DNA of 64,000 nucleotides from Aurantimonas marina (GTDB lineage Bacteria > Pseudomonadota > Alphaproteobacteria > Rhizobiales > Rhizobiaceae), in assembly GCF_017183135.1 (NCBI RefSeq), contig NZ_JADDXW010000014.1, forward strand, positions 1 through 64,000, given 5' to 3'. Shown piece after piece: positions 1 through 64,000 of the stretch. The notes beneath the pieces were generated by a model that did not search any database, was not told where the DNA came from, and worked only from the letters and a program-made list of their open reading frames with translations. The position numbers were made by a program, and so were the translations under genes. Each line of letters starts with the position of its first letter. Position 1 is the first letter of the stretch.

Positions 1-1
1 C

Positions 2-100
2 TATTTTGTTTTTAGTGACTTGCGTCGTGCCGCGATGTGGTTTCGGGTACGTCCGGATGGGTTTGAATCATTCCCACTCGATTGTTTAAATAGCATATAA
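2..100 (+). CDS. Possible 3' end of an unidentified gene (partial)
   Basis: An open frame enters from the left edge and ends in TAA at 98-100, giving a 32-residue tail containing LRRAAMWFRVRPDGFESF. Base composition is lower in GC than in the neighbours. It could be the C-terminus of a gene cut by the window or chance reading. I do not recognise the family. Confidence 0.25.
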   Translation, partial: YFVFSDLRRAAMWFRVRPDGFESFPLDCLNSI

Positions 101-428
101 CCATTTGAAATCACTGGCGAATTTATTCTTTCGGCGAGAAGATTCCGACGGTGAGGCCGTCAAAAAGTTACGCTTTTGATTTTAAAAGGGAAATCGCCGA
201 AAAAATATTTTTGAGGTTTCGCCAACTATCGGGACCAGTTGGACGATTTTTGCATCTCGCGCCGTCCGGCGGCGTACTCGACTCGCGTCAAAAAGTACCG
301 TCACTCAATCCATATCACGCATCGCGGGCGGATGCCATCCGGCCACAGGCGAGCTGCGCGCGGCCTACCCAAACCTTGCCAAGACACCACCTTCTGGCTA
401 TATTACTGGAAATAAGTAGGAGGTTACC
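101..428. other. Non-coding leader region before the first operon
   Basis: No convincing gene is visible. The first 200 bases are clearly richer in A+T than the rest of the window. A strong Shine-Dalgarno sequence (TAGGAGG, about 416-423) sits just before the GTG start at 429, so the promoter of the VapB/PIN/exonuclease/OLD/UvrD operon should lie here. I cannot assign a -35/-10 pair with confidence. Confidence 0.4.
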
Positions 429-728
429 GTGGGCAGCTCGCAAAAACGCGCCATCCAGAATTATCGATCTCGTCTTAGCGAGCGGGGTCTGGCGCGCTTC
501 GAGGTGCTTGGTCGCGAGGCGGACCGCGATCTCATCCGATCATTGGCGCGCCGCCTGGCAGAAGACAGCGCGGACGCCTCGCGCCTCCGCGCAGTGGTCA
601 GTCAGACCATCGCCGGTGAGCCCCCGAAGAAGGGTGGTATCCTAGCTGCGCTCCGACGCTCCCCCCTGGTGGGCGTGGATCTCGATCTGTCCCGCCTCCG
701 CGAGGAGGGACGTAACGTTCAGATTTGA
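429..728 (+). CDS. VapB-like antitoxin of a PIN-toxin pair
   Basis: A 99-residue protein starting at GTG 429 behind a strong AGGAGG site. The basic N-terminal half (residues 1-55) looks like a small DNA-binding domain. The C-terminal tail contains GGILAALRRSP followed by acidic residues, a pattern I associate with antitoxins encoded just before VapC-like PIN proteins in Alphaproteobacteria. Its TGA stop overlaps the ATG of the PIN gene (TGATG), the usual antitoxin-toxin coupling. The expected role is to bind the PIN toxin and repress the operon. The family assignment is by pattern and neighbourhood only. Unusually, the same operon continues into nuclease and helicase defence genes. Confidence 0.65.
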   Translation: MGSSQKRAIQNYRSRLSERGLARFEVLGREADRDLIRSLARRLAEDSADASRLRAVVSQTIAGEPPKKGGILAALRRSPLVGVDLDLSRLREEGRNVQI

Positions 729-1162
729 TGCGCTACCTGCTCGATACCAACATCATTAGCAACATAGCGAAGCGGGCCCCCTCGGAGCCCCTGCTCGCCT
801 GGATGAGCGAACAGGAGGACGAGGACCTCTTCATTACCTCGCTGACGGTCGCGGAAATCCGCAGAATGGTCCTTGAGATGTCGGTCGATAAGCGACGCGA
901 TCAGCTTGACGCATGGTTCTGTGGGCCGGAGGGACCACAGGCCCTGTTCTCAGGCCGTATCTTGCCGTTCGACGAAAAGGCCGGAATCATCTGGGCCCAT
1001 CTGATGGCGGACGGGAAGACAAAGGGCCGAGCCAGAAGCGCGCTCCACACAATTATCGCTGCGATCGCGGAAGCGAACGACTGCGTGGTCGTCACTGGCA
1101 ATGACACGGATTTCGAAGACATCAAAACGATCAACCCCTTGCGACCATCAAGTGCGTCATGA
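728..1162 (+). CDS. PIN-domain (VapC-like) ribonuclease toxin, one acidic residue replaced
   Basis: A 144-residue PIN protein. ATG 728 overlaps the antitoxin stop; an in-frame TTG lies at 725. The first catalytic Asp is in LLDTN (Asp6), the second acidic position in TVAEIRR, and the last in the TGNDTDF stretch. The third acidic position, normally the Asp of a D-T-I-I-A-A-type helix, reads LHTIIAAIAEAND, so His107 (codon CAC, 1046-1048) stands where Asp (GAC) is expected. VapC family proteins cleave RNA, often initiator tRNA, using these acidic residues; here activity may be lost or altered. Its TGA overlaps the next gene's ATG (ATGA). Confidence 0.75.
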   Translation: MRYLLDTNIISNIAKRAPSEPLLAWMSEQEDEDLFITSLTVAEIRRMVLEMSVDKRRDQLDAWFCGPEGPQALFSGRILPFDEKAGIIWAHLMADGKTKGRARSALHTIIAAIAEANDCVVVTGNDTDFEDIKTINPLRPSSAS

Positions 1163-2082
1163 CATCGATAGACGACTTGCAGCCAAACCGAACGCCGGCC
1201 GAACTCCACGCGATGGCGGTCGCCCTTGAGGCGAGTGGGCAATACAAGGTTCTGCGAAAGCTAAGACCTCGAGAAACGATTCTGCCGCCCGATGGGTCGC
1301 CGACCCGAAGAGGCCTATTTGTCGACGTCGAGACCACCGGTCTTGATGCCGCGCGCGACGAGATCATCGAACTTGCGATGGTGCCGTTCACTTATGGGCT
1401 CGACGGACGAATCTTCGAGATCCAACCGCCCTTCCACGGGTTTCGAGAGCCGGCTATCCCCGTCCCAGCGGAGATCACGGCCCTCACCGGGATCGCCAAT
1501 GGAATGCTGGCGGGTAAGTCGATCGACTCCGCCGAGGTCGCCGCATTCGCAACAGACTCTGCCCTGGTCGTTGCACACAATGCGGGGTTTGACCGCCGAT
1601 TCCTGGAAAGGCTTAGCGACACTTTCTTGGCGTTACCCTGGGCCTGCTCGATGACCCAGATTGATTGGGCCGCTGAGGGCTATGAAGGAACCAAGCTAGC
1701 CTACCTCGCGGGAGCGGCAGGGTTCTTTTACGACCGCCATCGCGCAACGAACGATTGCATGGCGGCGATCGAACTCCTCGCTGCCCCACTGCCCAGTTCC
1801 GGTGCTCCGGCTATGGCCCAACTGCTGGAACGCGCTCGTCGTCCGAGTTGGCGAGTATGGGCCGAGAACTCACCGTTCAATATGAAGGAAGTGCTGAAGG
1901 CGCGCGGTTATCGCTGGAATGCCGATGGGAATTCTAGCCCGCGAGCCTGGTACATCGAGCTTGAAGACGACAAGCTCGAACCTGAACAGGCCTTCCTGAA
2001 GGCCGAAATTTATCAGCGAGAGGTTAATCTCCGCGTTCACCGGCTAACAGCCTACAACCGATTTACTGACAGGCGCGACTAG
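1159..2082 (+). CDS. DEDDh 3'-5' exonuclease (DnaQ/RNase T-like)
   Basis: A 307-residue protein with all three Exo motifs: FVDVETTG (Asp56, Glu58), AHNAGFDRRF (Asp145) and YDRHRATND (His194, Asp199), i.e. the DEDDh set of DNA polymerase III epsilon-like exonucleases. About 100 extra C-terminal residues (from ~210) form an unrecognised domain rich in W, R and charged residues, possibly for substrate binding. ATG 1159 overlaps the PIN stop, and the OLD gene follows 33 bases downstream. Isolated DnaQ-like exonucleases occur in defence operons. Here one probably trims DNA or RNA ends made by the neighbouring nucleases; that role is inferred from position alone. Confidence 0.85.
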   Translation: MTSIDDLQPNRTPAELHAMAVALEASGQYKVLRKLRPRETILPPDGSPTRRGLFVDVETTGLDAARDEIIELAMVPFTYGLDGRIFEIQPPFHGFREPAIPVPAEITALTGIANGMLAGKSIDSAEVAAFATDSALVVAHNAGFDRRFLERLSDTFLALPWACSMTQIDWAAEGYEGTKLAYLAGAAGFFYDRHRATNDCMAAIELLAAPLPSSGAPAMAQLLERARRPSWRVWAENSPFNMKEVLKARGYRWNADGNSSPRAWYIELEDDKLEPEQAFLKAEIYQREVNLRVHRLTAYNRFTDRRD

Positions 2083-2115
2083 ACGCCGTAGGCGACCGCG
2101 GGGGGCGGGGCAACA

Positions 2116-4251
2116 ATGCACATTTCAAAGGTCCAGATAGTCAACTACCGCAACTTTTCGCGGGCCGACATCCGATTCAACCGCGGTATCAACACGATTA
2201 TTGGGGAGAACGGATCCGGGAAGACCAACCTTTTCCGCGCGATGCGTTTGCTGCTCGACGATAATCTTCTGCGGATGGCATACCGGCTGGATGAAACAGA
2301 CTTTTACCGCGGGCTCGGTTCATGGCGCGGCCATTGGATCATCATCAGTTTGGAGTTTCAGAACGTCTCGCAAGACGAGGCAATTCAATCGCTTTTCCTT
2401 CACGGCGTTGGCAACATTGAAGGAGGTGCCATTGGCACCGCCACCTACAATTTAATCTTTCGTCCCAAGGCCGCGGTACGCGCCAAGCTCGGCGAACTAC
2501 AGGACGGTGATCAAGGCGGACTAGCCGAAATCCTCCACGCGATCACTCTCGACGACTACGAGACAGTGTTCACAGGCAAGAGCACGGCCGACTTCACCGA
2601 CCCGGTAGTATACGAGGCCCTGGTCGGCAACTTTGCAGACGTGCGGTTTCCCGACGAGCTTGAACCGCCGGAAATCGGAGGCCGCATCCCTGGAATCATG
2701 TCGATCACCAAGGAAGTTTCTTTCACCTTTGTCCAAGCCCTGCGGGACGTCGTTTCAGACTTTCAGAACAATCGGACCAATCCCCTCCTGACGCTGCTGC
2801 GTGGAAAAAGCGGTGAAATCGCAACGGAGGCAATGGCGCCGATCACGGCGCTTGTGCAGAACCTTAACACGGCGATCATCGACCTACCCGAGGTCGAGAG
2901 CATTCGCAGCGATATCCGCGAGACGATCACCGATGCAGCAGGAGATACGTACTCCCCATCGACGCTCTCGATCCGATCAGCGCTGCCCGAAGACGCGGAT
3001 AGGCTGTTTCAGTCCCTGCGACTGTTCGTTGGTGAATCCGACGACGGCTACGAAGGCGCGATCCATGAACTCAGCCTGGGCGGCGCAAATCTGATCTACC
3101 TGACGCTGAAGTTGTTGGAGTTCAAGTATCAGACTGCCAAGCACGCATTCGCGAACTTTCTGCTCATTGAGGAGCCTGAAGCTCACATCCACACCCATAT
3201 CCAAAAGACGCTCTTTGACCGGCTGAATTTTCCGGAAACACAGATCATCTACTCGACGCATTCCACCCACATCTCCGAGGTCAGCAACGTCGAAAACGTC
3301 AACATTCTAGGTCGCGTGGGAGGCGCTTGCGAGGTCTTCCAACCCGCGACCGGATTGCAAGCAGGGCAAGTGCGCTCGATCCAACGTTATCTGGACGCTG
3401 TCCGAAGCAATCTCCTCTTCGCCAAAAGCGTCGTGCTTGTCGAGGGCGACGCCGAGGAGATCCTGGTCCCCGTTTTGGTCAAGCAAGTCCTAGGTGTCAG
3501 TCTCGATGAGCTTGGCATCAGCCTGATTAATATTCGAAGCACCGGCTTTAAGAATGTCGCCGTGCTATTCCACGATTCTCGGATTCGTAAGCGGTGCGCA
3601 ATCGTCACTGACCTGGACGCAACGTTTTTTGATGCAGCGCCTGATCCGCTCGACACGCCGGCTATCTCCAAAGCGAAGGAGAAGGCACGTGGTGCGCGCG
3701 CTGCCGGTCTTCGCCGGCAAGCCGATCTGCAGGAATTCGCACACGACAATCCCTGGGTCTCGGTTCACTTCGCCCCGCATACGTTCGAGGTCGACTTCGT
3801 CGCGGCCGGCAACGCTTCCAAGGTCGTCGGCGTGGTGGAGGAGATCTATACCGAAGTCGCGACGATCGCGTTGGCGAAGGAGGAGTTAGAATCCAACGAT
3901 GTGGAGCGGTACGGGACACGCGCTCTGACGATGGCGGCAGGAGCTGGTAAGGGATGGTTCGCTATCCAGGTCGCCAAGCTCGTCGACCCTGAATCTCATA
4001 TCCCTGACTACCTCGCCGGAGCGATCTTCACGGCGCACCGACCAGTCAGCACCCCCGTCCTCGCCAACATGCTAGACTATCGCCTGGCCCACATCCGGAA
4101 GACGGGCCTCTACGGGACCGATGCCATCGCGCAAATGCAGGGCCAGATCCACGCCTTCCGCACCGGTCAGGTCGATCGCGCGGGTATCCGAGACGCGATG
4201 CTTGCCTCCTTTCCGGCCGACCAGATCAATGCAATTCTGGCGCACGTGTAA
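2116..4251 (+). CDS. OLD-family ATPase/TOPRIM nuclease (GajA-like, Gabija-type)
   Basis: A 711-residue protein. The N-terminal ABC-type ATPase has Walker A GENGSGKTN (30-38), a signature LSLGGAN (~319-325), Walker B FLLIEEPEAH (~349-358) and the STHST H-loop. A TOPRIM domain follows with VVLVEGDAEE (~440-449) and TDLDA (~498-502), which bind catalytic metal. This domain order defines overcoming-lysogeny-defect nucleases. A UvrD-like gene 2 bases downstream makes it class 2, the arrangement of Gabija (GajA-GajB), in which GajA nicks DNA and is controlled by nucleotides. It is longer than the ~580 residues I recall for well-known GajA, with the extra ~150 residues at the C-terminus after TOPRIM. 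Strong call for the family; Gabija membership depends on the pairing. Confidence 0.88.
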   Translation: MHISKVQIVNYRNFSRADIRFNRGINTIIGENGSGKTNLFRAMRLLLDDNLLRMAYRLDETDFYRGLGSWRGHWIIISLEFQNVSQDEAIQSLFLHGVGNIEGGAIGTATYNLIFRPKAAVRAKLGELQDGDQGGLAEILHAITLDDYETVFTGKSTADFTDPVVYEALVGNFADVRFPDELEPPEIGGRIPGIMSITKEVSFTFVQALRDVVSDFQNNRTNPLLTLLRGKSGEIATEAMAPITALVQNLNTAIIDLPEVESIRSDIRETITDAAGDTYSPSTLSIRSALPEDADRLFQSLRLFVGESDDGYEGAIHELSLGGANLIYLTLKLLEFKYQTAKHAFANFLLIEEPEAHIHTHIQKTLFDRLNFPETQIIYSTHSTHISEVSNVENVNILGRVGGACEVFQPATGLQAGQVRSIQRYLDAVRSNLLFAKSVVLVEGDAEEILVPVLVKQVLGVSLDELGISLINIRSTGFKNVAVLFHDSRIRKRCAIVTDLDATFFDAAPDPLDTPAISKAKEKARGARAAGLRRQADLQEFAHDNPWVSVHFAPHTFEVDFVAAGNASKVVGVVEEIYTEVATIALAKEELESNDVERYGTRALTMAAGAGKGWFAIQVAKLVDPESHIPDYLAGAIFTAHRPVSTPVLANMLDYRLAHIRKTGLYGTDAIAQMQGQIHAFRTGQVDRAGIRDAMLASFPADQINAILAHV

Positions 4252-4253
4252 CC

Positions 4254-6062
4254 ATGTTCGTCTGGCCGAAGGACGATTTGAACCCTGAGCAGGTCGCCGC
4301 CATCACGGAGCCCGGCAGCGTGTTCCTGGTCGCCTGCCCGGGGAGCGGCAAGACCCGCGCGCTGACCTACAAAATAGCGTTGGAACTGTCGCGACTGACC
4401 ACTGACAAGGCTTGGGTGGTCGCGATCACCTATACCAATCGCGCCGCCGACGAGATTCATGAGCGCATAGAGCGACTGGGCGTTGACACGTCCCAACTTT
4501 GGATTGGGACCATCCATGCCTTTTGCTTGGAATGGATACTACGGCCTTACGCTCTTTATCACCCAGATCTAAAGCATGGTTTTCGAGTGATCGACAGCCA
4601 CGACACCGAGCAGATGTTCACGGAGCTTTGCAGAGGGACGCCGGAAAGGCTGCGTCCCTTCGAATGCAACTACTACTTCACCTCCGAGGGTCTGCAGCTA
4701 GAAGCGACGGATCGCAGGCGCCATGCGGCGATCAGCGGGCTCCTTCAGAAATACTGGGCGCATTTGCGTGCCAACCGTCAGGTCGACTTCGAGCTTATCC
4801 TTTACTATGCATACGAACTCATCTCGACGGTTCCGTCGATCAAGACGCTCCTCGGATCGCTATTCGCCTTTGTGCTAGTCGACGAGTTTCAGGACACCAA
4901 GGAAATCCAGTACGCGATCCTGGGTGCGATCCTGAAGAGCGCCGGGGGCCGTGCCAATACTTTCCTCGTCGGCGATCCCAACCAGGCCATCTATGGGTCG
5001 CTCGGCGGCTACGCCATTTCGCGGACGAATTTGGCCGACCTTTGCGGCTTGGAGCTGACCGAAAAGGGGTTGGTGACGAACTACCGCTCCTCGCAGCGTA
5101 TCGTGAGCTACTTCGTCAACTACCACGTTCACCCGGCCCCGATCGTCGCGGAAGGCCGCGACAAGGATTATGTCAGTCTTGTTTCCTTCGACCGCCTCAC
5201 TTCGAACACGCAGCTTGAGGCAGAACTGGTCCGACTGATCCGGTTCAACATTGAGACCGTCGGGATCAAGCCCAACGAGGTGTGTGTCGTTGCCCCGTGG
5301 TGGATTCATCTTGCCAGCATGACGCGGCGGCTAGTCACCGCTCTTCCTGAGTACAGCTTTGACGGCCCGGGGATCGCGCCGTTCGCGCGGGACATTGAAA
5401 ACTTTTGGTACAAGCTCGCTCGGATCCTGCTGACGGAACCGAGCCCCCAACTTTATGTTCGACGGCTACGTTGGGCTGGCGAGGTACTCGCTGCTTTCGA
5501 TCAGGCGGGCATCGATACCGCCCATTTTTCCCGCAAATCGCTCCTTAGAGAATGCAACTCGATCCACAGCGAGCAAAATGACGGGCTTACCTATTTGCGA
5601 GAGGTCTTCGATCTCCTGTTCGCACAACTCGAGATAGATTTCCGCGCCGTACCGACGCTGGTCGAACACCACGCCGCCTTTTTCGAAAGCTCGGCGACGA
5701 GGATCGATCGGCTCGTCCGGGAGGGCGGCGTCGCGTTCGCCGAAATCACAACCTTCCGAAAGGTCTTCGCAACGCGCAGCGGTATTACAGTCTCGACCAT
5801 TCACGGCGTGAAGGGTGCCGAATACGACTCCGTAATCGCATATGCTCTTCTTGAAGGCATGGTGCCGCATTTCGCCGATGACCATCAGCTAGAAGCCGCC
5901 AAGCGCCTGCTGTACGTCGTCTGCTCGCGTGCGCGCAAAAACCTCCATCTGGTCTCGGAGAGCGGCCGTGTGGATGGGCGGGGTCAGCCCTACGAGCCGA
6001 CGCAGATTCTTGCGGCATGCCCATTCGCCTATGATGACATCCCGCCGAGGCCGGGCGGCTGA
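4254..6062 (+). CDS. UvrD/Rep-like SF1A helicase (GajB-like, Gabija-type)
   Basis: A 602-residue superfamily 1 helicase with Walker A ACPGSGKTRA (~27-35), motif Ia ITYTNRAADE, Walker B LVDEFQDT (~208-215), motif III GDPNQAIYGS (~240-249), motif IV NYRSS, motif V STIHGVKGAEYD and motif VI YVVCSRARK. It starts 2 bases after the OLD gene stop, so the two are co-translated. In Gabija, GajB is thought to sense or process DNA ends and activate GajA. The next gene is convergent (minus strand), ending this operon at 6062. The C-terminus shows no nuclease motif. Confidence 0.87.
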   Translation: MFVWPKDDLNPEQVAAITEPGSVFLVACPGSGKTRALTYKIALELSRLTTDKAWVVAITYTNRAADEIHERIERLGVDTSQLWIGTIHAFCLEWILRPYALYHPDLKHGFRVIDSHDTEQMFTELCRGTPERLRPFECNYYFTSEGLQLEATDRRRHAAISGLLQKYWAHLRANRQVDFELILYYAYELISTVPSIKTLLGSLFAFVLVDEFQDTKEIQYAILGAILKSAGGRANTFLVGDPNQAIYGSLGGYAISRTNLADLCGLELTEKGLVTNYRSSQRIVSYFVNYHVHPAPIVAEGRDKDYVSLVSFDRLTSNTQLEAELVRLIRFNIETVGIKPNEVCVVAPWWIHLASMTRRLVTALPEYSFDGPGIAPFARDIENFWYKLARILLTEPSPQLYVRRLRWAGEVLAAFDQAGIDTAHFSRKSLLRECNSIHSEQNDGLTYLREVFDLLFAQLEIDFRAVPTLVEHHAAFFESSATRIDRLVREGGVAFAEITTFRKVFATRSGITVSTIHGVKGAEYDSVIAYALLEGMVPHFADDHQLEAAKRLLYVVCSRARKNLHLVSESGRVDGRGQPYEPTQILAACPFAYDDIPPRPGG

Positions 6063-6151
6063 TCATGCTCAACATAGACTACCTAAAGCAGCGCGGCCTT
6101 TCCATTCTTCGACTTGGCCCGGGCCTTAACAGCGGATTGGCGCTTAGGCCT

Positions 6152-8914
6152 TTAGGCGATCTCCACATATCCGATCAGCTCGGCCGAAAAACTCCCATCC
6201 CCATTTGCAGCTCCCTTGTGCTTGAGCTCCCGCTGCAAGGTGGGCTCAACGGCACTTGCGAAGAGCGAGAGGCGCTCATCAGGCGATAGGGTTGGACTCG
6301 TTTCCACCGCGTGGAGAAATTGGCCGGCCTGACGCTCCACACTTGGAACTCGCGTTCCGTCCGTATTAACCGCGATCGGCTGAACGGAAACACGCTTCTC
6401 CCCGGTGCCGGCTGATGCCTCAACAAGCCAAAACGAGAGAAGCGTTGTTCCAATCTCGCTTCCTCCAAGCGAAACGCCGAGTTGCTCTGGTGGCAGACTG
6501 CGCCACCGTCCCAACTCCTCCTGCACAAGGGGATGATCGAGCCCCATTAGGTCGACGTTGTCATTTGATGTGGCCATGTTGCGGTCGAGTGTGAACCGCT
6601 TCTTTCGTGCCCCGTTCGTGGCGATCAAGTCGTAGGTCAAGTCGTCGACCTTGTTGAGCTTCCAATTTCTATCTGCCAGAGCCGCCGCTAGGAATTGGAC
6701 CAGGCGGTCCATTCCCGACGAGACATCTGAAAACGGCTTGTAGTCGTCGAGGCTAAAGCCATCGAGATCCTGGAATAGATCGAAAACGACTTCGCGAGCC
6801 TCCCTCGCATTGGAAAGCGCCGCTTCAAGCTCAACGGCCGTTCTCTTCAGTTCAGGGTCAGAAAGTGCTTCCTGATACAGTCGGTCGTAGTTCAATCGCT
6901 CGGAAAGTTGACCTAATATCTGAGAACGAAGATCCTCCGCGATATTCCCCTGATCGTCCACCTTGCCGAGCGTTCGTGCGATCTCGGTGAGCTTGTCATC
7001 CAAGAGAAGAAAGATGCGTCCCTCGATCGTGTCAGATAGCACCAGATTGTAGACCTGTGCGGTGTGAGCCTGGCCATACCGATGGATGCGGCCGATCCGC
7101 TGCTCCATATCCATCGGATTCCAGGGCAAGTCGAAATTGAAGAGAACGCGCGCGAACTGAAGATTGATGCCTTCGCGACCGGCTGCCGTACAGACTAGGA
7201 TCCGCGGCCCGTCCTTGAGTCGAAAGCGCCGTTCAGCGGCAACCTTTGCACCGTGGTCTCCGCCACGTAGGATGACGACCCCCTGACCTGGATAAACCTG
7301 TTCAATCTCGCGGGCGAGCAGGTCAACCGTGCCGAGGTAGGTGGCGAAAATTACGATCTTCTCGTTGGAGTTCTGACGCCACAGCGTGCCCAATCCATCG
7401 AGCAGTTTTTGGACCTTGGTCTCCCGCTGCTCAGGAAATACCGATAGCAGATCGGCAATGCGAAGCCGTTCCTCGGGTAGATGGATATCGACTGCGGCCG
7501 ACGCGGCGTCCTCCATATGCGACGAGGCGAACTCGCTGCCATAGGGGTCGGAGGCCAATTCAAGCGCCTCCTCGTCCAGCTTCTTTGCAAGTCGATACTT
7601 GAGGTCGGCCATCACCCGGTCAACTTCAGTCCGGCCAACGGGATCGCGTCCGAGGCACCATTCAATGTGGATCAGCTCGCGGGCCTCGTCGTAAAGGCGT
7701 TCACGGCCCTCGATGTCGAGGTCGCGATCACGGATAAGGGCCTCGTGCAACGTTAGCATCAGCATCCGGCGCTTTAACGTCCGGCGCACAGCGGCGAAGC
7801 TTGATGCTGCGATCTTCTGGAAGATGGCCATCAGGAAGCCGAGGGCGCGACCTTGGTTGCCCTGTCGCTTCGCGAGGTCGAAGCCGTCCTCGAGGTACTC
7901 ACGCAGCTTCTCATAAAACCGCCGCTCCTGGTCCCCCATGAGGAACGATTCTGTATGCACCCACCGACGTGCAAAAAGGGGATCGCCATCCGGCCGGCAG
8001 GCATCGGCCTTGGTTCGACGGAACATGACAGTGTTCAGTCGATGACGGTTTTCGATCATCTCTTCGGGACTGCCGAAGAGGGTCGGATTGAGAAGTTGAA
8101 TAAGCATCCAAAACTGGAAATGATTGCCTTGGTGCGGAGTCGCAGAAAGCAGGAGGAGATCACGCGCATGACTCTTCAGCGCCTCGCCGAGCTTGTAGTT
8201 CTCCGTCTTCCGAACCTTTCCTCCCGTTCGGTACGCGGTCAAGTGGTGCGCCTCATCGAAAACCACCAGATCCCAGCGTGGCGCTTCTAGCAGTCGCTTG
8301 ATACGCGCCGGTCGCTTTAACGTATCGATGCTGGCGATCAGTCGATCATGCTTGGCGAAAGCGTTGGTCTTCCGATCGGTGATATCGCCTTCCGAGCCGA
8401 ACACCTCGAAATCGAGGTTGAAGACTTCGTTCAGCTCCCGGTGCCAATTGTTCACCAGGCCTGCGGGAACCACCATCAATGCACGGTCCAGTTCGCCGCG
8501 GCTGGCGAGCTCCCGCAAGATCAGAGCGGTTTCAATGGTCTTGCCCAGGCCGACTTCGTCGGCGATCAGGAAGCGGCGGGGAGACGCCGTGGCGATCCTG
8601 TGCGTCAGAACCACCTGGTGCGGAAGAAGATCGATCCGCGCCGACGTCAGAGCCGACGCGCTTTCCATGACCGGCAGCGCATGAGCTTCATAGGAAAGCC
8701 AGACCGCCCGCGCCCGCTCCGGCGTGCCTTCAACTGCTCGCAGAATCCGCTCTGTACGGGATACTTCGCGTTGGACGCTTTCCAGAGGAACACGCCGTTC
8801 ACCGCTGCTGAAAAACGCCCGAAGATAGCCCTCGCGCGGGGCGTCGAGCACAACCCCTGCGCCAAAATCAGGGTGGGTTATCCGGTCGCCCGGACTGAAA
8901 CTTACACCATCCAT
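6152..8914 (-). CDS. SNF2-family helicase of BREX-like cluster (BrxHII-like)
   Basis: About 920 residues. The N-terminal ~60 residues (GDRITHPDFGAGVV) resemble small beta-barrel domains seen in RapA-type proteins. The SNF2 core follows: DEVGLGKTIE (Walker A), VFDEAHH (DEAH), LLSATPHQGN and the C-terminal RecA lobe ending in EQRIGRIHRYGQ (motif VI). ATG 8914 is chosen; an in-frame TTG lies at 8917. It is the last gene of the minus-strand operon, 11 bases after the small gene at 8926-9426. SNF2 proteins translocate on duplex DNA; in BREX type 3 such a helicase (BrxHII) accompanies a DUF1156 methylase. Role as the DNA-translocating effector is inferred. Confidence 0.85.
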   Translation of the reverse strand: MDGVSFSPGDRITHPDFGAGVVLDAPREGYLRAFFSSGERRVPLESVQREVSRTERILRAVEGTPERARAVWLSYEAHALPVMESASALTSARIDLLPHQVVLTHRIATASPRRFLIADEVGLGKTIETALILRELASRGELDRALMVVPAGLVNNWHRELNEVFNLDFEVFGSEGDITDRKTNAFAKHDRLIASIDTLKRPARIKRLLEAPRWDLVVFDEAHHLTAYRTGGKVRKTENYKLGEALKSHARDLLLLSATPHQGNHFQFWMLIQLLNPTLFGSPEEMIENRHRLNTVMFRRTKADACRPDGDPLFARRWVHTESFLMGDQERRFYEKLREYLEDGFDLAKRQGNQGRALGFLMAIFQKIAASSFAAVRRTLKRRMLMLTLHEALIRDRDLDIEGRERLYDEARELIHIEWCLGRDPVGRTEVDRVMADLKYRLAKKLDEEALELASDPYGSEFASSHMEDAASAAVDIHLPEERLRIADLLSVFPEQRETKVQKLLDGLGTLWRQNSNEKIVIFATYLGTVDLLAREIEQVYPGQGVVILRGGDHGAKVAAERRFRLKDGPRILVCTAAGREGINLQFARVLFNFDLPWNPMDMEQRIGRIHRYGQAHTAQVYNLVLSDTIEGRIFLLLDDKLTEIARTLGKVDDQGNIAEDLRSQILGQLSERLNYDRLYQEALSDPELKRTAVELEAALSNAREAREVVFDLFQDLDGFSLDDYKPFSDVSSGMDRLVQFLAAALADRNWKLNKVDDLTYDLIATNGARKKRFTLDRNMATSNDNVDLMGLDHPLVQEELGRWRSLPPEQLGVSLGGSEIGTTLLSFWLVEASAGTGEKRVSVQPIAVNTDGTRVPSVERQAGQFLHAVETSPTLSPDERLSLFASAVEPTLQRELKHKGAANGDGSFSAELIGYVEIA

Positions 8915-8925
8915 CAAACCGGCCC

Positions 8926-9426
8926 TCAGGTGATCCGCAGGTGAAACAAGCCGACTGGCTTGCCTCCCTCAGAGAGGATGATTTCCTGCGGGTATTCCCG
9001 AGCCTCGCCCCATAGGAGACGCCCAAACTCGATCTGTTGGTCGGCGTGAGGGGCCGAGCAACGCCACCGGACAGAATCCGTCGCCATGTCGGTATGAAAG
9101 CGTCTCTGCCCGACTGGCAGCCAGAAGATCAGTGCAGCTTCACCCGAATAGGCGTCTTGGAAAGACAAGATGGTAGACTTGAGCTCATTCCCGAGCCAGC
9201 CATCGGCGTCGACCGGCGTCAGCAGGTCAAGGCATGCGTCCAGCCCCGCAACCACCAATGTATTTCCGCCGTTGCTCGGCAGATCATCGGGCCAGTCTTT
9301 TGCCGCACGGAGGAGTTCACGCAAGCTGAGGACTTCGGAGGGCTGCGTGGCGATCGCGAGCGCCTCGTCGTCCCAGATCCAACTCACTCCCCGGCGCTGC
9401 CAGACGCTGTCGAGCAATTGCTTCAT
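8926..9426 (-). CDS. Unknown 166-residue protein of the BREX-like cluster
   Basis: The start is set at ATG 9426 because a strong AGGAGG site, overlapping the methyltransferase stop, lies 7 bases upstream; the longer open frame into the methyltransferase is a shadow. The protein is acidic and Trp/Leu rich, without transmembrane segments or catalytic motifs that I recognise. The middle contains ILSFQDAYSGEAALIFWLP. Methylase/DUF499 defence clusters often include a protein of about this size (DUF3780 is one), but I cannot confirm the match. Position between methylase and helicase suggests a structural or specificity subunit. Confidence 0.7.
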   Translation of the reverse strand: MKQLLDSVWQRRGVSWIWDDEALAIATQPSEVLSLRELLRAAKDWPDDLPSNGGNTLVVAGLDACLDLLTPVDADGWLGNELKSTILSFQDAYSGEAALIFWLPVGQRRFHTDMATDSVRWRCSAPHADQQIEFGRLLWGEAREYPQEIILSEGGKPVGLFHLRIT

Positions 9427-9428
9427 GC

Positions 9429-12400
9429 TCAATCCTCCTGAAACAGCGACATCTGCGCGACCGCGTCTTTGTGGCTGGAAGCCCAATTGTTGTAGATCGT
9501 CAACGCTCGCGACGACGCGTTCCGCTTCGGCTGGGTCGCGCCGTGCCTGCTGAGCCATTCAAGGAGACTCTTCAGGGCGGGATGCGGCTTGAAATTGTCG
9601 TTCTTCAATGTGTCCGAAGCGTTGATGCCACTGCCATCATAGCAAGCACCGATCAGCACGAGCGCCTGATCGAGATCGGCCGTGAGGCGCCGACGATGCC
9701 TTCCCTGCCAGTCCCGGGCGAAGGCGAGAGGATCGGCGAGATGGAAGACCTTCTTCTCTTCGCTCGCCCAACCCCGATTGGTGAACTCGTCCGGCGCGAT
9801 GCCAGAGCCACGCAATAGCTTTTGCATCTGGTCGCGCGCGAGTTCGGTCTGACCGTTGAATATACGCAGGAACTGCCGAGTAATGGGTTCGGCGGTAACA
9901 GGCGGCGGCTCGGTAGTCTTATTCGTATCCTCGTCGATGAGTTGATTGATGCCGACCAGAGCGTCCTTCACCGAGATCGCCCGACCTTCGTCTACGAAGA
10001 CCTTCCCATAGTGGCGAGAGAAATATTCCAACGCCTTGCCGCGGCGAATGACCTGAAGGTCCGCCGCAGGGAGGCCCGCCTTTGCATGATTTTCCAACAG
10101 TCCCTGGAGCTGACGGACGTCGGCCAGAACCTCACGCCGCATACGCCCCCAGCTGACAGGCTTCGGCTCTTCGGTCCGCTTCCGGCAAACATGCACGATG
10201 TCGTATTCGATCTGCTGGGAACCAAACGTTCCCGGCTTGCTGCCTTCGCCCTTTGTTTCGTCTGACCTGATCGGGTACGTCGCTTCAAGAAAGAAGCCCG
10301 CGTCGAACAGTGACTCGAGGACAGATACCCATGGCGCGTCTTCGCTGTGGTGGAAGGTGAATGCCAACATCCCGCCCGGTTTCAGCACTCTATGAGCTTC
10401 CTTCCAACAGGCGGTGAGAATGCGCTGATAGAAGCCATCGGGATCCTCAGGCTCGCGCGCCCTATTGGATACTGCCTCCATAGACTTCGGCGTATACTCG
10501 GGACCGAAAATCTCTGGGTACTTGTCCTTGAGCGGCAAGCGCATCCAAACGTGAAAGAAATCTGCCAACTCAGAATAATGGAGGAGCCCCCCAAAGGGGG
10601 GATCGGTGATCACAAGATCAATAGTCGAATCCCCGTACTGATTGAGCTCGGTCGATGAACATTGGTAAATCTCGGCTCCGTTCACGGGATCGCCAGGAAA
10701 CACCCTCTCGCTTTGGCCACTTACGTCGGATGCCAGGGCAGGGTCTATTCTCTTCAGCGTATCGACGCTGACAGCTTCCCACGGGCGGGTTGCCCACTCG
10801 CGCCCCTCAATTATTCCTTCTACACTGGATGCCCAATTGCCGCGACCAAGGTTAGAGAAGACGCAATTCTCTACGACGGTCGATTTTGGATGGTAGTTAT
10901 TGTTGGCAAATTGTGGCTCCAACTTATCTCCCTGGACGTTCCAGAGCGTAAACAAGCTTTGATTGCGGAGATATTGCTGAAATGCCCCGAGAACATATTC
11001 GCGAACGTTCCATTGATAGCTACCGACCTCCATAATTGATTTCAATAATTGCGTGTGTACAAGCATCTGCCGCGGATTAAACATAGTCCACCAATGCGAA
11101 AAACCGTGATTTGGTATTCCGCCATTGTTCATGTGAGTCATAAATCCAAACGGGACCTCACTTTTGGGCCAATAATTGGCCAAGTCACCGTCTTTTCTCT
11201 GACCCCATTCCTCTGCAGCAGAGCTGTACTGCTGGGCAAAGCGTTCATTGAACGGGGAGAAGAAACGCCCGCCATAGGGCATTCCATCGCTCTTGCGTTT
11301 GGCTGAGACCCCGTGAGCGCTGTATGCTGCGAGCGGCCCTGTTTTTCCGGTCTGCCTGACGGTCTGCAAGACATCCTGCGTTGTTCCGCACGAGGCGCAT
11401 GTGTAGCTCGATTTCTTTGGAACCGTGCCTCCGTCTTTCCCGCTACTGAACGTGACCTTAGTTTCGGGGCACGTTACAGATTCCGGAAGAGAGCCCCGAA
11501 CCTCCAAGAGCCTTATCTTACCGGCACGCTCCCAATTCCATCTCGTCGTCGACTCAGCATCATCCTGCGCGGAACCACCAAAGGATCGTCCGGTGGCATC
11601 GTTCCTCGGACTGCCAGCGAGCCACTCCGGATGGACCAACAGAGATAACTCGATCTTCTTGTTCTTGCCTTTGCCGAGCTTCACCATGACGGCGTGACCG
11701 CAACCAGGGCAAACTACGCGCCCTTTCGAATCGAAGACCGAGTGCGGCTTCTCATCCGGCGCGACGTAGAGCGGAACATCCGGCGCCATCCGCGCCTCGG
11801 CGTCCTCAACGTCAAACTCTGTGTCGCAGGCGGCACAAGTATGCTCCCAATGCTTCACCGTGAGCGTCTTCACCGCCATGACTGGGCTGGTCATGATCGG
11901 CGTGCGGTGACCACAGCCTGTCACCTGGCAGGGGCCGTGCTTGGCCCAGAACGTATAGATGATCTCCGGCCCTTCGTAGCCATAGTCCGTTCGCTCCCCC
12001 GGGCGGAGGGAGAGCGGATCGAACTCCGGACCCATCACGTTACCAGTGGGCTTATGCGTCCAGATACCTTTCTCCCCATTGGGTCCGTCGCAGTAATAGA
12101 AGGGAATGATCTGAGGCTTCACCTCGGCCTCAACATCAGCGAGCAGCCGCTTCACCTGATCGAGATCGACGTCGGCCAACTCCTGCTTCACCACGAACCA
12201 TGCAACCGGATTGAGGTCGTTGCCGGACATCTGCATGCCGAGCCGCGAGCCCTCGACAAGGGTCGTGCCGCCGCCCATGAAGATGTCCGCGACCTTCAGG
12301 TGCTTGAAGGCGCCCTTCTTCTGATGATTGGCATAGTAGTTGTCCCAGACGAGCTTTGCGGCTAGCGCTGGATCCTCCGGAGCCTTTGTCGCTGCAGCAA

Positions 12401-12644
12401 TGAGCATCGACCTGAACACACTCGATCGCCGACGCGCCCACCATTTCGACATCTGATAGATCGGCTTGCCCGCATTGCCTTCGATGACGGCCACCTGGTT
12501 TACGGGCAAGATCGGGAAATCAACCTCAAGACAGGTCTTCGGGCGATTCGGATCGCCGAAATCAACTGTCTCCAACGCAACCGTCTTGCCAGCACCAACT
12601 GCGCGAGCCACTTCCTGAGCAATAAATTCTTTCTTCGTGGCCAT
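9429..12644 (-). CDS. DUF1156-type DNA methyltransferase (PglXI-like, Zn-ribbon)
   Basis: A 1071-residue protein. The N-terminus carries the DUF1156 signature around residues 40-85 (FPILPVNQVAVIEGNAGK, then KWWARRRSSVFRS). SAM-binding motif I is DIFMGGGTT (120-128) and the catalytic motif DPPFGG is near residue 682. In between are zinc-ribbon cysteine pairs (CPGCG and CASCG). This is the COG1743-type adenine-specific DNA methylase, named PglXI in BREX type 3 as I recall. It should mark host DNA as self, probably at N6-adenine. ATG 12644 follows the PglZ stop by 12 bases. The target site cannot be read from sequence. Confidence 0.87.
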   Translation of the reverse strand: MATKKEFIAQEVARAVGAGKTVALETVDFGDPNRPKTCLEVDFPILPVNQVAVIEGNAGKPIYQMSKWWARRRSSVFRSMLIAAATKAPEDPALAAKLVWDNYYANHQKKGAFKHLKVADIFMGGGTTLVEGSRLGMQMSGNDLNPVAWFVVKQELADVDLDQVKRLLADVEAEVKPQIIPFYYCDGPNGEKGIWTHKPTGNVMGPEFDPLSLRPGERTDYGYEGPEIIYTFWAKHGPCQVTGCGHRTPIMTSPVMAVKTLTVKHWEHTCAACDTEFDVEDAEARMAPDVPLYVAPDEKPHSVFDSKGRVVCPGCGHAVMVKLGKGKNKKIELSLLVHPEWLAGSPRNDATGRSFGGSAQDDAESTTRWNWERAGKIRLLEVRGSLPESVTCPETKVTFSSGKDGGTVPKKSSYTCASCGTTQDVLQTVRQTGKTGPLAAYSAHGVSAKRKSDGMPYGGRFFSPFNERFAQQYSSAAEEWGQRKDGDLANYWPKSEVPFGFMTHMNNGGIPNHGFSHWWTMFNPRQMLVHTQLLKSIMEVGSYQWNVREYVLGAFQQYLRNQSLFTLWNVQGDKLEPQFANNNYHPKSTVVENCVFSNLGRGNWASSVEGIIEGREWATRPWEAVSVDTLKRIDPALASDVSGQSERVFPGDPVNGAEIYQCSSTELNQYGDSTIDLVITDPPFGGLLHYSELADFFHVWMRLPLKDKYPEIFGPEYTPKSMEAVSNRAREPEDPDGFYQRILTACWKEAHRVLKPGGMLAFTFHHSEDAPWVSVLESLFDAGFFLEATYPIRSDETKGEGSKPGTFGSQQIEYDIVHVCRKRTEEPKPVSWGRMRREVLADVRQLQGLLENHAKAGLPAADLQVIRRGKALEYFSRHYGKVFVDEGRAISVKDALVGINQLIDEDTNKTTEPPPVTAEPITRQFLRIFNGQTELARDQMQKLLRGSGIAPDEFTNRGWASEEKKVFHLADPLAFARDWQGRHRRRLTADLDQALVLIGACYDGSGINASDTLKNDNFKPHPALKSLLEWLSRHGATQPKRNASSRALTIYNNWASSHKDAVAQMSLFQED

Positions 12645-12656
12645 ACGCGGCGTTCC

Positions 12657-13646
12657 CTACTTCGTCATTTCTATGAATGGTGACAGCATCTCAAGCAGAG
12701 AGAGCCCACCATGCGCCAGCGTCGGGTATCCACCCTGGCTGCGCCATTTCCATCGACCGACGGCAAGCAGATGCTTGCCATGCGGACTGTTCGCTTGCAG
12801 AGCCACCGGAGGCACAAACGGTCCGGGATCGTGCTCGCCGGCCACGAGGCGGCCGCTCTTGAGGATGCCCTTGAGGAAGGCGGCCTGTTCGTCTGGAGCA
12901 TCGAAGAACAAGCCGGTCGCGGCGTAGCCGTGGTCTGACGTGATCACCAGCCGCCTGCCCTTTGCGAGACGCTCGACAAATTCCCAAAAATCATCGCTGG
13001 CCAGTTGCGCCGCAATGTCACGAGTAAGAGTGTCGAGCCCCTGACCGGCACCTGAACCATCGTGCAATTTGCTGTCTGGCCATTGATGCCAGAAGATCCA
13101 ATTAGGGGACGCATCAATGAGATCGGCGCAATCCTTCCACGGCAGATCGACGCATTCGGTTCTTGCTGGTGCGAAGCGATGCGCCATGCCACCGCCGTTA
13201 TTCTGAAGCTGGCTTCGGCTGTTGAATCCAAGGGCACGGGCGAAGGCATTTGTCTCGCTCGGCACCTCCGCCCCATGCGCGGTCGTCCTGTGAACAGCAA
13301 AGCCACGGGCCTTTGCGCCCTCAACCAGCCAAGGCAGTTCACGCAGACTTAGCCCATCGAGGATAAGGATGGCCTTGGCGCTGTAGGGTGATGACCACCA
13401 GTCAACGAGCCGATCAGCGTTCCGGTCGACAGTCTCGTCGAACTGTTCCCATAAGTCCCACGCCGCCGCGGCGAGGAAATGGTCAAGCGTGCCAATGGCA
13501 CGGTCCCGTCTCGTGACCTCCCCCGAGGCGTTGGGCGCGGACAAGGGCTGAACGCAGACCGAAAGGATGTCGTCGATGATTGCACGCCAAGCATCGGCAG
13601 GCGCTGCGGTCGTGAGTGCGCGAAACTGATCCGGGTCGAGCGCCAT
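12657..13646 (-). CDS. Short PglZ-domain protein (alkaline phosphatase superfamily)
   Basis: A 329-residue protein whose start ATG at 13646 shares a base with the ATPase stop (TGATG), indicating coupling. The PglZ core is visible: metal-binding ILILDGLS (Asp97), the region VPSETN (128-133) where the nucleophile usually lies, and ITSDHGYAA (Asp238, His239). PglZ proteins of canonical BREX are about twice as long, so this is close to a bare catalytic domain. PglZ is the hallmark of BREX and related systems, thought to be a phosphodiesterase or nuclease. The reaction here is unknown. Confidence 0.82.
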   Translation of the reverse strand: MALDPDQFRALTTAAPADAWRAIIDDILSVCVQPLSAPNASGEVTRRDRAIGTLDHFLAAAAWDLWEQFDETVDRNADRLVDWWSSPYSAKAILILDGLSLRELPWLVEGAKARGFAVHRTTAHGAEVPSETNAFARALGFNSRSQLQNNGGGMAHRFAPARTECVDLPWKDCADLIDASPNWIFWHQWPDSKLHDGSGAGQGLDTLTRDIAAQLASDDFWEFVERLAKGRRLVITSDHGYAATGLFFDAPDEQAAFLKGILKSGRLVAGEHDPGPFVPPVALQANSPHGKHLLAVGRWKWRSQGGYPTLAHGGLSLLEMLSPFIEMTK

Positions 13647-16393
13647 CAGTTGCTCTCCTTGTCCAGGGAGAGCTCGAAGGTCATGCCGTCGGGCAGTTTT
13701 TTCAGCAACTCCTTCAACTGCGCGCCGGTCGCGGCCGTGACCTTCAACGTCACTTCCCGAACCGGCGTAGCAGGGCCGATTCCCCAACCCTCAAGCTTGC
13801 CGATCAGGTTGAGAGGTGAAGTCGCCGGGTTGGACAAGGTCGTCCGCGAGCCGGGCGACGTTCCACCAAAAATGCCACCCCCAGGTGCCTGCTGCTCCGA
13901 TCCCGGTCCTGAAGGAGGATACGGGAGCGCCTCTCCAGGGTTTGCGGTCGGTGTGGGCGTTGCGCCACCACCGAACAGACCGCCTGCAGGTAGGTCGCCT
14001 GGCGCCACCACTGGCGGCGCTGATCCGCCGGAAGACGGCACGGCCGAGGGAGGAAGCAGGAAAATCTCATCGAGCTGCCGTCCGGTATAGGCCAGCTTGG
14101 GTCGCAGCCGCTTCCACGCCGCGTCCTCATCCTCGCCGGCTTGGGCTTGAAGATACTCCATTCCGCGGAGATTGATTGCCACCTTGCCGCGCGCGCACAT
14201 GCGCACGAGGCGTTCCTTCATCGCGATCTCTCCGAGCCAGGGAATACAGTCCTGGCCTGCCGGCCGCGGCTCCTGGAGCTCTCGTAACAGTTTGCCGACG
14301 GGGGCGTTGTCGCCCGCCGCCTCCAGCACAAGCGCTTCAAAATCTTCGGGCACAAAGACGTCATTGATTAGCGCCTGCTCAATGGCGTCTGGTATCTTGG
14401 CGCCTTGCTCGCGCAACGTCTCAACGTGGAACTCGCACTTCGTGGGTTCTGTAAAGTTCCAGCGATGCAACACGGCGAAGCGGTCGAACCGTTTCTTCAG
14501 AATATCTCGAAGCTCATTTTGATACTTCGTTTGGAGCTTCCGATATTCTGGGTTCTGGACACCCCATTCCTGCGCCTTCATCTCGGCGCGCGCGAGGATC
14601 AACAGGTCACGGTCATAAAACGCGTTCGTCGTCCCGGCGCGCGGCAGCAGGAAACGAACGGTGTTGCGGCGCTTCTGGAGATGATCTTTCAACCACCGCC
14701 CAAGGCGTTCGCTCAACCGGTCCGGCTCCTCCGGCAACACGAGGATCGGCAGGCGTTCATCCCATCGCTCCGGCTGCTCAGCTTCGTCTAGGCCCGACCA
14801 GGGATCGTTCAGCCAGGTGCGCGGCAGGGCAATGACGCGGAAGGTACGCGCCACCTCCTCGGAACCGCCGATGACATAGCGCGTCTCCCTCGCCAATTGC
14901 GCGAGATCGGACCCATCCGTGAAGAGCTTGTCGTTCCGGGCCGAGGCCATGACCTTGGCCTGTGGGTTCTCCTCCTCCTTGAAGACAAGCCGCGCACCAT
15001 CTTGATGGATGTTGAAGCTGTTCTCGATGATCGTGGCCAGCTCGACCTGAAAGGCATTGTCGTCTATCGGCTTGCTCTGAGTGATATCCGCCTGAAGAAC
15101 GGCTGGTTCGGCGCCCGCGAGGTTTCCAACTGCGATCGAGCGAAGCCACAACGCGCCCACGATTTCTTGCAAGTGGGGAACCTTCGACGCGTGATCGGAG
15201 ACCGCCTCAGTGACCGAGGTCAGATTTCGCAACGCCTTGTCGCGAAGCGTTCGATGTTGCTGGTTGGCGACCGAATCCAGGAGCGCGCCAATGCCTGAGG
15301 CGTCGTCATCCATTCTGAAATCCGCCGCGGTCAACACGGGCGTCTGGTCTCCACGGCTCTTGAAGAGATTTGCCAGAATTCTGATCAGATCTCGGGTCTC
15401 TTGAGCATCGGTGGCGACGAGGACCTGATCTTCCAGCAACTGAAGAAGATGCGGCGCAAAGGGCCACGACTCAATAAAGTCCCGCTGCTTGCGATCCTGC
15501 TCCGCCGCCGGCGTACTCAAGAGTCGGAAATATTCCGAGATATGCCGCGCAAGGGTGGCCTCGATCGACGACGATGTGATTTGGAGCCTGTTTTCGAAGA
15601 GGCGGTGCAACAGCATCCGTCGCCGATCGTGCTGGATCCGCTCCGGGCTTCCGCCGGCCTTGAAATCGATCTGCACAGGGTTGACGCGATGTATCTGCTG
15701 ATACGCGTCAGTTTCGCCGTTTCGTACTGAAACGACGAGAACAAGGAGCTCAGGATGCTCCTTGGCGATCTCGGACAGAATCTGGATGAAATTGAACGCC
15801 CAGTGCTTCCAGGGATACTGTTTGGTGTTCGTGAGGCCATCGTACCAAGTCTGAAATTCATCCAGCAGCAGCATGGCAGGCTTATGCCGAAGGAGTTCCA
15901 GGATAAGTTGATCAGATGGAATATCCGTCTTCGCCGCACCCATGCCTTCCCACTTACCCTTGATGTAGGCACCGTGGGGATGCTGCTCGAACAGAAGGTC
16001 CCAAAGAAACTTGTAGCGCTGCCGATGCAGGCTCTCGCCGATGACGAGCATCCCATCGCGCAGTTGGATATCGCCGATGTGTGGATCGCCCAGCGTGGTC
16101 GACCAATTTTTCAACCAAGCACCGGTCGAAGCCGCATCGTTGACCGCGTGAAACAGCGCGGCCATCAAGTGGGACTTACCAAGGCCACGCTCACCAATAA
16201 CGACGACCGGGCGACCTTGATTCGGCCCGACAGCTTCGATGCCCTTCAACAAGTCATGCGTCGGATAGGTGATTTCCAGGAAGTCCTTGGCCGCGATCTG
16301 CGTGGCGCCCGTATTTGCCTCGTTTGAGAGTTCGATCGCCGTCCCTTTGAGGCGCCGCCCTCTAAATTCTTGCCTGAGATTAAGCCCGAGCAT
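13646..16393 (-). CDS. DUF499-like large AAA ATPase (BrxC/PglY-type)
   Basis: A 915-residue protein starting at ATG 16393, inside the last 14 bases of the upstream WYL gene. The N-terminus MLGLNLRQEFRGRRLKG and TGATQIAAKDFLEITYP is typical of DUF499 anti-phage ATPases. Walker A is GERGLGKS (67-74) and Walker B MLLLDEFQTW. Residues ~765-862 are a long Pro/Gly/Ser-rich linker leading to a ~50-residue C-terminal domain. In BREX the equivalent ATPase (BrxC/PglY) coordinates the methylase and PglZ. The family name rests on the N-terminal pattern and on the neighbours. Confidence 0.83.
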   Translation of the reverse strand: MLGLNLRQEFRGRRLKGTAIELSNEANTGATQIAAKDFLEITYPTHDLLKGIEAVGPNQGRPVVVIGERGLGKSHLMAALFHAVNDAASTGAWLKNWSTTLGDPHIGDIQLRDGMLVIGESLHRQRYKFLWDLLFEQHPHGAYIKGKWEGMGAAKTDIPSDQLILELLRHKPAMLLLDEFQTWYDGLTNTKQYPWKHWAFNFIQILSEIAKEHPELLVLVVSVRNGETDAYQQIHRVNPVQIDFKAGGSPERIQHDRRRMLLHRLFENRLQITSSSIEATLARHISEYFRLLSTPAAEQDRKQRDFIESWPFAPHLLQLLEDQVLVATDAQETRDLIRILANLFKSRGDQTPVLTAADFRMDDDASGIGALLDSVANQQHRTLRDKALRNLTSVTEAVSDHASKVPHLQEIVGALWLRSIAVGNLAGAEPAVLQADITQSKPIDDNAFQVELATIIENSFNIHQDGARLVFKEEENPQAKVMASARNDKLFTDGSDLAQLARETRYVIGGSEEVARTFRVIALPRTWLNDPWSGLDEAEQPERWDERLPILVLPEEPDRLSERLGRWLKDHLQKRRNTVRFLLPRAGTTNAFYDRDLLILARAEMKAQEWGVQNPEYRKLQTKYQNELRDILKKRFDRFAVLHRWNFTEPTKCEFHVETLREQGAKIPDAIEQALINDVFVPEDFEALVLEAAGDNAPVGKLLRELQEPRPAGQDCIPWLGEIAMKERLVRMCARGKVAINLRGMEYLQAQAGEDEDAAWKRLRPKLAYTGRQLDEIFLLPPSAVPSSGGSAPPVVAPGDLPAGGLFGGGATPTPTANPGEALPYPPSGPGSEQQAPGGGIFGGTSPGSRTTLSNPATSPLNLIGKLEGWGIGPATPVREVTLKVTAATGAQLKELLKKLPDGMTFELSLDKESN

Positions 16394-17276
16394 TTGCCGT
16401 CCCCGTTGCCCCGTTCGCGTTGGCGCCGCTGTACGAAGCTTGCGGTTCCAAGAGAATAATTTGTTGATCTTGTGGAGCACGTGAGTTTGGGTCGACATCC
16501 AACCCCAGGCGCTTCAGCGTGTAATAAAGAAGAGCCCTGCGAACCTTCACTCGCGTTTTTCCCTCACGCATGCCGTAGTCCAACGCGATTACTTTCTTCT
16601 GAGCGTCGGAAAGACCAGGGTGCGGGCCAATTTCAAGCGTAACCTCGTCCTCCCAATCAGTGTCTGCGCCCGCTTCAATCTCACCCGGTTTCGCGCCTCG
16701 CGTCTCTAAGACGCGAGACAAAAGGAAATCCTTGAATACTCGGTCCACACCGCAAAATGCCCGAGCATGCCATCGAAACCCGTCAAAGCCCAGAGCATGC
16801 GGCGTGATCCAACGCCATCTCGGTTCGGAGCTGGACAGGGACTGGTATCGAATTTCTATGGCTTCGCATCGGCGAACTGCCGAAAGCATCGATCGCAAGA
16901 CCTCTGCCCTGATTCCTCGCGCAGGGCTGGGGGCGACACCAAACGACGGAAAATGCCCAAGCCACGCTTGGGACGGATCGAGGATGCCGTCAGCAACGGA
17001 GCGAAGCTGGCTGAGATACCCATCGGGGTCAGGCTTTAGGAAACAGGGTGTGAAGGCGTCACTCGCGATATAGCGCTTGGCGCTCTTGTCGTAGATCGCG
17101 TTATGGGGCGCCCGCTCCTGATAGAGAGTGAGGTCTTTGGACGCCTGCGGCACGGACACATCGAACATCTCGATGATATCGGCGCGGTTGATGCCTCCTT
17201 CCCAAAACAGCCGAAACTCGATGAATTCGAGCCGCCGCTCCACCCCCCATTTCAGTCCCGCGCCGGCGTGCATCAT
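16380..17276 (-). CDS. WYL-domain transcriptional regulator (BrxR/CapW-like)
   Basis: A 298-residue protein. Residues ~10-75 form a winged helix-turn-helix (RLEFIEFRLFWEGGINRADI, then VSVPQASKDL). Residues ~135-200 are a WYL domain (IEIRYQSL ... WRWITPHALGFDGFRWHARAFC), followed by a basic C-terminal extension. BrxR/CapW regulators with this layout repress BREX and other defence operons until a ligand is sensed. It is the first gene of the BREX-like operon and lies divergent to the AddB-like gene; a perfect palindrome at 17299-17315 is 23 bases upstream of the start. Two adjacent ATGs (17276, 17273) are possible. Confidence 0.87.
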   Translation of the reverse strand: MMHAGAGLKWGVERRLEFIEFRLFWEGGINRADIIEMFDVSVPQASKDLTLYQERAPHNAIYDKSAKRYIASDAFTPCFLKPDPDGYLSQLRSVADGILDPSQAWLGHFPSFGVAPSPARGIRAEVLRSMLSAVRRCEAIEIRYQSLSSSEPRWRWITPHALGFDGFRWHARAFCGVDRVFKDFLLSRVLETRGAKPGEIEAGADTDWEDEVTLEIGPHPGLSDAQKKVIALDYGMREGKTRVKVRRALLYYTLKRLGLDVDPNSRAPQDQQIILLEPQASYSGANANGATGTANARA

Positions 17277-17298
17277 GAAGCTTTTCTCCGATACGATA

Positions 17299-17315
17299 CA
17301 GATAGAAACTATCTG
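17299..17315. promoter_or_regulatory. Palindromic operator between two divergent defence operons
   Basis: A perfect inverted repeat CAGATAG-AAA-CTATCTG lies in the 174-base gap between the WYL regulator (minus) and the AddB-like gene (plus). The gap is A+T rich compared with its surroundings, and ATCTAT occurs twice more just to the right (17320-17340). It is the natural binding site for the WYL regulator, which would let one protein control both operons. Binding is inferred. Confidence 0.6.
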
Positions 17316-17450
17316 GACATATCTATACGATCCATCTATTTTCTATTCGCGAAGGGCGCTTGGGTCAAGGTGGAATGCGTCGCTATGGACGGGGTGCGTA
17401 GCCTCGTTCCAAAGAAAGCGCAGTTCCACGGGTTTAGGGCGGGAAAAGCG

Positions 17451-20111
17451 ATGGAAGCATCAGGGAGACGGACCATCGTCGCCCACGGGCGGCTAGCGAT
17501 GCGCGAGCACCGACTCGCCGCCGCGCGGGAACGCCAGCACGGCCTTCAGATCATGTCGTTCGAACGATTGGCGGTTCGCCTCGCCGGCGGGTTCGCCAGG
17601 CCGATTGACGATGAGAGTTTGCGCGCCGCGATCCAAACGGTCTTGCCCTCCACTCCGCTCGGCGAATTGGAAAGCATCAAACTGCTTCCCGGGATGGTCG
17701 ATGCGTCGGCCGACACCCTTCGCAAGGTGTGGCGGGCGGGAATCGACCTGTCGGCGCGCGCGGGGGACCATCCCCGCCTCGACTCCATCGCGCGGCTTGA
17801 AACCGCGGTGCTGGCGCAACTGCCGCCAGGGATGATGCGCCCGGCCGATCTCGTCGCTGCGGCCAGCCTGCGCCTTGGTCATGCCAAGGCGGTGCTCGGT
17901 CCGGTCGAGATCGTCGGCATCACCGAGCTTTCGCCCTGCTGGCGTCCACTCCTTCAGGCGCTGACCACCCATATCGCGGTGACGTGGACGGCGGGTCCGC
18001 GTTCCACACCCGCTTGGCTCGATGCAACGGGCGTGGCCGTCAACCGGACGGGTCCCCAAACGCCCGCCATCAGCGCCGTCAGCGCGGCCACGGCATACCA
18101 TGAGGCCATTGAAGCCATCCGCTGGGCCCGCAGCCTGTTGGCCTCCGGCGAGGCCCAGCCGGCGGACATCGCCATCGCAGGCGCGTCGACGGCCGAATAT
18201 GATGACCACTTCCTCTCACTTCGCGCCGACGCCAATCTCGATCTGCACTTCGTTCACGGGATCAAGGTTACGACAACCCGCGAGGGCCAAGCCGCCGCCG
18301 CGCTCGCCGATATCCTCATCCGAGGCCTGTCGCAGACGCGCATGCGCCGCCTGGCTGCGCTTTGCGGATCGGAAACAGGCCCGTTCCAGACCTTGCCTCC
18401 GGGTTGGATGCGCGTCCTTCCGTCGGACGCACCGCTGGCCTCTGCCGCTGCCTGGACGCGCTTGCTCAATCGCTTGACGGCGGCTGACTGGCCTGACGCG
18501 CAGGATCACACCGCGACACTGCGCGGCATCGTAGCGCTCCTCGCCAAGGGCCACACCGCCGCCGAGGAAATCGGCGCCGCGCTTCTCAACGGTCGAGCGC
18601 TGGCGATCTGGCGCAAGGCGCTTTTGGCCGGTCCCTCCGGATCGCTCGATGCGACACTCGAAATCTTAAAACAGGATGACGGCCTCGAGGGCTGTGTCTC
18701 CGTCGCCTGGATGCCGGCCAGCGCGTTGGCTGCGTCGCCGCGCCGGCTCGTTCGGCTCGTCGGTCTCAACTCCGCACGTTGGCCGCGCGGCATTTCGGAA
18801 GATCGCCTGATCTCCGACCACATCATTCCGACCGTCGAGCTTGATCCGCTCCCGGTCGGCGCGGCCGACCGGCGGGATTTCGAAACCATTCTCGCGACGA
18901 CCGAGCGCCAGATCATTCTGTCGCGGTCTCGCCGCGACAGCGAAGGCAGACTTCTCGGGCGCAGTGCTCTGCTCGGCGATCACGCCGGCGAGATCTATAT
19001 CCGCCGCAACGCGGTCCCACTCCACGCTTTCAGCGAAAGCGACCGGCTGATGGCGCGTCCGCAAGAGTTTGCGCATGAACCGCAGGCGATCAGCGCGACG
19101 GCCTGCTGGCGCAACTGGCACCGCAAGGAAATCACGCCGCACGATGGTCTAGTTCGGGCGGACCATCCTCTCCTGCTGGCCATCCTGGCCCGAACTCAGT
19201 CGGCCAGTTCGCTCAAGCTCCTTCTGCGAAGCCCTCTCGGCTTCCTCTGGAAATACGGGGTGCACTTGCGGATGCCCGAGAGCGGGACCGATCCCCTGGT
19301 TCTCGATGCGCTCGGCATGGGGGACCTCGTCCACATGACGCTCGACCTCGCGCTTCAAAAGTTGGAAGCGGCAGGAGGCCTCGCCAAGGCCGACGAAAAC
19401 CAGATCGCAGCGGCGGTGCAGAACGCTGCCGTCGAGGTTTCGGGCGTCTGGGAAAGCGAACGCGCCGTCCCGCCCGCTGTCATCTGGCGCCGGACTTTGG
19501 ATGAAGCGCGCCTGCTCACCAGCCGCGCGCTTACCTATGGTGATGAGCGTCTGCCGGACGCCCGGTCCTATGGCGAAGTGGGGTTTGGCGGAGCTAGCGC
19601 CAAATCGACTGCCGAGAGCCCGTGGGATCCGTCAACGATCGTCGAAATCCCCGACGCCGGGTTTCGAATTGCCGGCTACATTGATCGTCTCGACATCTCA
19701 GGCGATGGCAAGCGCGTCCTGGTCCGTGATTACAAGACCGGCAGGCCACCCAAGGACAACATCGGCCTGGACGGTGGCCGGGAATTGCAGCGCTGCCTCT
19801 ACGCCTTTGCCGTGAAGGCGTTGCTGGGCGCGGATGTCTCGATCAGCGCGTCGCTGCTCTATCCGCGCGACCAAATCGACCTGCAACTCGACGATCCCGA
19901 AACCACGCTGGTCGAGATCACCGGATATCTGCAGGCGGCGCGCATCAATCTGACGGCCGGCAACGCCCTCATCGGACCGGATACGGGCGGGACCTATGAC
20001 GACCTGGCCTTTGCGCTGCCGGCGAACGCGGGCGCCACCTATTGCAAGCGCAAGCTCTCGGCCGCGACCGAACTGTTTGGCGATGCTGCACAAGTCTGGG
20101 AGGCGCAGTAA
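17451..20111 (+). CDS. AddB-like PD-(D/E)XK nuclease protein
   Basis: An 886-residue protein. ATG 17451 is chosen because a weak GGGAAA site precedes it and the domain begins there (RTIVAHGRLAMREHRL); in-frame starts further upstream exist. The bulk resembles an inactivated SF1 helicase scaffold like AddB, without a clear Walker A. The C-terminal nuclease domain has VRDYKTGRPP (~759-768), the Asp and Lys of a RecB-type PD-(D/E)XK site. I do not see the four-cysteine Fe-S cluster of Bacillus AddB. The stop overlaps the start of the AddA-like gene (TAATG), so the two form an AddAB-like helicase-nuclease inside a defence operon rather than the housekeeping copy; that placement is inferred from context. 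Confidence 0.78.
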   Translation: MEASGRRTIVAHGRLAMREHRLAAARERQHGLQIMSFERLAVRLAGGFARPIDDESLRAAIQTVLPSTPLGELESIKLLPGMVDASADTLRKVWRAGIDLSARAGDHPRLDSIARLETAVLAQLPPGMMRPADLVAAASLRLGHAKAVLGPVEIVGITELSPCWRPLLQALTTHIAVTWTAGPRSTPAWLDATGVAVNRTGPQTPAISAVSAATAYHEAIEAIRWARSLLASGEAQPADIAIAGASTAEYDDHFLSLRADANLDLHFVHGIKVTTTREGQAAAALADILIRGLSQTRMRRLAALCGSETGPFQTLPPGWMRVLPSDAPLASAAAWTRLLNRLTAADWPDAQDHTATLRGIVALLAKGHTAAEEIGAALLNGRALAIWRKALLAGPSGSLDATLEILKQDDGLEGCVSVAWMPASALAASPRRLVRLVGLNSARWPRGISEDRLISDHIIPTVELDPLPVGAADRRDFETILATTERQIILSRSRRDSEGRLLGRSALLGDHAGEIYIRRNAVPLHAFSESDRLMARPQEFAHEPQAISATACWRNWHRKEITPHDGLVRADHPLLLAILARTQSASSLKLLLRSPLGFLWKYGVHLRMPESGTDPLVLDALGMGDLVHMTLDLALQKLEAAGGLAKADENQIAAAVQNAAVEVSGVWESERAVPPAVIWRRTLDEARLLTSRALTYGDERLPDARSYGEVGFGGASAKSTAESPWDPSTIVEIPDAGFRIAGYIDRLDISGDGKRVLVRDYKTGRPPKDNIGLDGGRELQRCLYAFAVKALLGADVSISASLLYPRDQIDLQLDDPETTLVEITGYLQAARINLTAGNALIGPDTGGTYDDLAFALPANAGATYCKRKLSAATELFGDAAQVWEAQ

Positions 20112-23100
20112 TGACCGCTGTAACGAAAGACCTTCGCGATGACGCGGCCCGCCGCAACGCGATCAGCGTGCATGATCGCTCGATCCTGGTCGAGGCTGGC
20201 GCCGGGTCCGGCAAGACGGCTGTCATGGCCGGTCGCATCGCGGTCATGCTGGCCGAAGGCATCGCGCCCAAATCCATCGCGGCGGTGACGTTCACGGAAC
20301 TGGCGGCCAGCGAGCTTCTGATCCGGGTGCGCGACTTCGTCAACGACCTCTCCGCCGGACAAATTCCGCCCGAACTGCGGATCGCCTTGCTCGGCGGTCT
20401 GTCGGACACCCAGAATGCCCAACTCGCGGCAGCGAACGTCGCGATCGACGAGATCACCTGCTCGACCATCCACGGCTTCTGCCAGCGTCTGATCAAGCCC
20501 TATCCGGTCGAGGCTGATATCGATCCGGGCGCCAGTGTGATGGATCGCAACCAGGCTGACGTCGCCTTTATCGAGATCGTCGAGGCCTGGCTGCGTGAGC
20601 AACTTTCAGGTGGCGAAGGCGGCATCATCGCTGAAATGGTGCTTCAGAATCCCGGTGAAACCGTCGGGCTGATCCACAAGATCGTCGCGAACCTGCGCCG
20701 ACGTCGAACGGTGTCCGCCCCGGCGGTCACTCCGCTGACGCCGCACCTTCAAACCTTCCTCACTGCAGCGGACTCCTTCGCTGAGTTCATCCGCACCGCG
20801 CCCGCAGTCGAGGAAGAAACAGCGATGATCGCCGAGCGGTTTGCCGAAATGGCGCAGGCCCTTGATGACGCTTCCGTTGCCGAAACGCCGGCTGGGCTGG
20901 TCCGCCTGCTGGTATCGCAGCCGCACCGCGATCTTTGCACCAAGAGCGGAGCCTTCTCCGCGTTCAAGAAGAAGGGCAAATGGGTCGACGCGGCCAAGCG
21001 CGAGGGCTTGGCCAAGGCTGATGGCGAGCGCCTCAACACGGCAGCCGAAGGGCACTATGCGGCGTGCCGCGAGGCATGGCAGACGATGCTCCAGAATGTC
21101 GCCAGCCGCGTGCTAGCCGATCTGATCGCCCAGGTTCAACCGGTTCTGCACCGCTTCCGCGACCACAAGCGTTCAGCGGCTCTGCTCGATTTCGACGACT
21201 TGATCTTCGCGGCGCGCGGCTTGCTGCGCGATCATGATGATGTTCGCCGGTCGCTGGCGGCGCGTTTCGCCCATGTCCTTGTCGATGAGTTTCAAGACAC
21301 CGACCCGCTACAGACCGAGATCTTCTGGCGTCTCTGCGGCGAACCGCCCGCAGACGGTTCGACCACCGACTGGTCGGCTTTTCAAATCCGTCCCGGCGCA
21401 CTGTTCCTGGTCGGCGATCCCAAGCAGGCGATCTATCGTTTCCGTGGCGCTGATGTCAGCGCCTATGTGCGGGCACGTGATGCGTTTCTCGCCCAGAATC
21501 CGGACCGTGTCCTGTCGATCTCGACCAACTTTCGCTCCTGCGCCCCCATTCTCACTTATGTGAACGAGCGCTTCGAGACGTTGCTATCGAGCGAGGGACA
21601 GCCGGGCTTCACCGCGCTCGACCCGTTCCACGCTGATCGCGGAGAAGCGCCGTGTGTCGCAGCCCTGGACGTCGCGGTCGCCGACGAAAACGGTAAGGCC
21701 ACGGCCGAACAGCAGCGTGACGCCGAAGCCGAAGCGGTCGCCGAGATGTGCGCCCGCCTGATCGGCAGCGAGATGATCCTCGATCGCCGGAGCGGCGCCA
21801 GCCGGGTCTGCCGGCCGGGCGACATCGCCTTGCTCGCCCCTACCGGCAGCGATCTGTGGCGCTATGAAGAGGCGCTCGAACGGCACGGCATTCCGGTCGC
21901 GACCCAGGCAGGCAAAGGACTGTTTCGCCGCCAGGAAATCCAGGACCTGATCGCGCTGACCCGCGTCCTCGCCGACCGGCGCGACACCCTCGCCCTAGGC
22001 GCGCTGCTGCGCGGCCCGCTCGTCGGCCTGACCGAGGAAGAGCTTCTTGACATCATCTGGGCGCTGCCGCGCTCCGAGGACTATCCGGACGCGCTGCCCC
22101 GGCTCGATCTCGGGGTCGATGCCAGCGGCATCGAGCACGCGCTTGCCCGGACGTCCATCGAGAAGCTGCAAGCGCTCTACCGTCGGACCAACAGCACAAC
22201 GCCGCACGACCTCCTGTCGCAAGCGATCGACGTGATGCGGGTACGCCCGATCCTGCTCGAACGGCACCGCGGACAAGCGGAACGCGCACTCGCCAATGTC
22301 GATCTCTATCTGAGCCTGACGTCCGCCTTTGCGGTTCGGGGCCTTCGCGCCTTTGCCGAGACCATGACGGCAGCCTGGACCGACGAATCGCGTGCAGTCG
22401 AGGGACGACCCGACGCTCAGGAGGAAGCCATCGCCCTCTACACCATGCACGCCGCCAAGGGCCTGGAATGGCCGATCGTGGTGCCCGTCAATACAATGAC
22501 GGGGATCATGGCGCCGGAAAGCGCCGTGACCGATCGCGACAGCGACATCTTCTATTGCCCGGTCTTTGGCGTCCGGCCGGTCGGGTATGACGACGCCCGC
22601 GACGCGGAAAAAGCCGAGCTCGACCGCGAGCGCATCCGGCTCTGGTATGTCGCCGCCACACGGGCGCGCGAGTTGCTTGTCCTGCCTCGGCTTGACGCCG
22701 CACCGTCGAAATCGGCCTGGATCTCCCTCCTCGATCTGTCGCTCGGCGAGCTTCCGGCGCTCGATCTGTCCCATCTCTCGCCGGACGTGGGAGTAGCACC
22801 GGCCGGCCAGAGCAACCCGCAGACGCGGGAGATTTTTTCGGCGGAAGCTGCTGCCATCGCAGACCGTCATCGTCGCCTGACCTGGCTAGCGCCAAGCCGC
22901 GACGAAACCAGCGCCGGGCCTGTTGTGACCCCCGAAGCGGCAGAAATCTGGGCAGCAAGCGACCCAGGTCAGCCTCATGGCGAAGCCGCCCTCGCTAGCA
23001 TCCAGGGCGGACGCGAACGTGGTCTCATCCTGCACAAGATTCTCGAGGAGGTTCTGACCGGCGAAACGCCCGACGATGTGGCGTCTCTGACCGAACGCGC

Positions 23101-23515
23101 GCAGGTGCTCATTGCCGCGATCGACAAGCCGGTGGTTGATGATCCCGCCCAAGGGCTTTCGCCGGCCGAGCTCGCGGGCTGTGTGGCGCGCACCCTCGCG
23201 TTGCCCGAAATCGCCGAGCTTCGGCCGACCCTTGCGCCGGAGTTTCCGGTCTATGCCTCGGCGTTTGTCGACGACCTTGAACAGGCAACCGCAGGCATCG
23301 CGGACGCCATCAGCTTTGGGCCTGATGGAAAACCGCAGGTCGTCATCGACTGGAAGAGCGATGTTCAACCAAGCCCAGAGATCATCGAGCACTACCGCGC
23401 CCAGGTCCGGAATTATCTGGTTATGACCGGGACCGAACGGGGGCTGATCGTCCTCGTGACGTCGGGCGAAATCCTCACGGTTATGCCTTCGCCAGTCGCC
23501 GCGGTCGCGGCGTAG
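20111..23515 (+). CDS. AddA-like UvrD helicase with C-terminal nuclease
   Basis: An 1134-residue protein starting at ATG 20111, overlapping the previous stop. SF1A helicase motifs: EAGAGSGKTA (29-37), FDDLIF, LVDEFQDTDPLQ, GDPKQAIYRFRG, FRS, and MHAAKGLEWPIV with WYVAATRARE. The C-terminus has a RecB/AddA nuclease motif VIDWKSD (~1079), where Asp and Lys are catalytic. Such proteins unwind and degrade double-strand ends. Together with the AddB-like partner it would process linear phage DNA. The next gene starts 23 bases later. The assignment to defence rather than general repair rests on location. Confidence 0.83.
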   Translation: MTAVTKDLRDDAARRNAISVHDRSILVEAGAGSGKTAVMAGRIAVMLAEGIAPKSIAAVTFTELAASELLIRVRDFVNDLSAGQIPPELRIALLGGLSDTQNAQLAAANVAIDEITCSTIHGFCQRLIKPYPVEADIDPGASVMDRNQADVAFIEIVEAWLREQLSGGEGGIIAEMVLQNPGETVGLIHKIVANLRRRRTVSAPAVTPLTPHLQTFLTAADSFAEFIRTAPAVEEETAMIAERFAEMAQALDDASVAETPAGLVRLLVSQPHRDLCTKSGAFSAFKKKGKWVDAAKREGLAKADGERLNTAAEGHYAACREAWQTMLQNVASRVLADLIAQVQPVLHRFRDHKRSAALLDFDDLIFAARGLLRDHDDVRRSLAARFAHVLVDEFQDTDPLQTEIFWRLCGEPPADGSTTDWSAFQIRPGALFLVGDPKQAIYRFRGADVSAYVRARDAFLAQNPDRVLSISTNFRSCAPILTYVNERFETLLSSEGQPGFTALDPFHADRGEAPCVAALDVAVADENGKATAEQQRDAEAEAVAEMCARLIGSEMILDRRSGASRVCRPGDIALLAPTGSDLWRYEEALERHGIPVATQAGKGLFRRQEIQDLIALTRVLADRRDTLALGALLRGPLVGLTEEELLDIIWALPRSEDYPDALPRLDLGVDASGIEHALARTSIEKLQALYRRTNSTTPHDLLSQAIDVMRVRPILLERHRGQAERALANVDLYLSLTSAFAVRGLRAFAETMTAAWTDESRAVEGRPDAQEEAIALYTMHAAKGLEWPIVVPVNTMTGIMAPESAVTDRDSDIFYCPVFGVRPVGYDDARDAEKAELDRERIRLWYVAATRARELLVLPRLDAAPSKSAWISLLDLSLGELPALDLSHLSPDVGVAPAGQSNPQTREIFSAEAAAIADRHRRLTWLAPSRDETSAGPVVTPEAAEIWAASDPGQPHGEAALASIQGGRERGLILHKILEEVLTGETPDDVASLTERAQVLIAAIDKPVVDDPAQGLSPAELAGCVARTLALPEIAELRPTLAPEFPVYASAFVDDLEQATAGIADAISFGPDGKPQVVIDWKSDVQPSPEIIEHYRAQVRNYLVMTGTERGLIVLVTSGEILTVMPSPVAAVAA

Positions 23516-23538
23516 GCGGCAGGCGCTGGGGAGGATCG

Positions 23539-26500
23539 ATGCACGCACGAACAGACGCCACCGCTCCCGGGCAGGACGACCTCTTCACCGAGGAGGTATC
23601 GCTGCCCCTCCCGGCGCGAATGGCCGTCGAGGGCAAAGTCTTGGGCAGCACAACGCGCCAGCAGGCGGTGCCATCGACAGAAGCCATTTGCCGGCTCAAG
23701 CCTTTCACGGTTCGGCGTGTCGGAGGATTTGAGACGACGCTGTCAAACGGCCAGACCCTCATCATACTCAGCGGAAAGACGGCGACTAAGCTGGATGCTG
23801 ACCTCATCCTGCTCGTACCCGAGGCTCAGCACCCGAAGGAGATCAAGGAAGCGCTGGAGCGTGGAGAAGGGCGTTGGCTCCGTCCCACACCCCTCAATCC
23901 CGCTCTGGTCAGCGTTCCAGATATGACGGCCCGGCTTGCGGCCGTTACCGTGTCCTGGGATGACGCCTTCCATCTGCGCGAAGGCCGGGCGGCCGTGGAC
24001 GGCAAGCCAGCCGTTCCCGGATTGAGACGACCCCAGATTGGCGCGCTCCACGCGGCCCTCGCGCACGCGACACGTTCGACCGAGGCCGCGACTATCGTCA
24101 TGCCGACCGGCACGGGCAAGACAGAGACCATGCTGGCTCTGAACGCTCGCCAGCAATTTGACCGGTTGCTGGTCGTGGTTCCAACCGACGCCCTTCGCGA
24201 ACAGATCGCCGGGAAATTCGAGACCTTTGGCGTCCTCAAGAGCCAGGCGTGCCTCGACGCATCAGCCGACTATCCCGTGGTGACCCGTCTTGCGCACATC
24301 CCCTCGTCTGTTGCGGAGGTCGATCAGAGCTTCGACACGGCCAACGTCATCGTCACCACCATGCACATCGCCGGGCGGGCAGACCCCCAGGTTCAAGAAC
24401 AGATGGCGGCGCGAGCCGCAGCGCTGTTCATCGATGAGGCCCACCATATCGGCGCCCGGACATGGTCGGAATTTCGCGGTCTCTTCGTCGACCGCAAACC
24501 GCCGATCCCGATCGTCCAGTTCACCGCCACCCCGTTTCGCGAGGACGGGCGGCGCGTGGACGGTGAGTTCATCTATACCTACCCCCTGAAGAAGGCGCAG
24601 GAAGAAGGCTATTTCAAACCCATCCGGTTCGAGGCCGTCTTCGGACTTGATCGTCCTGACGCCGACTTGGCGATTGCCGAAAAGCTTGGCGAAGTCCTTA
24701 CCGAGGATCTCGCGGCTGGCCTCAACCACCTCGCCATGGCGCGTTGCAGTACGATCGAACGCGCAAAGCACTTGCACCGCCTCTACACCGAGACCTATCC
24801 GGTACATCGCCCCGTCATCGTCCACAGCCAGCAGCCGCTGCGCGAGAGACGCGAAAATCTTGCGGCGCTTCGACGGTTCGAGAGCCGGATCATCGTCTGT
24901 GTCGACATGCTGGGTGAAGGATTCGATCTTCCTGAGCTGAAAATCGCGGCTCTGCACGACCACCACAAAAGCATCGCGGTCACGATCCAGTTTGTTGGCC
25001 GCTTCACTCGCCAAGACCCGACCTTGGGTGATGCGACCGTCATCGCAAACACCGGCATCGACGACATCGATCGATCGCTGGCGAAGCTCTATGCCGAAGA
25101 CGCTGATTGGAACGCGCTGGTTGAGGCGCTGAGTTCGGCCAAGATCGAGCGCCAGGTCCGGCGTGCCGAGATGTTCAAAGGCTTCACCGGCGATCTTGAC
25201 GACATCCCGTTGCAAACCCTCGAGCCGAAGATGAACGCGGTCGTGTACCGGACTTCGTGCGAGAGCTGGGATCCCTTCCAAGCCGAAGATCTATACGACC
25301 CCGGCTTCTACCTCGGCATGAAAATCAATCCGCACCAGCGCGTGGCGATCTTCGTCACCCGGGCGGAGGAACAGGCCCGCTGGACGACGGCGCAGCACGC
25401 CATCAACGTGACGTGGGACCTGCATATGCTGCATTGGGACCAGGCAAGCGGCCTGCTCTATATCAGCAGTTCGGCCAAAGGACCGTTCGACCGGCTGGCC
25501 AAGGCCGTTTGCGGCGAGACGGCCCGCCGCGTAGAGGGCGAAGATGTCTTCCGCAGCCTGCATGGCTTCAAACGCCTGATCCTGCGCAACCTCGGCCTCA
25601 CTCACCATCAGGGCCGCGGCGTTCGCTATTCCATGTATATGGGTGTCGATGTGGCCGACGGGCTGGATAGCGCCAAATCCCAATCACGGATCAAGAACAA
25701 CGTCTCCGCCACCGGGTTTCTCGACGGCTCGCCGGCTTCGCGAGGCTGCTCGGCCAAAGGCAAGTTCTGGTCGATCTCCAAAGTGCGTGATCTCACCGAC
25801 TGGGTCGACTGGTGTCAGGATGTCGGCCGCGCCGTGAATGATCCCAGCATCACCACCGACGGTGTGTTCAAGAGCGCTATGCGACCGCGCCAGATCAGTG
25901 ATCGCCCGGCGGTCCCGCCCGTGGCGATTCATTGGCCGGAATCGCTTCTGATGCAGATCGAAGACCGCATCGAAATTACCTTCGGCGACAAACCAGTCCT
26001 GTTCACCGAATGCGACATCGAACTGCTCGACAATGCGCGAACCGGGCCGCTGCGCTTTGCCGTGCGAAGCGACGACCAGTCCGCCGAGTTCGAGATCGTC
26101 TTTGCCGATGGCGGAGCGCGCTACCCCCAGCGCAACGGCCCCAAGGCGACGATCAAGGTCGGCAGCAAGATCCAGACGCTTTCGGAGTCCTTCGCCGATG
26201 ATGCGCCGCAGATCGACTTCGGTGACGGCTCCCTGCTGATCTACAGCCACCTCTACGCCCTGCCTGAAGGCGAAATGGTTCAACCCTATCCGCACGAGAA
26301 GATCGAGGTGGGGGACTGGTCGAAAACCAACATCCGCGCCGAAGCGCAGGGTGTCGAGAAGCGGGTCGATTCGGTCCAGCGGCTGGTCATCGAAACCTTG
26401 TTGGCCGACACCGAGCCCTATGACATCATCTTTGACGACGACGGCAAAGGTGAAATCGCCGATGTGGTCGCATTGCGCATCACCGACAGCGTCGTGTCGG

Positions 26501-26880
26501 TGACCTTGTTTCATTGCAAATATTCGAGCACCGCAACGCCCGGCGCTCGGCTCAACGACCTCTACGAGGTGTGCGGGCAAGCTCAGAAATCGGCCAGGTG
26601 GCGTGATCGGCCCAACCGGATGCTCCAGCACATGCTGAAGCGCGAACAGATGCGGCGCGACAGGGGGCTCAGCTCGCGGATCGAGCGGGGTTCGGCGGCC
26701 ATGATCAAGAAGCTGAAAGCCGGCTGGCAGGACCATCGCTTCGAATACGACGTTCGCATTGTGCAGCCTGGTCTTTCCCGCCAAGCCATAGGCGAGGAGG
26801 GTCTGCATCTGCTTGCCGGCGTCGAGACATATCTGCTGGAAACCCGCGCCATGCGCCTGCGGATCATCGGTAGCGACTGA
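23539..26880 (+). CDS. SF2 DEAD/DEAH helicase fused to restriction-type nuclease domain
   Basis: A 1113-residue protein. Residues ~170-530 are an SF2 helicase: MPTGTGKTETM (~188-197), LFIDEAHH (~297-304), FTATPF and QFVGRFTRQD. The C-terminal half includes a beta-strand pattern IIFDDDGKGEIADVV followed by VTLFHCKYSS (~967-993); the D-E/D-x-K spacing resembles a PD-(D/E)XK endonuclease core. The N-terminal ~120 residues are unrecognised. Type III-like helicase-nucleases of this build cut translocated DNA. It lies between the AddAB-like pair and the DUF6361/PLD/SNF2 trio and is probably in the same transcript. I cannot name the family. Confidence 0.75.
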   Translation: MHARTDATAPGQDDLFTEEVSLPLPARMAVEGKVLGSTTRQQAVPSTEAICRLKPFTVRRVGGFETTLSNGQTLIILSGKTATKLDADLILLVPEAQHPKEIKEALERGEGRWLRPTPLNPALVSVPDMTARLAAVTVSWDDAFHLREGRAAVDGKPAVPGLRRPQIGALHAALAHATRSTEAATIVMPTGTGKTETMLALNARQQFDRLLVVVPTDALREQIAGKFETFGVLKSQACLDASADYPVVTRLAHIPSSVAEVDQSFDTANVIVTTMHIAGRADPQVQEQMAARAAALFIDEAHHIGARTWSEFRGLFVDRKPPIPIVQFTATPFREDGRRVDGEFIYTYPLKKAQEEGYFKPIRFEAVFGLDRPDADLAIAEKLGEVLTEDLAAGLNHLAMARCSTIERAKHLHRLYTETYPVHRPVIVHSQQPLRERRENLAALRRFESRIIVCVDMLGEGFDLPELKIAALHDHHKSIAVTIQFVGRFTRQDPTLGDATVIANTGIDDIDRSLAKLYAEDADWNALVEALSSAKIERQVRRAEMFKGFTGDLDDIPLQTLEPKMNAVVYRTSCESWDPFQAEDLYDPGFYLGMKINPHQRVAIFVTRAEEQARWTTAQHAINVTWDLHMLHWDQASGLLYISSSAKGPFDRLAKAVCGETARRVEGEDVFRSLHGFKRLILRNLGLTHHQGRGVRYSMYMGVDVADGLDSAKSQSRIKNNVSATGFLDGSPASRGCSAKGKFWSISKVRDLTDWVDWCQDVGRAVNDPSITTDGVFKSAMRPRQISDRPAVPPVAIHWPESLLMQIEDRIEITFGDKPVLFTECDIELLDNARTGPLRFAVRSDDQSAEFEIVFADGGARYPQRNGPKATIKVGSKIQTLSESFADDAPQIDFGDGSLLIYSHLYALPEGEMVQPYPHEKIEVGDWSKTNIRAEAQGVEKRVDSVQRLVIETLLADTEPYDIIFDDDGKGEIADVVALRITDSVVSVTLFHCKYSSTATPGARLNDLYEVCGQAQKSARWRDRPNRMLQHMLKREQMRRDRGLSSRIERGSAAMIKKLKAGWQDHRFEYDVRIVQPGLSRQAIGEEGLHLLAGVETYLLETRAMRLRIIGSD

Positions 26881-26937
26881 TGCCCACGTTCGTTCAACAC
26901 CGGCGCTGGTCGCCCGAAGACAGAATTGCGGGGGCCA

Positions 26938-28122
26938 ATGTCGTCACTTGCCTGGATTGATTTCGACGAAGCCGAGCGTCAGCGGGCGCAACGGATCATG
27001 GCGCTGTTTCAGGAACGCGAGACCCGCGACGAACTCGGTTTGGGCGGCATTAGGGATTCCATTGCTGACCACCTGTTCCCCGGGACCAGCACCATCCAGA
27101 CGCGCTTGCGCTACATGCTCTTCATCCCCTGGCTCTTTCAGATGCTGGAAGGCTCGGCGGCCGGGCCGGATCAGCTCGCGACCGAAGCCCGCGCGCTAGA
27201 AAACAGGCTGGCCAACGCACTCAAGGCAGGCGGAGAATCGAACGGCATCATCGGCCGCGATGCTGGCGCTGATCTTCAGAGGCTCCCCAGCTCCGTCTAT
27301 TGGGCCGGACTAGGCACTTGGGGCATCCGTCTCTTTCCGGGTTCGACCGACAATCTTTTCTCCTCCATGCGCCACCTCCAGCGCAACCGGCCGCGGGTCC
27401 GCGAAAGTGAAGATGCCGCGTCGGAAGCCCAAGCCCTTCAAATCTGGACGCCCGTGCTGCCGCCCCGGCCCAAGGAAATCCTTGAAGCGGCGCGCTTCCG
27501 CCTCACGCCTGATGAGGCCCAGTTCATCATTGACCGGCTGGTGGCGCAGCAACCCCGCAGCCTGCTGGCGTTCCTTGCCCGCACCGGCAGCGGCAAAGCC
27601 GACTGCCGCTATATCTGGGAGCATCCGCATCTCGCGGATTTCCCCGGTGATACCCGCTCGCTGGTCGGTCATGGCGAGTTGTTTTCGAGCGTGATGCACG
27701 GCGCCTCGCTCCTCTACAATCTGCTTCTAAGCCAGATGCGAGAGAAGCCTGACTGGATCGAGGAGTATCAATCGCGCCTGCAGGAATGGCGCGAGGGCTT
27801 GGATATGCCGACGATCCGCGCATGGTCGCTCGACACCTTCTGGCAGGCCATTGATCATCCCGCGAACCGCATCCGGCCTGCCGCAAAGCGCTTCGTCACC
27901 GAATGGCTGGCGCTGGTTCGGTCCGGTGACGTTGGCGAAGGCCGTCTGACACCCGCCGCGCGCATGGTGCAGGATCGCGAGCGACGGCTGAAGACCAGCC
28001 AGTCGCGGTTCGCCAACCGGGCTGTGCGGGACCGCTGGACCGGCGCGTCGGGCGTTGAGCGGCTGTCGTTCCGCTGGGCGCAGGGCAGATCGCACCTGCG
28101 GGATCTCGCCGATGCTCAATAG
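26938..28122 (+). CDS. DUF6361 family protein (ZacA-like?)
   Basis: A 394-residue protein starting at ATG 26938 after a G-rich site. The N-terminus (LAWIDFDEAERQRAQRIM, then RDELGLGGIRD and LFPGTSTIQTRLRY) matches my memory of DUF6361, a family found with PLD-like and helicase genes in defence loci. The rest is helical, with many Trp and Arg. No catalytic motif is obvious. Its stop lies 11 bases inside the PLD-like gene. I recall a three-gene Azaca system with unknown, PLD-like and helicase components, which this trio matches in order; this was not checked. Confidence 0.7.
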   Translation: MSSLAWIDFDEAERQRAQRIMALFQERETRDELGLGGIRDSIADHLFPGTSTIQTRLRYMLFIPWLFQMLEGSAAGPDQLATEARALENRLANALKAGGESNGIIGRDAGADLQRLPSSVYWAGLGTWGIRLFPGSTDNLFSSMRHLQRNRPRVRESEDAASEAQALQIWTPVLPPRPKEILEAARFRLTPDEAQFIIDRLVAQQPRSLLAFLARTGSGKADCRYIWEHPHLADFPGDTRSLVGHGELFSSVMHGASLLYNLLLSQMREKPDWIEEYQSRLQEWREGLDMPTIRAWSLDTFWQAIDHPANRIRPAAKRFVTEWLALVRSGDVGEGRLTPAARMVQDRERRLKTSQSRFANRAVRDRWTGASGVERLSFRWAQGRSHLRDLADAQ

Positions 28123-29968
28123 GCCGACGCTCGATCCCGAGACCCGTGTGCTCTACGGCGACAGCCTCCAGCCTCCGCCGGGCTATGTCTTCGACGCTGC
28201 GGTCGCGACAACCTTCTCGCTCGATTTCGAGACGGCGCTGGCCGCTCCGGTGAGCCTGGCCTTATTCGCCGCGGAGAATCGTGACGACATTCTCTCGCAT
28301 CCATTAGCTCTGCTCGAGGGGGCCGAACGGATTGCGGGACGTCTCGTGGTTTTTGCCGATGCCGGGCATCTCCACGCCCAAAGCCGACCTCACTCGCGCC
28401 TCTGTTCGCTTCTGGAACGGATCATCGTCGAGGTCGCCGCGCCCCGTGGCGGCGCATTCCATCCGAAGATGTGGGTCTTGCGCTATCGGCCGACCCGTGC
28501 CGAGGATCCAACATTGTTGCGGCTCCTCGTCCTCTCGCGAAACCTTACGCGGGACCGTTCCTGGGACATCTCACTCCGCCTCGATGGCGAGCTTACGCGC
28601 CGACCCGACACCAAGAACCGGCCACTTTTCGATCTGCTCACTCGTCTGCCGGACCTGGCGGTCGCCGGCATATCCGATGAAGCGCGCGCCCTGACTGTCG
28701 AGATTGCCGAGGACGCCCGCCGCGCCAAATGGACGATGCCGGACCGCTTTGAAGACGTGGCCTTCGCCCTTAACGGGTTTGGCGGCAAGATCTGGCAGCC
28801 GGCGGCGTGCACGCGACTGGGAGTGATCTCCCCCTTCTGCGACACCGACGCACTCGTTCTGTTGGCGGGTCTGCCGACGGCGGAAAAGCCGATCATCATA
28901 AGTCGGCCCGATCAATTAGCCTGCATCGATACAGCCACGCTCGACACCTTCGAACGCGTTTCCGTTCTCGACGAGATGGCCGCCAGCGAAGACGGCGAGG
29001 AAGTCTCCGCAAGCGCGCTGCAGGGACTCCATGCGAAAGCCTTCATCGCCGAGATCGGCTGGGACACCGTCCTAACGATCGGGTCAGGCAATGCGACCCG
29101 ACCGGCCCTGCTCTCGGGCAACAATGTCGAGCTGTTCGCCTCGCTTCAGGGCAAACGCTCCAAGGTCGGCAGCATCGAGCAAATTATGGGAGAGAAAGGC
29201 TTTGGTCGCCTGACCCGCGCCTTCGTCCCCAGTGAATTGGACCCCGTCGATCCAGCAGTGGTTACGGCTGAGGCGCGGCTTGATGACGCCCGCCGCGCCC
29301 TATGCCGAGGCGGGCTGCGGCTGCGCTGCGAACGGATCGAGAGCGAAGACGCCGGAGAGAATCCGTGGCGCGTCTGGCTGACGCCGTCGGAACCTCTGCC
29401 GCTCAAGGGCATCGGTTCCCTTAGCGCATGGCCAATCACACGCGGCGACGGTCATGCCTGCCACGTCCTGTCGGCATTGCGGTCTGGCGAGTCGGTCGAT
29501 CTGGGGGCCATGCCCATGGTCGACCTCACTCGCTTCCTTGCATTCCGGCTGACAGACGAGAACGAAAAGGCGTCCGTGCTGTTCAGCACCAGCTTGATGA
29601 TGGATGGGCTTCCGGCCGAACGACATGCCGCCATTCTGCGCTGGGTGATCGACAGCCGCGACGCCTTCTTCCGTTACCTCCGGCTCTTGCTCTCCGAACT
29701 CGGTGACCCGTTCAGCGCAGCCCTGGCGGCGCAAGATGGCTCGGGAGCCACAGCCTGGACCGCAGCGGCTGATGATGCGCCGCTGCTGGAAGACATGGTC
29801 CGTGCCCTGTGCCGCGGCGGCGAACGGCTCCACGCCATCGAGCGGCTGATGACCCGCCTGGAGGCTGGGAACGACACTGGCGCCGACCCCATCCCGGCCG
29901 ATTTCCGCACTTTGTGGGATGCCTTCCGCATCGCGCTCCAGGATCAGGGCGCAGACTATGCCGGATAA
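28112..29968 (+). CDS. Phospholipase D-like HKD nuclease candidate (ZacB-like?)
   Basis: A 618-residue protein with ATG 28112 overlapping the DUF6361 gene by 11 bases. Two HxK half-sites are visible: GAFHPKMWVLRY (~residue 115-125) and LQGLHAKAFI followed by TIGSGNAT (~305-330), the pattern of paired phospholipase D (HKD) motifs. In bacterial defence proteins these often form a nuclease active site across the pair. No signal peptide is seen, so it is cytoplasmic. Its stop overlaps the helicase start by 11 bases, so the three genes are tightly coupled. Substrate unknown. Confidence 0.75.
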   Translation: MLNRPTLDPETRVLYGDSLQPPPGYVFDAAVATTFSLDFETALAAPVSLALFAAENRDDILSHPLALLEGAERIAGRLVVFADAGHLHAQSRPHSRLCSLLERIIVEVAAPRGGAFHPKMWVLRYRPTRAEDPTLLRLLVLSRNLTRDRSWDISLRLDGELTRRPDTKNRPLFDLLTRLPDLAVAGISDEARALTVEIAEDARRAKWTMPDRFEDVAFALNGFGGKIWQPAACTRLGVISPFCDTDALVLLAGLPTAEKPIIISRPDQLACIDTATLDTFERVSVLDEMAASEDGEEVSASALQGLHAKAFIAEIGWDTVLTIGSGNATRPALLSGNNVELFASLQGKRSKVGSIEQIMGEKGFGRLTRAFVPSELDPVDPAVVTAEARLDDARRALCRGGLRLRCERIESEDAGENPWRVWLTPSEPLPLKGIGSLSAWPITRGDGHACHVLSALRSGESVDLGAMPMVDLTRFLAFRLTDENEKASVLFSTSLMMDGLPAERHAAILRWVIDSRDAFFRYLRLLLSELGDPFSAALAAQDGSGATAWTAAADDAPLLEDMVRALCRGGERLHAIERLMTRLEAGNDTGADPIPADFRTLWDAFRIALQDQGADYAG

Positions 29969-32900
29969 GCGTTTTGAAGCCGCAACCGCGATCGCGCCGC
30001 TCAAGGCTTTCCAGCGTCGTACTGTCGATTATGTGTTTGATCGGCTTTACGGCGATCAGGACCCCATCCGACAGTTCCTGGTCGCAGATGAGGTCGGGCT
30101 GGGTAAGACCATGGTGGCCCGCGGCGTCATCGCGCGGACCATCGAGAAGCTCTGGGACACGACCGACCGGATCGACATCCTCTATATCTGCTCCAATCAG
30201 GCGATCGCGGCGCAGAACCTCAATCGCCTGAACGTCCTCAACCGGCGCGAACTGGCGCTGCCGACGCGGATGACGCTGATCCCGCTTCAGGTGCGTGGTG
30301 ACCAGGGTCTGGACGCCAACAAGGTCAATTTCATCAGCTTGACGCCGGGCACGACCTTCGACCTGCGATCAACTACGGGCGTGACGCGCGAACGGGCCCT
30401 CCTCCTGCGGATGCTGGAGGATCGCGTCTCACGGCCGCGCGGTCTTCACAATCTGCTCCAGGTCACCGCCGGCGTCGACGGTTGGAACGGCGCGGTCCGC
30501 GATCTGACGCTCGACGGCGTCGATCAGCGGATCATCGACCGCTTCCGCCGCGACGTTGAATCCGACACCGTCTTGTTCGAAGAGCTTGAGGCCGTCTGCG
30601 ATCTCTTCCCGCGTCGTCGGGAATCCTACCCCTATGAGCTGGGCCAGCGTCGCAACGCGCTGGTCGGCAGGCTGCGGGGCAAGCTCTCGCACGCCTGCAT
30701 CGACGCGCTGAAGCCTGACCTGATCATTATGGACGAGTTTCAGCGCTTTCGGGATTTGCTGCACGGCGAGACCCCAGCCGCCGATCTTGCGCGCGAGCTG
30801 TTCGATTACTCCGATGGCAACGGCCATGCGGCGCGCACGCTGCTGCTGTCGGCGACGCCCTATCGAATGTTGACGCTGTCGGGTGATGAACCCGATGACG
30901 GCGAACATTACCGAGATTTTCTGGAGACCTTGTCGTTCCTTTACGGCCGCACCAACGGCCCACAGATCGCAGCCACGCTGGAAGCCGAGATGCGGCAATT
31001 CCGGGGCTTTCTCCACGCCCTTCCAGACGCCCGGCCCGAAGCGATCACTGCCCGCCGCAGCGTTGAGCGGCACCTCCGCAAAGTCATGGCGCGTACCGAG
31101 CGTGTTGCCAGCACGATCGATCGGGATTCGATGGTTGGCGAGCCTTCGATGGCGATCACTATTCAGCCCACGGATCTGCGCCAGGCAGCCGTCGTCTCGG
31201 ATGTGGCGCGCGCCCTCGATGCGCCCGAGATTACCGAATACTGGAAATCAGCGCCCTATCTGCTGAATTTCATGCGGGATTACGCCCTCAAGCGCCTTTT
31301 GAAAGACAACCTCGACAAGCCCGCCCCTAACCTGCGCAAAGCCCTCGTTCACGCCCGTTCGGCCGAGCTCAACCACGACCGCCTCGATACCTATGAACCG
31401 CTCGAGCCGGCCAACGGCCGGATGCGCGGCGTTATGGACGATGTGTTCGGAGACGGTCTCGATCAGCATCTCTGGATCCCACCTTCCCTGGCCTACTATG
31501 GGCCTGATCGGCAGGGACCGCCCCTGACCAAGGCGCTGATCTTCTCCTCCTGGTCGATGGTCCCGGATGCGATCGCGGCCATCTTGTCCTACGAAGCCGA
31601 ACGGCGAATGGGGGTTGGCACAGCCGGTCAGCGTTACTTCGGCCATGTGCGTCCTCGCCCTATCCAGTTCAGGCAGGATCAAGGGCGGCTTGTGGCCATG
31701 CGCGCGATGCACTTGGTGTATCCGTCTCCGACGCTGGCGCGCCTAGCCGATCCGCTTGCGATCTTCGCTGCTCATCCCGAACCCCTGTCGGTCGAAGCCA
31801 TGCGCAAGGCCGTCGCCGAGCGTCTGCGCGAAAGTGTCGAAGCGCTAACAGAGCGATCGGGAGAAATTGCCGACGGTCGAGATTGGGAATGGGCCGCACC
31901 GGCCGCTATCGACGCAATGGCGGATGCAAACTCCGTCGCCTGGGTGGATTCGCCTTACGGCTTCGCCACGCTTGGCAACGAGGAGGGCTTCAAGGAGCAC
32001 GTCGCCGAGCTGCGGACAGTGGCGACTGACCGCCAGTTCGGGCCGGTGCCTGAAACACTGATCGACCTGCTCGTTGACGTCTCGCTGGGAAGTCCCGCGG
32101 TATGTGCCCTGCGTGCCTTGCGTCGGATCGCACCGGACCTTGCTTGGGATGATCACCGGCTTCTGAAGGCCGCCAACCAGGTCGCCTGGGGCTTTCGCAC
32201 GCTCTTCAACCAGCATGATGCCGTCGCCCTCCTGCGCAAAGACGATGATGATCGATACTGGCGCCGCGTCCTGACCTACGGCGTGGAGCATAATCTCCAG
32301 GCCGTTCTTGACGAATATGTTCACTACCTTGTCGATGCCGAAGGGCTCGGCGCACGGCCATCTGCAGAGCGCGTCGCCGGGGTCGGCAAAGCCATCTCGG
32401 AGGCCTTGGCAATTCGTCCATCACAGATCGACGTCGAGGATCCGACGGTCGATGGGAAGAAGCTGGTCATCAACAAGTTCCAAATGCGCGGCCGCTTCGC
32501 CATGCGCCTAGCCGACTACAAGGACGAGGAAGGCGGCGCGGCGCGCCTGGGAAGCGTGCGTGATGCTTTCAACTCGCCCTTTCGTCCTTTTGCCCTCGCC
32601 ACAACCTCGGTCGGACAGGAAGGGCTAGACTTCCACCCCTATTGCTACCGCGTCTATCACTGGAATCTTCCCGGCAACCCGGTCGATCTGGAGCAGCGTG
32701 AGGGGCGTGTTCATCGCTTCAAGGGCCATGCGATCCGACTAAACTTGGCGTATCGACAGATCGACGTCGTCAGAGGCCAGGTCGCAATCCCTGACGATCC
32801 CTGGAAAACGATGTTCGACGCCGCCCGAGCCGAAACCGAGGTCGATACAGATCTCATTCCGTATTGGATCTACGAAGGCCCGGTCAAAGTCGAGCGGCGT

Positions 32901-33086
32901 GTTCCCATGCTCCCGTTCAGCCGCGAGGTTCGCCGGCTGGAATGGCTCAAGCGAAGTCTGACAGTCTATCGCCTGGCCTTTGGTCAACCCCGCCAGGAAG
33001 ACCTGCTGGAGTATCTCCGCAGTCTGCTCGGAACCGACACCGCCGCCGAGGATCTCGCGGAGCTGCAAATCCGACTCGAGCCATAA
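29958..33086 (+). CDS. SNF2-like SF2 helicase (ZacC-like?)
   Basis: A 1042-residue protein, ATG 29958. The N-terminal RecA lobe has VADEVGLGKTMV (~42-53), LIIMDEFQRF (motif II reads DEFQ rather than DEAH, ~258) and LLLSATPYRML. The C-terminal lobe has TSVGQEGLDFH and EQREGRVHRFKG (motif VI), typical of SNF2/RapA-type translocases. A ~250-residue insert separates the lobes. It is the last gene of the plus-strand operon; the next gene is convergent 10 bases away. As the helicase of the putative Azaca-like trio it would supply DNA translocation. Confidence 0.8.
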   Translation: MPDKRFEAATAIAPLKAFQRRTVDYVFDRLYGDQDPIRQFLVADEVGLGKTMVARGVIARTIEKLWDTTDRIDILYICSNQAIAAQNLNRLNVLNRRELALPTRMTLIPLQVRGDQGLDANKVNFISLTPGTTFDLRSTTGVTRERALLLRMLEDRVSRPRGLHNLLQVTAGVDGWNGAVRDLTLDGVDQRIIDRFRRDVESDTVLFEELEAVCDLFPRRRESYPYELGQRRNALVGRLRGKLSHACIDALKPDLIIMDEFQRFRDLLHGETPAADLARELFDYSDGNGHAARTLLLSATPYRMLTLSGDEPDDGEHYRDFLETLSFLYGRTNGPQIAATLEAEMRQFRGFLHALPDARPEAITARRSVERHLRKVMARTERVASTIDRDSMVGEPSMAITIQPTDLRQAAVVSDVARALDAPEITEYWKSAPYLLNFMRDYALKRLLKDNLDKPAPNLRKALVHARSAELNHDRLDTYEPLEPANGRMRGVMDDVFGDGLDQHLWIPPSLAYYGPDRQGPPLTKALIFSSWSMVPDAIAAILSYEAERRMGVGTAGQRYFGHVRPRPIQFRQDQGRLVAMRAMHLVYPSPTLARLADPLAIFAAHPEPLSVEAMRKAVAERLRESVEALTERSGEIADGRDWEWAAPAAIDAMADANSVAWVDSPYGFATLGNEEGFKEHVAELRTVATDRQFGPVPETLIDLLVDVSLGSPAVCALRALRRIAPDLAWDDHRLLKAANQVAWGFRTLFNQHDAVALLRKDDDDRYWRRVLTYGVEHNLQAVLDEYVHYLVDAEGLGARPSAERVAGVGKAISEALAIRPSQIDVEDPTVDGKKLVINKFQMRGRFAMRLADYKDEEGGAARLGSVRDAFNSPFRPFALATTSVGQEGLDFHPYCYRVYHWNLPGNPVDLEQREGRVHRFKGHAIRLNLAYRQIDVVRGQVAIPDDPWKTMFDAARAETEVDTDLIPYWIYEGPVKVERRVPMLPFSREVRRLEWLKRSLTVYRLAFGQPRQEDLLEYLRSLLGTDTAAEDLAELQIRLEP

Positions 33087-33096
33087 GCCCAAAGGC

Positions 33097-34965
33097 CTAT
33101 CCAGCGTCGCCAGCAAATGTGGCGCAGCGTTCCTCAACGAGGGCGATCACCTTGGGTTGCGCTGCCCTTGCCGCCTCGGCCTCAGCCGCGAATGCCGGCA
33201 GGTGCAGCGTCTTGGCACGCTCGGCCAGTCGCCCGGCAAGTTCGCCGATAGCCGCCTCGGCGTCGCCGACCGTCAGACCGATCGTGCGGGCCAGCGCGAG
33301 GAAGTCCTGGCGGGTCAGCCGATCATCCTTGCCGTTCAGCTTCAGAGCCATCCGATCACCGCCAAGGCCCGGAAAGACTCGCGTGGTGACAGCATCGTAG
33401 AGCGGCGCGAAACGCACTGTCATGAATGCCTTAGCGCCCGCGTCTGCCGTCTTAAGCATCGCAAGGTTTTTCAGGTGCATATCGCCATCGGCAATCAACC
33501 AGGCGAAGACCGCGCGGCGAAACAAGATGTCGAGGTCCGCGGCAGGATCGGTCGAAAGCGGACGCAGGCCCCGCGCCATGCGCTCGATCGTGCCATCATA
33601 TTTTGCCGAAGCTGGAAGGTCCAAGATGGAGCAGAAGTCCTCCATCGCCAGACGACGGTCATCCTGAGGGTCGTGCCGGATATCAAACCGCTCCACGACC
33701 AGGGCCGGCGACATGCCGTCGGGCATCTCGATCAGGGCCGCGTCGGGCACCTCGAACCCGCCCGCTCGTCCAAGCTCCAGGCACAGCCATTCCACGATTG
33801 GCAGCGTCTCGAAGCCTGCCGTCCCGGCAGGCTTGAGAATGTGGGTGAAGGGTTGGTCGATGGCCGGAACGAGGGCGCCATCCGGCGTCAGGCTCATCGG
33901 CGCCTTGATCTGGACGCCCGATAGGCGTGGCGTTTCGGCGCGCGCGAAGATGCGCGCCAGGTTCTGCTCGAAGGTCTCCTCGATCTCGCCACGCGCTGGT
34001 CCGGCATACACGCCTGTGAAGCGGCCCGCGTCAAGGAAGGTGGCGAGCGTGGTGGTGAGCACATCGGCAGGCAATGTCGCCAGTTCCTCGCGGTCCTCGA
34101 CGATGACGATGTTGGACATGTAGCGTCGGCCACGCCGCAGCGCCTCGCGTTCATCGCGCTCATGGAGGACCTGGGCAAGCCAGCCCTCCGGCAGCAGCGA
34201 CTCGATGAACGCCGGCAGCTTGCCCGGCGTCGTCTCGCGGACCAGCGCCGGACCCACCCGTCTCTGAGCCTTCCAGCGCCATTCGAAACCGTCATGGGTC
34301 AGGCGGCCCAGAGGTTCGCCGTGCCAGGCGACCATAAGATCGAGCGCCGCCTTGTTGACGGGGACCTTGGCCGCGCCGGGCTGCGTCAACAGGAAGCGTT
34401 CAGCGCCTTCTCCCTCGCGATACCATTCATTCTCACGCGCCAGCGCCCAGACGGCGTCAGCCGCCGCGCGTGGCGTTCCATGCTCCTCCACCAACCGGGC
34501 GGCCATCTGGGCGCGCATTTCGACTGTGACGGCGCTGGCGTGTTCGCTTCGCAGGCGGAAGGCTTCGAGGAAGCGTTGGCGTGGCGACGACGCGGCAACG
34601 CGCAGCTCTCCGAGATCGTCGCCAATCACCGCGATCGCCGTCGAGGGGTGTGCCGGGGCTTGGTTCTGAACGATCTCGAGCGTGCCCAACCGCGTGCGTT
34701 GGTTGCGGCGACCACAGATGAACAGCCGTCCGTCTGGCGTGGGCGCGAGCAGAACCGCGCTTGCGGACGAGAGATAGGCGTTGGGGTATAGATAGTGGGC
34801 GATGCGGACGGCATGCCCCAGGATGCTTGCCTCAGCGTCGCCGTTATGATCGACATAGACGCCCCGGACGAGCTGGATCAGCTCGCCGCCCTGCGCGCGC
34901 TGATGCGCCCGCTTGGCATCGATCGTCTCTCCCACAAGGTGGATAGCCACAGGATGATCCCGCAT
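33097..34965 (-). CDS. HipA-like Ser/Thr kinase with AbiEi-like N-terminus
   Basis: A 622-residue protein. Residues ~1-90 (GGELIQLVRGVYVD, then ILGHAVRIAHYLYPNAYLS) resemble the winged-helix N-terminus of AbiEi antitoxins. Residues ~200-600 are a HipA kinase: the HipA N domain, GVQIKAPM, FTHILKPAG, VVERFDI, the catalytic loop DGDMHLKN (~491-498) and APLYDAVTT with the metal-binding Asp. HipA phosphorylates aminoacyl-tRNA synthetases to stop growth. No separate HipB gene lies next to it, so the N-terminal domain may do the DNA binding. Two near-identical operators sit at and just before the start codon, suggesting autoregulation. The start (34965) has no clear ribosome site. Confidence 0.8.
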   Translation of the reverse strand: MRDHPVAIHLVGETIDAKRAHQRAQGGELIQLVRGVYVDHNGDAEASILGHAVRIAHYLYPNAYLSSASAVLLAPTPDGRLFICGRRNQRTRLGTLEIVQNQAPAHPSTAIAVIGDDLGELRVAASSPRQRFLEAFRLRSEHASAVTVEMRAQMAARLVEEHGTPRAAADAVWALARENEWYREGEGAERFLLTQPGAAKVPVNKAALDLMVAWHGEPLGRLTHDGFEWRWKAQRRVGPALVRETTPGKLPAFIESLLPEGWLAQVLHERDEREALRRGRRYMSNIVIVEDREELATLPADVLTTTLATFLDAGRFTGVYAGPARGEIEETFEQNLARIFARAETPRLSGVQIKAPMSLTPDGALVPAIDQPFTHILKPAGTAGFETLPIVEWLCLELGRAGGFEVPDAALIEMPDGMSPALVVERFDIRHDPQDDRRLAMEDFCSILDLPASAKYDGTIERMARGLRPLSTDPAADLDILFRRAVFAWLIADGDMHLKNLAMLKTADAGAKAFMTVRFAPLYDAVTTRVFPGLGGDRMALKLNGKDDRLTRQDFLALARTIGLTVGDAEAAIGELAGRLAERAKTLHLPAFAAEAEAARAAQPKVIALVEERCATFAGDAG

Positions 34966-34983
34966 TTCAGATGCGCGTTAATC
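34952..34983. promoter_or_regulatory. Operator O1 overlapping the hipA-like start codon
   Basis: An imperfect palindrome centred on CGCAT-TTCAG-ATGCG (34961-34975), extended by GGATGATC on the left and CGTTAATC on the right. It matches O2 at about 28 of 32 positions and covers the ATG and first codons of the HipA-like gene. Confidence 0.65.
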
Positions 34984-35005
34984 GCACAGTCAGCGCGATG
35001 ATTCA

Positions 35006-35040
35006 AGGATTATCGCGCATCTGGAATGCGCGATAATCCT
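35006..35040. promoter_or_regulatory. Operator O2, perfect 15-bp inverted repeat
   Basis: The left arm AGGATTATCGCGCAT (35006-35020) and the right arm ATGCGCGATAATCCT (35026-35040) are exact reverse complements with a 5-base spacer CTGGA. It lies 41 bases upstream of the HipA-like start. Together with O1 it forms a tandem pair whose centres are 55 bases apart, about five helical turns. Confidence 0.7.
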
Positions 35041-35174
35041 CAGATTCTCCTTAGCCATTGCACGCAACACTTAGCGCAAGAGCTTACTTTTACTTACGCA
35101 ACGAGTGGCGTGTCGGTCAGCCCGGCCGTTCGATAGCGCTACTTCAAAATGACCGGCTGACACTATGGGTCTGT

Positions 35175-35238
35175 GGGGGAATGCTTTCCCCTTGCCGCCG
35201 ACACGTTCGCCGGCACACCCCATCAGCGGCGGGGGCCC
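35175..35238 (+). repeat. Three-hairpin module, copy A
   Basis: Three successive stem-loops: GGGGAA-TGCT-TTCCCC (35176-35191), GCCGCCG...CGCCGGC (35194-35214, one mismatch) and CCCC...GGGG (35218-35234). The same order and spacing recur at 37040-37095 upstream of ardC. Copy A has no gene downstream on its own strand; the DmeRF cargo lies between the copies. Confidence 0.6.
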
Positions 35239-35246
35239 AGGTTGTG

Positions 35247-35660
35247 CTAAAACTCTCCGGGTCCATCAGCCGCGGCTCTCGACCAGAACGCCCAAAGCAG
35301 CAGGGCCGCGCTTCCAATCCAAAGCCCGATGATGACGGCGGCCGCCACCCGGCTGACCGGCCGCTCAGCTCGGGCGTTCGCCTCCGCTCGAAACTCGGCC
35401 ATAAGGTCCGGGGGTATTAGCCGGACAGCGAGCAAGATGCCGAGCGGCAGCAAGATCACGTCGTCGAGGTAGCCGAGCACGGGAATGAAGTCGGGGATGA
35501 GGTCGATCGGCGATAGCGCGTAGGCGGCGATGGCTGCGCAGAGCGCCTTGGCATACCAAGGAACGTGAGGGTCGCGCGCTGCGATCCAGAGTGCGACGAC
35601 GTCCCGCTTGATTCTCCGCGCCCACCTTTTGGCCCGGCCCAGAAATGTTTCGGTTGCCAT
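35247..35660 (-). CDS. YkvA-like (DUF1232) membrane protein
   Basis: A 137-residue protein, ATG 35660. The DUF1232 hallmark is YALSPIDLIPDFIPVLGYLDD (~residues 50-70), and a C-terminal hydrophobic stretch AAVIIGLWIGSAALLLWAFW is a membrane helix. The family is widespread and of unknown function, often with a charged N-terminus. It is preceded by the metal exporter gene with 9 bases between, so it is the last gene of the DmeR-DmeF transcript. A link to metal export is only positional. Confidence 0.85.
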   Translation of the reverse strand: MATETFLGRAKRWARRIKRDVVALWIAARDPHVPWYAKALCAAIAAYALSPIDLIPDFIPVLGYLDDVILLPLGILLAVRLIPPDLMAEFRAEANARAERPVSRVAAAVIIGLWIGSAALLLWAFWSRAAADGPGEF

Positions 35661-35669
35661 CGCCAAGGC

Positions 35670-36623
35670 CTACCGGGTCTCCACCGTCACATGGGCCAGC
35701 TCGTGGACCGGCCTGAGTCGTGATCGGATCTCCTCGCTATCCACTCCGCCGGTCACGCTGATGATCGCGGCGTGCGCTTCAGGCCCAACGCGCCAGACAT
35801 GCAGGTCCGTGATCCGGGCGTCGCCTTTCTCAACATGCTCGCGCACCTCGCGCTCCAGCTCAGGATCAGCAGCATCGAGGAGCACAGCGGCCGTGTCACG
35901 CATCAGCGTCCAAGACCAGCGCGCGATGACAACTGCCCCGACGATGCCCATTGCCGGGTCGAGCCACACCCAATTGAGATAACGCCCGGCGAGCAACGCG
36001 CCGATCGCGAGCACCGAGGTCAACGCATCCGCGAGGACGTGGATGTAAGCCGAACGCAGATTGTTGTCTCGGCTTAGATGCGTCAGGGTTTGACCGTCAC
36101 GGTGATCATGATGGTCGTGGGCGTGATGGTCATCATGGCTGTGACGATGTCCATGATGATGGCTCCCGCCCGAGAGCAGCAGCGCGCTCACCACGTTTAC
36201 GGCCAAGCCGATCACCGCGACGAGCGTTGCCTGACCGAAGGCCACCGTTTGCGGGTTCAATAGCCGGACGACAGACTCGAAAGCGATGCCGACCGCAACG
36301 ACCCCCAGGATGAGCGCGGACGCGAAGCCGGCCAGGTCGCCAACCTTGCCGGTGCCAAATGTGAAGCGGGAACTTGTCGCGTGGCGCCTGGCGAAGGCAT
36401 AAGCGCCTGCCGCGACCGCGAGCGCGCCCGCATGTGTCGCCATATGGAATCCGTCGGCGAGCAGGGCCATCGAGCCGTAGACGGTGCCGGCGATGATTTC
36501 ACCGACCATCATCACCGCAGTCAGGCCGACGACCCACAATGTTCGACGAGCATTCTCATCGTGCGCTTTGCCCAGAAACACATGGGAATGGGAAAGGGCG
36601 TCGATCTCTGAAATTGTCGCCAT
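35670..36623 (-). CDS. dmeF: CDF-family Co(II)/Ni(II) efflux transporter DmeF
   Basis: A 317-residue cation diffusion facilitator with six predicted membrane helices. The first metal-site motif is LLADGFHMATHAGAL (H and D in helix II) and the second HVLADALTSV (helix V). Between helices IV and V is a His/Asp-rich cytoplasmic loop (SHHHGHRHSHDDHHAHDHHD), as in DmeF. The C-terminal domain (ITDLHVWRVGPEAHAAIISV) is the usual dimerising ferredoxin-like fold. It expels cobalt and nickel from the cytoplasm in exchange for protons. The RcnR/DmeR-type repressor gene is directly upstream, which supports the Co/Ni assignment. Confidence 0.87.
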   Translation of the reverse strand: MATISEIDALSHSHVFLGKAHDENARRTLWVVGLTAVMMVGEIIAGTVYGSMALLADGFHMATHAGALAVAAGAYAFARRHATSSRFTFGTGKVGDLAGFASALILGVVAVGIAFESVVRLLNPQTVAFGQATLVAVIGLAVNVVSALLLSGGSHHHGHRHSHDDHHAHDHHDHRDGQTLTHLSRDNNLRSAYIHVLADALTSVLAIGALLAGRYLNWVWLDPAMGIVGAVVIARWSWTLMRDTAAVLLDAADPELEREVREHVEKGDARITDLHVWRVGPEAHAAIISVTGGVDSEEIRSRLRPVHELAHVTVETR

Positions 36624-36634
36624 GACTGACCTCT

Positions 36635-36910
36635 TTACTTCGCGTAGCGCCGGATGACAGCGATCAGTTCGTCGGTTCCGGCAGCGCGGGCTGCGTCATC
36701 GAGATCCGGGCGAGCGACGTGCTCGCGCAAATGGTCCTCGATCAGCTCGTCCATCAGTCCGTTGATCGCGCCGCGAGCCGCAGCGACTTGCTGTAGAACG
36801 GCTGAGCACCCGGCATCCGTATCCAGCGCGCGCTCGACGGCCGCCATCTGCCCGGCGATCCGGCGGATGCGGGCGATGAGTTGATCCTTGTTGGATGATG
36901 TGTGGGCCAT
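36635..36910 (-). CDS. dmeR: RcnR/DmeR-type metal-responsive repressor (CsoR family)
   Basis: A 91-residue all-helical protein starting at ATG 36910. It has the RcnR-like pattern: an N-terminal His (MAHTSS), QLIARIRRIAGQ, a central Cys in CSAVLQQVAAARGAINGLM, and a following His (DHLREH). In RcnR the N-terminal His, Cys35, His60 and His64 bind Ni or Co and release DNA. The SD sequence GGGGAG is embedded in the palindromic operator at 36915-36929. It heads the dmeR-dmeF-ykvA transcript. Confidence 0.85.
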   Translation of the reverse strand: MAHTSSNKDQLIARIRRIAGQMAAVERALDTDAGCSAVLQQVAAARGAINGLMDELIEDHLREHVARPDLDDAARAAGTDELIAVIRRYAK

Positions 36911-36914
36911 AGGG

Positions 36915-36929
36915 TACTCCCCTATAGTA
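36915..36929 (-). promoter_or_regulatory. RcnR/DmeR-type operator overlapping the ribosome site
   Basis: Read on the minus strand the site is TACT-ATAGGGG-AGTA, matching the TACT-G-tract-AGTA form recognised by RcnR-type repressors. GGGGAG inside it is also the Shine-Dalgarno sequence of dmeR, 6 bases from the ATG. Confidence 0.65.
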
Positions 36930-37039
36930 TAATACATCGGCTTGCTAGACCTCGGTCACGATGCGGCGTCATCGGCAAGCACCGGGATTGCCGGTGACGT
37001 GGGTTCTGGGTCAACGGGCAGTTTGCCTTTTTCAGGGTT

Positions 37040-37097
37040 GGGGAAAGCCTTCCCCTGCGGCCGAGCCAAGGTCTCGGCCGACCCCTTCTGCGGGGCC
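37040..37097 (+). repeat. Three-hairpin module, copy B, upstream of ardC
   Basis: Stem-loops GGGGAA-AGCC-TTCCCC (37040-37055), CGGCCGAG-CCAAGGT-CTCGGCCG (8 perfect pairs, 37058-37080 with a 7-base loop) and CCCC-TTCTGC-GGGG (37082-37095). Same architecture as 35175-35238, with changed stem bases. It lies in the 343-base gap between dmeR and ardC. Confidence 0.6.
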
Positions 37098-37172
37098 TGC
37101 CGCCCCGCAACGCCCCGCCGATCCCCGCACGGCCGCCACCGGCTTCGCGCGTTCGTGCCCTTCGGCGCATCG

Positions 37173-37253
37173 AGAGTGAGAGTGCGGACGGGTTTGCCGT
37201 GACGGGTTGAGGATCGGGAGAGTGGCTCCCGGCGCCCGTCGCGGAGAACCGCG
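37173..37253 (+). promoter_or_regulatory. Structured leader L1 upstream of ardC
   Basis: This ~80-base leader is nearly the same as the one before the parB-like gene. It contains the hairpin CGGGAG-AGTGG-CTCCCG (37215-37231), the shared block GGCGCCCGTCGCGGAGA carrying the ribosome site, and CGCGG-AGAA-CCGCG, which could hide that site. The gene set and location fit the description of the radC RNA motif, from memory. Confidence 0.55.
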
Positions 37254-38216
37254 ATGTCCAGACAGTCCACCCATCCCCGTTCCGGCGCCGACCGGACGAA
37301 CCTCTATGACGACATCACTGGCAAGATCATCGCCGAGCTGGAGACTGGCCGGATTCCCTGGGTCCAGCCCTGGGACACCGCGGCGGCGAAAGCACCGCTG
37401 GCCATGCCGCAGAACGCATCGACCCGCCGGCGCTATTCCGGGATCAATGTCCTGATCCTCTGGGGCGCGGTCATCGAACACGGCCTTGCCGGCCAGAGCT
37501 GGCTCACCTTCCGCCAAGCCCTGTCGCTCGGCGGCAATGTCTGCAAGGGCGAGCGCGGGACGACCGTCGTCTATGCCGATCGCTTCATCCCCGACGACGA
37601 GAAGAAGCGGGCCCGCGAGAACGGCGACGAAGCGCAGGCGATCCCGTTCCTCAAGCGCTTCACCGTCTTCAACACCGACCAGTGCGAGAATCTCCCGGAA
37701 GATATCGCCGCGGTCGCGCCTCCGCCGCCACCCGGCATGATCGAACCCCAGGCCGAGGCGTTGATCGCCGCGACCGGGGCAGATTTCCGTATCGGCGGCG
37801 GCCGCGCCTATTACGTCCCGGCGCTCGACTATGTGCAGGTGCCGCCCCCGGCCGCCTATTTTGAGCCGATCAACTGGCACCGCACTGCCTTCCACGAGCT
37901 GGGCCATTGGACAGGCCATCCCTCCCGTCTCAGCCGTGATCACTCCGGCTCCTTCGGCTCGAAATCCTATGCGCGTGAGGAGCTGGTAGCGGAGATGGCG
38001 GGCGCCTTTGTCTGCGCCTCCCTCGGCATCGTGCCGATCGTGCGCCACGCCGACTATATCGGCTCGTGGCTGGAGGTGCTGCGCGAGGACAACCGCGCGA
38101 TCGTTCGGGCTGCCAGCCAGGCCAGCAAGGCGGCCGATTTCATCCTCGGCTTCCAGCCGGGTATCGGCGAGCATGCGACGGCGGCATCGGCGGATGACCA
38201 ACAGGAAGCGGCGTGA
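37254..38216 (+). CDS. ardC: ArdC-type antirestriction protein (ssDNA-binding, zincin)
   Basis: A 320-residue protein. Residues ~15-140 form the ArdC N-terminal ssDNA-binding domain (NLYDDITGKIIAELETGRIP, then GINVLILW and GGNVCKGERGTTVVY). The C-terminal half is a zinc metalloprotease-like domain with FHELGHWTGH (HExxH near residue 215) and YAREELVAEM. ArdC proteins protect incoming single-stranded element DNA against host nucleases and restriction during conjugation. It is the first backbone gene after the cargo and has a structured leader. It probably forms a regulon with the parB-like and strawberry-notch genes that share this leader. Confidence 0.88.
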   Translation: MSRQSTHPRSGADRTNLYDDITGKIIAELETGRIPWVQPWDTAAAKAPLAMPQNASTRRRYSGINVLILWGAVIEHGLAGQSWLTFRQALSLGGNVCKGERGTTVVYADRFIPDDEKKRARENGDEAQAIPFLKRFTVFNTDQCENLPEDIAAVAPPPPPGMIEPQAEALIAATGADFRIGGGRAYYVPALDYVQVPPPAAYFEPINWHRTAFHELGHWTGHPSRLSRDHSGSFGSKSYAREELVAEMAGAFVCASLGIVPIVRHADYIGSWLEVLREDNRAIVRAASQASKAADFILGFQPGIGEHATAASADDQQEAA

Positions 38217-38238
38217 CAGGCCACGCCGAAACGTGGAG

Positions 38239-38361
38239 CCGGGAATACGTTTCCCCGGCTTCCCGGTTCTGTGGCCGGAAGAGTGAGAGGAGTGCCGGGT
38301 TTTTCGTGACGGGTTTTAGGTCGAGAGAGAGGCTCTCGGCGCCCGTCGCGGAGACTACCCG
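38239..38361 (+). promoter_or_regulatory. Structured leader L2 upstream of the parB-like gene
   Basis: It opens with a hairpin built on GGGAA-TACG-TTTCCC (38239-38258). From AGAGTGAGAG (38280) onward it aligns with the ardC leader to the start codon. The central stem is CGAGAG-AGAGG-CTCTCG (38322-38338), the same position and size as in L1 but with a G-C to A-T pair exchange, i.e. a compensatory change. Confidence 0.55.
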
Positions 38362-40494
38362 ATGGCTACTGCAGTTCAGAAGATCACCCTCAGCGCCTCG
38401 CGCGACATTCCCTTCAACAAGCTGGTGCTCAGCCAGTCCAACGTCCGGCGCGTGAAGGCCGGCGTCTCGATCGAGGACCTGTCCGAGGACATCGCCCGGC
38501 GCGGCTTGCTTCAGGGCCTCAACGTCCGACCGATACTCGATGCCGATGGCGTCGAGACCGGCATGTTCGAGGTTCCGGCCGGCGGGCGCCGCTATCGCGC
38601 GCTCGAACGCCTCGTCAAGCAAAAGCGCCTCGCCAAGACCGCGCCGGTGCCGTGCCTCCCGAAAGCCGCCGACGCCGCCACCACGGCCGAGGAGGACTCG
38701 CTGGCCGAGAACATCCAGCGCGTAGCGTTGCATCCGCTCGACCAGTTCCGCGCCTTTCAGGCGATGCGCGAGAAGGGCCAGCCCGAGGAGGACATCGCCG
38801 CGGCCTTCTTTGTCCCAGTCAATGTCGTGAAGCAGCGCCTGCGCCTCGCCGCCGTGGCTCCCAGCCTCCTCGACCTCTACGCCGAGGACGGCATGACGCT
38901 GGAGCAGCTCATGGCCTTCACAGTCACGCACGACCACGCCCGTCAGGCGCAGGTCTGGGAGGTGATCCAGCGCTCCTACAGCAAGGAGGCCTATCAAATC
39001 CGCCGCATGCTGACGGAGACGACGGTCCACGCCGCCGACAAGCGCGCGCAGTTCGTCGGCCTGGACGCCTACGCCGAGGCTGGCGGCGTCATAATGCGCG
39101 ACCTGTTCCAGAACGACGATGGCGGCTGGCTGGAGGATGTCGCACTCCTTGACCGCCTGGTCGCCGACAAGCTTAAGGCGGAGGCCGAAGCCGTCGCCGC
39201 CGAGGGGTGGAAGTGGATTTCGGTCGCCGTCGAGACGCCCTACGGCTACGACCACGGCCTGCGCGAGCTCCCCGGCGCGAGCGCCGATCTCAGCGCCGAG
39301 GAACAGGCAACGATCGAAGCGCTGAACGCCGAATACGCCAAGCTCGAAGCCGAGTATGAAGGCGCCGACGAGCTGCCGGACGAAGTGGATGAACGGCTTG
39401 GCGAGATCGAGACGGCGCTGGCCGCCTTCGACGACCGCCCTGTCATCTACGACCCCAGCGACATCGTCCGTGCCGGCGTGTTCGTCAGCATCGACGGCGA
39501 CGGCAAGCTGTCGGTCGATCGCGGCTACGTTCGCCCCGAGGACGAGGCGCCGGTCACGGTGGATGGCGAAGGCGATACCGACGCCGAGGGCATCGCGCCC
39601 GCCGCATCCGATCCTTCGGCGCCCGTCGTCCAGGGTGCGGTCATCACGATCGGCGGCCAGGCCGAACCGGAGGAGGACGAGGACGACGCCATCAAGCCGC
39701 TGCCCGAGCGTCTGCTCATCGAGCTGACCGCGCATCGGACGTTGGCCTTGCGCGACGCCCTCGCCAACAATCCGCACGTCACCCTGACGGCGCTGCTGCA
39801 CAAGTTGGTGCTCGACACCTTCCAGCGGACCGCGTCGTCTGGCGGATGCCTGGAGGCCTCGGTTCGGCACGTCTTCTTCTCCGTTCAGGCGCCCGACCTG
39901 AAGGACAGCCCGTCGGCCAAGGCCATCGCCGCGCGGCAGGACGACTGGAAGACGGACCTGCCGACCGGCGAGGACGAGCTGTGGGACTGGCTGGTCGCCC
40001 TCGATGACGCCAGCCGTTCCGCGTTGCTCGCGCATTGCGTCTCCTCCGGCGTCAACGCCCTCTATGAGAAGGTCGACCGCTACGGCGGCGCCGGCCTGTC
40101 GCAGCACGGCCTCGAACGCCGCCTTAAGCACGCCGATCGCCTGGCCCGCGCCGTTGGTCTCGACATGGTGGACGCTGGTTGGCGGCCCACCGTCGACAAC
40201 TATCTCGGCCGCGTCACCAAGCCCCGCATCCTCGAGGCGGTGCGCGAAGCAAAGGGCGAGCAATCGGCGCAGCTCATCGACCACCTCAAGAAGGGCGACA
40301 TGGCCCGGGAAGCCGAACGGCTGCTCGACGGCTCCAACTGGTTGCCCGAGCCGCTGCGCCTGATCGACGCTGACGCCGGCGCCGATATGCCGGCCGGCGA
40401 GATCGAGGCTCTACCCAACTTCCTCGCCGCCAAGGACGAAGAGCCTGCCGTCGAAGTCGAGGCGGATCAGTCGCACATGATCGCGGCCGAATAG
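38362..40494 (+). CDS. Large ParB/RepB/Spo0J-like nuclease-fold protein
   Basis: A 710-residue protein. Residues ~15-130 are a ParB N-terminal (ParBc) domain (IPFNKLVLSQSNVRR, then GLLQGLNVRP, PAGGRRYRALE and EEDSLAENIQR), followed by a helix-turn-helix region (VNVVKQRLRLAAVAP). The remaining ~450 residues are an element-specific extension with acidic stretches (EAEYEGADELPDEVDERLGE). Proteins of this size are a fixed part of alphaproteobacterial conjugative elements and plasmids. They may bind DNA or CTP, or act as a nuclease; the separate ParA/RHH cluster at 53.8-54.7 kb argues against this one being the partition partner. Confidence 0.83.
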   Translation: MATAVQKITLSASRDIPFNKLVLSQSNVRRVKAGVSIEDLSEDIARRGLLQGLNVRPILDADGVETGMFEVPAGGRRYRALERLVKQKRLAKTAPVPCLPKAADAATTAEEDSLAENIQRVALHPLDQFRAFQAMREKGQPEEDIAAAFFVPVNVVKQRLRLAAVAPSLLDLYAEDGMTLEQLMAFTVTHDHARQAQVWEVIQRSYSKEAYQIRRMLTETTVHAADKRAQFVGLDAYAEAGGVIMRDLFQNDDGGWLEDVALLDRLVADKLKAEAEAVAAEGWKWISVAVETPYGYDHGLRELPGASADLSAEEQATIEALNAEYAKLEAEYEGADELPDEVDERLGEIETALAAFDDRPVIYDPSDIVRAGVFVSIDGDGKLSVDRGYVRPEDEAPVTVDGEGDTDAEGIAPAASDPSAPVVQGAVITIGGQAEPEEDEDDAIKPLPERLLIELTAHRTLALRDALANNPHVTLTALLHKLVLDTFQRTASSGGCLEASVRHVFFSVQAPDLKDSPSAKAIAARQDDWKTDLPTGEDELWDWLVALDDASRSALLAHCVSSGVNALYEKVDRYGGAGLSQHGLERRLKHADRLARAVGLDMVDAGWRPTVDNYLGRVTKPRILEAVREAKGEQSAQLIDHLKKGDMAREAERLLDGSNWLPEPLRLIDADAGADMPAGEIEALPNFLAAKDEEPAVEVEADQSHMIAAE

Positions 40495-40612
40495 TCCACC
40501 GCCAGCGAGGGCGGCCCCGGTCGCCCTCCATTCCTCCATCTCGATCCAACCGAAAGCCCGGCACCCTGCGCGACAGGGCCGCCGGGCTTTCGCCGTTTCA
40601 GGAGCTTTTCCA

Positions 40613-41023
40613 ATGGCTGACTTCTTCACTCATTTCTGGTGTCTGCTGGATGTCGGTACGCCCGACAACGCCGCCCGCGCGCTCGACCTCTATCGCGTCT
40701 TTGCCGAGGAAGCCGCTCGCGAAGACCCGCCGTCGGAGGACTTTCGACTGTCGATCCACCCCGACCACGGCGGCTCGAAACTGTGGATGTACGATGAGAC
40801 GACAGGAGATCCGCAGCAGGTGATCGACTTTGCGTTTCGCTGCGCCGTCGCCTTTGGTCTCAAGGGCCGCTGGGGTTTCCGTTGGGCCAACACCTGCTCG
40901 CGGCCACGTCTCAACGCCTTCGGCGGCGGCGCCCACATCCTCGATCTCGGTGACCGCTCGACCGTCGCGTGGATCGCCACCCATGGTTGGCTCGCCGACA
41001 CACTTTCCGGGGGCCGGCGATGA
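40613..41023 (+). CDS. Hypothetical 136-residue backbone protein
   Basis: No recognised domain. It is soluble, with several Trp and His (HFWCLLDVGTPDNAARALDL, DFRLSIHPDHGGSKLWMYDE). Such proteins sit between the ParB-like and strawberry-notch genes in related elements as I recall them. The start ATG 40613 has GGAGC upstream; the stop overlaps the following small ORF (ATGA), so both are real and coupled. The 118 bases before it contain a GC-rich hairpin-prone stretch. Confidence 0.7.
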   Translation: MADFFTHFWCLLDVGTPDNAARALDLYRVFAEEAAREDPPSEDFRLSIHPDHGGSKLWMYDETTGDPQQVIDFAFRCAVAFGLKGRWGFRWANTCSRPRLNAFGGGAHILDLGDRSTVAWIATHGWLADTLSGGRR

Positions 41024-41154
41024 GCATCCCCGACCACGCCCGCACGAACTTCGTGACACTGCTGCGCGCCGCTGAAGGCGGCAATCTCGCCCTGATGGAA
41101 TGCCAGCCGCGACGAGCGGATCACGTGGTGGCGCGGCTCAGGGCCGCGGCCTGA
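41020..41154 (+). CDS. Small protein with DUF6117-like N-terminus, apparently truncated
   Basis: 44 residues, starting MSIPDHARTNFVTLLRAAEG, with ATG overlapping the previous stop. The start resembles small backbone proteins (DUF6117, from memory) that continue for about 30 more residues after LMEC; here the tail after LMEC is a different Arg-rich sequence ending at 41154. That suggests a deletion or frameshift that removed the C-terminal half. Function unknown. Confidence 0.5.
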   Translation: MSIPDHARTNFVTLLRAAEGGNLALMECQPRRADHVVARLRAAA

Positions 41155-41249
41155 GAGGAAGAGGGATGCCGGGACAGGTTTGAGCCGACGGGGTCGAGAG
41201 AGAGCGTCCCGCGGTTCGATCCGTCCCCGCTCTCCCAAGGCTCCACACC
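41153..41249 (+). promoter_or_regulatory. Leader L3 upstream of the strawberry-notch gene, diverged copy
   Basis: The first half (GAGAGG ... GCCGGG ... GGTTT ... CCGACGGGGTCGAGAGAG) aligns with L1 and L2. The second half differs, with GAGAGCG (about 41197) and CGCTCTC (about 41231) able to pair across ~25 bases. It ends at the ATG of the helicase gene. Confidence 0.45.
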
Positions 41250-44200
41250 ATGATGACTTCTTCCGCTGTCGCGTCCGCCATTCCGGCCGCACGCCTTCCT
41301 GCGGCGCTCGACGACACTGACCCCGCCGCTCGCATTCTTGCGGCCGCACGGCTCATGCTCCCCGATCTCGAGCAGGGCCGTCGCATCGACGCAGCCATGC
41401 TGCGTAAAGCGATGCAGACCGCTTTCGGCGCCTCCGACGCGGCCGGCGCCTGGGACTGGAAGACCGCTTACGACGCCTGCGAGGCGGCAACGGTCCTGTT
41501 CCTGCGCAAGTTTGGCCCGGCGATCCGCGCCAAAGCCGCGTCGCCCACCGCCATGCTGCCGATGCTCGGCAAGCTCGCGGGCCTTCTCCCCACCCACACC
41601 CGACGCTCCGAGGAGAGCCAGACGTTCCAGCAGTTCTCGACACCGATCGCATTGGGGCTCACGGCGAGCGTTGCCGCGGCTATCACACCGGCCGACCGCG
41701 TGCTGGAGCCTTCGGCCGGCAGCGGCCTGCTCGCCATTCTGGCCGAGCTTGCCGGTGGATCGCTTATCCTCAACGAGCTGGCGGAGACACGCGCCGGGCT
41801 GCTCGGCCACCTGTTCCCGGCCATCCCCGTGACCCGCTTCGATGCGGCGCAGATCGACGATCATCTCGATGCTGGTCTCGTTCCCAGCGTCGTGCTGATG
41901 AACCCGCCCTTCTCGGTCATGGCGAATGTCGACGGCCGGATGGCGGACGCCGCGCTTCGCCATCTCGCATCGGCCCTGTCCCGCCTCGCCGACGGTGGCC
42001 GCTTGGTCGCGATCACCGGGTCGAGCTTCTCACCCGATAACCCGACTTGGCGAGATGCGTTCGTGCGGCTGCAGGAACGCGGACGCGTCGTGTTCTCGGC
42101 CGCCATCGACGGGTCGGTATACGCCAAGCACGGGACGACCATCGACACCCGCCTGACCGTGGTCGACAAGGCTGCGGCCGATGATGCGACCATGTTTCCA
42201 ACATCGCCTGGCGTTGCGCCGGATGTCGCAACGCTGCTGGGCTGGATCGAAAGCCACGTTCCGGCTCGGCTTCCTGTCGCACCGTCCGTCGTCATCGCCT
42301 CGGTCGCACCTTCGGTCATGCCCCGAACGGTCCGCGCCTACGCCACGCACCCGTCGTTCGGCTCGGCGGCGATGGTTGAGCCAGAAGGCGTCGAATTCGC
42401 CTATGAGCCCGTGGACTGGAAGCCGGACGAAGGCGGCCGGATCACCGAGTCGCTGTATGAAGAATACGGATTGCAGGCGATCCGTATTCCCGGCTCTCAG
42501 GCCCATCCCACCAAACTTGTGCAGTCGGCGGCGATGGCCTCGGTCGCACCCCCGACCCCGAGCTATCGCCCACATTTGCCGCCCGCCGTTGTCAGCGACG
42601 GCCTGCTCTCCGACGCGCAGCTCGAAAGCGTGATCTATGCCGGCGAGGCCCACGACACCCTTCTCGCCGGATCATGGACGGTCGACGAGACCTTCGACCT
42701 CGTCTCGGCCGCGCGCGACGACGCTGACAACGCCGTCCGTTTCCGCCGAGGCTGGTTTCTCGGGGATGGCACGGGTGCCGGCAAGGGCCGCCAGATCGCA
42801 GGCGTCCTGCTCGACAACTGGCTGAAAGGCCGCCGTCGGGCCGTCTGGGTGTCGAAGTCCGACAAGCTGATCGAGGATGCTCAACGCGACTGGTCGGCGC
42901 TCGGCATGGAGCGCCTGCTGGTCACGCCGCTCTCGCGTTTTCGCCAGGGCACACCGATCCGGCTGGCGGAAGGCGTCCTATTCACCACCTACGCCACGCT
43001 GCGCTCCGACGCGCGCGACGAGAAGGTTTCGCGCGTCCGACAAATCGTCGACTGGTTGGGCTCCGACTTCGATGGGGTGATCATCTTCGACGAGAGCCAC
43101 GCCATGCAGAACGCCGCCGGTGGCCAAAGGGGCGATAAGCGCGAGCGCGGCGACCAGGCCGCTTCGCAGCAGGGCCGTGCGGGATTGCGCCTCCAGCACG
43201 CGCTGCCGAATGCGCGCATCGTTTATGTCTCGGCGACCGGTGCGACGACCGTGCACAACCTCGCCTACGCCCAGCGCCTCGGCCTCTGGGGCGGCGAGGA
43301 TTTCCCCTTTGCCACACGGGCAGAATTCGTCGAGGCGATCGAGGCCGGCGGCGTCGCGGCGATGGAGGTGCTCGCGCGCGATCTTCGGGCGCTCGGCCTC
43401 TACGCAGCTCGGTCACTTTCTTACGAGGGCGTTGAATACGAGTTGCTCGAGCACACGCTGACCGACGAACAGGTCCGCATCTATGACACCTATGCCGGGG
43501 CGTTCGGCATCATCCACAACAACCTCGATGCGGCGATGCAGGCGGCGAACATCACCGGCTCGACCGGGACCCTGAATGCTCAGGCCAAGTCCGCCGCGCG
43601 TTCGGCCTTCGAAAGCGCCAAGCAGCGCTTTTTCTCCCACCTGATTACCAGCATGAAGACACCGTCGTTGATCCGGTCGATCGAGCGCGATCTGGAAGAG
43701 GGCCACGCCGCCGTCATCCAGATCGTTTCCACCGGCGAGGCGCTGATGGAACGACGCCTGGCCGAGATCCCGACCGAAGATTGGGGCGACGTCCAGATCG
43801 ACATCACGCCGCGGGAGTATGTCCTCGACTATCTCGCCCATTCATTCCCGGTGCCGCTCTACGAGCCGTTCACCGATAGCGAGGGCAAGTTGTCATCGCG
43901 GCCGGTCTATTGCGACGGCCAACCGGTCGAGAGCCGCGAGGCTGTCGCCCGGCGTGACCGATTGATCGAGCGGCTGGCGTCGCTGACGCCGGTTCCCGGC
44001 GCGCTCGACCAGATTGTCCAGCGCTTCGGCACCGATCTGGTGGCCGAGGTGACGGGTCGCTCGCGGCGCATCATCCGCAAGACCGGCGCCGGCGGCGTCG
44101 ACCGCCTGATGGTAGAGACTCGTGCCGGCTCCGCCAATCTCGCCGAGACGCAGGCGTTCATGGATGATGCCAAGCGCATCCTCGTGTTTTCGGAGGCAGG

Positions 44201-45611
44201 TGGAACCGGGCGCAGCTATCACGCCGAGCTGTCGGCGAAGAACCGCCGGCTGCGGGTTCACTATCTGCTCGAGGCGGGGTGGAAGGCGGACGCCGCCATC
44301 CAGGGGCTCGGTCGCACCAATCGCACGAACCAGCAACAACCGCCGCTGTTTCGGCCGATCGCGACCAACGTCAAGGCCGAGAAACGCTTCCTCTCGACCA
44401 TCGCCCGTCGGCTCGACACCCTCGGCGCCATCACCAAGGGCCAGCGCCAGACCGGCGGCCAGGGCCTGTTCCGGCCCGAGGACAATCTGGAGAGCCAGTA
44501 TGCCCGCGATGCTCTGCGCCAGCTCTACCTGTTGCTGGTGCGGGGCAAGGTCGAGGGCTGCTCACTGCAGATGTTCGAGGATGCGACCGGCCTGTCACTG
44601 ATGGATTCGGGCGGCATCAAGGATGAGCTGCCGCCGATCACGACCTTCCTCAACCGGTTGCTGGCTCTCACCATCGACCTGCAGAACATCCTGTTCACGG
44701 CGTTCGAGCAATTGCTGTCCTCTCGCATCGAGGGAGCTATCGCGTCGGGCGTCTATGACGTCGGGCTGGAGACCCTGACCGCCGAGAGCTTCGTCGTCAC
44801 CGACCGTCAGGCGATCTACACCCATCCGGGCACCTCCGCCGAGACCCGGCTTCTCACCATCACCCAGCGCGAGCGCAACCGGCCGGTCACGCTCGACGAA
44901 GCGCTGAACCACCTCACCGATTCCCGAGCGGTGCTGCTCATCAACGGGCAGTCGGGTCGCGCCGCCGTGCAGGTTCCGACCAGCAGCCTGATGCTCGACG
45001 ACGGCGAGGTCGAACGCCGCGTCCGGCTCATCCGACCGATGGAGCATCCCGCCATGCCGCTGGCGATGATGCCGCAGACCCATTGGGTCGAAGCCGACCG
45101 CCAGGTGTTCGATCGCGCCTGGGAGGCGGAACTGACGGAGGTGCCGACGTTTACCGACAGCACCATCCACATTGTCTCCGGGTTGTTGCTGCCGATCTGG
45201 AAGCGCCTGCCGACCGAGTCGACGCGCGTCTATCGTCTCCAGACCGACACCGGCGAGCGCATCGTCGGGCGGCGCGTCTCCCCCGCCTGGGTCGCGGGTG
45301 CGACTGCAACGGGCAGCAGCACCTTGAGCCCCGAAGACGCTTTCACGGCGCTGATGGATGGCAAGACCATCCTCGATCTCGCCGAGGAGCTCCAGCTTCG
45401 CAGGGTCCGTGTCATGGGCGTGAACCGGATCGAACTGTCCGGCTTCACCGACACGATGCGCGATCGCCTGCGCACCTATGGCCTGTTCCACGAGATCATC
45501 TCCTGGAAGCTGCGCATGTTCGTGCCGACCGACGCCGCTGGCCCCGCCATACTGGCGAAAGTGCTCGAACGCTATCCGCTCGCGCGGATCGCCGAACGGG
45601 AGGCGGCATGA
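41250..45611 (+). CDS. Strawberry-notch-family helicase with N-terminal methyltransferase-like domain
   Basis: A 1453-residue protein. Residues ~100-300 have a SAM-methyltransferase-like fold: VLEPSAGSGLLAIL (motif I) and VLMNPPFSVM (NPPF, ~217). Residues ~470-760 are the strawberry-notch AAA/helicase domain with FLGDGTGAGKGRQIAG (Walker A, ~503-518) and IIFDESHAMQNA (DESH, ~612). The C-terminal helicase lobe has VFSEAGGTGRSYHAEL and IQGLGRTNRTNQ (~1020-1035). This bifunctional protein is common in alphaproteobacterial ICEs and plasmids. It may remodel or modify element DNA during transfer; its reaction is unproven. Confidence 0.87.
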   Translation: MMTSSAVASAIPAARLPAALDDTDPAARILAAARLMLPDLEQGRRIDAAMLRKAMQTAFGASDAAGAWDWKTAYDACEAATVLFLRKFGPAIRAKAASPTAMLPMLGKLAGLLPTHTRRSEESQTFQQFSTPIALGLTASVAAAITPADRVLEPSAGSGLLAILAELAGGSLILNELAETRAGLLGHLFPAIPVTRFDAAQIDDHLDAGLVPSVVLMNPPFSVMANVDGRMADAALRHLASALSRLADGGRLVAITGSSFSPDNPTWRDAFVRLQERGRVVFSAAIDGSVYAKHGTTIDTRLTVVDKAAADDATMFPTSPGVAPDVATLLGWIESHVPARLPVAPSVVIASVAPSVMPRTVRAYATHPSFGSAAMVEPEGVEFAYEPVDWKPDEGGRITESLYEEYGLQAIRIPGSQAHPTKLVQSAAMASVAPPTPSYRPHLPPAVVSDGLLSDAQLESVIYAGEAHDTLLAGSWTVDETFDLVSAARDDADNAVRFRRGWFLGDGTGAGKGRQIAGVLLDNWLKGRRRAVWVSKSDKLIEDAQRDWSALGMERLLVTPLSRFRQGTPIRLAEGVLFTTYATLRSDARDEKVSRVRQIVDWLGSDFDGVIIFDESHAMQNAAGGQRGDKRERGDQAASQQGRAGLRLQHALPNARIVYVSATGATTVHNLAYAQRLGLWGGEDFPFATRAEFVEAIEAGGVAAMEVLARDLRALGLYAARSLSYEGVEYELLEHTLTDEQVRIYDTYAGAFGIIHNNLDAAMQAANITGSTGTLNAQAKSAARSAFESAKQRFFSHLITSMKTPSLIRSIERDLEEGHAAVIQIVSTGEALMERRLAEIPTEDWGDVQIDITPREYVLDYLAHSFPVPLYEPFTDSEGKLSSRPVYCDGQPVESREAVARRDRLIERLASLTPVPGALDQIVQRFGTDLVAEVTGRSRRIIRKTGAGGVDRLMVETRAGSANLAETQAFMDDAKRILVFSEAGGTGRSYHAELSAKNRRLRVHYLLEAGWKADAAIQGLGRTNRTNQQQPPLFRPIATNVKAEKRFLSTIARRLDTLGAITKGQRQTGGQGLFRPEDNLESQYARDALRQLYLLLVRGKVEGCSLQMFEDATGLSLMDSGGIKDELPPITTFLNRLLALTIDLQNILFTAFEQLLSSRIEGAIASGVYDVGLETLTAESFVVTDRQAIYTHPGTSAETRLLTITQRERNRPVTLDEALNHLTDSRAVLLINGQSGRAAVQVPTSSLMLDDGEVERRVRLIRPMEHPAMPLAMMPQTHWVEADRQVFDRAWEAELTEVPTFTDSTIHIVSGLLLPIWKRLPTESTRVYRLQTDTGERIVGRRVSPAWVAGATATGSSTLSPEDAFTALMDGKTILDLAEELQLRRVRVMGVNRIELSGFTDTMRDRLRTYGLFHEIISWKLRMFVPTDAAGPAILAKVLERYPLARIAEREAA

Positions 45612-46651
45612 TGGCCCGCGACGCTTCCGATCTGGCGCAACGTCTCGGCCGCGACGCCGAGGCCGTCTGCCGCGAATATCTCTCCAACGGTCGGCGCGAA
45701 GGCCGCTACTGGCTGGTCGGCGACGTCCAGAACAATCCGGGCCGCTCGATGTTCGTCCGGCTGAAGGGAGCCGAGTCCGGCAAGGGCGCAGCCGGCAAAT
45801 GGACCGACGCCGCAACCGGCGAGCATGGCGATCTGCTCGATGTCATCCGTGAAAGCTGCGGCCTGCTCGACTTCAAGGATGTCACCGACGAGGCCCGACG
45901 CTTCCTCAGCCTGCCCCAACCCGAGCCCGGCCCTCAGCCGCAGCCCCGGCCGTCATCCGCACCGGCGGGATCGCCGGAATCAGCACGGCGGCTGATTTCC
46001 ATGTCGCAGCCGATTACGGGCACCATCGTGGAGACGTATCTGCGCAAACGCGGCATTACGGCTTTGCACGGAACCGGGGCCCTGCGCTTCCATCCACGCT
46101 GCTACTATCGCCCGGACAGCTTCAGCCCGACCGAGACCTGGCCGGCGATGATCGCGTCCGTCAACGATCTCGACAACCGGATCACAGGGGCGCACCGCAC
46201 ATGGCTGTCGCCCGACGGAAGCGGCAAGGCGCCGATCGACACGCCGAGGCGGGCGATGGGAGACCTTCTCGGGAACGCCGTCCGGTTCGACCGCGCTACG
46301 CACGTCATGGCGGCCGGGGAAGGCATCGAGACCATGCTGTCGCTACGAATGGCACTCCCTCACATGCCGATGGTGGCGGCGCTCTCGGCTGCACATCTCG
46401 CCGCCATCCTGTTCCCGGCGACGCTGCGACGGCTCTACATCGCTCGCGACGACGATCCTGCCGGCGATCACGCGATGGCATGCCTGGTCGAACGGGCGCA
46501 GGCGGTCGGAATCGAGGCGATCACCCTGTCGCCACGGCTCGGGGACTTCAACGAGGATCTCCGCACGCTCGGCATCGATGCGCTTCGGGCGGCGGTGCGG
46601 GTTCAGATCGCACCGGAAGACGTCGCCCGCTTCATGCAGATTGCGGCATAG
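45608..46651 (+). CDS. Toprim-domain primase-like protein
   Basis: A 347-residue protein with ATG 45608 overlapping the previous TGA. Residues ~40-95 resemble a small zinc-less primase N-terminus (WTDAATGEHGDLLDVIRE). A Pro-rich linker (~110-130) follows. Residues ~150-340 include the Toprim core: AAGEGIETMLSL (Glu, ~237) and YIARDDDPAG (DxD, ~279-282). Plasmid and phage primases of this layout prime replication of the transferred strand. It is co-translated with the strawberry-notch helicase, which suggests one helicase-primase unit. Confidence 0.85.
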   Translation: MMARDASDLAQRLGRDAEAVCREYLSNGRREGRYWLVGDVQNNPGRSMFVRLKGAESGKGAAGKWTDAATGEHGDLLDVIRESCGLLDFKDVTDEARRFLSLPQPEPGPQPQPRPSSAPAGSPESARRLISMSQPITGTIVETYLRKRGITALHGTGALRFHPRCYYRPDSFSPTETWPAMIASVNDLDNRITGAHRTWLSPDGSGKAPIDTPRRAMGDLLGNAVRFDRATHVMAAGEGIETMLSLRMALPHMPMVAALSAAHLAAILFPATLRRLYIARDDDPAGDHAMACLVERAQAVGIEAITLSPRLGDFNEDLRTLGIDALRAAVRVQIAPEDVARFMQIAA

Positions 46652-47014
46652 GTCGAAACGGGAACGTGAAGTGAGGGTCGTGGCCGGTGTCTCGCATCGG
46701 CTACGGGCCCCTCCACGTGCCATCGAAAGAGCCGCGACCACGGCCTTCTGAGAGGGCGATCGGGGCGGCAAGCGGTCCCGACCGGCAATGGCTGCGCCCG
46801 GCTATTTTCCGCCGCCCTTTCCACCCCACGCGGCAAGCCGCGCGGGGACCCCGACTTCGGGCTTTGCAGCGCGAAACAAAATAGCCGGCCTTCGCCATCC
46901 TCCGCTGACGCTCCGGCCCTGCGCGTCGCTCCGGGTGCAGGTCGGGACCGCCAGCCGCCTTTCGTCGCCATGAAGGCCGCGGCGGTCGCGGTCACCCGAC
47001 GAAGGACGAGCCCC
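46652..47014 (+). promoter_or_regulatory. Intergenic element U1 with long-range stem
   Basis: This 363-base gap holds CCGGCTATTTT (46798-46808) and its exact complement AAAATAGCCGG (46878-46888), with 69 bases between that include a small GCGGC-AA-GCCGC hairpin. The right arm is embedded in a 46-base block (46871-46916) that recurs at 50062-50107. Near the gene start, CCTTTCGTCG and CGACGAAGG can form another stem. Confidence 0.55.
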
Positions 47015-47953
47015 ATGACAGCCGATCTCGACGACACCTACGAACCTCACCACGCTTCTTCCCCCACCGACCACCTCCTGTCCGAACTGCAGCTTTACGG
47101 CTACCGCCCCTTTCAGGACGAACCCGACCCGAGGCCGCTTCCCGAGGGCAACGTCGTCGCCGGCGCCATCGCCGATATCTTCGACGCCCTGATCACGAGC
47201 ATGGGTGAAACCCGCCTCGAACCCGACCTCGACGAAATCCTTTGGTCGACCGTCAATCTCTTCCACCGCGCCACCGCCCGGATCGAGCGCGAGCTGGACG
47301 ACAACGAGCAGGCGCAACGTCGCGGCCAACGCGAACAGGATGGCTCCGAGGTGAAGTCGGTCGAGCTGGAGCGCCACATCGCCGAGGGACAGACCCTGCT
47401 CGAACGCCGCGACGCCTTCGAGCTGATGCGTGACCAGGCCGCCGAGCAATTCGAGCGCCACACCCGCTCACCCTGGCGGCCGCGCTCCGGATCAATGGTC
47501 AATCACCGTGCACTGACCTCGGCGATGATCGACAGCCGCGACTTCCTGACCGCCAGGCGTCGGGCAGAAACCGAGGTGATGCTACCGACCGGGCCAAAGG
47601 TTGCCTTCACTGGCGGACTCGACGTCAACGATCACCGGCTGATCTGGGAGACGCTCGACAAGGTCCACGCCAAGCATCCGGACATGGTTCTGTTGCACGG
47701 TGGCTCGCCCAAGGGCGCCGAACTGATCGCTGCGAAGTGGGCCGACACGCGCAAAGTGCCACAGGTCGCCTTCAAGCCCGACTGGACGAAGCACGCCAAG
47801 GCCGCGCCGTTCAAGCGCAACGACGCCATGCTCGACGTTCTGCCGATCGGCGTCATCGTCTTCCCGGGCACCGGCATCCAGGACAATTTCGCCGACAAGG
47901 CCCGCAAGCTCGGCATCAAGCTGTTCGACTTCCGCAAGAGAGGCGGCGCGTGA
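47015..47953 (+). CDS. DUF2493 domain protein (DprA/SMF-like Rossmann fold)
   Basis: A 312-residue protein, ATG 47015. The N-terminal ~140 residues are helical and charged. Residues ~180-310 show the DUF2493 pattern: VAFTGGLDVNDHRLIWETLD, VLLHGGSPKGAELIAAKWA and VIVFPGTGIQDNFADKARKLGIKLFDF. This is a nucleotide-binding Rossmann-like fold related to DprA/SMF and lysine-decarboxylase-like proteins. It occurs regularly in alphaproteobacterial ICEs. It may bind a nucleotide signal or ssDNA; the role is unknown. The gene is preceded by the structured element U1. Confidence 0.83.
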   Translation: MTADLDDTYEPHHASSPTDHLLSELQLYGYRPFQDEPDPRPLPEGNVVAGAIADIFDALITSMGETRLEPDLDEILWSTVNLFHRATARIERELDDNEQAQRRGQREQDGSEVKSVELERHIAEGQTLLERRDAFELMRDQAAEQFERHTRSPWRPRSGSMVNHRALTSAMIDSRDFLTARRRAETEVMLPTGPKVAFTGGLDVNDHRLIWETLDKVHAKHPDMVLLHGGSPKGAELIAAKWADTRKVPQVAFKPDWTKHAKAAPFKRNDAMLDVLPIGVIVFPGTGIQDNFADKARKLGIKLFDFRKRGGA

Positions 47954-47964
47954 GCGCCGTCGTC

Positions 47965-48525
47965 TCACAACATCTCCGGCCGGAACTGGGATCTCCGGCT
48001 AATGATCTTGCCGGACACCATGAATACGCCGTCACCAGTGTAGTGCAGCGTTTCGGGATGTTTCGGCGACGCCGCGACATGAGCCTTCACCACTTCGAAG
48101 ATGAAGAAGTTATATTTTTCGACCAGCGCATCGTCGTGCAAGCGGCATTCGAAGCTTGCATGGCATTCGCGGATCAGCGGCGCTCCGACTTCATGGGCGT
48201 CCTCGGCCGTTAGGCCGAACTCCGTGAACTTGTCGATCTCGGCGCCGGACGTGTTGCCGATGCCGACCACCGTGTCCGTGAGCTTCGTCGTCGGCAGGTT
48301 GATGACGCATTCGCAGCTGTTTCTGATCATCTGGAAGCTGTGATTGCCGCTCGAGATCAAGCAGCCGACGAGCGAAGGCGTGAACTCCATGACCGTCTGC
48401 CAGCCCAGCGTCATGATGTTGGTCTTTCCCTCCCACGCCGACGACACCAGTACGATCGGACCCGGTTCCAGATAGCGCCGCATCTGGCCCACCGGCAGGT
48501 CGTTCTTCTCATATCGCTTTGTCAT
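47965..48525 (-). CDS. Flavin reductase-like protein
   Basis: A 186-residue protein on the minus strand, ATG 48525, opposite to the surrounding backbone. It has the flavin reductase-like FMN-binding split-barrel pattern (PGPIVLVSSAWEGKTNIMTLGW, SLVGCLISSGNHS, ECVINLPTTKL, GAPLIRECHASFECRL). Such enzymes reduce FMN or supply reduced flavin to monooxygenases. As a lone gene between backbone genes it looks like cargo. The 330-base gap to its right contains no gene except the small ORF at 48856. Confidence 0.8.
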   Translation of the reverse strand: MTKRYEKNDLPVGQMRRYLEPGPIVLVSSAWEGKTNIMTLGWQTVMEFTPSLVGCLISSGNHSFQMIRNSCECVINLPTTKLTDTVVGIGNTSGAEIDKFTEFGLTAEDAHEVGAPLIRECHASFECRLHDDALVEKYNFFIFEVVKAHVAASPKHPETLHYTGDGVFMVSGKIISRRSQFRPEML

Positions 48526-48855
48526 CGCCCGTCCTGTCCGCCGTTGATCTCGCCGATACTGTAGCCACCGTGGCTGCGGCATCACGACCAAGAGCGCGGC
48601 AGGTCAGCTCCCGACCGAAGCATCGTCGAGGGCCTACCCCAAGGCTCCTGAGATGGACGGAAAACCACCCCCGCTTCCAAATGCGCTGATCCTTGATCCA
48701 GTCGAGGGCCTGACGCCATCAACCCGTGAAGGGTCGGCTATGCGAGCATGCCGCCGCTTCGGCTATTCCTCGCGGTGATCGCGGCCCTCGGCTGGACACA
48801 TCGGGCGCCTGTCGCGCGGGGGATGGCCCCCGCCTCCAAGACAGGAGCCGGAACA
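48526..48855. other. Intergenic stretch with a perfect GC hairpin
   Basis: No gene is supported here. At 48816-48833 a perfect hairpin GCGGGGG-ATGG-CCCCCGC lies 23 bases before the small ORF at 48856. An open frame through it (from 48748) includes a hydrophobic stretch, but I favour the later ATG because of the GGAGCC ribosome site. Confidence 0.4.
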
Positions 48856-49023
48856 ATGTCCCTCAATGACGCACACGCCTTCGCATTCAGCCTCGCCACC
48901 ACCCTCATGGTCGCCATCATCATCTTTCAGGCCGGCGACGGCAGCCTCGGCGTCATGCCAGCCAACGAGTACGACGGCGATACAGCCGCCATCGTGCACG
49001 AGTTCGACCCTTTCGCCCCCTGA
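48856..49023 (+). CDS. Small single-pass membrane protein
   Basis: 55 residues with one hydrophobic stretch (FAFSLATTLMVAIIIFQA, ~9-26) and an acidic C-terminal tail (DGDTAAIVHEFDPFAP). A GGAGCC ribosome site precedes ATG 48856, and a strong GC hairpin lies just upstream. It is followed by another membrane protein gene (frameshifted). No family recognised; it may be a small backbone protein of the element. Confidence 0.5.
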   Translation: MSLNDAHAFAFSLATTLMVAIIIFQAGDGSLGVMPANEYDGDTAAIVHEFDPFAP

Positions 49024-49104
49024 CCGAGGCCGGCTTCGCCGTGGAAGTGGAAGTCCCACCGGATTTCCGCTCCCGCCGCCGCTCATCTTCGGCTATATTC
49101 AGCA

Positions 49105-49604
49105 TTGCGCCGTGGTGGTGGTGGAGGCGCGACCGTTCGACCCTTTGTCACGGAGACCACCATCCTGATCGCCCTCGGTATTCTTGCTTCAGTCGCCGGC
49201 ATCGGCTTCTTCTGTTGGCTTCTATTCACACTCGCCGTTTACGCGCTGCCCTTCTTTGCCGGCGTCACCGTTGGCCTATGGGCCTACGATACCGGCGCCG
49301 GACCCATTGGTGGGGTGCTGATCGGCGCCTTTGCGGCAGGGGTGACGTGGGGCGTGGCCCAGGTCATCTTCACGTCCGTCCGTTCAGTGTGGATCCGCTT
49401 GGCGATCGCCCTCGCCTTCGCAGCTCCGGCCGCCGTCGCCGGCTATCACGCGACCTTGGCCTCACCAAACTCACCATGCCCTCCGAAGGCTGGCAAATCG
49501 CCTTCTCGGTGATCGGCGCGGTCGCCGTTGGCGCAACAGCCTGGACGCGCCTAGTCGCGATGGCCCCGCCTGGTCAATCCGGGCACGCGCTCGCACGGCG
49601 CTGA
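49105..49604 (+). pseudogene. Inner-membrane protein gene with a single-base frameshift
   Basis: Reading from a TTG near 49105 gives TETTILIALGILASVAG and further membrane helices up to AVAGYHAT (49455-49463). The family-like continuation (LGLTKLTMPSEGWQIAFS, then IGAVAVGATAWTRL) is present but one frame away, ending at 49604. Joining the frames would give a ~165-residue protein with four membrane helices. One base appears to be missing near 49460-49470. This is a true broken gene or a sequence error. No ATG fits the start. Confidence 0.6.
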
Positions 49605-50204
49605 TCGTCAATCCTGGCGACGGGCACGTCCAGACAAGGCGCGCTGCCGCATCATCCTGTCCTGGGAAGTGTAACGGTTGTCGCCGCCATGAATCGGATT
49701 CGAACCCACTTCACATCTCACCTTCGCGGCAAGTGGTGGAGGCTGAAGTCCGGCCGTTCGACGACATCGTGCCCGGCTTACTAATCCGGTACGAGGGAGC
49801 TTCTGACGCGCTGGCCGGATGGAGGGCGATGCAGGCGCGGGCTCCGGCCTGTGTGGGTGCGTCACCGACGCGCCGCGTGCCAGGTCCGTTACGGGTCAAG
49901 TTGGTGGGCCAAGTCTCCTTTGACGGTCCTCTGTCGGGTCGCGCGCTCCCCTGCCGCCTCTCAACGGCTTGATCTGGCCGAAGGTCGGCTGCGTCTCGAT
50001 CGCCTATGACGCAACGGCGCCGATCGACTTTCTTCCCCTGCCGGCTGCGCCGTCATTCCTCGCGAAACAACAAAGTCGCCTGTCGCCGTCCTCCGCTCAC
50101 GCTGCGGTCGCAAGCGATGCGCCGTCGATCGCCTCCGGCCTGCCGATCGCCATCGAGGCCGCGATGGGCGCGGGCTCGAAACAAGAGAGCAACGGAGACT
50201 TATC
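49605..50204 (+). promoter_or_regulatory. 600-base gap carrying element U2 before a DUF736 gene
   Basis: No gene is supported in this stretch. At its right end CGACTTT (50025-50031) and AAAGTCG (50072-50078) can pair across 40 bases. The right arm lies in a 46-base block (50062-50107) that matches 46871-46916 at 37 positions, the same layout as U1 but with a different stem sequence. The left part contains only short, poorly supported open frames. Confidence 0.5.
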
Positions 50205-50528
50205 ATGGCGACCATCGGCACCTTCAAGAAGACCAGCACCAACGAGTTCGCCGGCGAGATCATCACCCTCAGCGTCCAGGCCAAGGGCGTCCGCATCGTC
50301 CCTGAAGCCAGCCAAACCAGCGAGAACGCCCCTTCCCACCGGGTCTTCGTGGGCCGCGCGGAAATCGGCGCCGCTTGGGCCAAGCGTTCCACCGAGGGCC
50401 GCGACTATCTGGGTGTGAAGCTGGACGATCCGAGCTTCAATGCTCCGATCTACGCCAATCTCTTCGACGACGAGGACGAAGGCCACAGCCTCATCTGGTC
50501 CCGCCCCACTCGCCGCAACGGCGACTGA
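50205..50528 (+). CDS. DUF736 family protein (first copy)
   Basis: A 107-residue soluble protein matching DUF736: MATIGTFKKTSTNEFAGEI, SENAPSHRVFVGRAEIGAAW, GRDYLGVKLDDPSFNAPIYANL. DUF736 is nearly diagnostic for alphaproteobacterial conjugative elements; function unknown, possibly a small DNA- or RNA-associated beta protein. A GGAGAC ribosome site precedes ATG 50205. A diverged paralogue is at 55810-56145. Confidence 0.88.
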   Translation: MATIGTFKKTSTNEFAGEIITLSVQAKGVRIVPEASQTSENAPSHRVFVGRAEIGAAWAKRSTEGRDYLGVKLDDPSFNAPIYANLFDDEDEGHSLIWSRPTRRNGD

Positions 50529-50703
50529 GGCCCGCGACGCCCCGTCCGTCAGACCGGGCGGGGCCTAGCTCTTTCAGGGCGACCGAATCAGGCCGGGATC
50601 GGATCGGCACCAGAAGGCCCACACAGGCAGTTTCTGCTGTTCGATCGTGGGTAAGGCGACTATTATAGTTGTTTTCGTGGTGCGCGTAGCTGAGTCCGTA
50701 GGA

Positions 50704-50723
50704 GGTGATCATGCATGATCACC
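50704..50723. promoter_or_regulatory. 20-bp perfect palindrome over ribosome site and start codon
   Basis: GGTGATCATGCATGATCACC covers the end of the AGGAGG ribosome site and the ATG (50715) of the XRE gene. It could be the regulator's own operator or an mRNA hairpin that hides the start. Confidence 0.65.
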
Positions 50724-50966
50724 GCCCGACAGACGCGGGCCGCGCGCGCGTTGCTTGGTTGGAATCAGGAGACGCTCGCTGACAAGGCCCTGGTATCGCT
50801 GACCGCGCTCAAGCGCCTTGAGTCCGCCAACGCGCTCAAGGTGCATGAATCGACGCGCGATCAGGTGCGCAGGACGCTTGAAGCAGCCGGCATCGTTCTC
50901 TTGACCTCCGACCGAGGCGAGGGAGTCATGATTGTCCGAACTTCCATCAACAGCGCGGCGCCCTAA
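50715..50966 (+). CDS. Short XRE-family helix-turn-helix regulator
   Basis: An 83-residue protein. Residues 4-65 are a Cro/XRE-type HTH: ARQTRAARALLGWNQETLAD, VSLTALKRLES and RDQVRRTLEAAGIVL. ATG 50715 fits the strong AGGAGGTG; an ATG at 50711 is out of frame. The perfect palindrome over the start suggests autoregulation. It heads a set of small regulators (DUF2285, DUF6499/DUF2285, AlpA-like HTH) that precede repA, so it probably controls replication or transfer. Confidence 0.8.
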   Translation: MITARQTRAARALLGWNQETLADKALVSLTALKRLESANALKVHESTRDQVRRTLEAAGIVLLTSDRGEGVMIVRTSINSAAP

Positions 50967-51124
50967 CGCTCGGCCCTGTCTGGGACCATCCCTTCGGAGA
51001 TCGCAAGCTGGACGATTATCGTCCGTTCGTCGCCGCCCCATACCGTTCCGAAATATTCGGATGGTCAAAGCATCCCAACCCCGGCTTCAGGACGATTGTA
51101 GAGGAGCGCTATGACGCAAAATGA
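50955..51124 (+). CDS. Possible small coding remnant between XRE and DUF2285 genes
   Basis: In the frame ending TGA at 51122-51124 there is good coding-like sequence: GPVWDHPFGDRKLDDYRPFV, then YRSEIFGWSKHPNPGF and RTIVEERYDAK. It overlaps the start of the next gene by 14 bases, as coupled genes do here. No ATG, GTG or TTG start is obvious in frame, so it may be a truncated gene or start at a rare codon. Family unknown. Confidence 0.35.
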
Positions 51125-51374
51125 TTTCAAAGACGAACCGCCGGAGAGCGTGACGCTCACCGCGTATGATCGACAGCATATGAAAACCTACATCCGCTTG
51201 CTCGATGCCGAGGCGGACGGTGCCGACTGGCGTGAGGCCGTTTCCGTTCTCTTCGGTCTGGATCCTGACCGCGAGCCGGGGCGGGCCCGCCGTGTCCACG
51301 ACACCCATCTCGCCCGTGCCCGCTGGATGACCGAGCACGGCTATCGTGAGCTTGTCCGAGAAGGCCGGCACTGA
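51111..51374 (+). CDS. Small DUF2285-like DNA-binding protein
   Basis: An 87-residue protein: TAYDRQHMKTYIRLLDAEAD, GADWREAVSVLFGL, RARRVHDTHLARARWMTEHG. The layout matches the DUF2285 helical domain found in regulators of these elements (see also 52080-52260), with AREAV replacing the usual SYREIAE. It is probably a transcription regulator in the replication/transfer control set. ATG 51111 has GAGGAG upstream. Confidence 0.7.
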   Translation: MTQNDFKDEPPESVTLTAYDRQHMKTYIRLLDAEADGADWREAVSVLFGLDPDREPGRARRVHDTHLARARWMTEHGYRELVREGRH

Positions 51375-51495
51375 CCCCGGAGGAGTGCGTCTCACGCAAC
51401 GGATGGTGCGTCGGCCGGGACTTTACCAAGCGTTTGCAACCGGGAATCGTATCGGCCGGTCCATGCACCATCCATGCGAGCCCGGGAGACCGCCG

Positions 51496-52264
51496 ATGAA
51501 GCCTGACACGTCTCGATGGCGATCCTCATCGACTTACGATTACTTGGACGACCTCATCCCATCAGATCTTGCGTGGGAGTGGTTGCGGCGCAACGCCGAA
51601 TACCAGCGCGACTATGCCGAGATCGAACGTCGCCCTCGCGCTGCCACGCAGCTGACGAACCTGGCGAGGTTGCGGTGGGGCGTGCGATTTCCCTGTCCGC
51701 CCCGCTTTCGCTGCCACCGAGCAGCCTGTGTTCTGGGCGCCGGAAGCCGATCCCGGCACGGTCATGCTGACGGCCGCGCCACTGCTTCCTGGCCGCGAAG
51801 GCACGCCGCCGGCTGACCTCGATCCCGTCGCTGCGCGCCTCGGAGACGACGGCCTGCACATCGTTCACGGCGTAGGTTTTGCCGCCATCCATGTTCAGCT
51901 GCTGGGCGACGCACGGCCGGGTCAACCGCTCACAGCGCTCGTGCCGCTCGATGGCGATGCACTCGACCGGCTGGAGGCGCTCGCCCGCCTGATACGCGGT
52001 CTGCACCGGCCGCCCGCGCCGCCCGACATGCGCCTGACGGCGCAGCGCCGGCGCCGCCTCAAGCACATGCTCCAGGCACTCGACGGGAAGACGTCGGGGG
52101 CGAGTTACCGCGAAATCGCCGAAGTCATCTTCGGCGCGGACCGCGTCGCGTCCGATCCGTGGAAGACCTCGGCCTTACGGGATGCCACCATCCGCCTCGT
52201 CCGCGACGGCCGCGGGATGATCGACGGCGGCTACCGCCAGCTCCTGCATCGACGCCGGGCCTGA
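51496..52264 (+). pseudogene. DUF6499/DUF2285 regulator gene with a +1 frameshift
   Basis: The N-terminal part (MKPDTSRWRSSSTYDYLDDL, then AWEWLRRNAEYQRDYAEIE) reads from ATG 51496 until about 51690 and then becomes nonsense, ending at 51816. The rest (FPVRPAFAATEQPVFWAPEA, then DPGTVMLTAAPLL and the C-terminal DUF2285 SGASYREIAEVIFGADRVAS) continues in the next frame to 52264. Joined, it would be the ~255-residue two-domain regulator usual in this position. An extra base is likely in the TTTCCC run at 51688-51693. It may be a real inactivation or a sequencing error; a GTG at 51728 could start the C-terminal part alone. Confidence 0.7.
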
Positions 52265-52405
52265 CGCGCTCCCGTGCCCCTGAGCGAGGGGTGCGATTTT
52301 GCGACCATCATCTTCGCCCTCCCCTCTCGCGGCAGTCCTCCGCCAACGTGGCCCTCGCTCGCCGTCGATGTTCGGCGCTGCGAACCGAACCCACGGAGGC
52401 CGATC

Positions 52406-52690
52406 ATGTCCGCCAATCCCACCGGCGTGCCGCAACGATTTCTCAGAACGCCTGAAGCAGCGCGCTTCCTAGGCCTGTCCGGCCGGACGCTGGAGAAGCA
52501 CCGCACCTACGGCACTGGACCTGCCTACCGCAAGCTCGGCGGCCGCGTCGTCTATGCCGTCGAGGACCTCCAGTCCTGGGCCGACCTCGGCGCGAAGAGC
52601 TCCACGTCTGATCCCGGCCGCGGCACCGTCCTTCCGGCCAAGCGCCACGACGTCCTGCCGCCGGCGTTCGCCGGTCGCGCGGGTCGCTGA
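52406..52690 (+). CDS. AlpA/excisionase-like helix-turn-helix protein
   Basis: A 94-residue protein. Residues ~10-60 form a MerR/AlpA-type winged HTH (RFLRTPEAARFLGLSGRTLE, TYGTGPAYRKLGGRVVYAVE). ATG 52406 lies behind GGAGG. Such proteins act as excisionases or activators; placed directly before repA it may control RepA or excision of the element. The tail is disordered and basic. Confidence 0.75.
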   Translation: MSANPTGVPQRFLRTPEAARFLGLSGRTLEKHRTYGTGPAYRKLGGRVVYAVEDLQSWADLGAKSSTSDPGRGTVLPAKRHDVLPPAFAGRAGR

Positions 52691-52709
52691 TCGTCGGACG
52701 GCTTCCACC

Positions 52710-53594
52710 ATGCCGGCACGACCTCGCCCGACATCCGAGCGCGAACAGCTCGACCTGTTTCGCGCGCTTCCCGGCGATCTCGCGCCTCGCGACGCGCAGG
52801 ACCTCATGGCCTATCCGTTCTTCTCTCTCGCCAAGTCGAAGCGCCTGGCGCCGATCGACTTCAAGGCAGGATCGATCGTCATCCGCGTCGAGGCCGTGCC
52901 CGAGCACGGCATGGCCACCATCTGGGACGCCGACGTGCTGATCTGGGCCGCCAGTCAGATCGTCGAGGCGCGCGACGCTGGCCTGCGACCGTCGCGGCTG
53001 ATGGGCGCGACGCCCTATGAGATTTTGAACTTCATCGGCCGCGGCGTCGGCTCACGCGACTACGACCGCCTCAAGGCCGCGCTGGACCGGCTGCAATCCA
53101 CCACCATCGCGACCTCGATCCGCCAGCCGACCGAACGGCGGATGCACCGCTTCTCCTGGATCAACGAGTGGAAGGAGAGGGCCGACCATCGCGGCCGGCC
53201 GCTCGGCCTCGAGCTGATCGTGCCCGACTGGTTCTACGCCGCCGTCCTCGATGACGCGCTCGTCCTGACCATCGACCGCGCCTACTTCGACCTCACCGGC
53301 GGTCTGGAGCGCTGGCTCTATCGCCTCGTGCGTAAGCATGGTGGTCGCCAGGAGTTCGGCTGGAGCTTCGACTTCATCCACCTCCACGCCAAGTCGGGCT
53401 CGCTCTCGCCCCTGAAGCACTTCGCCTACGACCTGCGCGACATCGTCCGGCGCCAGGCTCTGCCGGGCTATCGGCTGACGATCGAGCAGCCGGCCCACGG
53501 GCCCGACCGCCTCTCCTTCGCTCCGACCGGCCTGCCGTCCTTCGGCACGCCGCGACGTCGCCGCGCCAATACTCGCCCTGGGGATAAGCTGTGA
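52710..53594 (+). CDS. repA: RPA-type plasmid replication initiator RepA
   Basis: A 294-residue protein, ATG 52710. Features of the RPA family: REQLDLFRALPGDLAPRDAQ near the N-terminus, MAYPFFSLAKSKR, PYEILNFIGRGV, YDRLKAALDRLQSTTIATSI, WINEWKE and WLYRLVRKHGG. These proteins initiate replication of alphaproteobacterial plasmids and ICEs at iterons. Three 17-base direct repeats and a DnaA-box-like site follow immediately. The gene lies next to parA/RHH, so the element probably replicates as a circle after excision. Confidence 0.86.
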   Translation: MPARPRPTSEREQLDLFRALPGDLAPRDAQDLMAYPFFSLAKSKRLAPIDFKAGSIVIRVEAVPEHGMATIWDADVLIWAASQIVEARDAGLRPSRLMGATPYEILNFIGRGVGSRDYDRLKAALDRLQSTTIATSIRQPTERRMHRFSWINEWKERADHRGRPLGLELIVPDWFYAAVLDDALVLTIDRAYFDLTGGLERWLYRLVRKHGGRQEFGWSFDFIHLHAKSGSLSPLKHFAYDLRDIVRRQALPGYRLTIEQPAHGPDRLSFAPTGLPSFGTPRRRRANTRPGDKL

Positions 53595-53600
53595 ATCGTC

Positions 53601-53664
53601 TCGTGCTATCGGGGACCGCGCCTGTCGTGCCATCGGGGACCCGATCCTCGTGCTATCGGGGACC
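53601..53664. repeat. Three iteron-like direct repeats (candidate oriV)
   Basis: TCGTGCTATCGGGGACC occurs at 53601-53617, 53625-53641 (one C for T) and 53648-53664, with periods of 24 and 23 bases, about two helical turns. The copies start 7 bases after the repA stop. An A+T-rich stretch (53690-53760) and a TGCGGATAA site (~53770) follow. This is the classic layout of an iteron origin. Confidence 0.7.
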
Positions 53665-53805
53665 GGAATCGCTGATTCCGTTCGCAAACTCAGAGGCTTG
53701 CGGCCCCTGTAACTTCTCTAACGTAGATTCCTACGGAATCTTTCTAACGCACCCCGCGTTTTGCCCACCTGCGGATAACCGTCATGCGACGGCCGGAAGC
53801 GCGTC

Positions 53806-54444
53806 ATGATCGTCGCGCTCCTTAATCAGAAGGGCGGCGTCGGCAAGACGACGCTGGCGCTCCACCTCGCCGGGGAATGGGCCGGGAAGGGAAAGCGCGT
53901 CACGCTGATCGACGCGGACCCTCAAGGATCTGCGCTCGACTGGTCTGAGCAACGCGCCCGGGAGGGCCTGCCGCGCCTGTTCGGCGTCGTCGGCCTCGCC
54001 CGTGACACGCTCCACCGCGAGGCGCCGGAGCTGGCGGGAGGCGTCGACCACGTCGTCATCGACGGACCGCCGCGCGTCGCCGGGCTGATGCGCTCGGCGC
54101 TTCTCGCCGCCGATCTCATCCTGATCCCGGTACAGCCGTCTCCCTTTGACGGTTGGGCGTCGGCGGAGATGCTGCGGCTGGTCGAGGAGGCTCGCGTCTA
54201 CCGTCCCCAGCTCGCCGTCCGCTTTCTGCTGAACCGCTGCGCCGCGCGCACGGTCATCGCCCGCGAGACCGCCGAGACCCTGGCCGAGCACGACCCGCCG
54301 GTTCTCTCTACGACGATCGGCCAGCGCGTCACCTTCGCCGATACGGCACGGTCCGGGCGCCTCGTCTCCGAGAACGATCACGGTGATCGGGCCGCGCGCG
54401 AGATCGCGGCTCTCACCAACGAAATCGAACGGCTCGCGCCATGA
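53806..54444 (+). CDS. parA: ParA-family partition ATPase
   Basis: A 212-residue protein with the deviant Walker A KGGVGKTT (9-16), VTLIDADPQGSALDW (Walker A' / switch) and VVIDGPPRV (Walker B). It is short and lacks an N-terminal HTH, as in type Ib ParA. It partitions the circular element together with the downstream RHH protein, whose ATG overlaps its stop. The iteron origin and DnaA-box-like region lie immediately upstream. Confidence 0.88.
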   Translation: MIVALLNQKGGVGKTTLALHLAGEWAGKGKRVTLIDADPQGSALDWSEQRAREGLPRLFGVVGLARDTLHREAPELAGGVDHVVIDGPPRVAGLMRSALLAADLILIPVQPSPFDGWASAEMLRLVEEARVYRPQLAVRFLLNRCAARTVIARETAETLAEHDPPVLSTTIGQRVTFADTARSGRLVSENDHGDRAAREIAALTNEIERLAP

Positions 54445-54695
54445 CCAGACCGTCTCCGAAACGCGACTTCGCCAGCCGTCCCGGCGATCCCGAGAACTGG
54501 GTCAGGACGGCGGCCGAAGCTGCACCGTCGCGAGCGAAAGGTGACGCTTTCACTGCCCGGCTGACGATCGACGTCACCCCCGAGCTTCGCGGTCGCATCA
54601 AGATCGCCGCGTTCCAGCGCGGCGTGACGGTCGCCGACATGCTGCGCGAGCTGCTCGCGCGCGAATTCCCGGACCCATCAGGAGACACATCATGA
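54441..54695 (+). CDS. Ribbon-helix-helix partition/DNA-binding protein (ParB/ParG role)
   Basis: 84 residues. The basic, disordered N-terminus is followed by an RHH-like strand and helices (FTARLTIDVTPELRGRIKIA, then RGVTVADMLRELLAREF). ParA proteins of type Ib pair with such small RHH centromere-binding proteins. ATGA overlaps on both sides place it firmly inside the parA operon. The centromere is probably upstream of parA. Confidence 0.8.
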   Translation: MTRPSPKRDFASRPGDPENWVRTAAEAAPSRAKGDAFTARLTIDVTPELRGRIKIAAFQRGVTVADMLRELLAREFPDPSGDTS

Positions 54696-55213
54696 ACTCC
54701 AGTGCGCCGCCGCCGGCGAGCGCCGGTCGAACATCCGCGACCGCCGCTGCGCCATTCTCCACCCATGTCGAGCTGACCTGGCACGAGAAGAAGATCGAGC
54801 ACTGGATCCGCTTCGGTCATCACACCCATGAGCAGATCCTCGATCGTCGCCGGCGTATCGTCAGCTTCGCGCCGGAAACCGTGTTCGCGTTCGTCCGCTG
54901 GGCGTCGAACGATTTCGGGACGATCCTCTCGCGCCTCGACATCGTGCGCGCGATCGGTCCTGGCGAGCCCTTCCAGACGCTGCCGTTCGTCCGTCCCGGT
55001 GGCGAGATTCTCCTGCGCGCCGACGGCTGGCCCAAGGTGGAGCGGGTGCTCCAGGCGATCGACGCGGTGGACGCGCTGGGGCTCGATCCGGCCGACACGC
55101 CGCCTGATCACTGGCGTCACGTCCACAACCGGCTGACCGCCGGCCACGAGCCGCGCGCCTACACGCTCGAACGCCATGAAGCCTGGCTCAAGCGCCGCAG
55201 GGCGGAGCCATGA
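54692..55213 (+). CDS. DUF2840 family protein
   Basis: A 173-residue protein: HVELTWHEKKIEHWIRFGHH, FAPETVFAFVRWASNDFGTI, YTLERHEAWLKRRR. DUF2840 is found almost only in alphaproteobacterial conjugative elements between parA and traF, as here. No catalytic motif is seen. Coupled by ATGA at both ends. Confidence 0.85.
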   Translation: MNSSAPPPASAGRTSATAAAPFSTHVELTWHEKKIEHWIRFGHHTHEQILDRRRRIVSFAPETVFAFVRWASNDFGTILSRLDIVRAIGPGEPFQTLPFVRPGGEILLRADGWPKVERVLQAIDAVDALGLDPADTPPDHWRHVHNRLTAGHEPRAYTLERHEAWLKRRRAEP

Positions 55214-55755
55214 CGCGTCTCGCCTGGGCCTTCGCGACCCTCGTCGCGACCACCGGTATCGCCGCTTCAACGCTGGTTTACACACCGACCAAGCTCATCT
55301 GGAACGCTTCCGCCAGCACGCCGATCGGCCTCTACGCGGTGCAGCCGATCGAACGGCTGGAGGTCACCGATCTCGTCGCCGTCGATGCACCGGAGCCGTT
55401 GGCCAGCTTCCTCGCCGATGGCGGGTATCTGCCGCCTGGTGTGCCGCTCCTGAAGCGCGTCGTCGGCCTGCCGCGACAACAGGTTTGCCGCGTCGGCGTC
55501 ACCATTACGGTGGATCACGTCGAGATGGGACAGGCGCGCGAGACCGACCGGCTCGGCCGCGCGATGCCTGATTGGCAGGGCTGCCACCGCATCGCCGCGG
55601 GCGAAGTCTTCCTGATGAACCCGGACGTCTCGGACAGCCTCGACGGGCGCTATTTCGGTCCACTCCCGGCCAGCTCGATCATCGGCCGCGCCGTTCCCCT
55701 TTGGACCGACGAAGACGGCCAGGGCCGCTTCGAATGGCGCGCGAAGACCCGTTGA
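55210..55755 (+). CDS. traF: TraF-type S26 conjugative signal peptidase
   Basis: A 181-residue protein with an N-terminal membrane anchor (LAWAFATLVATTGIAAS), the serine motif NASASTPIGLY (Ser36) and the Lys of LLKRVVGLP (Lys82), the S26 catalytic pair. TraF of RP4-like systems matures and cyclises pilin. In this element it needs the mating-pair (trb) genes, which are not in the window. ATG 55210 overlaps the DUF2840 stop. Confidence 0.87.
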   Translation: MTRLAWAFATLVATTGIAASTLVYTPTKLIWNASASTPIGLYAVQPIERLEVTDLVAVDAPEPLASFLADGGYLPPGVPLLKRVVGLPRQQVCRVGVTITVDHVEMGQARETDRLGRAMPDWQGCHRIAAGEVFLMNPDVSDSLDGRYFGPLPASSIIGRAVPLWTDEDGQGRFEWRAKTR

Positions 55756-55809
55756 ATCCGCACTGATCAACACCTCAACCCCTTCCACCGCTAGCAGAAA
55801 GGACAACCC

Positions 55810-56145
55810 ATGGCACAGATTGGACAGTTCATCCGCACCGAGACCGGCTATTCCGGCCGCATTCGGACCATGAGTCTGGACGCCGAACTCACCCTCGTTC
55901 CGGCCGAACCGTCGGACGCTGAGAACGCGCCGGACTACCGCATCCATGTCGGCGACGACGATGGCCCCGAGACTGGGGCCGGCTGGAAGCGCGTCGGCGA
56001 GAAAGCAGGCGACTACGTCTCGCTGGCGATCGACGACCCCGCGCTCCCGCTACCGATCCGGGCCAACCTGTTCCGGTCCGATCCCGACGGAGGCACCTGG
56101 TTTTTGCACTGGAGCCGCTCATTCAAGCGCGGCGAGCGAGATTGA
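55810..56145 (+). CDS. DUF736 family protein (second copy)
   Basis: A 111-residue paralogue of the protein at 50205: MAQIGQFIRTETGYSGRIRT, SDAENAPDYRIHVGDDDGPE, GDYVSLAIDDPALPLPIRAN. It is more acidic in the middle. GAAAGGA precedes ATG 55810. Having two DUF736 genes in different parts of the backbone is usual for these elements as I recall. Function unknown. Confidence 0.87.
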   Translation: MAQIGQFIRTETGYSGRIRTMSLDAELTLVPAEPSDAENAPDYRIHVGDDDGPETGAGWKRVGEKAGDYVSLAIDDPALPLPIRANLFRSDPDGGTWFLHWSRSFKRGERD

Positions 56146-56148
56146 GAG

Positions 56149-56919
56149 ATGTCGCTCGACGCAAAATCTCGCCGTCGCGCGCCCGCCGGACTGGCGCGTG
56201 CCGCTCGCCCGGCTGCGCTCCTTCTCCTTTCCAGCTTTCTCTCGGCAGCCGCACCGCCGGTCGCCACACTCGCGCAGAGTGCGCCGGTGGAACGACTGGC
56301 TCCGGCCGATCCCTACGCCGCCCACATCGCCGAAGCCTCGCACCGCTTCGGCATTCCGGTCGCGTGGATTCGCGCCGTCATGCGCGTCGAAAGCGCCGGT
56401 CGGGTGCGGGCGATCTCCTCGGCCGGCGCCATGGGGTTGATGCAGGTCATGCCGGAGACCTGGGCAGAGCTACGCGCGCGTTACGGTCTGGGCGGTGATC
56501 CTTACGACCCGCGCGACAACATCATGGCGGGCGCGGCGTATCTGCGTGAGATGCACGACCGCTACAGATCGCCTGGCTTCCTGGCTGCCTACAATGCCGG
56601 CCCCAGACGCTACGAACAGCATCTCGCGGGCCGTCCCCTGCCGGCGGAGACGCGGGCGTATCTCTCAACGCTGGCCCCTCTCGTCGGCGGCGATGACATC
56701 CCGTCCTCGGTCGTCGTGGCCACCGTCGATCCCGATACCTGGAGACGCTCGCCGCTGTTCGTGGGTCGCGCGGCCGGCGCCGCGACGGCGAATTCTGTGG
56801 AGGTCGATGGTCAATCGGAAGCTGCTTCGGCGGCGACACTCGTTGCCGATTCGGCTACCACCGCGCCCCAGCCGGAGGGGCTGTTCGTGGCTCGGTCAGA
56901 CTGGGGACGACCGCGATGA
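56149..56919 (+). CDS. VirB1-like lytic transglycosylase
   Basis: A 256-residue protein. The N-terminal hydrophobic stretch (AALLLLSSFLSAAAPPVA, ~22-39) with AQS is a signal peptide. The SLT domain (~55-185) has AWIRAVMRVESAGRVRA (catalytic Glu81), SSAGAMGLMQVMPETW and AAYLREM ... AAYNAGPRRYEQH. It cuts peptidoglycan locally to allow assembly of the mating channel. ATG 56149 starts 3 bases after the DUF736 stop; its own stop overlaps the next gene (ATGA). Confidence 0.87.
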   Translation: MSLDAKSRRRAPAGLARAARPAALLLLSSFLSAAAPPVATLAQSAPVERLAPADPYAAHIAEASHRFGIPVAWIRAVMRVESAGRVRAISSAGAMGLMQVMPETWAELRARYGLGGDPYDPRDNIMAGAAYLREMHDRYRSPGFLAAYNAGPRRYEQHLAGRPLPAETRAYLSTLAPLVGGDDIPSSVVVATVDPDTWRRSPLFVGRAAGAATANSVEVDGQSEAASAATLVADSATTAPQPEGLFVARSDWGRPR

Positions 56920-57173
56920 GCACGGAGTCCTGGCATCTCGCTGTGGCGGGGACCAGCGGGTCATGGAGTGTGTTGAGGCGGGATGTCGGGAGCACGACCG
57001 TAGGATGGCAAGATAAAAGAGGCTCGCCGCTCGTCCTCCAAGCCATTGACATAGCTTGTCTTTCGGCGTGCCTGTCGGTCGGGGCGCGTGCCGCGATCAA
57101 GGAGTTCTCCAAAGATTTCAATGGAGTTTCCGGCACTGTTCGCCGCAGGCTCCTATCGGCAGTGCGGCCATGA
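56916..57173 (+). CDS. Hypothetical protein coupled to relaxase
   Basis: 85 residues, ATG overlapping the transglycosylase stop and TGA overlapping the relaxase ATG. The N-terminus (WHLAVAGTSGSWSVLRRDVG, TTVGWQDKRGSPLVLQAIDI) is well formed; the C-terminal half is low-complexity and basic. No family recognised. Tight coupling at both ends argues that it is real and may be an accessory to the relaxase; oriT may overlap this region. Confidence 0.6.
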   Translation: MSTESWHLAVAGTSGSWSVLRRDVGSTTVGWQDKRGSPLVLQAIDIACLSACLSVGARAAIKEFSKDFNGVSGTVRRRLLSAVRP

Positions 57174-58939
57174 GCGAGGGAGACGGCGATTTTCGCGTCC
57201 GACCAGGGCGCATCCGCAGCACCCGCGCGCCGAGGCCCAAGAGCTTCGTTCACCAGGTTCTGCGCGCCGCCAGGCGTGCCGGCCATACCGACGGCGCGCC
57301 CAGCTCGGCGGGGAAGAGCGGCCGCTTGCCGGTTCTGGGCTACTCCAGCTTCGGCCGCGGCCGGATCAACTTCAGCCGCAACCGACTCTTCTCCCCTAGT
57401 CGTCGCGTCGTGGTCGCCGCGCGGATCGCCCGGCATTCGGGGCGCGCCTTTCGCTCCGCGCCGTTGTCCACGCACCTGTCCTATCTCAAGCGCGACGGCG
57501 TGACCCGAGATGGCGAGACGGCCGTGATGTTCGACGCCGGCAGCGACCGCGCCGACGACATGGCCTTTGCCGAGCGCTCCAGGGACGATCGGCACCATTT
57601 CCGCTTCATTGTCTCGCCCGAGGACGCTGGCGAGATGACGGACCTTCGCGCCTTCACGCGCGACCTCGCCAAGCAGATGGAAGCCGATCTCGGCTCGCGG
57701 CTCGACTGGGTGGCCCTCGATCACTGGAATACCGACAACCCTCACATCCATCTGTTGGTGCGCGGCGTCGACGACGCCGGTGCGGATCTCGTGATCTCGC
57801 GCGACTATATCAGCCGTGGGCTGCGCTCACGCGCCGAGGAGTTGGTGTCGATCGAGCTCGGCCCCCGACCCGAGCGCGATGTCCGCAACGCGCTGGAGAT
57901 GGAGATCAGCGCCGAGCGCTGGACGCGGCTCGATGTGGAGATCCGCATCGCCGCCGACGAGACGGGCTACATCGACCTGCGCCCCGAGGCGACCGGCGCC
58001 GCCGATCCCGAATCTCGCCGGCTGATGATCGGGCGGGTCCAGCATCTGGAGAAAATGGGTCTCGCCGCCCCCGCCGGTCCCGGCGAATGGATGGTCGGCC
58101 TGGAAGCTGAGCGCTCGCTCCGCGAGCTCGGCATGCGCAGCGACATCATCAAGACGATGCACCGCGCCTTCACCGAGCATGGACAAGATCGCGGCATCGC
58201 CGACTATGTGATCGACGTAGATGCGGCAGGCGCGCCCATCATCGGGCGGCTAGTCGACAAGGGCCTTCAGAACGAGCTGACGGGCGAGGCCTATGCCGTC
58301 ATCAATGGTACCGACGGCCGCGCGCACCATTTCCGCTTCCGCGGCATCGAGGCGTTCGAGCATGCACCACCGATCGGCGGCATCGTCGAGGTCCGCCGCT
58401 TCGGCGGACCCGAGGACGAACGGCCAACGCTCGTGCTCGCTAATCGCTCGGACTTCGACCTGAACCACCAGATCACGGCGCCGGGCGCGACCTGGCTCGA
58501 TCATCGACTGGTCGAACGTGAGCCAACGCCGCTCGCGATGGGCGGGTTCGGTCGCGAAGTTCGCGAAGCGATGTCCGCCCGCGCGGATCACCTCGCCGAG
58601 GAGGGTCTTGCCCGCCGGCAAGGCCAGCGCGTGATCCTTCAGCGCGATCTCCTGAACACTCTGCGCCGCCGCGAATTGGACGCGAGCGCGGCGCGACTCT
58701 CGGCCGACACCGGACTGCCGCATCTGAAGACGGCCGCAGGCGAGCATGTCTCGGGCACCTACCGGCAGCGTCTAACCCTCACGTCCGGTCGCTTCGCGAT
58801 GGTCGACAACGGCCTCGGCTTCCAGCTCGTGCCGTGGTCGCCGCCGCTCGAGAAAAAACTCGGCCAGCACATCACCGGCGTCGTCAACGATGGCGGCATC
58901 GAATGGAGCCTCGGCCGCAAACGAGGACTGGCACTGTAA
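57170..58939 (+). CDS. DUF3363-type conjugative relaxase (VirD2-like)
   Basis: A 589-residue protein, ATG 57170. The N-terminal relaxase domain (~1-250) has a Tyr-rich start (LPVLGYSSFGRGRI), HFRFIVSPEDA and the metal-binding histidine motif DHWNTDNPHIHLLVRGVDD (~186-204). DUF3363 makes up the C-terminal part (LGMRSDIIKTMHRAFTEHGQ ... LGFQLVPW). It nicks oriT and leads the strand into the recipient. A coupling protein gene (traG) normally follows, but here the next features are an IS element and unrelated genes. Confidence 0.85.
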   Translation: MSEGDGDFRVRPGRIRSTRAPRPKSFVHQVLRAARRAGHTDGAPSSAGKSGRLPVLGYSSFGRGRINFSRNRLFSPSRRVVVAARIARHSGRAFRSAPLSTHLSYLKRDGVTRDGETAVMFDAGSDRADDMAFAERSRDDRHHFRFIVSPEDAGEMTDLRAFTRDLAKQMEADLGSRLDWVALDHWNTDNPHIHLLVRGVDDAGADLVISRDYISRGLRSRAEELVSIELGPRPERDVRNALEMEISAERWTRLDVEIRIAADETGYIDLRPEATGAADPESRRLMIGRVQHLEKMGLAAPAGPGEWMVGLEAERSLRELGMRSDIIKTMHRAFTEHGQDRGIADYVIDVDAAGAPIIGRLVDKGLQNELTGEAYAVINGTDGRAHHFRFRGIEAFEHAPPIGGIVEVRRFGGPEDERPTLVLANRSDFDLNHQITAPGATWLDHRLVEREPTPLAMGGFGREVREAMSARADHLAEEGLARRQGQRVILQRDLLNTLRRRELDASAARLSADTGLPHLKTAAGEHVSGTYRQRLTLTSGRFAMVDNGLGFQLVPWSPPLEKKLGQHITGVVNDGGIEWSLGRKRGLAL

Positions 58940-59060
58940 GTGCCCAGTGTCGCGAAGGGGTCAGAAGAGTCCATCGGCGGAGATCCGCTCGGCGCCAGGA
59001 GGGGAAGTTCGGTAGCCTCTCTCTGAAGACAGCAACTGCGCCCGAGCGGATCTTCGCAAG

Positions 59061-60436
59061 GGTAGTGTCCGCGCTGGTGGTGGAAAATCGGACGTCAGAA
59101 GGTGTGACGGAGGTGGCCACCGGAATGGCCGGCTAAGGTGGAGTTGCGAGACTTCAACCTGACCGGAGCACCCGATGACCGAGGACAGACTACCGCTAGC
59201 CGAGCTTTTGGCGAAAGCCGGAGACGGCGATTTCCTGAGGACGATTGCCGAGAGCGTGATGCAGCTTCTCATGGAGGCCGACGTGGAGGGCATGATCGGC
59301 GCCGGGCGTCATGAACGCACCCTTGAGCGGGCGACCTATCGCAACGGCTATCGCGACCGCTCGCTCGACACGCGGCTCGGCTCGTTGCAGCTTCGCATTC
59401 CCAAGCTTCGGCAGGGCAGCTACTTCCCGCCGTTTCTGGAGCCGAGGAAGCTCTCGGAAAAGGCGCTTGTCGCCGTCATCCAAGAGGCTTGGATCAGTGG
59501 CGTTTCCACGCGTCGGGTCGACGATCTGGTGCAGGCCATGGGACTATCGGGGATCGGCAAGAGCACGGTGTCGAAGCTGTGCAAGGACATCGACGAGCGC
59601 GTCGGTGGCTTTCTCGATCGCCCTCTCACCGGCGACTGGCCCTATCTCTGGCTGGACGCGACCTACCTCAAGCAGCGCGAGGGCGGGCGCATCGTCTCGG
59701 TCGCGGCTATAATCGCCGTGGCGGTCAACACGGACGGCAAGCGCGAGATCGTGGGCCTCCACATCGGGCCCTCGGAAGCGGAGACCTTCTGGTCGACCTT
59801 CCTCAAGAGCCTCGTGCGCCGGGGCCTTTCGGGCGTGAAGCTCGTGATCTCGGATGCTCACGAAGGGCTGAAGGCGGCCATTCGCCGGGTGTTCAGCGCT
59901 TCCTGGCAGCGCTGCCGCGTCCATTGGATGCGCAACGCCTTGTCCTATGTCCCGAAGGCGCAGCAGAGCATGGCGGCAGCGGCCCTGCGCCAGGCCTTCA
60001 TCCAGCCCGATCGCGCCGGCGCCGCCCAAGCGTTGCGCCACGTCGCCGACCAGCTCCGGGCAAAGTGTCCCAAGCTCGGCACTTTCATCGACGACAGCGA
60101 GACCGACGTGCTGGCGCATCTGGACTTCCCCAGCCAGCACCGGACCCGGATTCATTCGACGAATTCCTTGGAGCGCCTGAACAAGGAGGTGAAGCGACGC
60201 GCCGATGTCGTCGGCATCTTCCCGAACGAGGGCTCCATCATCCGCCTCATCGGCGCCGTCCTCCTCGAGGCCAACGACGAATGGCAGACGCAGAACCGCT
60301 ATATGCAGACCGAACCCATGGCCGAACTCATGGCCACCGACACCAAGCCAGAAACCGTCCGCATTTCCACCGCAGCCGCCTGAAACGGAGCCGCTTCAGT
60401 TACACCCCAATTTCCACCACGTTGACGGACGCGACC
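59061..60436 (+). mobile_element. IS256-family insertion sequence, complete
   Basis: 1376 bases. Left end GGTAGTGTCCG and, inverted, right end GGTCGCGTCCG, followed by the shared GTGGTGGAAA. The 8-base target duplication TTCGCAAG lies at 59053-59060 and 60437-60444 (a neighbouring C on the left makes a 9-base reading possible). The transposase is intact, so the insertion is recent or at least undamaged. Confidence 0.85.
59175..60383 (+). CDS. IS256-family DDE transposase
   Basis: 402 residues, full length for the family. DDE residues: LWLDATYLKQ (first Asp), VISDAHEGLKAAIRRVF (second Asp) and SLERLNKEVKRR (Glu). The zinc-like C-x-H of CRVHWMRN is present in the core. It moves the surrounding element. 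ATG 59175 follows a GGAGC site, and the frame is uninterrupted. Confidence 0.92.
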   Translation: MTEDRLPLAELLAKAGDGDFLRTIAESVMQLLMEADVEGMIGAGRHERTLERATYRNGYRDRSLDTRLGSLQLRIPKLRQGSYFPPFLEPRKLSEKALVAVIQEAWISGVSTRRVDDLVQAMGLSGIGKSTVSKLCKDIDERVGGFLDRPLTGDWPYLWLDATYLKQREGGRIVSVAAIIAVAVNTDGKREIVGLHIGPSEAETFWSTFLKSLVRRGLSGVKLVISDAHEGLKAAIRRVFSASWQRCRVHWMRNALSYVPKAQQSMAAAALRQAFIQPDRAGAAQALRHVADQLRAKCPKLGTFIDDSETDVLAHLDFPSQHRTRIHSTNSLERLNKEVKRRADVVGIFPNEGSIIRLIGAVLLEANDEWQTQNRYMQTEPMAELMATDTKPETVRISTAAA

Positions 60437-60517
60437 TTCGCAAGTTGGACGGCATCAAATGCCTTCTGACAAGAAATCACATCCGTGAGCCAGCTTCGAC
60501 AGGCCCAGCTCTTAACC

Positions 60518-60556
60518 GTAGTCGGACTACGCATCATATTGGCGTAGTCCGACTAC
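60518..60556. promoter_or_regulatory. Twin palindromic operators before an RHH-like gene
   Basis: GTAGTCGGACTAC (60518-60530) and GTAGTCCGACTAC (60544-60556) are each palindromes around one base and are reverse complements of each other. Their centres are 26 bases apart and the second ends 10 bases before the ATG, so a bound repressor would cover the promoter and ribosome site. Confidence 0.7.
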
Positions 60557-60566
60557 GAAGCAGGTT

Positions 60567-61163
60567 ATGGTGGACCGAACGGTCGTTGCCCGGGTGAAGC
60601 GTCAGCGCGAGTACCGTGCGGCAGAAGGCTGGGAACAGGTAACCGTATGGGTGCCGACCGAAGCCGATGCCGAAGACATTCGAAAACTCGCCCGGGAGAG
60701 GCGAGAACGCGCCGAAGCGCTCCAAGGGCTCAGTCAGGAGGTAAAGATAGTGAGTCCCGAAACAGAAGCCCGCATCGCAGCGGCGATCGCGGAACACGGG
60801 TCGGCGGCCTACAACACACCTTCAGGAGCAGTGCTCGACCTGATGACCCAGCTTGCCGCTGAGGATGATCTGCCAAGTTTTTCGCGAGCAGTTATTATCC
60901 TCGCCCGGGCAAAGCCGGCAAACGCGGCCTTTGTCACGGCCGCTGTCCCGCCGAAAGTCTCGAACTTCCTTATCCGCCACCGTAGCATCAGTCCTGCGGC
61001 CCTGATGACGTGGACGAACGAGCACTCCGGCTGGGCGGATGAGTTGAAAGAAGCCGTTCGAAAGCCAGATCAGTTCGAACGTGTCGTTGAGGCTATGGTG
61101 GAGGCCATCAAGCGCGAAACCTCAAACATTGATGCCACAATGGAGGTGTCTGAACCTAATTAA
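60567..61163 (+). CDS. RHH-like regulator, autoregulation candidate
   Basis: A 198-residue protein. The N-terminus (GWEQVTVWVPTEADAEDIRK, then LARERRERAE) fits the beta strand and helix of a ribbon-helix-helix fold. The C-terminal ~120 residues are helical with no recognised motif. Its gene has twin palindromes just before the ATG (60567) and a Rho-independent terminator after the stop, so it is a single-gene unit. It lies just right of the IS element; whether it belongs to the conjugative element is unclear. Confidence 0.65.
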   Translation: MVDRTVVARVKRQREYRAAEGWEQVTVWVPTEADAEDIRKLARERRERAEALQGLSQEVKIVSPETEARIAAAIAEHGSAAYNTPSGAVLDLMTQLAAEDDLPSFSRAVIILARAKPANAAFVTAAVPPKVSNFLIRHRSISPAALMTWTNEHSGWADELKEAVRKPDQFERVVEAMVEAIKRETSNIDATMEVSEPN

Positions 61164-61194
61164 GCGCTCTGCCGTGCAGGCTGGCGCTTTTTTT
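61162..61194 (+). terminator. Rho-independent terminator
   Basis: AAGCGC and GCGCTT form the outer stem, with an inner CTGC-CGT-GCAG hairpin, followed by a run of seven T. It starts at the stop codon of the RHH-like gene. Confidence 0.75.
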
Positions 61195-61249
61195 GCCATC
61201 AGAGGGATCGATGTTAGCATTTATCGATCTAATCCGAGACTGAGCAGGC

Positions 61250-61771
61250 ATGTCCCGTTCAGAGCTTGTTTCGACTACTGGCGCGGGCTTAGGCTTCCTT
61301 GGTGGAGTTCTTCTCGCATATGCTGATTCCCGAGAGATGACGCAGGCCGAGAACCTGAACGCGCTGCCAGATGCGACCGACATGGTGATGGCGCTCGACC
61401 GGCTGCAGGCGATAGCCCCGGCGGTCGAACGCGTCAACCTCGTCGTCGCCTGGTTCCCGGCTCGGGAGACCGCCTTCGCAACTGAGTCCCCGCCTGCACG
61501 TGAAGTGCTGGCCGACAGCCGCACAGTGAAGGGCGGCGGAGCGGCCGGTGTCGCGACGCTGGGCGCGGCGGGCGTCGAGCTGGCGCAGAATATCCTCACC
61601 GAGACGCTGTCAGCCGGTCTGCCGCTCGTGCCCTATCTCGACACGCTCCGATGGGTGTTCGTCGCCGTCGCGCTCGCGGGCATCGCCGTGACGATCCACG
61701 CCCGCCTCGATGACTGGCGGCGGGGGCAGCGGCCGGGCGATTTTTTTTCGAGGATCCTCTTGAAGCTCTAG
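61250..61771 (+). pseudogene. Chimeric phage/GTA remnant: tail-protein piece joined to lysozyme-type membrane tail
   Basis: A 173-residue open frame. Residues ~30-70 (MTQAENLNALPDATDMVMAL, DRLQAIAPAVERVNLVVAWF) look like an internal piece of the large TIM-barrel tail protein of gene transfer agents and related phages. Residues ~95-165 (GGGAAGVATLGAAGVELAQN, LVPYLDTLRWVFVAVALAGI, IHARLDDWRRG) resemble the C-terminal membrane part of phage-type muramidases. The two families would not normally be joined, so a deletion between them is likely. It is open and could be expressed, but I expect no function. Recognition is from memory. Confidence 0.45.
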
Positions 61772-61822
61772 TTGCTGTAGCTCGCATGTTTCCGCACACA
61801 GACTGATTCTGGAGAGAAACCG

Positions 61823-64000
61823 ATGGCGCAGGACGGACACGATCACACGCACGGGCACGACTCGCCCGGGGCGTGCTGCGGGTCGGACGGCGAGGCGATG
61901 TGCGGCGACGTCGGGCCGGTGGGCAACGTGAATGCCGCGGGCCGCAGTTTTCTGGTCAACGGGCTGGATTGCGCCGAAGAGGTGTCGATCCTGAACAAGG
62001 CGCTCGGCCCCGAGGTCGGCGGCACCGAGCATCTGGCCTTCGACGTGATCAACGGGCGGATGACGGTACTCGACAGCGCCAGGTCTCTTCCCGACGACCG
62101 TATCATCGCATTGATCGGCAAGATCGGGATGTCGGCATCGGTCTGGGATGCGGGCCGCGCCGAGGTCGACCGCGAGGTGCATCTGAAGCGGCAGAAGTTC
62201 TTCACCTCACTTTCGGGTGGCTTCTGGGCAGGCGGGTTTCTTTGGCACGCCGTGGAAACCGGCCCGGCCGGAGCCCTGCAGATATTTTCCGATCATGGGT
62301 CGACGGCGATGCCGTTCGTCGAGATCGCGGCGTTCCTGCTGGCGATCGTGTTCGGCGCCTGGCTGGTGGCCCCCAAGGCCTGGTCTTCGGCGCGGCGTCT
62401 GGCGCCAGACATGAACCTTCTGATGATTGTCGCGGTCGCCGGGGCCATCGGCCTTGGCGCCTATTTCGAGGCGGCGACGGTCGCCTTCTTCTTCTCGCTC
62501 TCGCTTTATCTGGAAAGCTGGAGCGTCGGACGGGCGCGCAATGCCGTGGCGGCGCTTCTTGACCTGGCGCCACCCACCGCGCGGGTGATCCGTGACGACG
62601 GAACCGAGGCTGACGTGCCCGCCGCCCAGGTCGTTGTTGGCGATAAATTCATCGTGCGTGGCGGCGACCGGATCGCGCTGGACGGCCAGGTCGTCGCGGG
62701 CGCCGGCGGGGTCGATCAGGCGCCGATCACCGGCGAAAGCGCTCTGGTGGCGAAAGAGCCGGGTGACGAGGTTTATGCCGGCACGATCAACGGCGAGGGC
62801 ACGCTGACCGTGCGCACGACCAAACTGGCCAGCAACACGGTGTTGTCGAAGATCATCCGCATGGTCGGCGACGCCCATTCGCGCCGCGCCGATGTCGAAC
62901 AATGGGTGGCAAAGTTCGCCCGTATCTATACGCCGATCGTGATGGTGCTCGCCATCCTGATCGCATTCGTGCCGCCGCTCGCCTTTGGCGGGGCCTGGGC
63001 GTTCTGGATTTACAACGCGCTGGTGCTGCTGGTTATCGCCTGCCCCTGCGCGTTGGTCATTTCGACGCCGGTGTCCATTGTCGCGGCGCTGGCCTCGTCG
63101 GCGCGTAACGGCGTGCTGATCAAGGGCGGCGCCTATGTCGAGGCACCGGCGCGGCTGACTGCGCTGGCGATGGACAAGACCGGCACCATCACCATGGGCG
63201 AACCCGAGGTAGCGAGCGTCCATCCCTTGGGCGGCACGTCCGCGCGTGATCTGATCGCGGCGGCGGCAGCACTCGAGGTGCGCTCGTCGCATCCGCTGGC
63301 GCGCGCGATCCTAGCGCGGGCCGAACGCGACGGCATCGCGGCGCAGGCCGCCGAGGGCACCCGCACCGTGCCGGGGCGCGGCGTCGAAGGAAACCATGAT
63401 GGCCGGACGATCTGGCTCGGTTCGGACCGGTTCGCCACCGAGAAGAAGCTGGATGCTGCGATGCCCCGCGACGTCGTGGACCGGATCGAGGGCGCCGGCA
63501 GTACGCTGGTCGCGGTTGGCGACGACAACGGTCTTCTGGGCCTGATCGAACTGCGCGACCGGATCCGCCCCGATGCTAGGGGGGTCGTCGCCAAACTGCA
63601 CGCACAGGGTGTGAAGACCATCGTCATGCTGACCGGTGACAACGAACGCACGGCGCGCGCGGTGGCCGCCGAGGTTGGCATCGACGAGGTGCGAGCCGGG
63701 CTTCTGCCCGAGGACAAGGTCGAGGCCATCGAGGAACTGGTGAACCGCCACGACATGGTGGCGATGATCGGTGACGGGGTGAATGATGCGCCAGCGATGG
63801 CACGGGCGCATTTCGCCATCGCCATGGGCGCGGTTGGCTCGGACGCGGCGATCGAGACGGCGGACATCGCGCTGATGACCGACGATATCGGCAAGGTGCC
63901 GTGGCTGATCGGTCATTCGCGGCGCACGATGTGGATCATCCGCCAGAACATCGGCCTGTCGCTGGCGACCAAGGCCGCCTTTGTCGGCCTAACCGCATTT
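61823..64000 (+). CDS. P1B-type heavy-metal ATPase (Zn/Cd/Pb-like), 3' end outside window
   Basis: 726 codons are visible and the frame is still open at the edge. ATG 61823 follows GGAGAG. The N-terminus is rich in His and Cys (HDHTHGHDSPGACCGSDGEAMC), then a ferredoxin-like metal-binding region (VNGLDCAEEV). Further: the actuator TGES, the membrane motif IACPCALVIS (CPC, ~407-409), the phosphorylation site MDKTGTIT (~449-456), SSHPLA and GDGVNDAPA. CPC and the cytoplasmic HP motif mark a P1B pump; the Cys/His N-terminus fits Zn2+, Cd2+ or Pb2+ export. The metal cannot be fixed. It may belong to a resistance cargo beyond the right edge. Confidence 0.88.
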   Translation, partial: MAQDGHDHTHGHDSPGACCGSDGEAMCGDVGPVGNVNAAGRSFLVNGLDCAEEVSILNKALGPEVGGTEHLAFDVINGRMTVLDSARSLPDDRIIALIGKIGMSASVWDAGRAEVDREVHLKRQKFFTSLSGGFWAGGFLWHAVETGPAGALQIFSDHGSTAMPFVEIAAFLLAIVFGAWLVAPKAWSSARRLAPDMNLLMIVAVAGAIGLGAYFEAATVAFFFSLSLYLESWSVGRARNAVAALLDLAPPTARVIRDDGTEADVPAAQVVVGDKFIVRGGDRIALDGQVVAGAGGVDQAPITGESALVAKEPGDEVYAGTINGEGTLTVRTTKLASNTVLSKIIRMVGDAHSRRADVEQWVAKFARIYTPIVMVLAILIAFVPPLAFGGAWAFWIYNALVLLVIACPCALVISTPVSIVAALASSARNGVLIKGGAYVEAPARLTALAMDKTGTITMGEPEVASVHPLGGTSARDLIAAAAALEVRSSHPLARAILARAERDGIAAQAAEGTRTVPGRGVEGNHDGRTIWLGSDRFATEKKLDAAMPRDVVDRIEGAGSTLVAVGDDNGLLGLIELRDRIRPDARGVVAKLHAQGVKTIVMLTGDNERTARAVAAEVGIDEVRAGLLPEDKVEAIEELVNRHDMVAMIGDGVNDAPAMARAHFAIAMGAVGSDAAIETADIALMTDDIGKVPWLIGHSRRTMWIIRQNIGLSLATKAAFVGLTAF

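Follow-up and report, generated by a model that had tools for sequence, protein, structure and literature searches.

The analyzed window, a 64,000-nucleotide stretch of Aurantimonas marina DNA, carries six long, tightly spaced open reading frames (ORFs) on the plus strand between positions 17451 and 33086 (ORF scan, starts taken from the sequence). The first-pass annotation had proposed that these genes may form a single large system, and we asked whether they function solely as a unit or are separable parts. The six co-directional genes themselves were confirmed by the ORFs and by Pfam and PADLOC matches.

The AddAB-like pair and its co-directional neighbors

The first gene (17451–20111, plus strand) encodes an AddB-like protein (886 aa) with a C-terminal PDDEXK_1 nuclease domain (67 bits, Pfam), whose residues H628, D745, D760, K762, Q780, and Y784 were invariant in 42/42 aligned rows. 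The five best Foldseek matches of its predicted structure were all AddB chains (E values 1.4e-14 to 4.9e-13), with low TM-scores (0.18–0.24) and a model of moderate confidence (mean pLDDT 65.9); a Walker A motif was not seen in the aligned N-terminus. The second gene (20111–23515, plus strand), whose ATG overlaps the AddB-like stop codon by one base at position 20111, encodes an AddA-like protein (1134 aa) with UvrD-helicase (183 bits) and UvrD_C (81 bits) domains and a C-terminal nuclease with intact catalytic residues, the PDDEXK_1 match of which (21.4 bits) falls slightly below the Pfam cut-off of 22. The AddA Walker A/B residues were kept in 88/88 aligned rows and six nuclease residues in all 78 AddA rows that were complete; the remaining 10 rows of that alignment were two sequences cut at the end and eight UvrD-like proteins of 22–24% identity encoded upstream of AddB. 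The AddA ORF reached at least 1090 aa in 67 of the 71 AddA with flank, and AddA was broken into pieces in loci L043 and L051 and in plasmid locus L011. This domain make-up, a UvrD helicase plus C-terminal nuclease with a second nuclease in the neighboring subunit, is AddAB-like in the broad sense, and the Pfam families and conserved residues support the AddAB-like identity initially given to the two genes. We concluded that they are predicted to encode a distant AddA/AddB pair with helicase and nuclease residues intact.

A separate housekeeping AddAB is encoded at another site of this genome (TIGR02786, 1075 bits; TIGR02784, 1311 bits; NCBIfam). The defense-locus AddA-like protein scored 281.6 bits against TIGR02784 and did not reach the cut-off of 860.75, and the NCBIfam AddB models gave no match to the AddB-like protein, the only hit being TIGR03623 at 31 bits (cut-off 299.6). 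The window pair resembles housekeeping alphaproteobacterial AddAB in its helicase-nuclease AddA, its nuclease AddB, whose predicted fold may be AddB-like, and the adjacency of the genes with AddB first. In contrast, the window AddA is 24% identical to the AddA of the same cell over 789 columns, and window-type pairs were present on 63 plasmid records and were also seen adjoining defense genes. By these sequence measures, the window AddA and AddB are distinct from the housekeeping AddAB of the genome.

The third gene (23539–26880, plus strand) encodes an SF2 helicase with a RadD/ResIII/XPB-like core (ResIII, 70.6 bits, Pfam), to which a probable endonuclease domain had been assigned. The helicase part of this assignment held, and the nuclease part is indicated by conserved residues and the secondary structure of a weak model. 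Residues D967, D968, G971, E972, D975, H992, K994, and Q1014 were invariant in 11 sequences and the same columns recurred in an alignment of 13, with a conserved pattern of D975, H992-x-K994, and Q1014; the alpha/beta order of the C-terminus was taken from the weak model, whose mean pLDDT was 54, with values of mostly 65–89 in the C-terminal blocks. No credible Pfam nuclease model was obtained for this domain, and the nuclease claim rests on the residues because Foldseek gave helicase-type proteins, with no nuclease-only entry among the 50 matches listed. We infer that the SF2 C-terminus may be PD-(D/E)XK-like. Among 318 genomes of the class, the SF2 protein matched closely in a single genome other than that of the window (80%, G165), where the gene adjoins AddAB, and weakly in one more (25%, G234).

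The last three genes, all on the plus strand and overlapping one another, matched the PADLOC models for ZacA (26938–28122; 445.6 bits), ZacB (28112–29968; 575.2 bits), and the SNF2-like helicase ZacC (29958–33086; 1153.9 bits) in order, in agreement with the resemblance to Azaca noted earlier. ZacA also matched Pfam DUF6361 (284 bits). ZacB had no Pfam match; it contains two conserved HxK motifs with a conserved N after each, which we read as PLD-type. Ten proteins from distant Azaca sets (L055, L059, L065, L077, L043, L104, and L108) all matched Zac models in PADLOC, and no Zac label fell on AddB, on SF2, or, among the 25 of 48 matches listed for it, on AddA. The window set thus has all three ordered genes of Azaca (ZacABC) and differs in that an AddAB-like pair and an SF2 gene precede them in the same direction. 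No Rfam match was obtained in the whole 64 kb, and no tRNA was found in the window.

Left arm and divergent WYL regulator

A WYL-domain regulator (16380–17276; WYL, 36.3 bits) is encoded divergently from AddB and is accompanied on the minus strand by a left arm that we compared with the Hma/DUF499-centered, BREX-related set. The arm comprises an HmaC-like DUF499 ATPase (13646–16498; DUF499, 29.5 bits against a cut-off of 23; unmatched in PADLOC), a protein without match in profile searches (12657–13787), an HmaB-like N6/N4 DNA methylase (9429–12644; N6_N4_Mtase, 31 bits; HmaB, 108 bits), a small ORF without family match that runs into the methylase gene and is perhaps not a true gene (8926–9558), and a BrxHI/HmaA-like SNF2 helicase (6152–8917). 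The latter scored higher as BrxHI/II (331 bits) than as HmaA (315 bits); for comparison, HmaB and HmaA scanned in other AddAB loci scored 1066 and 1587 (PADLOC).

The WYL/AddB intergenic region contains an operator-like site (17299–17323), in which the palindrome CAGATAGAAACTATCTG (17299–17315) overlaps a conserved element (17301–17323). A WYL gene was divergent from AddB and at most 309 bases away in 47 of the 75 loci with left flank, and the gene and its common upstream element occupied this position across several left-arm types. The upstream motif, which was derived from the very loci used for counting, was detected with up to three mismatches in 42/53 WYL loci and 0/34 non-WYL loci (mean of shuffles, 0.0), and with four mismatches in 47 WYL and 3 non-WYL loci (shuffles, 3.0). 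The 17-base window palindrome occurred with up to four mismatches in 18/53 WYL loci, 0/34 others, and 1/87 shuffled sequences, and its 15-base form in 42/53 WYL loci. The WYL gene and the left arm, absent from the first-pass annotation, seem to be part of this arrangement, and the set in the window is, as judged from sequence, an Hma-like left arm, WYL, AddAB, SF2, and Azaca. The WYL/BrxR regulators treated in the available part of PMC9122601 likewise head a defense operon with inverted repeats upstream. Here, however, the regulator is divergent from an AddAB pair and one element is common to unlike left arms.

Exchange of partner genes across AddAB loci

The locus set comprised 79 non-redundant genome loci with an AddB at least 65% identical to that of the window (best 80 of 280 AddB relatives returned; L109 was left out as the same DNA as L108), with a readable right flank in 68 and a left flank in 75. 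Genes were labeled by our own ORF caller, which missed AddB in L033 and L079 although an AddB ORF exists in L033, and by BLAST clusters, with PADLOC checks on chosen proteins only. The Hma, type III restriction-modification (RM), and HerA labels come from PADLOC on such proteins, and the BREX labels from record annotation; Shango-like (TerB/ATPase/helicase) and ubiquitin-like (multiubiquitin/ThiF/DUF6527) labels derive from record annotation and, for one ThiF protein, a Pfam scan. The label Hma plus type III RM of L063 is based on 27–28% matches, and its 593-aa protein is a type III methylase by PADLOC.

AddA adjoined AddB in 78 of the 79 loci. Right partners were the SF2 helicase, Azaca, HerA, or a UvrD-like protein: SF2 followed AddAB in 21/68 loci, co-directional Azaca lay to the right in 26/68, and all six genes were found in order in 8/68. 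SF2 was present without co-directional Azaca in 13/68 loci and the reverse in 18/68, whereas 29/68 had neither in co-directional form, including 19 without any labeled right partner. To the left of AddB, usually past the divergent WYL gene, were Hma, BREX, or type III restriction genes and, once, a ZorD-like gene (L093; ZorD, 1045 bits, PADLOC); other loci had ubiquitin-like or Shango-like genes without WYL, and 15/75 had no labeled left partner. The gaps between matches were 17–87 bases for AddA-SF2 and 22–178 bases for AddA-ZacA, and the last Shango-like gene abutted AddB in 3/3 genome loci and 2/3 plasmid loci (528 bases apart in L027). A quick AddB tree of 91 rows, in which 19 of the 87 inner branches had weak support, required a minimum of 36 changes in the right state and 33 in the left state, as well as 17 for SF2 and 15 for co-directional Azaca, counted without a shuffled comparison.

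Partners on both sides change between closely related AddAB pairs. The two closest relatives, 94% and 91% identical across AddAB, have no Azaca and left arms that differ from that of the window. The closest relative with SF2 (L032) showed 94.3% DNA identity to the window over 17467–26951, and its remaining 3.1 kb past this border contained no Azaca, only the first 14 bases being present; L033 was 90.6% identical over 16504–23519 and has a BREX left arm (BrxC, 1790 bits; PglXI, 642 bits; PADLOC). In L036, homology to the window skips SF2 and restarts at 26939.

These data bear directly on the proposal that AddAB, SF2, and Azaca function solely as a unit. The layout is more than chance, since both the AddA-AddB adjacency and the six-gene order recur, and the order AddB-AddA-SF2-Azaca was indeed found elsewhere, including L042 and L046 with SF2 and Zac homologs at 83–85% (their AddB are identical). 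When 385 genomes were drawn evenly from the class, strong AddB accompanied strong ZacA in 6/7 genomes (one AddB in two pieces), or 5/6 without the window's genome (hypergeometric P 1.9e-9, relatedness ignored). However, AddB was absent from 3/5 strong-ZacA genomes in a phylum draw, in L032 and L037 Azaca remnants lie next to long ORFs for AddB and AddA, and Azaca occurs without window-type AddAB in a Cronobacter dublinensis plasmid (L031, stretch read) and in L154 and L155, two genomes with no AddB match. The first-pass annotation had named independent occurrence of the parts in most genomes and a terminator between 26880 and 26938 as signs against a single system. The parts do occur independently in most genomes, as the loci that split them, Azaca alone in L031, L154, and L155, and the Azaca-free L032 demonstrate. 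No terminator-like site was listed in that interval ahead of ZacA in a scan of 16000–34500, which had little power because it returned 10 sites against 12.7 expected in shuffles. The AddAB-like pair, Azaca, and the recurring order therefore stood, and the single large system did not: six genes together are not the rule, co-occurrence largely refutes an obligate machine, which we consider highly improbable, and the genes are, on this evidence, separable parts.

Possible role of the AddAB pair and its partners

We give a little better than an even chance to the reading that the window-type pair is a portable, dedicated defense AddAB, apart from the repair AddAB, that would degrade DNA flagged by exchangeable partners. 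In the mechanism that we infer, the partner systems would recognize non-self DNA and then nick, cut, or stall it, and AddAB would load on the DNA ends, unwind, and degrade. SF2 and Azaca could be alternative helicase-nuclease branches on the same intermediates, and WYL would keep both divergent arms repressed and be released by a signal, for instance ssDNA or nucleotides. A broader formulation is tentative and falls somewhat short of even: the AddAB, moving horizontally, might be a common DNA-processing hub for unrelated defense systems, namely Hma, BREX, type III RM, Shango-like, Azaca, ubiquitin-like, and perhaps Zorya, in many loci under one WYL switch, with Azaca and SF2 as exchangeable branches.

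Because unrelated systems gather in defense islands, adjacency by itself is weak evidence; the short gaps and the common WYL/AddB region are the stronger part. Since some loci have no labeled left or right partner, AddAB may work alone: with WYL where present, it could be a complete stand-alone defense, the conserved addAB sequence serving as a homology anchor at which recombination shuffles neighbors without functional coupling. The frequent exchange on the AddB tree is consistent with this, as are distant pairs (38–40% identical) in L029 and L030, whose direct annotated neighbors are only toxin-antitoxin-type or unlabeled genes. The tight co-directional runs from AddA into SF2 or ZacA, the abutting Shango-like genes, and the WYL element common to different left arms argue against a stand-alone AddAB, which we regard as rather unlikely. 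A protective AddAB that repairs host breaks from partner nucleases, or keeps end-sensing systems like Gabija off host DNA, would fit the Gabija genes 11 kb away in the window and the shielding of Pseudomonas aeruginosa self-DNA from Gabija by RecBCD activity, as described in the available part of PMC12407980. However, a housekeeping AddAB is already present in the cell, and among the few neighbor proteins scanned a Gabija-type protein was found in one other locus (GajA in L101), leaving this role improbable. A viral origin was dropped: an AddB scan of viral contigs confirmed 0/140 pattern matches, and an SF2 scan gave at least three loci, one at 36% identity.

A dedicated defense AddAB can be set beside two known cases. 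For BREX and DUF499/Hma systems, the available part of PMC12839542 describes adjoining auxiliary or backup effectors, including PD-(D/E)XK and SF2-fused nucleases, which resemble window-type AddAB as additional nucleases beside the same core systems. AddAB, AddA, AddB, RecB, and UvrD are absent from the main text of that paper, whereas here a single AddAB pair is common to Hma, BREX, type III RM, Shango-like, and Azaca loci. According to the accessible portion of PMC13192584, a RecBCD/AddAB-class enzyme is needed for two defense systems to cooperate; that enzyme is the chromosomal repair enzyme, whereas the copy here would be dedicated and portable.

If the dedicated defense AddAB is real, it would provide one answer to how recognizing or marking systems such as BREX and Hma destroy the phage genome in these bacteria, and a direct test of a RecBCD/AddAB-class enzyme as a general shared step in bacterial immunity. 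Speculatively, a second AddAB could function while phages block the housekeeping enzyme. With a real dedicated defense AddAB, two genes of such loci would be missing from the way Azaca, Shango, BREX, and Hma are now annotated.

Organization of the gene cluster and identity of the AddAB-like pair

The first-pass annotation had proposed a single defence machine of six same-strand genes at 17451-33086, and the genes were found as it described. Their coupling is tight: the AddB-like (17451-20111) and AddA-like (20111-23515) genes have one base in common, 23 bases separate AddA from the SF2 helicase gene (23539-26880), 57 bases lie between SF2 and ZacA (26938-28122), and ZacA/ZacB (28112-29968) and ZacB/ZacC (29958-33086) overlap by 11 bases each. 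A scan for terminator-like sites listed none within the 57-base gap, and PADLOC identified the last three genes as Azaca (446, 575, and 1154 bits for ZacA, ZacB, and ZacC). The left arm, divergent from AddB, begins with a WYL regulator gene (16380-17276, opposite strand to AddB) and continues with genes for a DUF499 ATPase, a methylase, and an SNF2 helicase that are distant kin of Hma and BREX. A complete Gabija system (2116-6062, plus strand; GajA 1015 bits, GajB 831 bits) occupies the left part of the same island. A 622-aa HipA_C-type protein is encoded at 33097-34965, convergent with ZacC, and a fragment of a homologue lies at the equivalent place in locus L036.

The AddA-like protein matched the TIGR02784 model (addA_alphas) nearly end to end at 281.6 bits, below the cut-off of 860.75, and the AddB-like protein had no match to the AddB models. 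A second, normal addB-addA pair is present on another contig of the same genome (1075 and 1311 bits). In a 22-row tree the island AddA grouped with 14 other island AddA proteins, separately from the housekeeping copy, its exact position being unsure given the long branches. Among solved structures, the top entry for AddA was 'ATP-dependent helicase/nuclease subunit A' (3u44, E 1.5e-34). A sequence search of solved structures with the AddB profile found none; a Foldseek search with the AddB AlphaFold model (mean pLDDT 65.9) placed five AddB chains at the top (E 1.4e-14 to 4.9e-13; TM 0.18-0.24).

The active-site residues are intact at the level of sequence. AddA residues G31, G33, G35, K36, T37, D393, and E394, of Walker type, are conserved in 88/88 aligned rows. 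The nuclease motif of AddA (H976, D1066, D1081, K1083, Q1099, and Y1103) is complete in 78/88 rows, and that of AddB (H628, D745, D760, K762, Q780, and Y784) is conserved in 42/42. The remaining 10 rows comprise two AddA proteins cut off before the nuclease region (L035, L075) and eight UvrD-like proteins of the same cluster (22-24% identity), encoded upstream of AddB in L022, L066, L071, L083, L086, L087, L094, and L100. In L043, L051, and L011 the AddB ORF is long but AddA is broken across two reading frames, which reflects either decaying copies or sequencing errors.

Partners of AddAB and their exchange

The genome scan with AddB detected 280 relatives, and the best 80 of these, less L109 (a duplicate of L108), gave 79 loci, which are sampled by AddB similarity, include related and thus non-independent genomes, and carry labels derived from BLAST clusters and checked in part with PADLOC. 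AddA adjoins AddB in 78 of these 79 loci, the exception (L080) lying at a contig edge. Downstream of AddA, the 68 loci from the best 80 of 280 with at least 600 readable bases carried Azaca without SF2, either co-directional (16) or convergent (2), SF2 by itself (7), followed by Azaca (8), or accompanied by Azaca in convergent orientation (6), a UvrD-like 893-aa gene (2) or this gene with Azaca (2), HerA (2), convergent Shango-like (3) or ubiquitin-like (1) genes, or no labelled partner (19). On the left side, 75 loci from the best 80 of 280 carried WYL with Hma (22), BREX (11), type III RM (5), or a mixed label (1), WYL alone (8, two of which were later found to hold BREX genes, L033, and ZorD genes, L093), ubiquitin-like (9) or Shango-like (3) genes, Hma without WYL (1), or no label (15).

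The 893-aa UvrD-like gene follows AddA in L082 (6308-8989), L099, L045, and L047; in the first two of these it replaces SF2 ahead of Azaca. The ubiquitin-like cassette (multiubiquitin, ThiF/DUF6791, and DUF6527, with its own UvrD-like gene) precedes AddAB in the same orientation in L022, L051, L064, L066, L083, L086, L094, and L100. Many Hma left arms hold a 1409-aa sacsin/TmtA-like protein between HmaA and HmaB (L059, 1135-5364, and similar loci).

In the plasmid collection, AddB was found on 63 records, with an identity of 60-80% in 24. Detailed reading of 11 plasmid loci showed SF2 (3), Azaca (3), no labelled right partner (4), or a short flank (1). SF2 at 78-79% identity was present on seven plasmid records, with AddB ~3.4 kb upstream in 7/7 by coordinates (annotation read in three). 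AddAB was absent beside SF2 relatives below 45% identity in the seven loci read (L014-L020). These plasmid-borne relatives (32-44% identity), of which those in L014 and L015 stand amid other defence-type genes, possibly form a one-gene defence family of their own. Records named Bryocella elongata (L089), Candidatus Poribacteria MAG (L105), and Planctomycetaceae MAG (L107) likewise carry the AddAB pair, so that it may move between phyla, subject to the caveat of MAG binning.

Partners have been exchanged recently. A quick tree built from 91 AddB rows requires at least 36 changes in the right state, 33 in the left state, 17 in SF2, and 15 in co-directional Azaca, and neighbours on it differ, for example L067 (Hma) and L090 (BREX). 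Homology borders between the window and L032, L033, and L036 are sharp. L032 is 94.3% identical over 17467-26951 and unrelated beyond, having lost Azaca save a 14-base start; on the left it carries another Hma set (helicase 36% and methylase 28% identical to those of the window). L033 is 90.6% identical over WYL, AddB, and AddA (16504-23519), with BREX genes forming its left arm (BrxC, 1790 bits). Homology with L036 ends at 23504 and restarts at 26939, one base into ZacA, with SF2 cleanly missing. L037 retains an Azaca remnant (16092-17031), the ZacA start and ZacC end, beside long AddB and AddA ORFs.

Association of Azaca with AddAB

Among 385 genomes drawn evenly from the class, strong matches were obtained for AddB in 8 (including G164, with AddB in two pieces), for ZacA in 7, and for both in 6, weak or fragmentary matches in 4 (AddB) and 1 (ZacA) further genomes being left out. 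Excluding the window's genome, 5 were shared among 6 ZacA and 7 AddB genomes (P 1.9e-9, overstated because it assumes independent genomes). In G274, G370, and the genome of the window, the two lie side by side on a single contig. An AddA end precedes ZacA at a contig edge in G124, where AddB was not found; ZacA and AddB are apparently convergent across a contig break in G159 and separate in G164. Among 398 genomes of the phylum, ZacA was strong in 5, AddB in 3, and both in 2, including G642, where Azaca is convergent toward SF2; in G760, ZacA is preceded by a different AddA-like gene. Azaca and AddAB are therefore associated within the class, yet Azaca is not dependent on AddAB. A single six-gene system was not supported, the full set being found in 8/68 loci from the best 80 of 280. 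Separately, a different AddA-like gene (28% identity) in L156 (5758-9273), without this AddB, overlaps the ZacA start of an Azaca locus.

The WYL-linked element and a proposed division of labour

Within 600 bases 5' of AddB, a 15-base element, GATAAAAACTATATG, was present with up to 3 mismatches in 42/53 WYL loci, 0/34 loci without WYL, and a mean of 0.0 shuffled WYL loci, counts that are descriptive rather than an independent test, since the motif was derived from the same loci. The setting of 4 mismatches was less specific, as it gave 47 WYL loci, 3 without WYL, and 3.0 in shuffles. The element accompanies left arms of the Hma, BREX, and type III RM kinds, usually with GGACA adjoining 3'. 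In the window it lies upstream of AddB at 17301-17315, and an extended 19-base form (17305-17323) has no second site in the 64 kb even when up to 5 mismatches are allowed. This shared element points to one regulator family heading both arms.

In the accessible passages of open-access papers on AddAB with defence islands, BREX, Zorya/Hma/Azaca/Shango, WYL, or immune systems, we found no description of this AddAB pair as a defence partner, a gap within open-access literature that is not proof of novelty. The main text of a BREX/Hma survey covers auxiliary nucleases in general terms, and AddAB, AddA, AddB, RecB, and UvrD are absent from it (PMC12839542); UvrD, AddAB, and RecB are likewise absent from a WYL survey (PMC9122601). 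Experimental precedent for a RecBCD-class enzyme as a shared hub comes from Druantia III and Zorya II (PMC13192584). For the islands described here, sequence comparison establishes which genes are present and in what order, the exchange of partners, the intact active sites, and the common element upstream of AddB. In the proposed mechanism, the partner system would provide recognition, AddAB would process ends, SF2 and Azaca would serve as branch nucleases, and WYL may control release.
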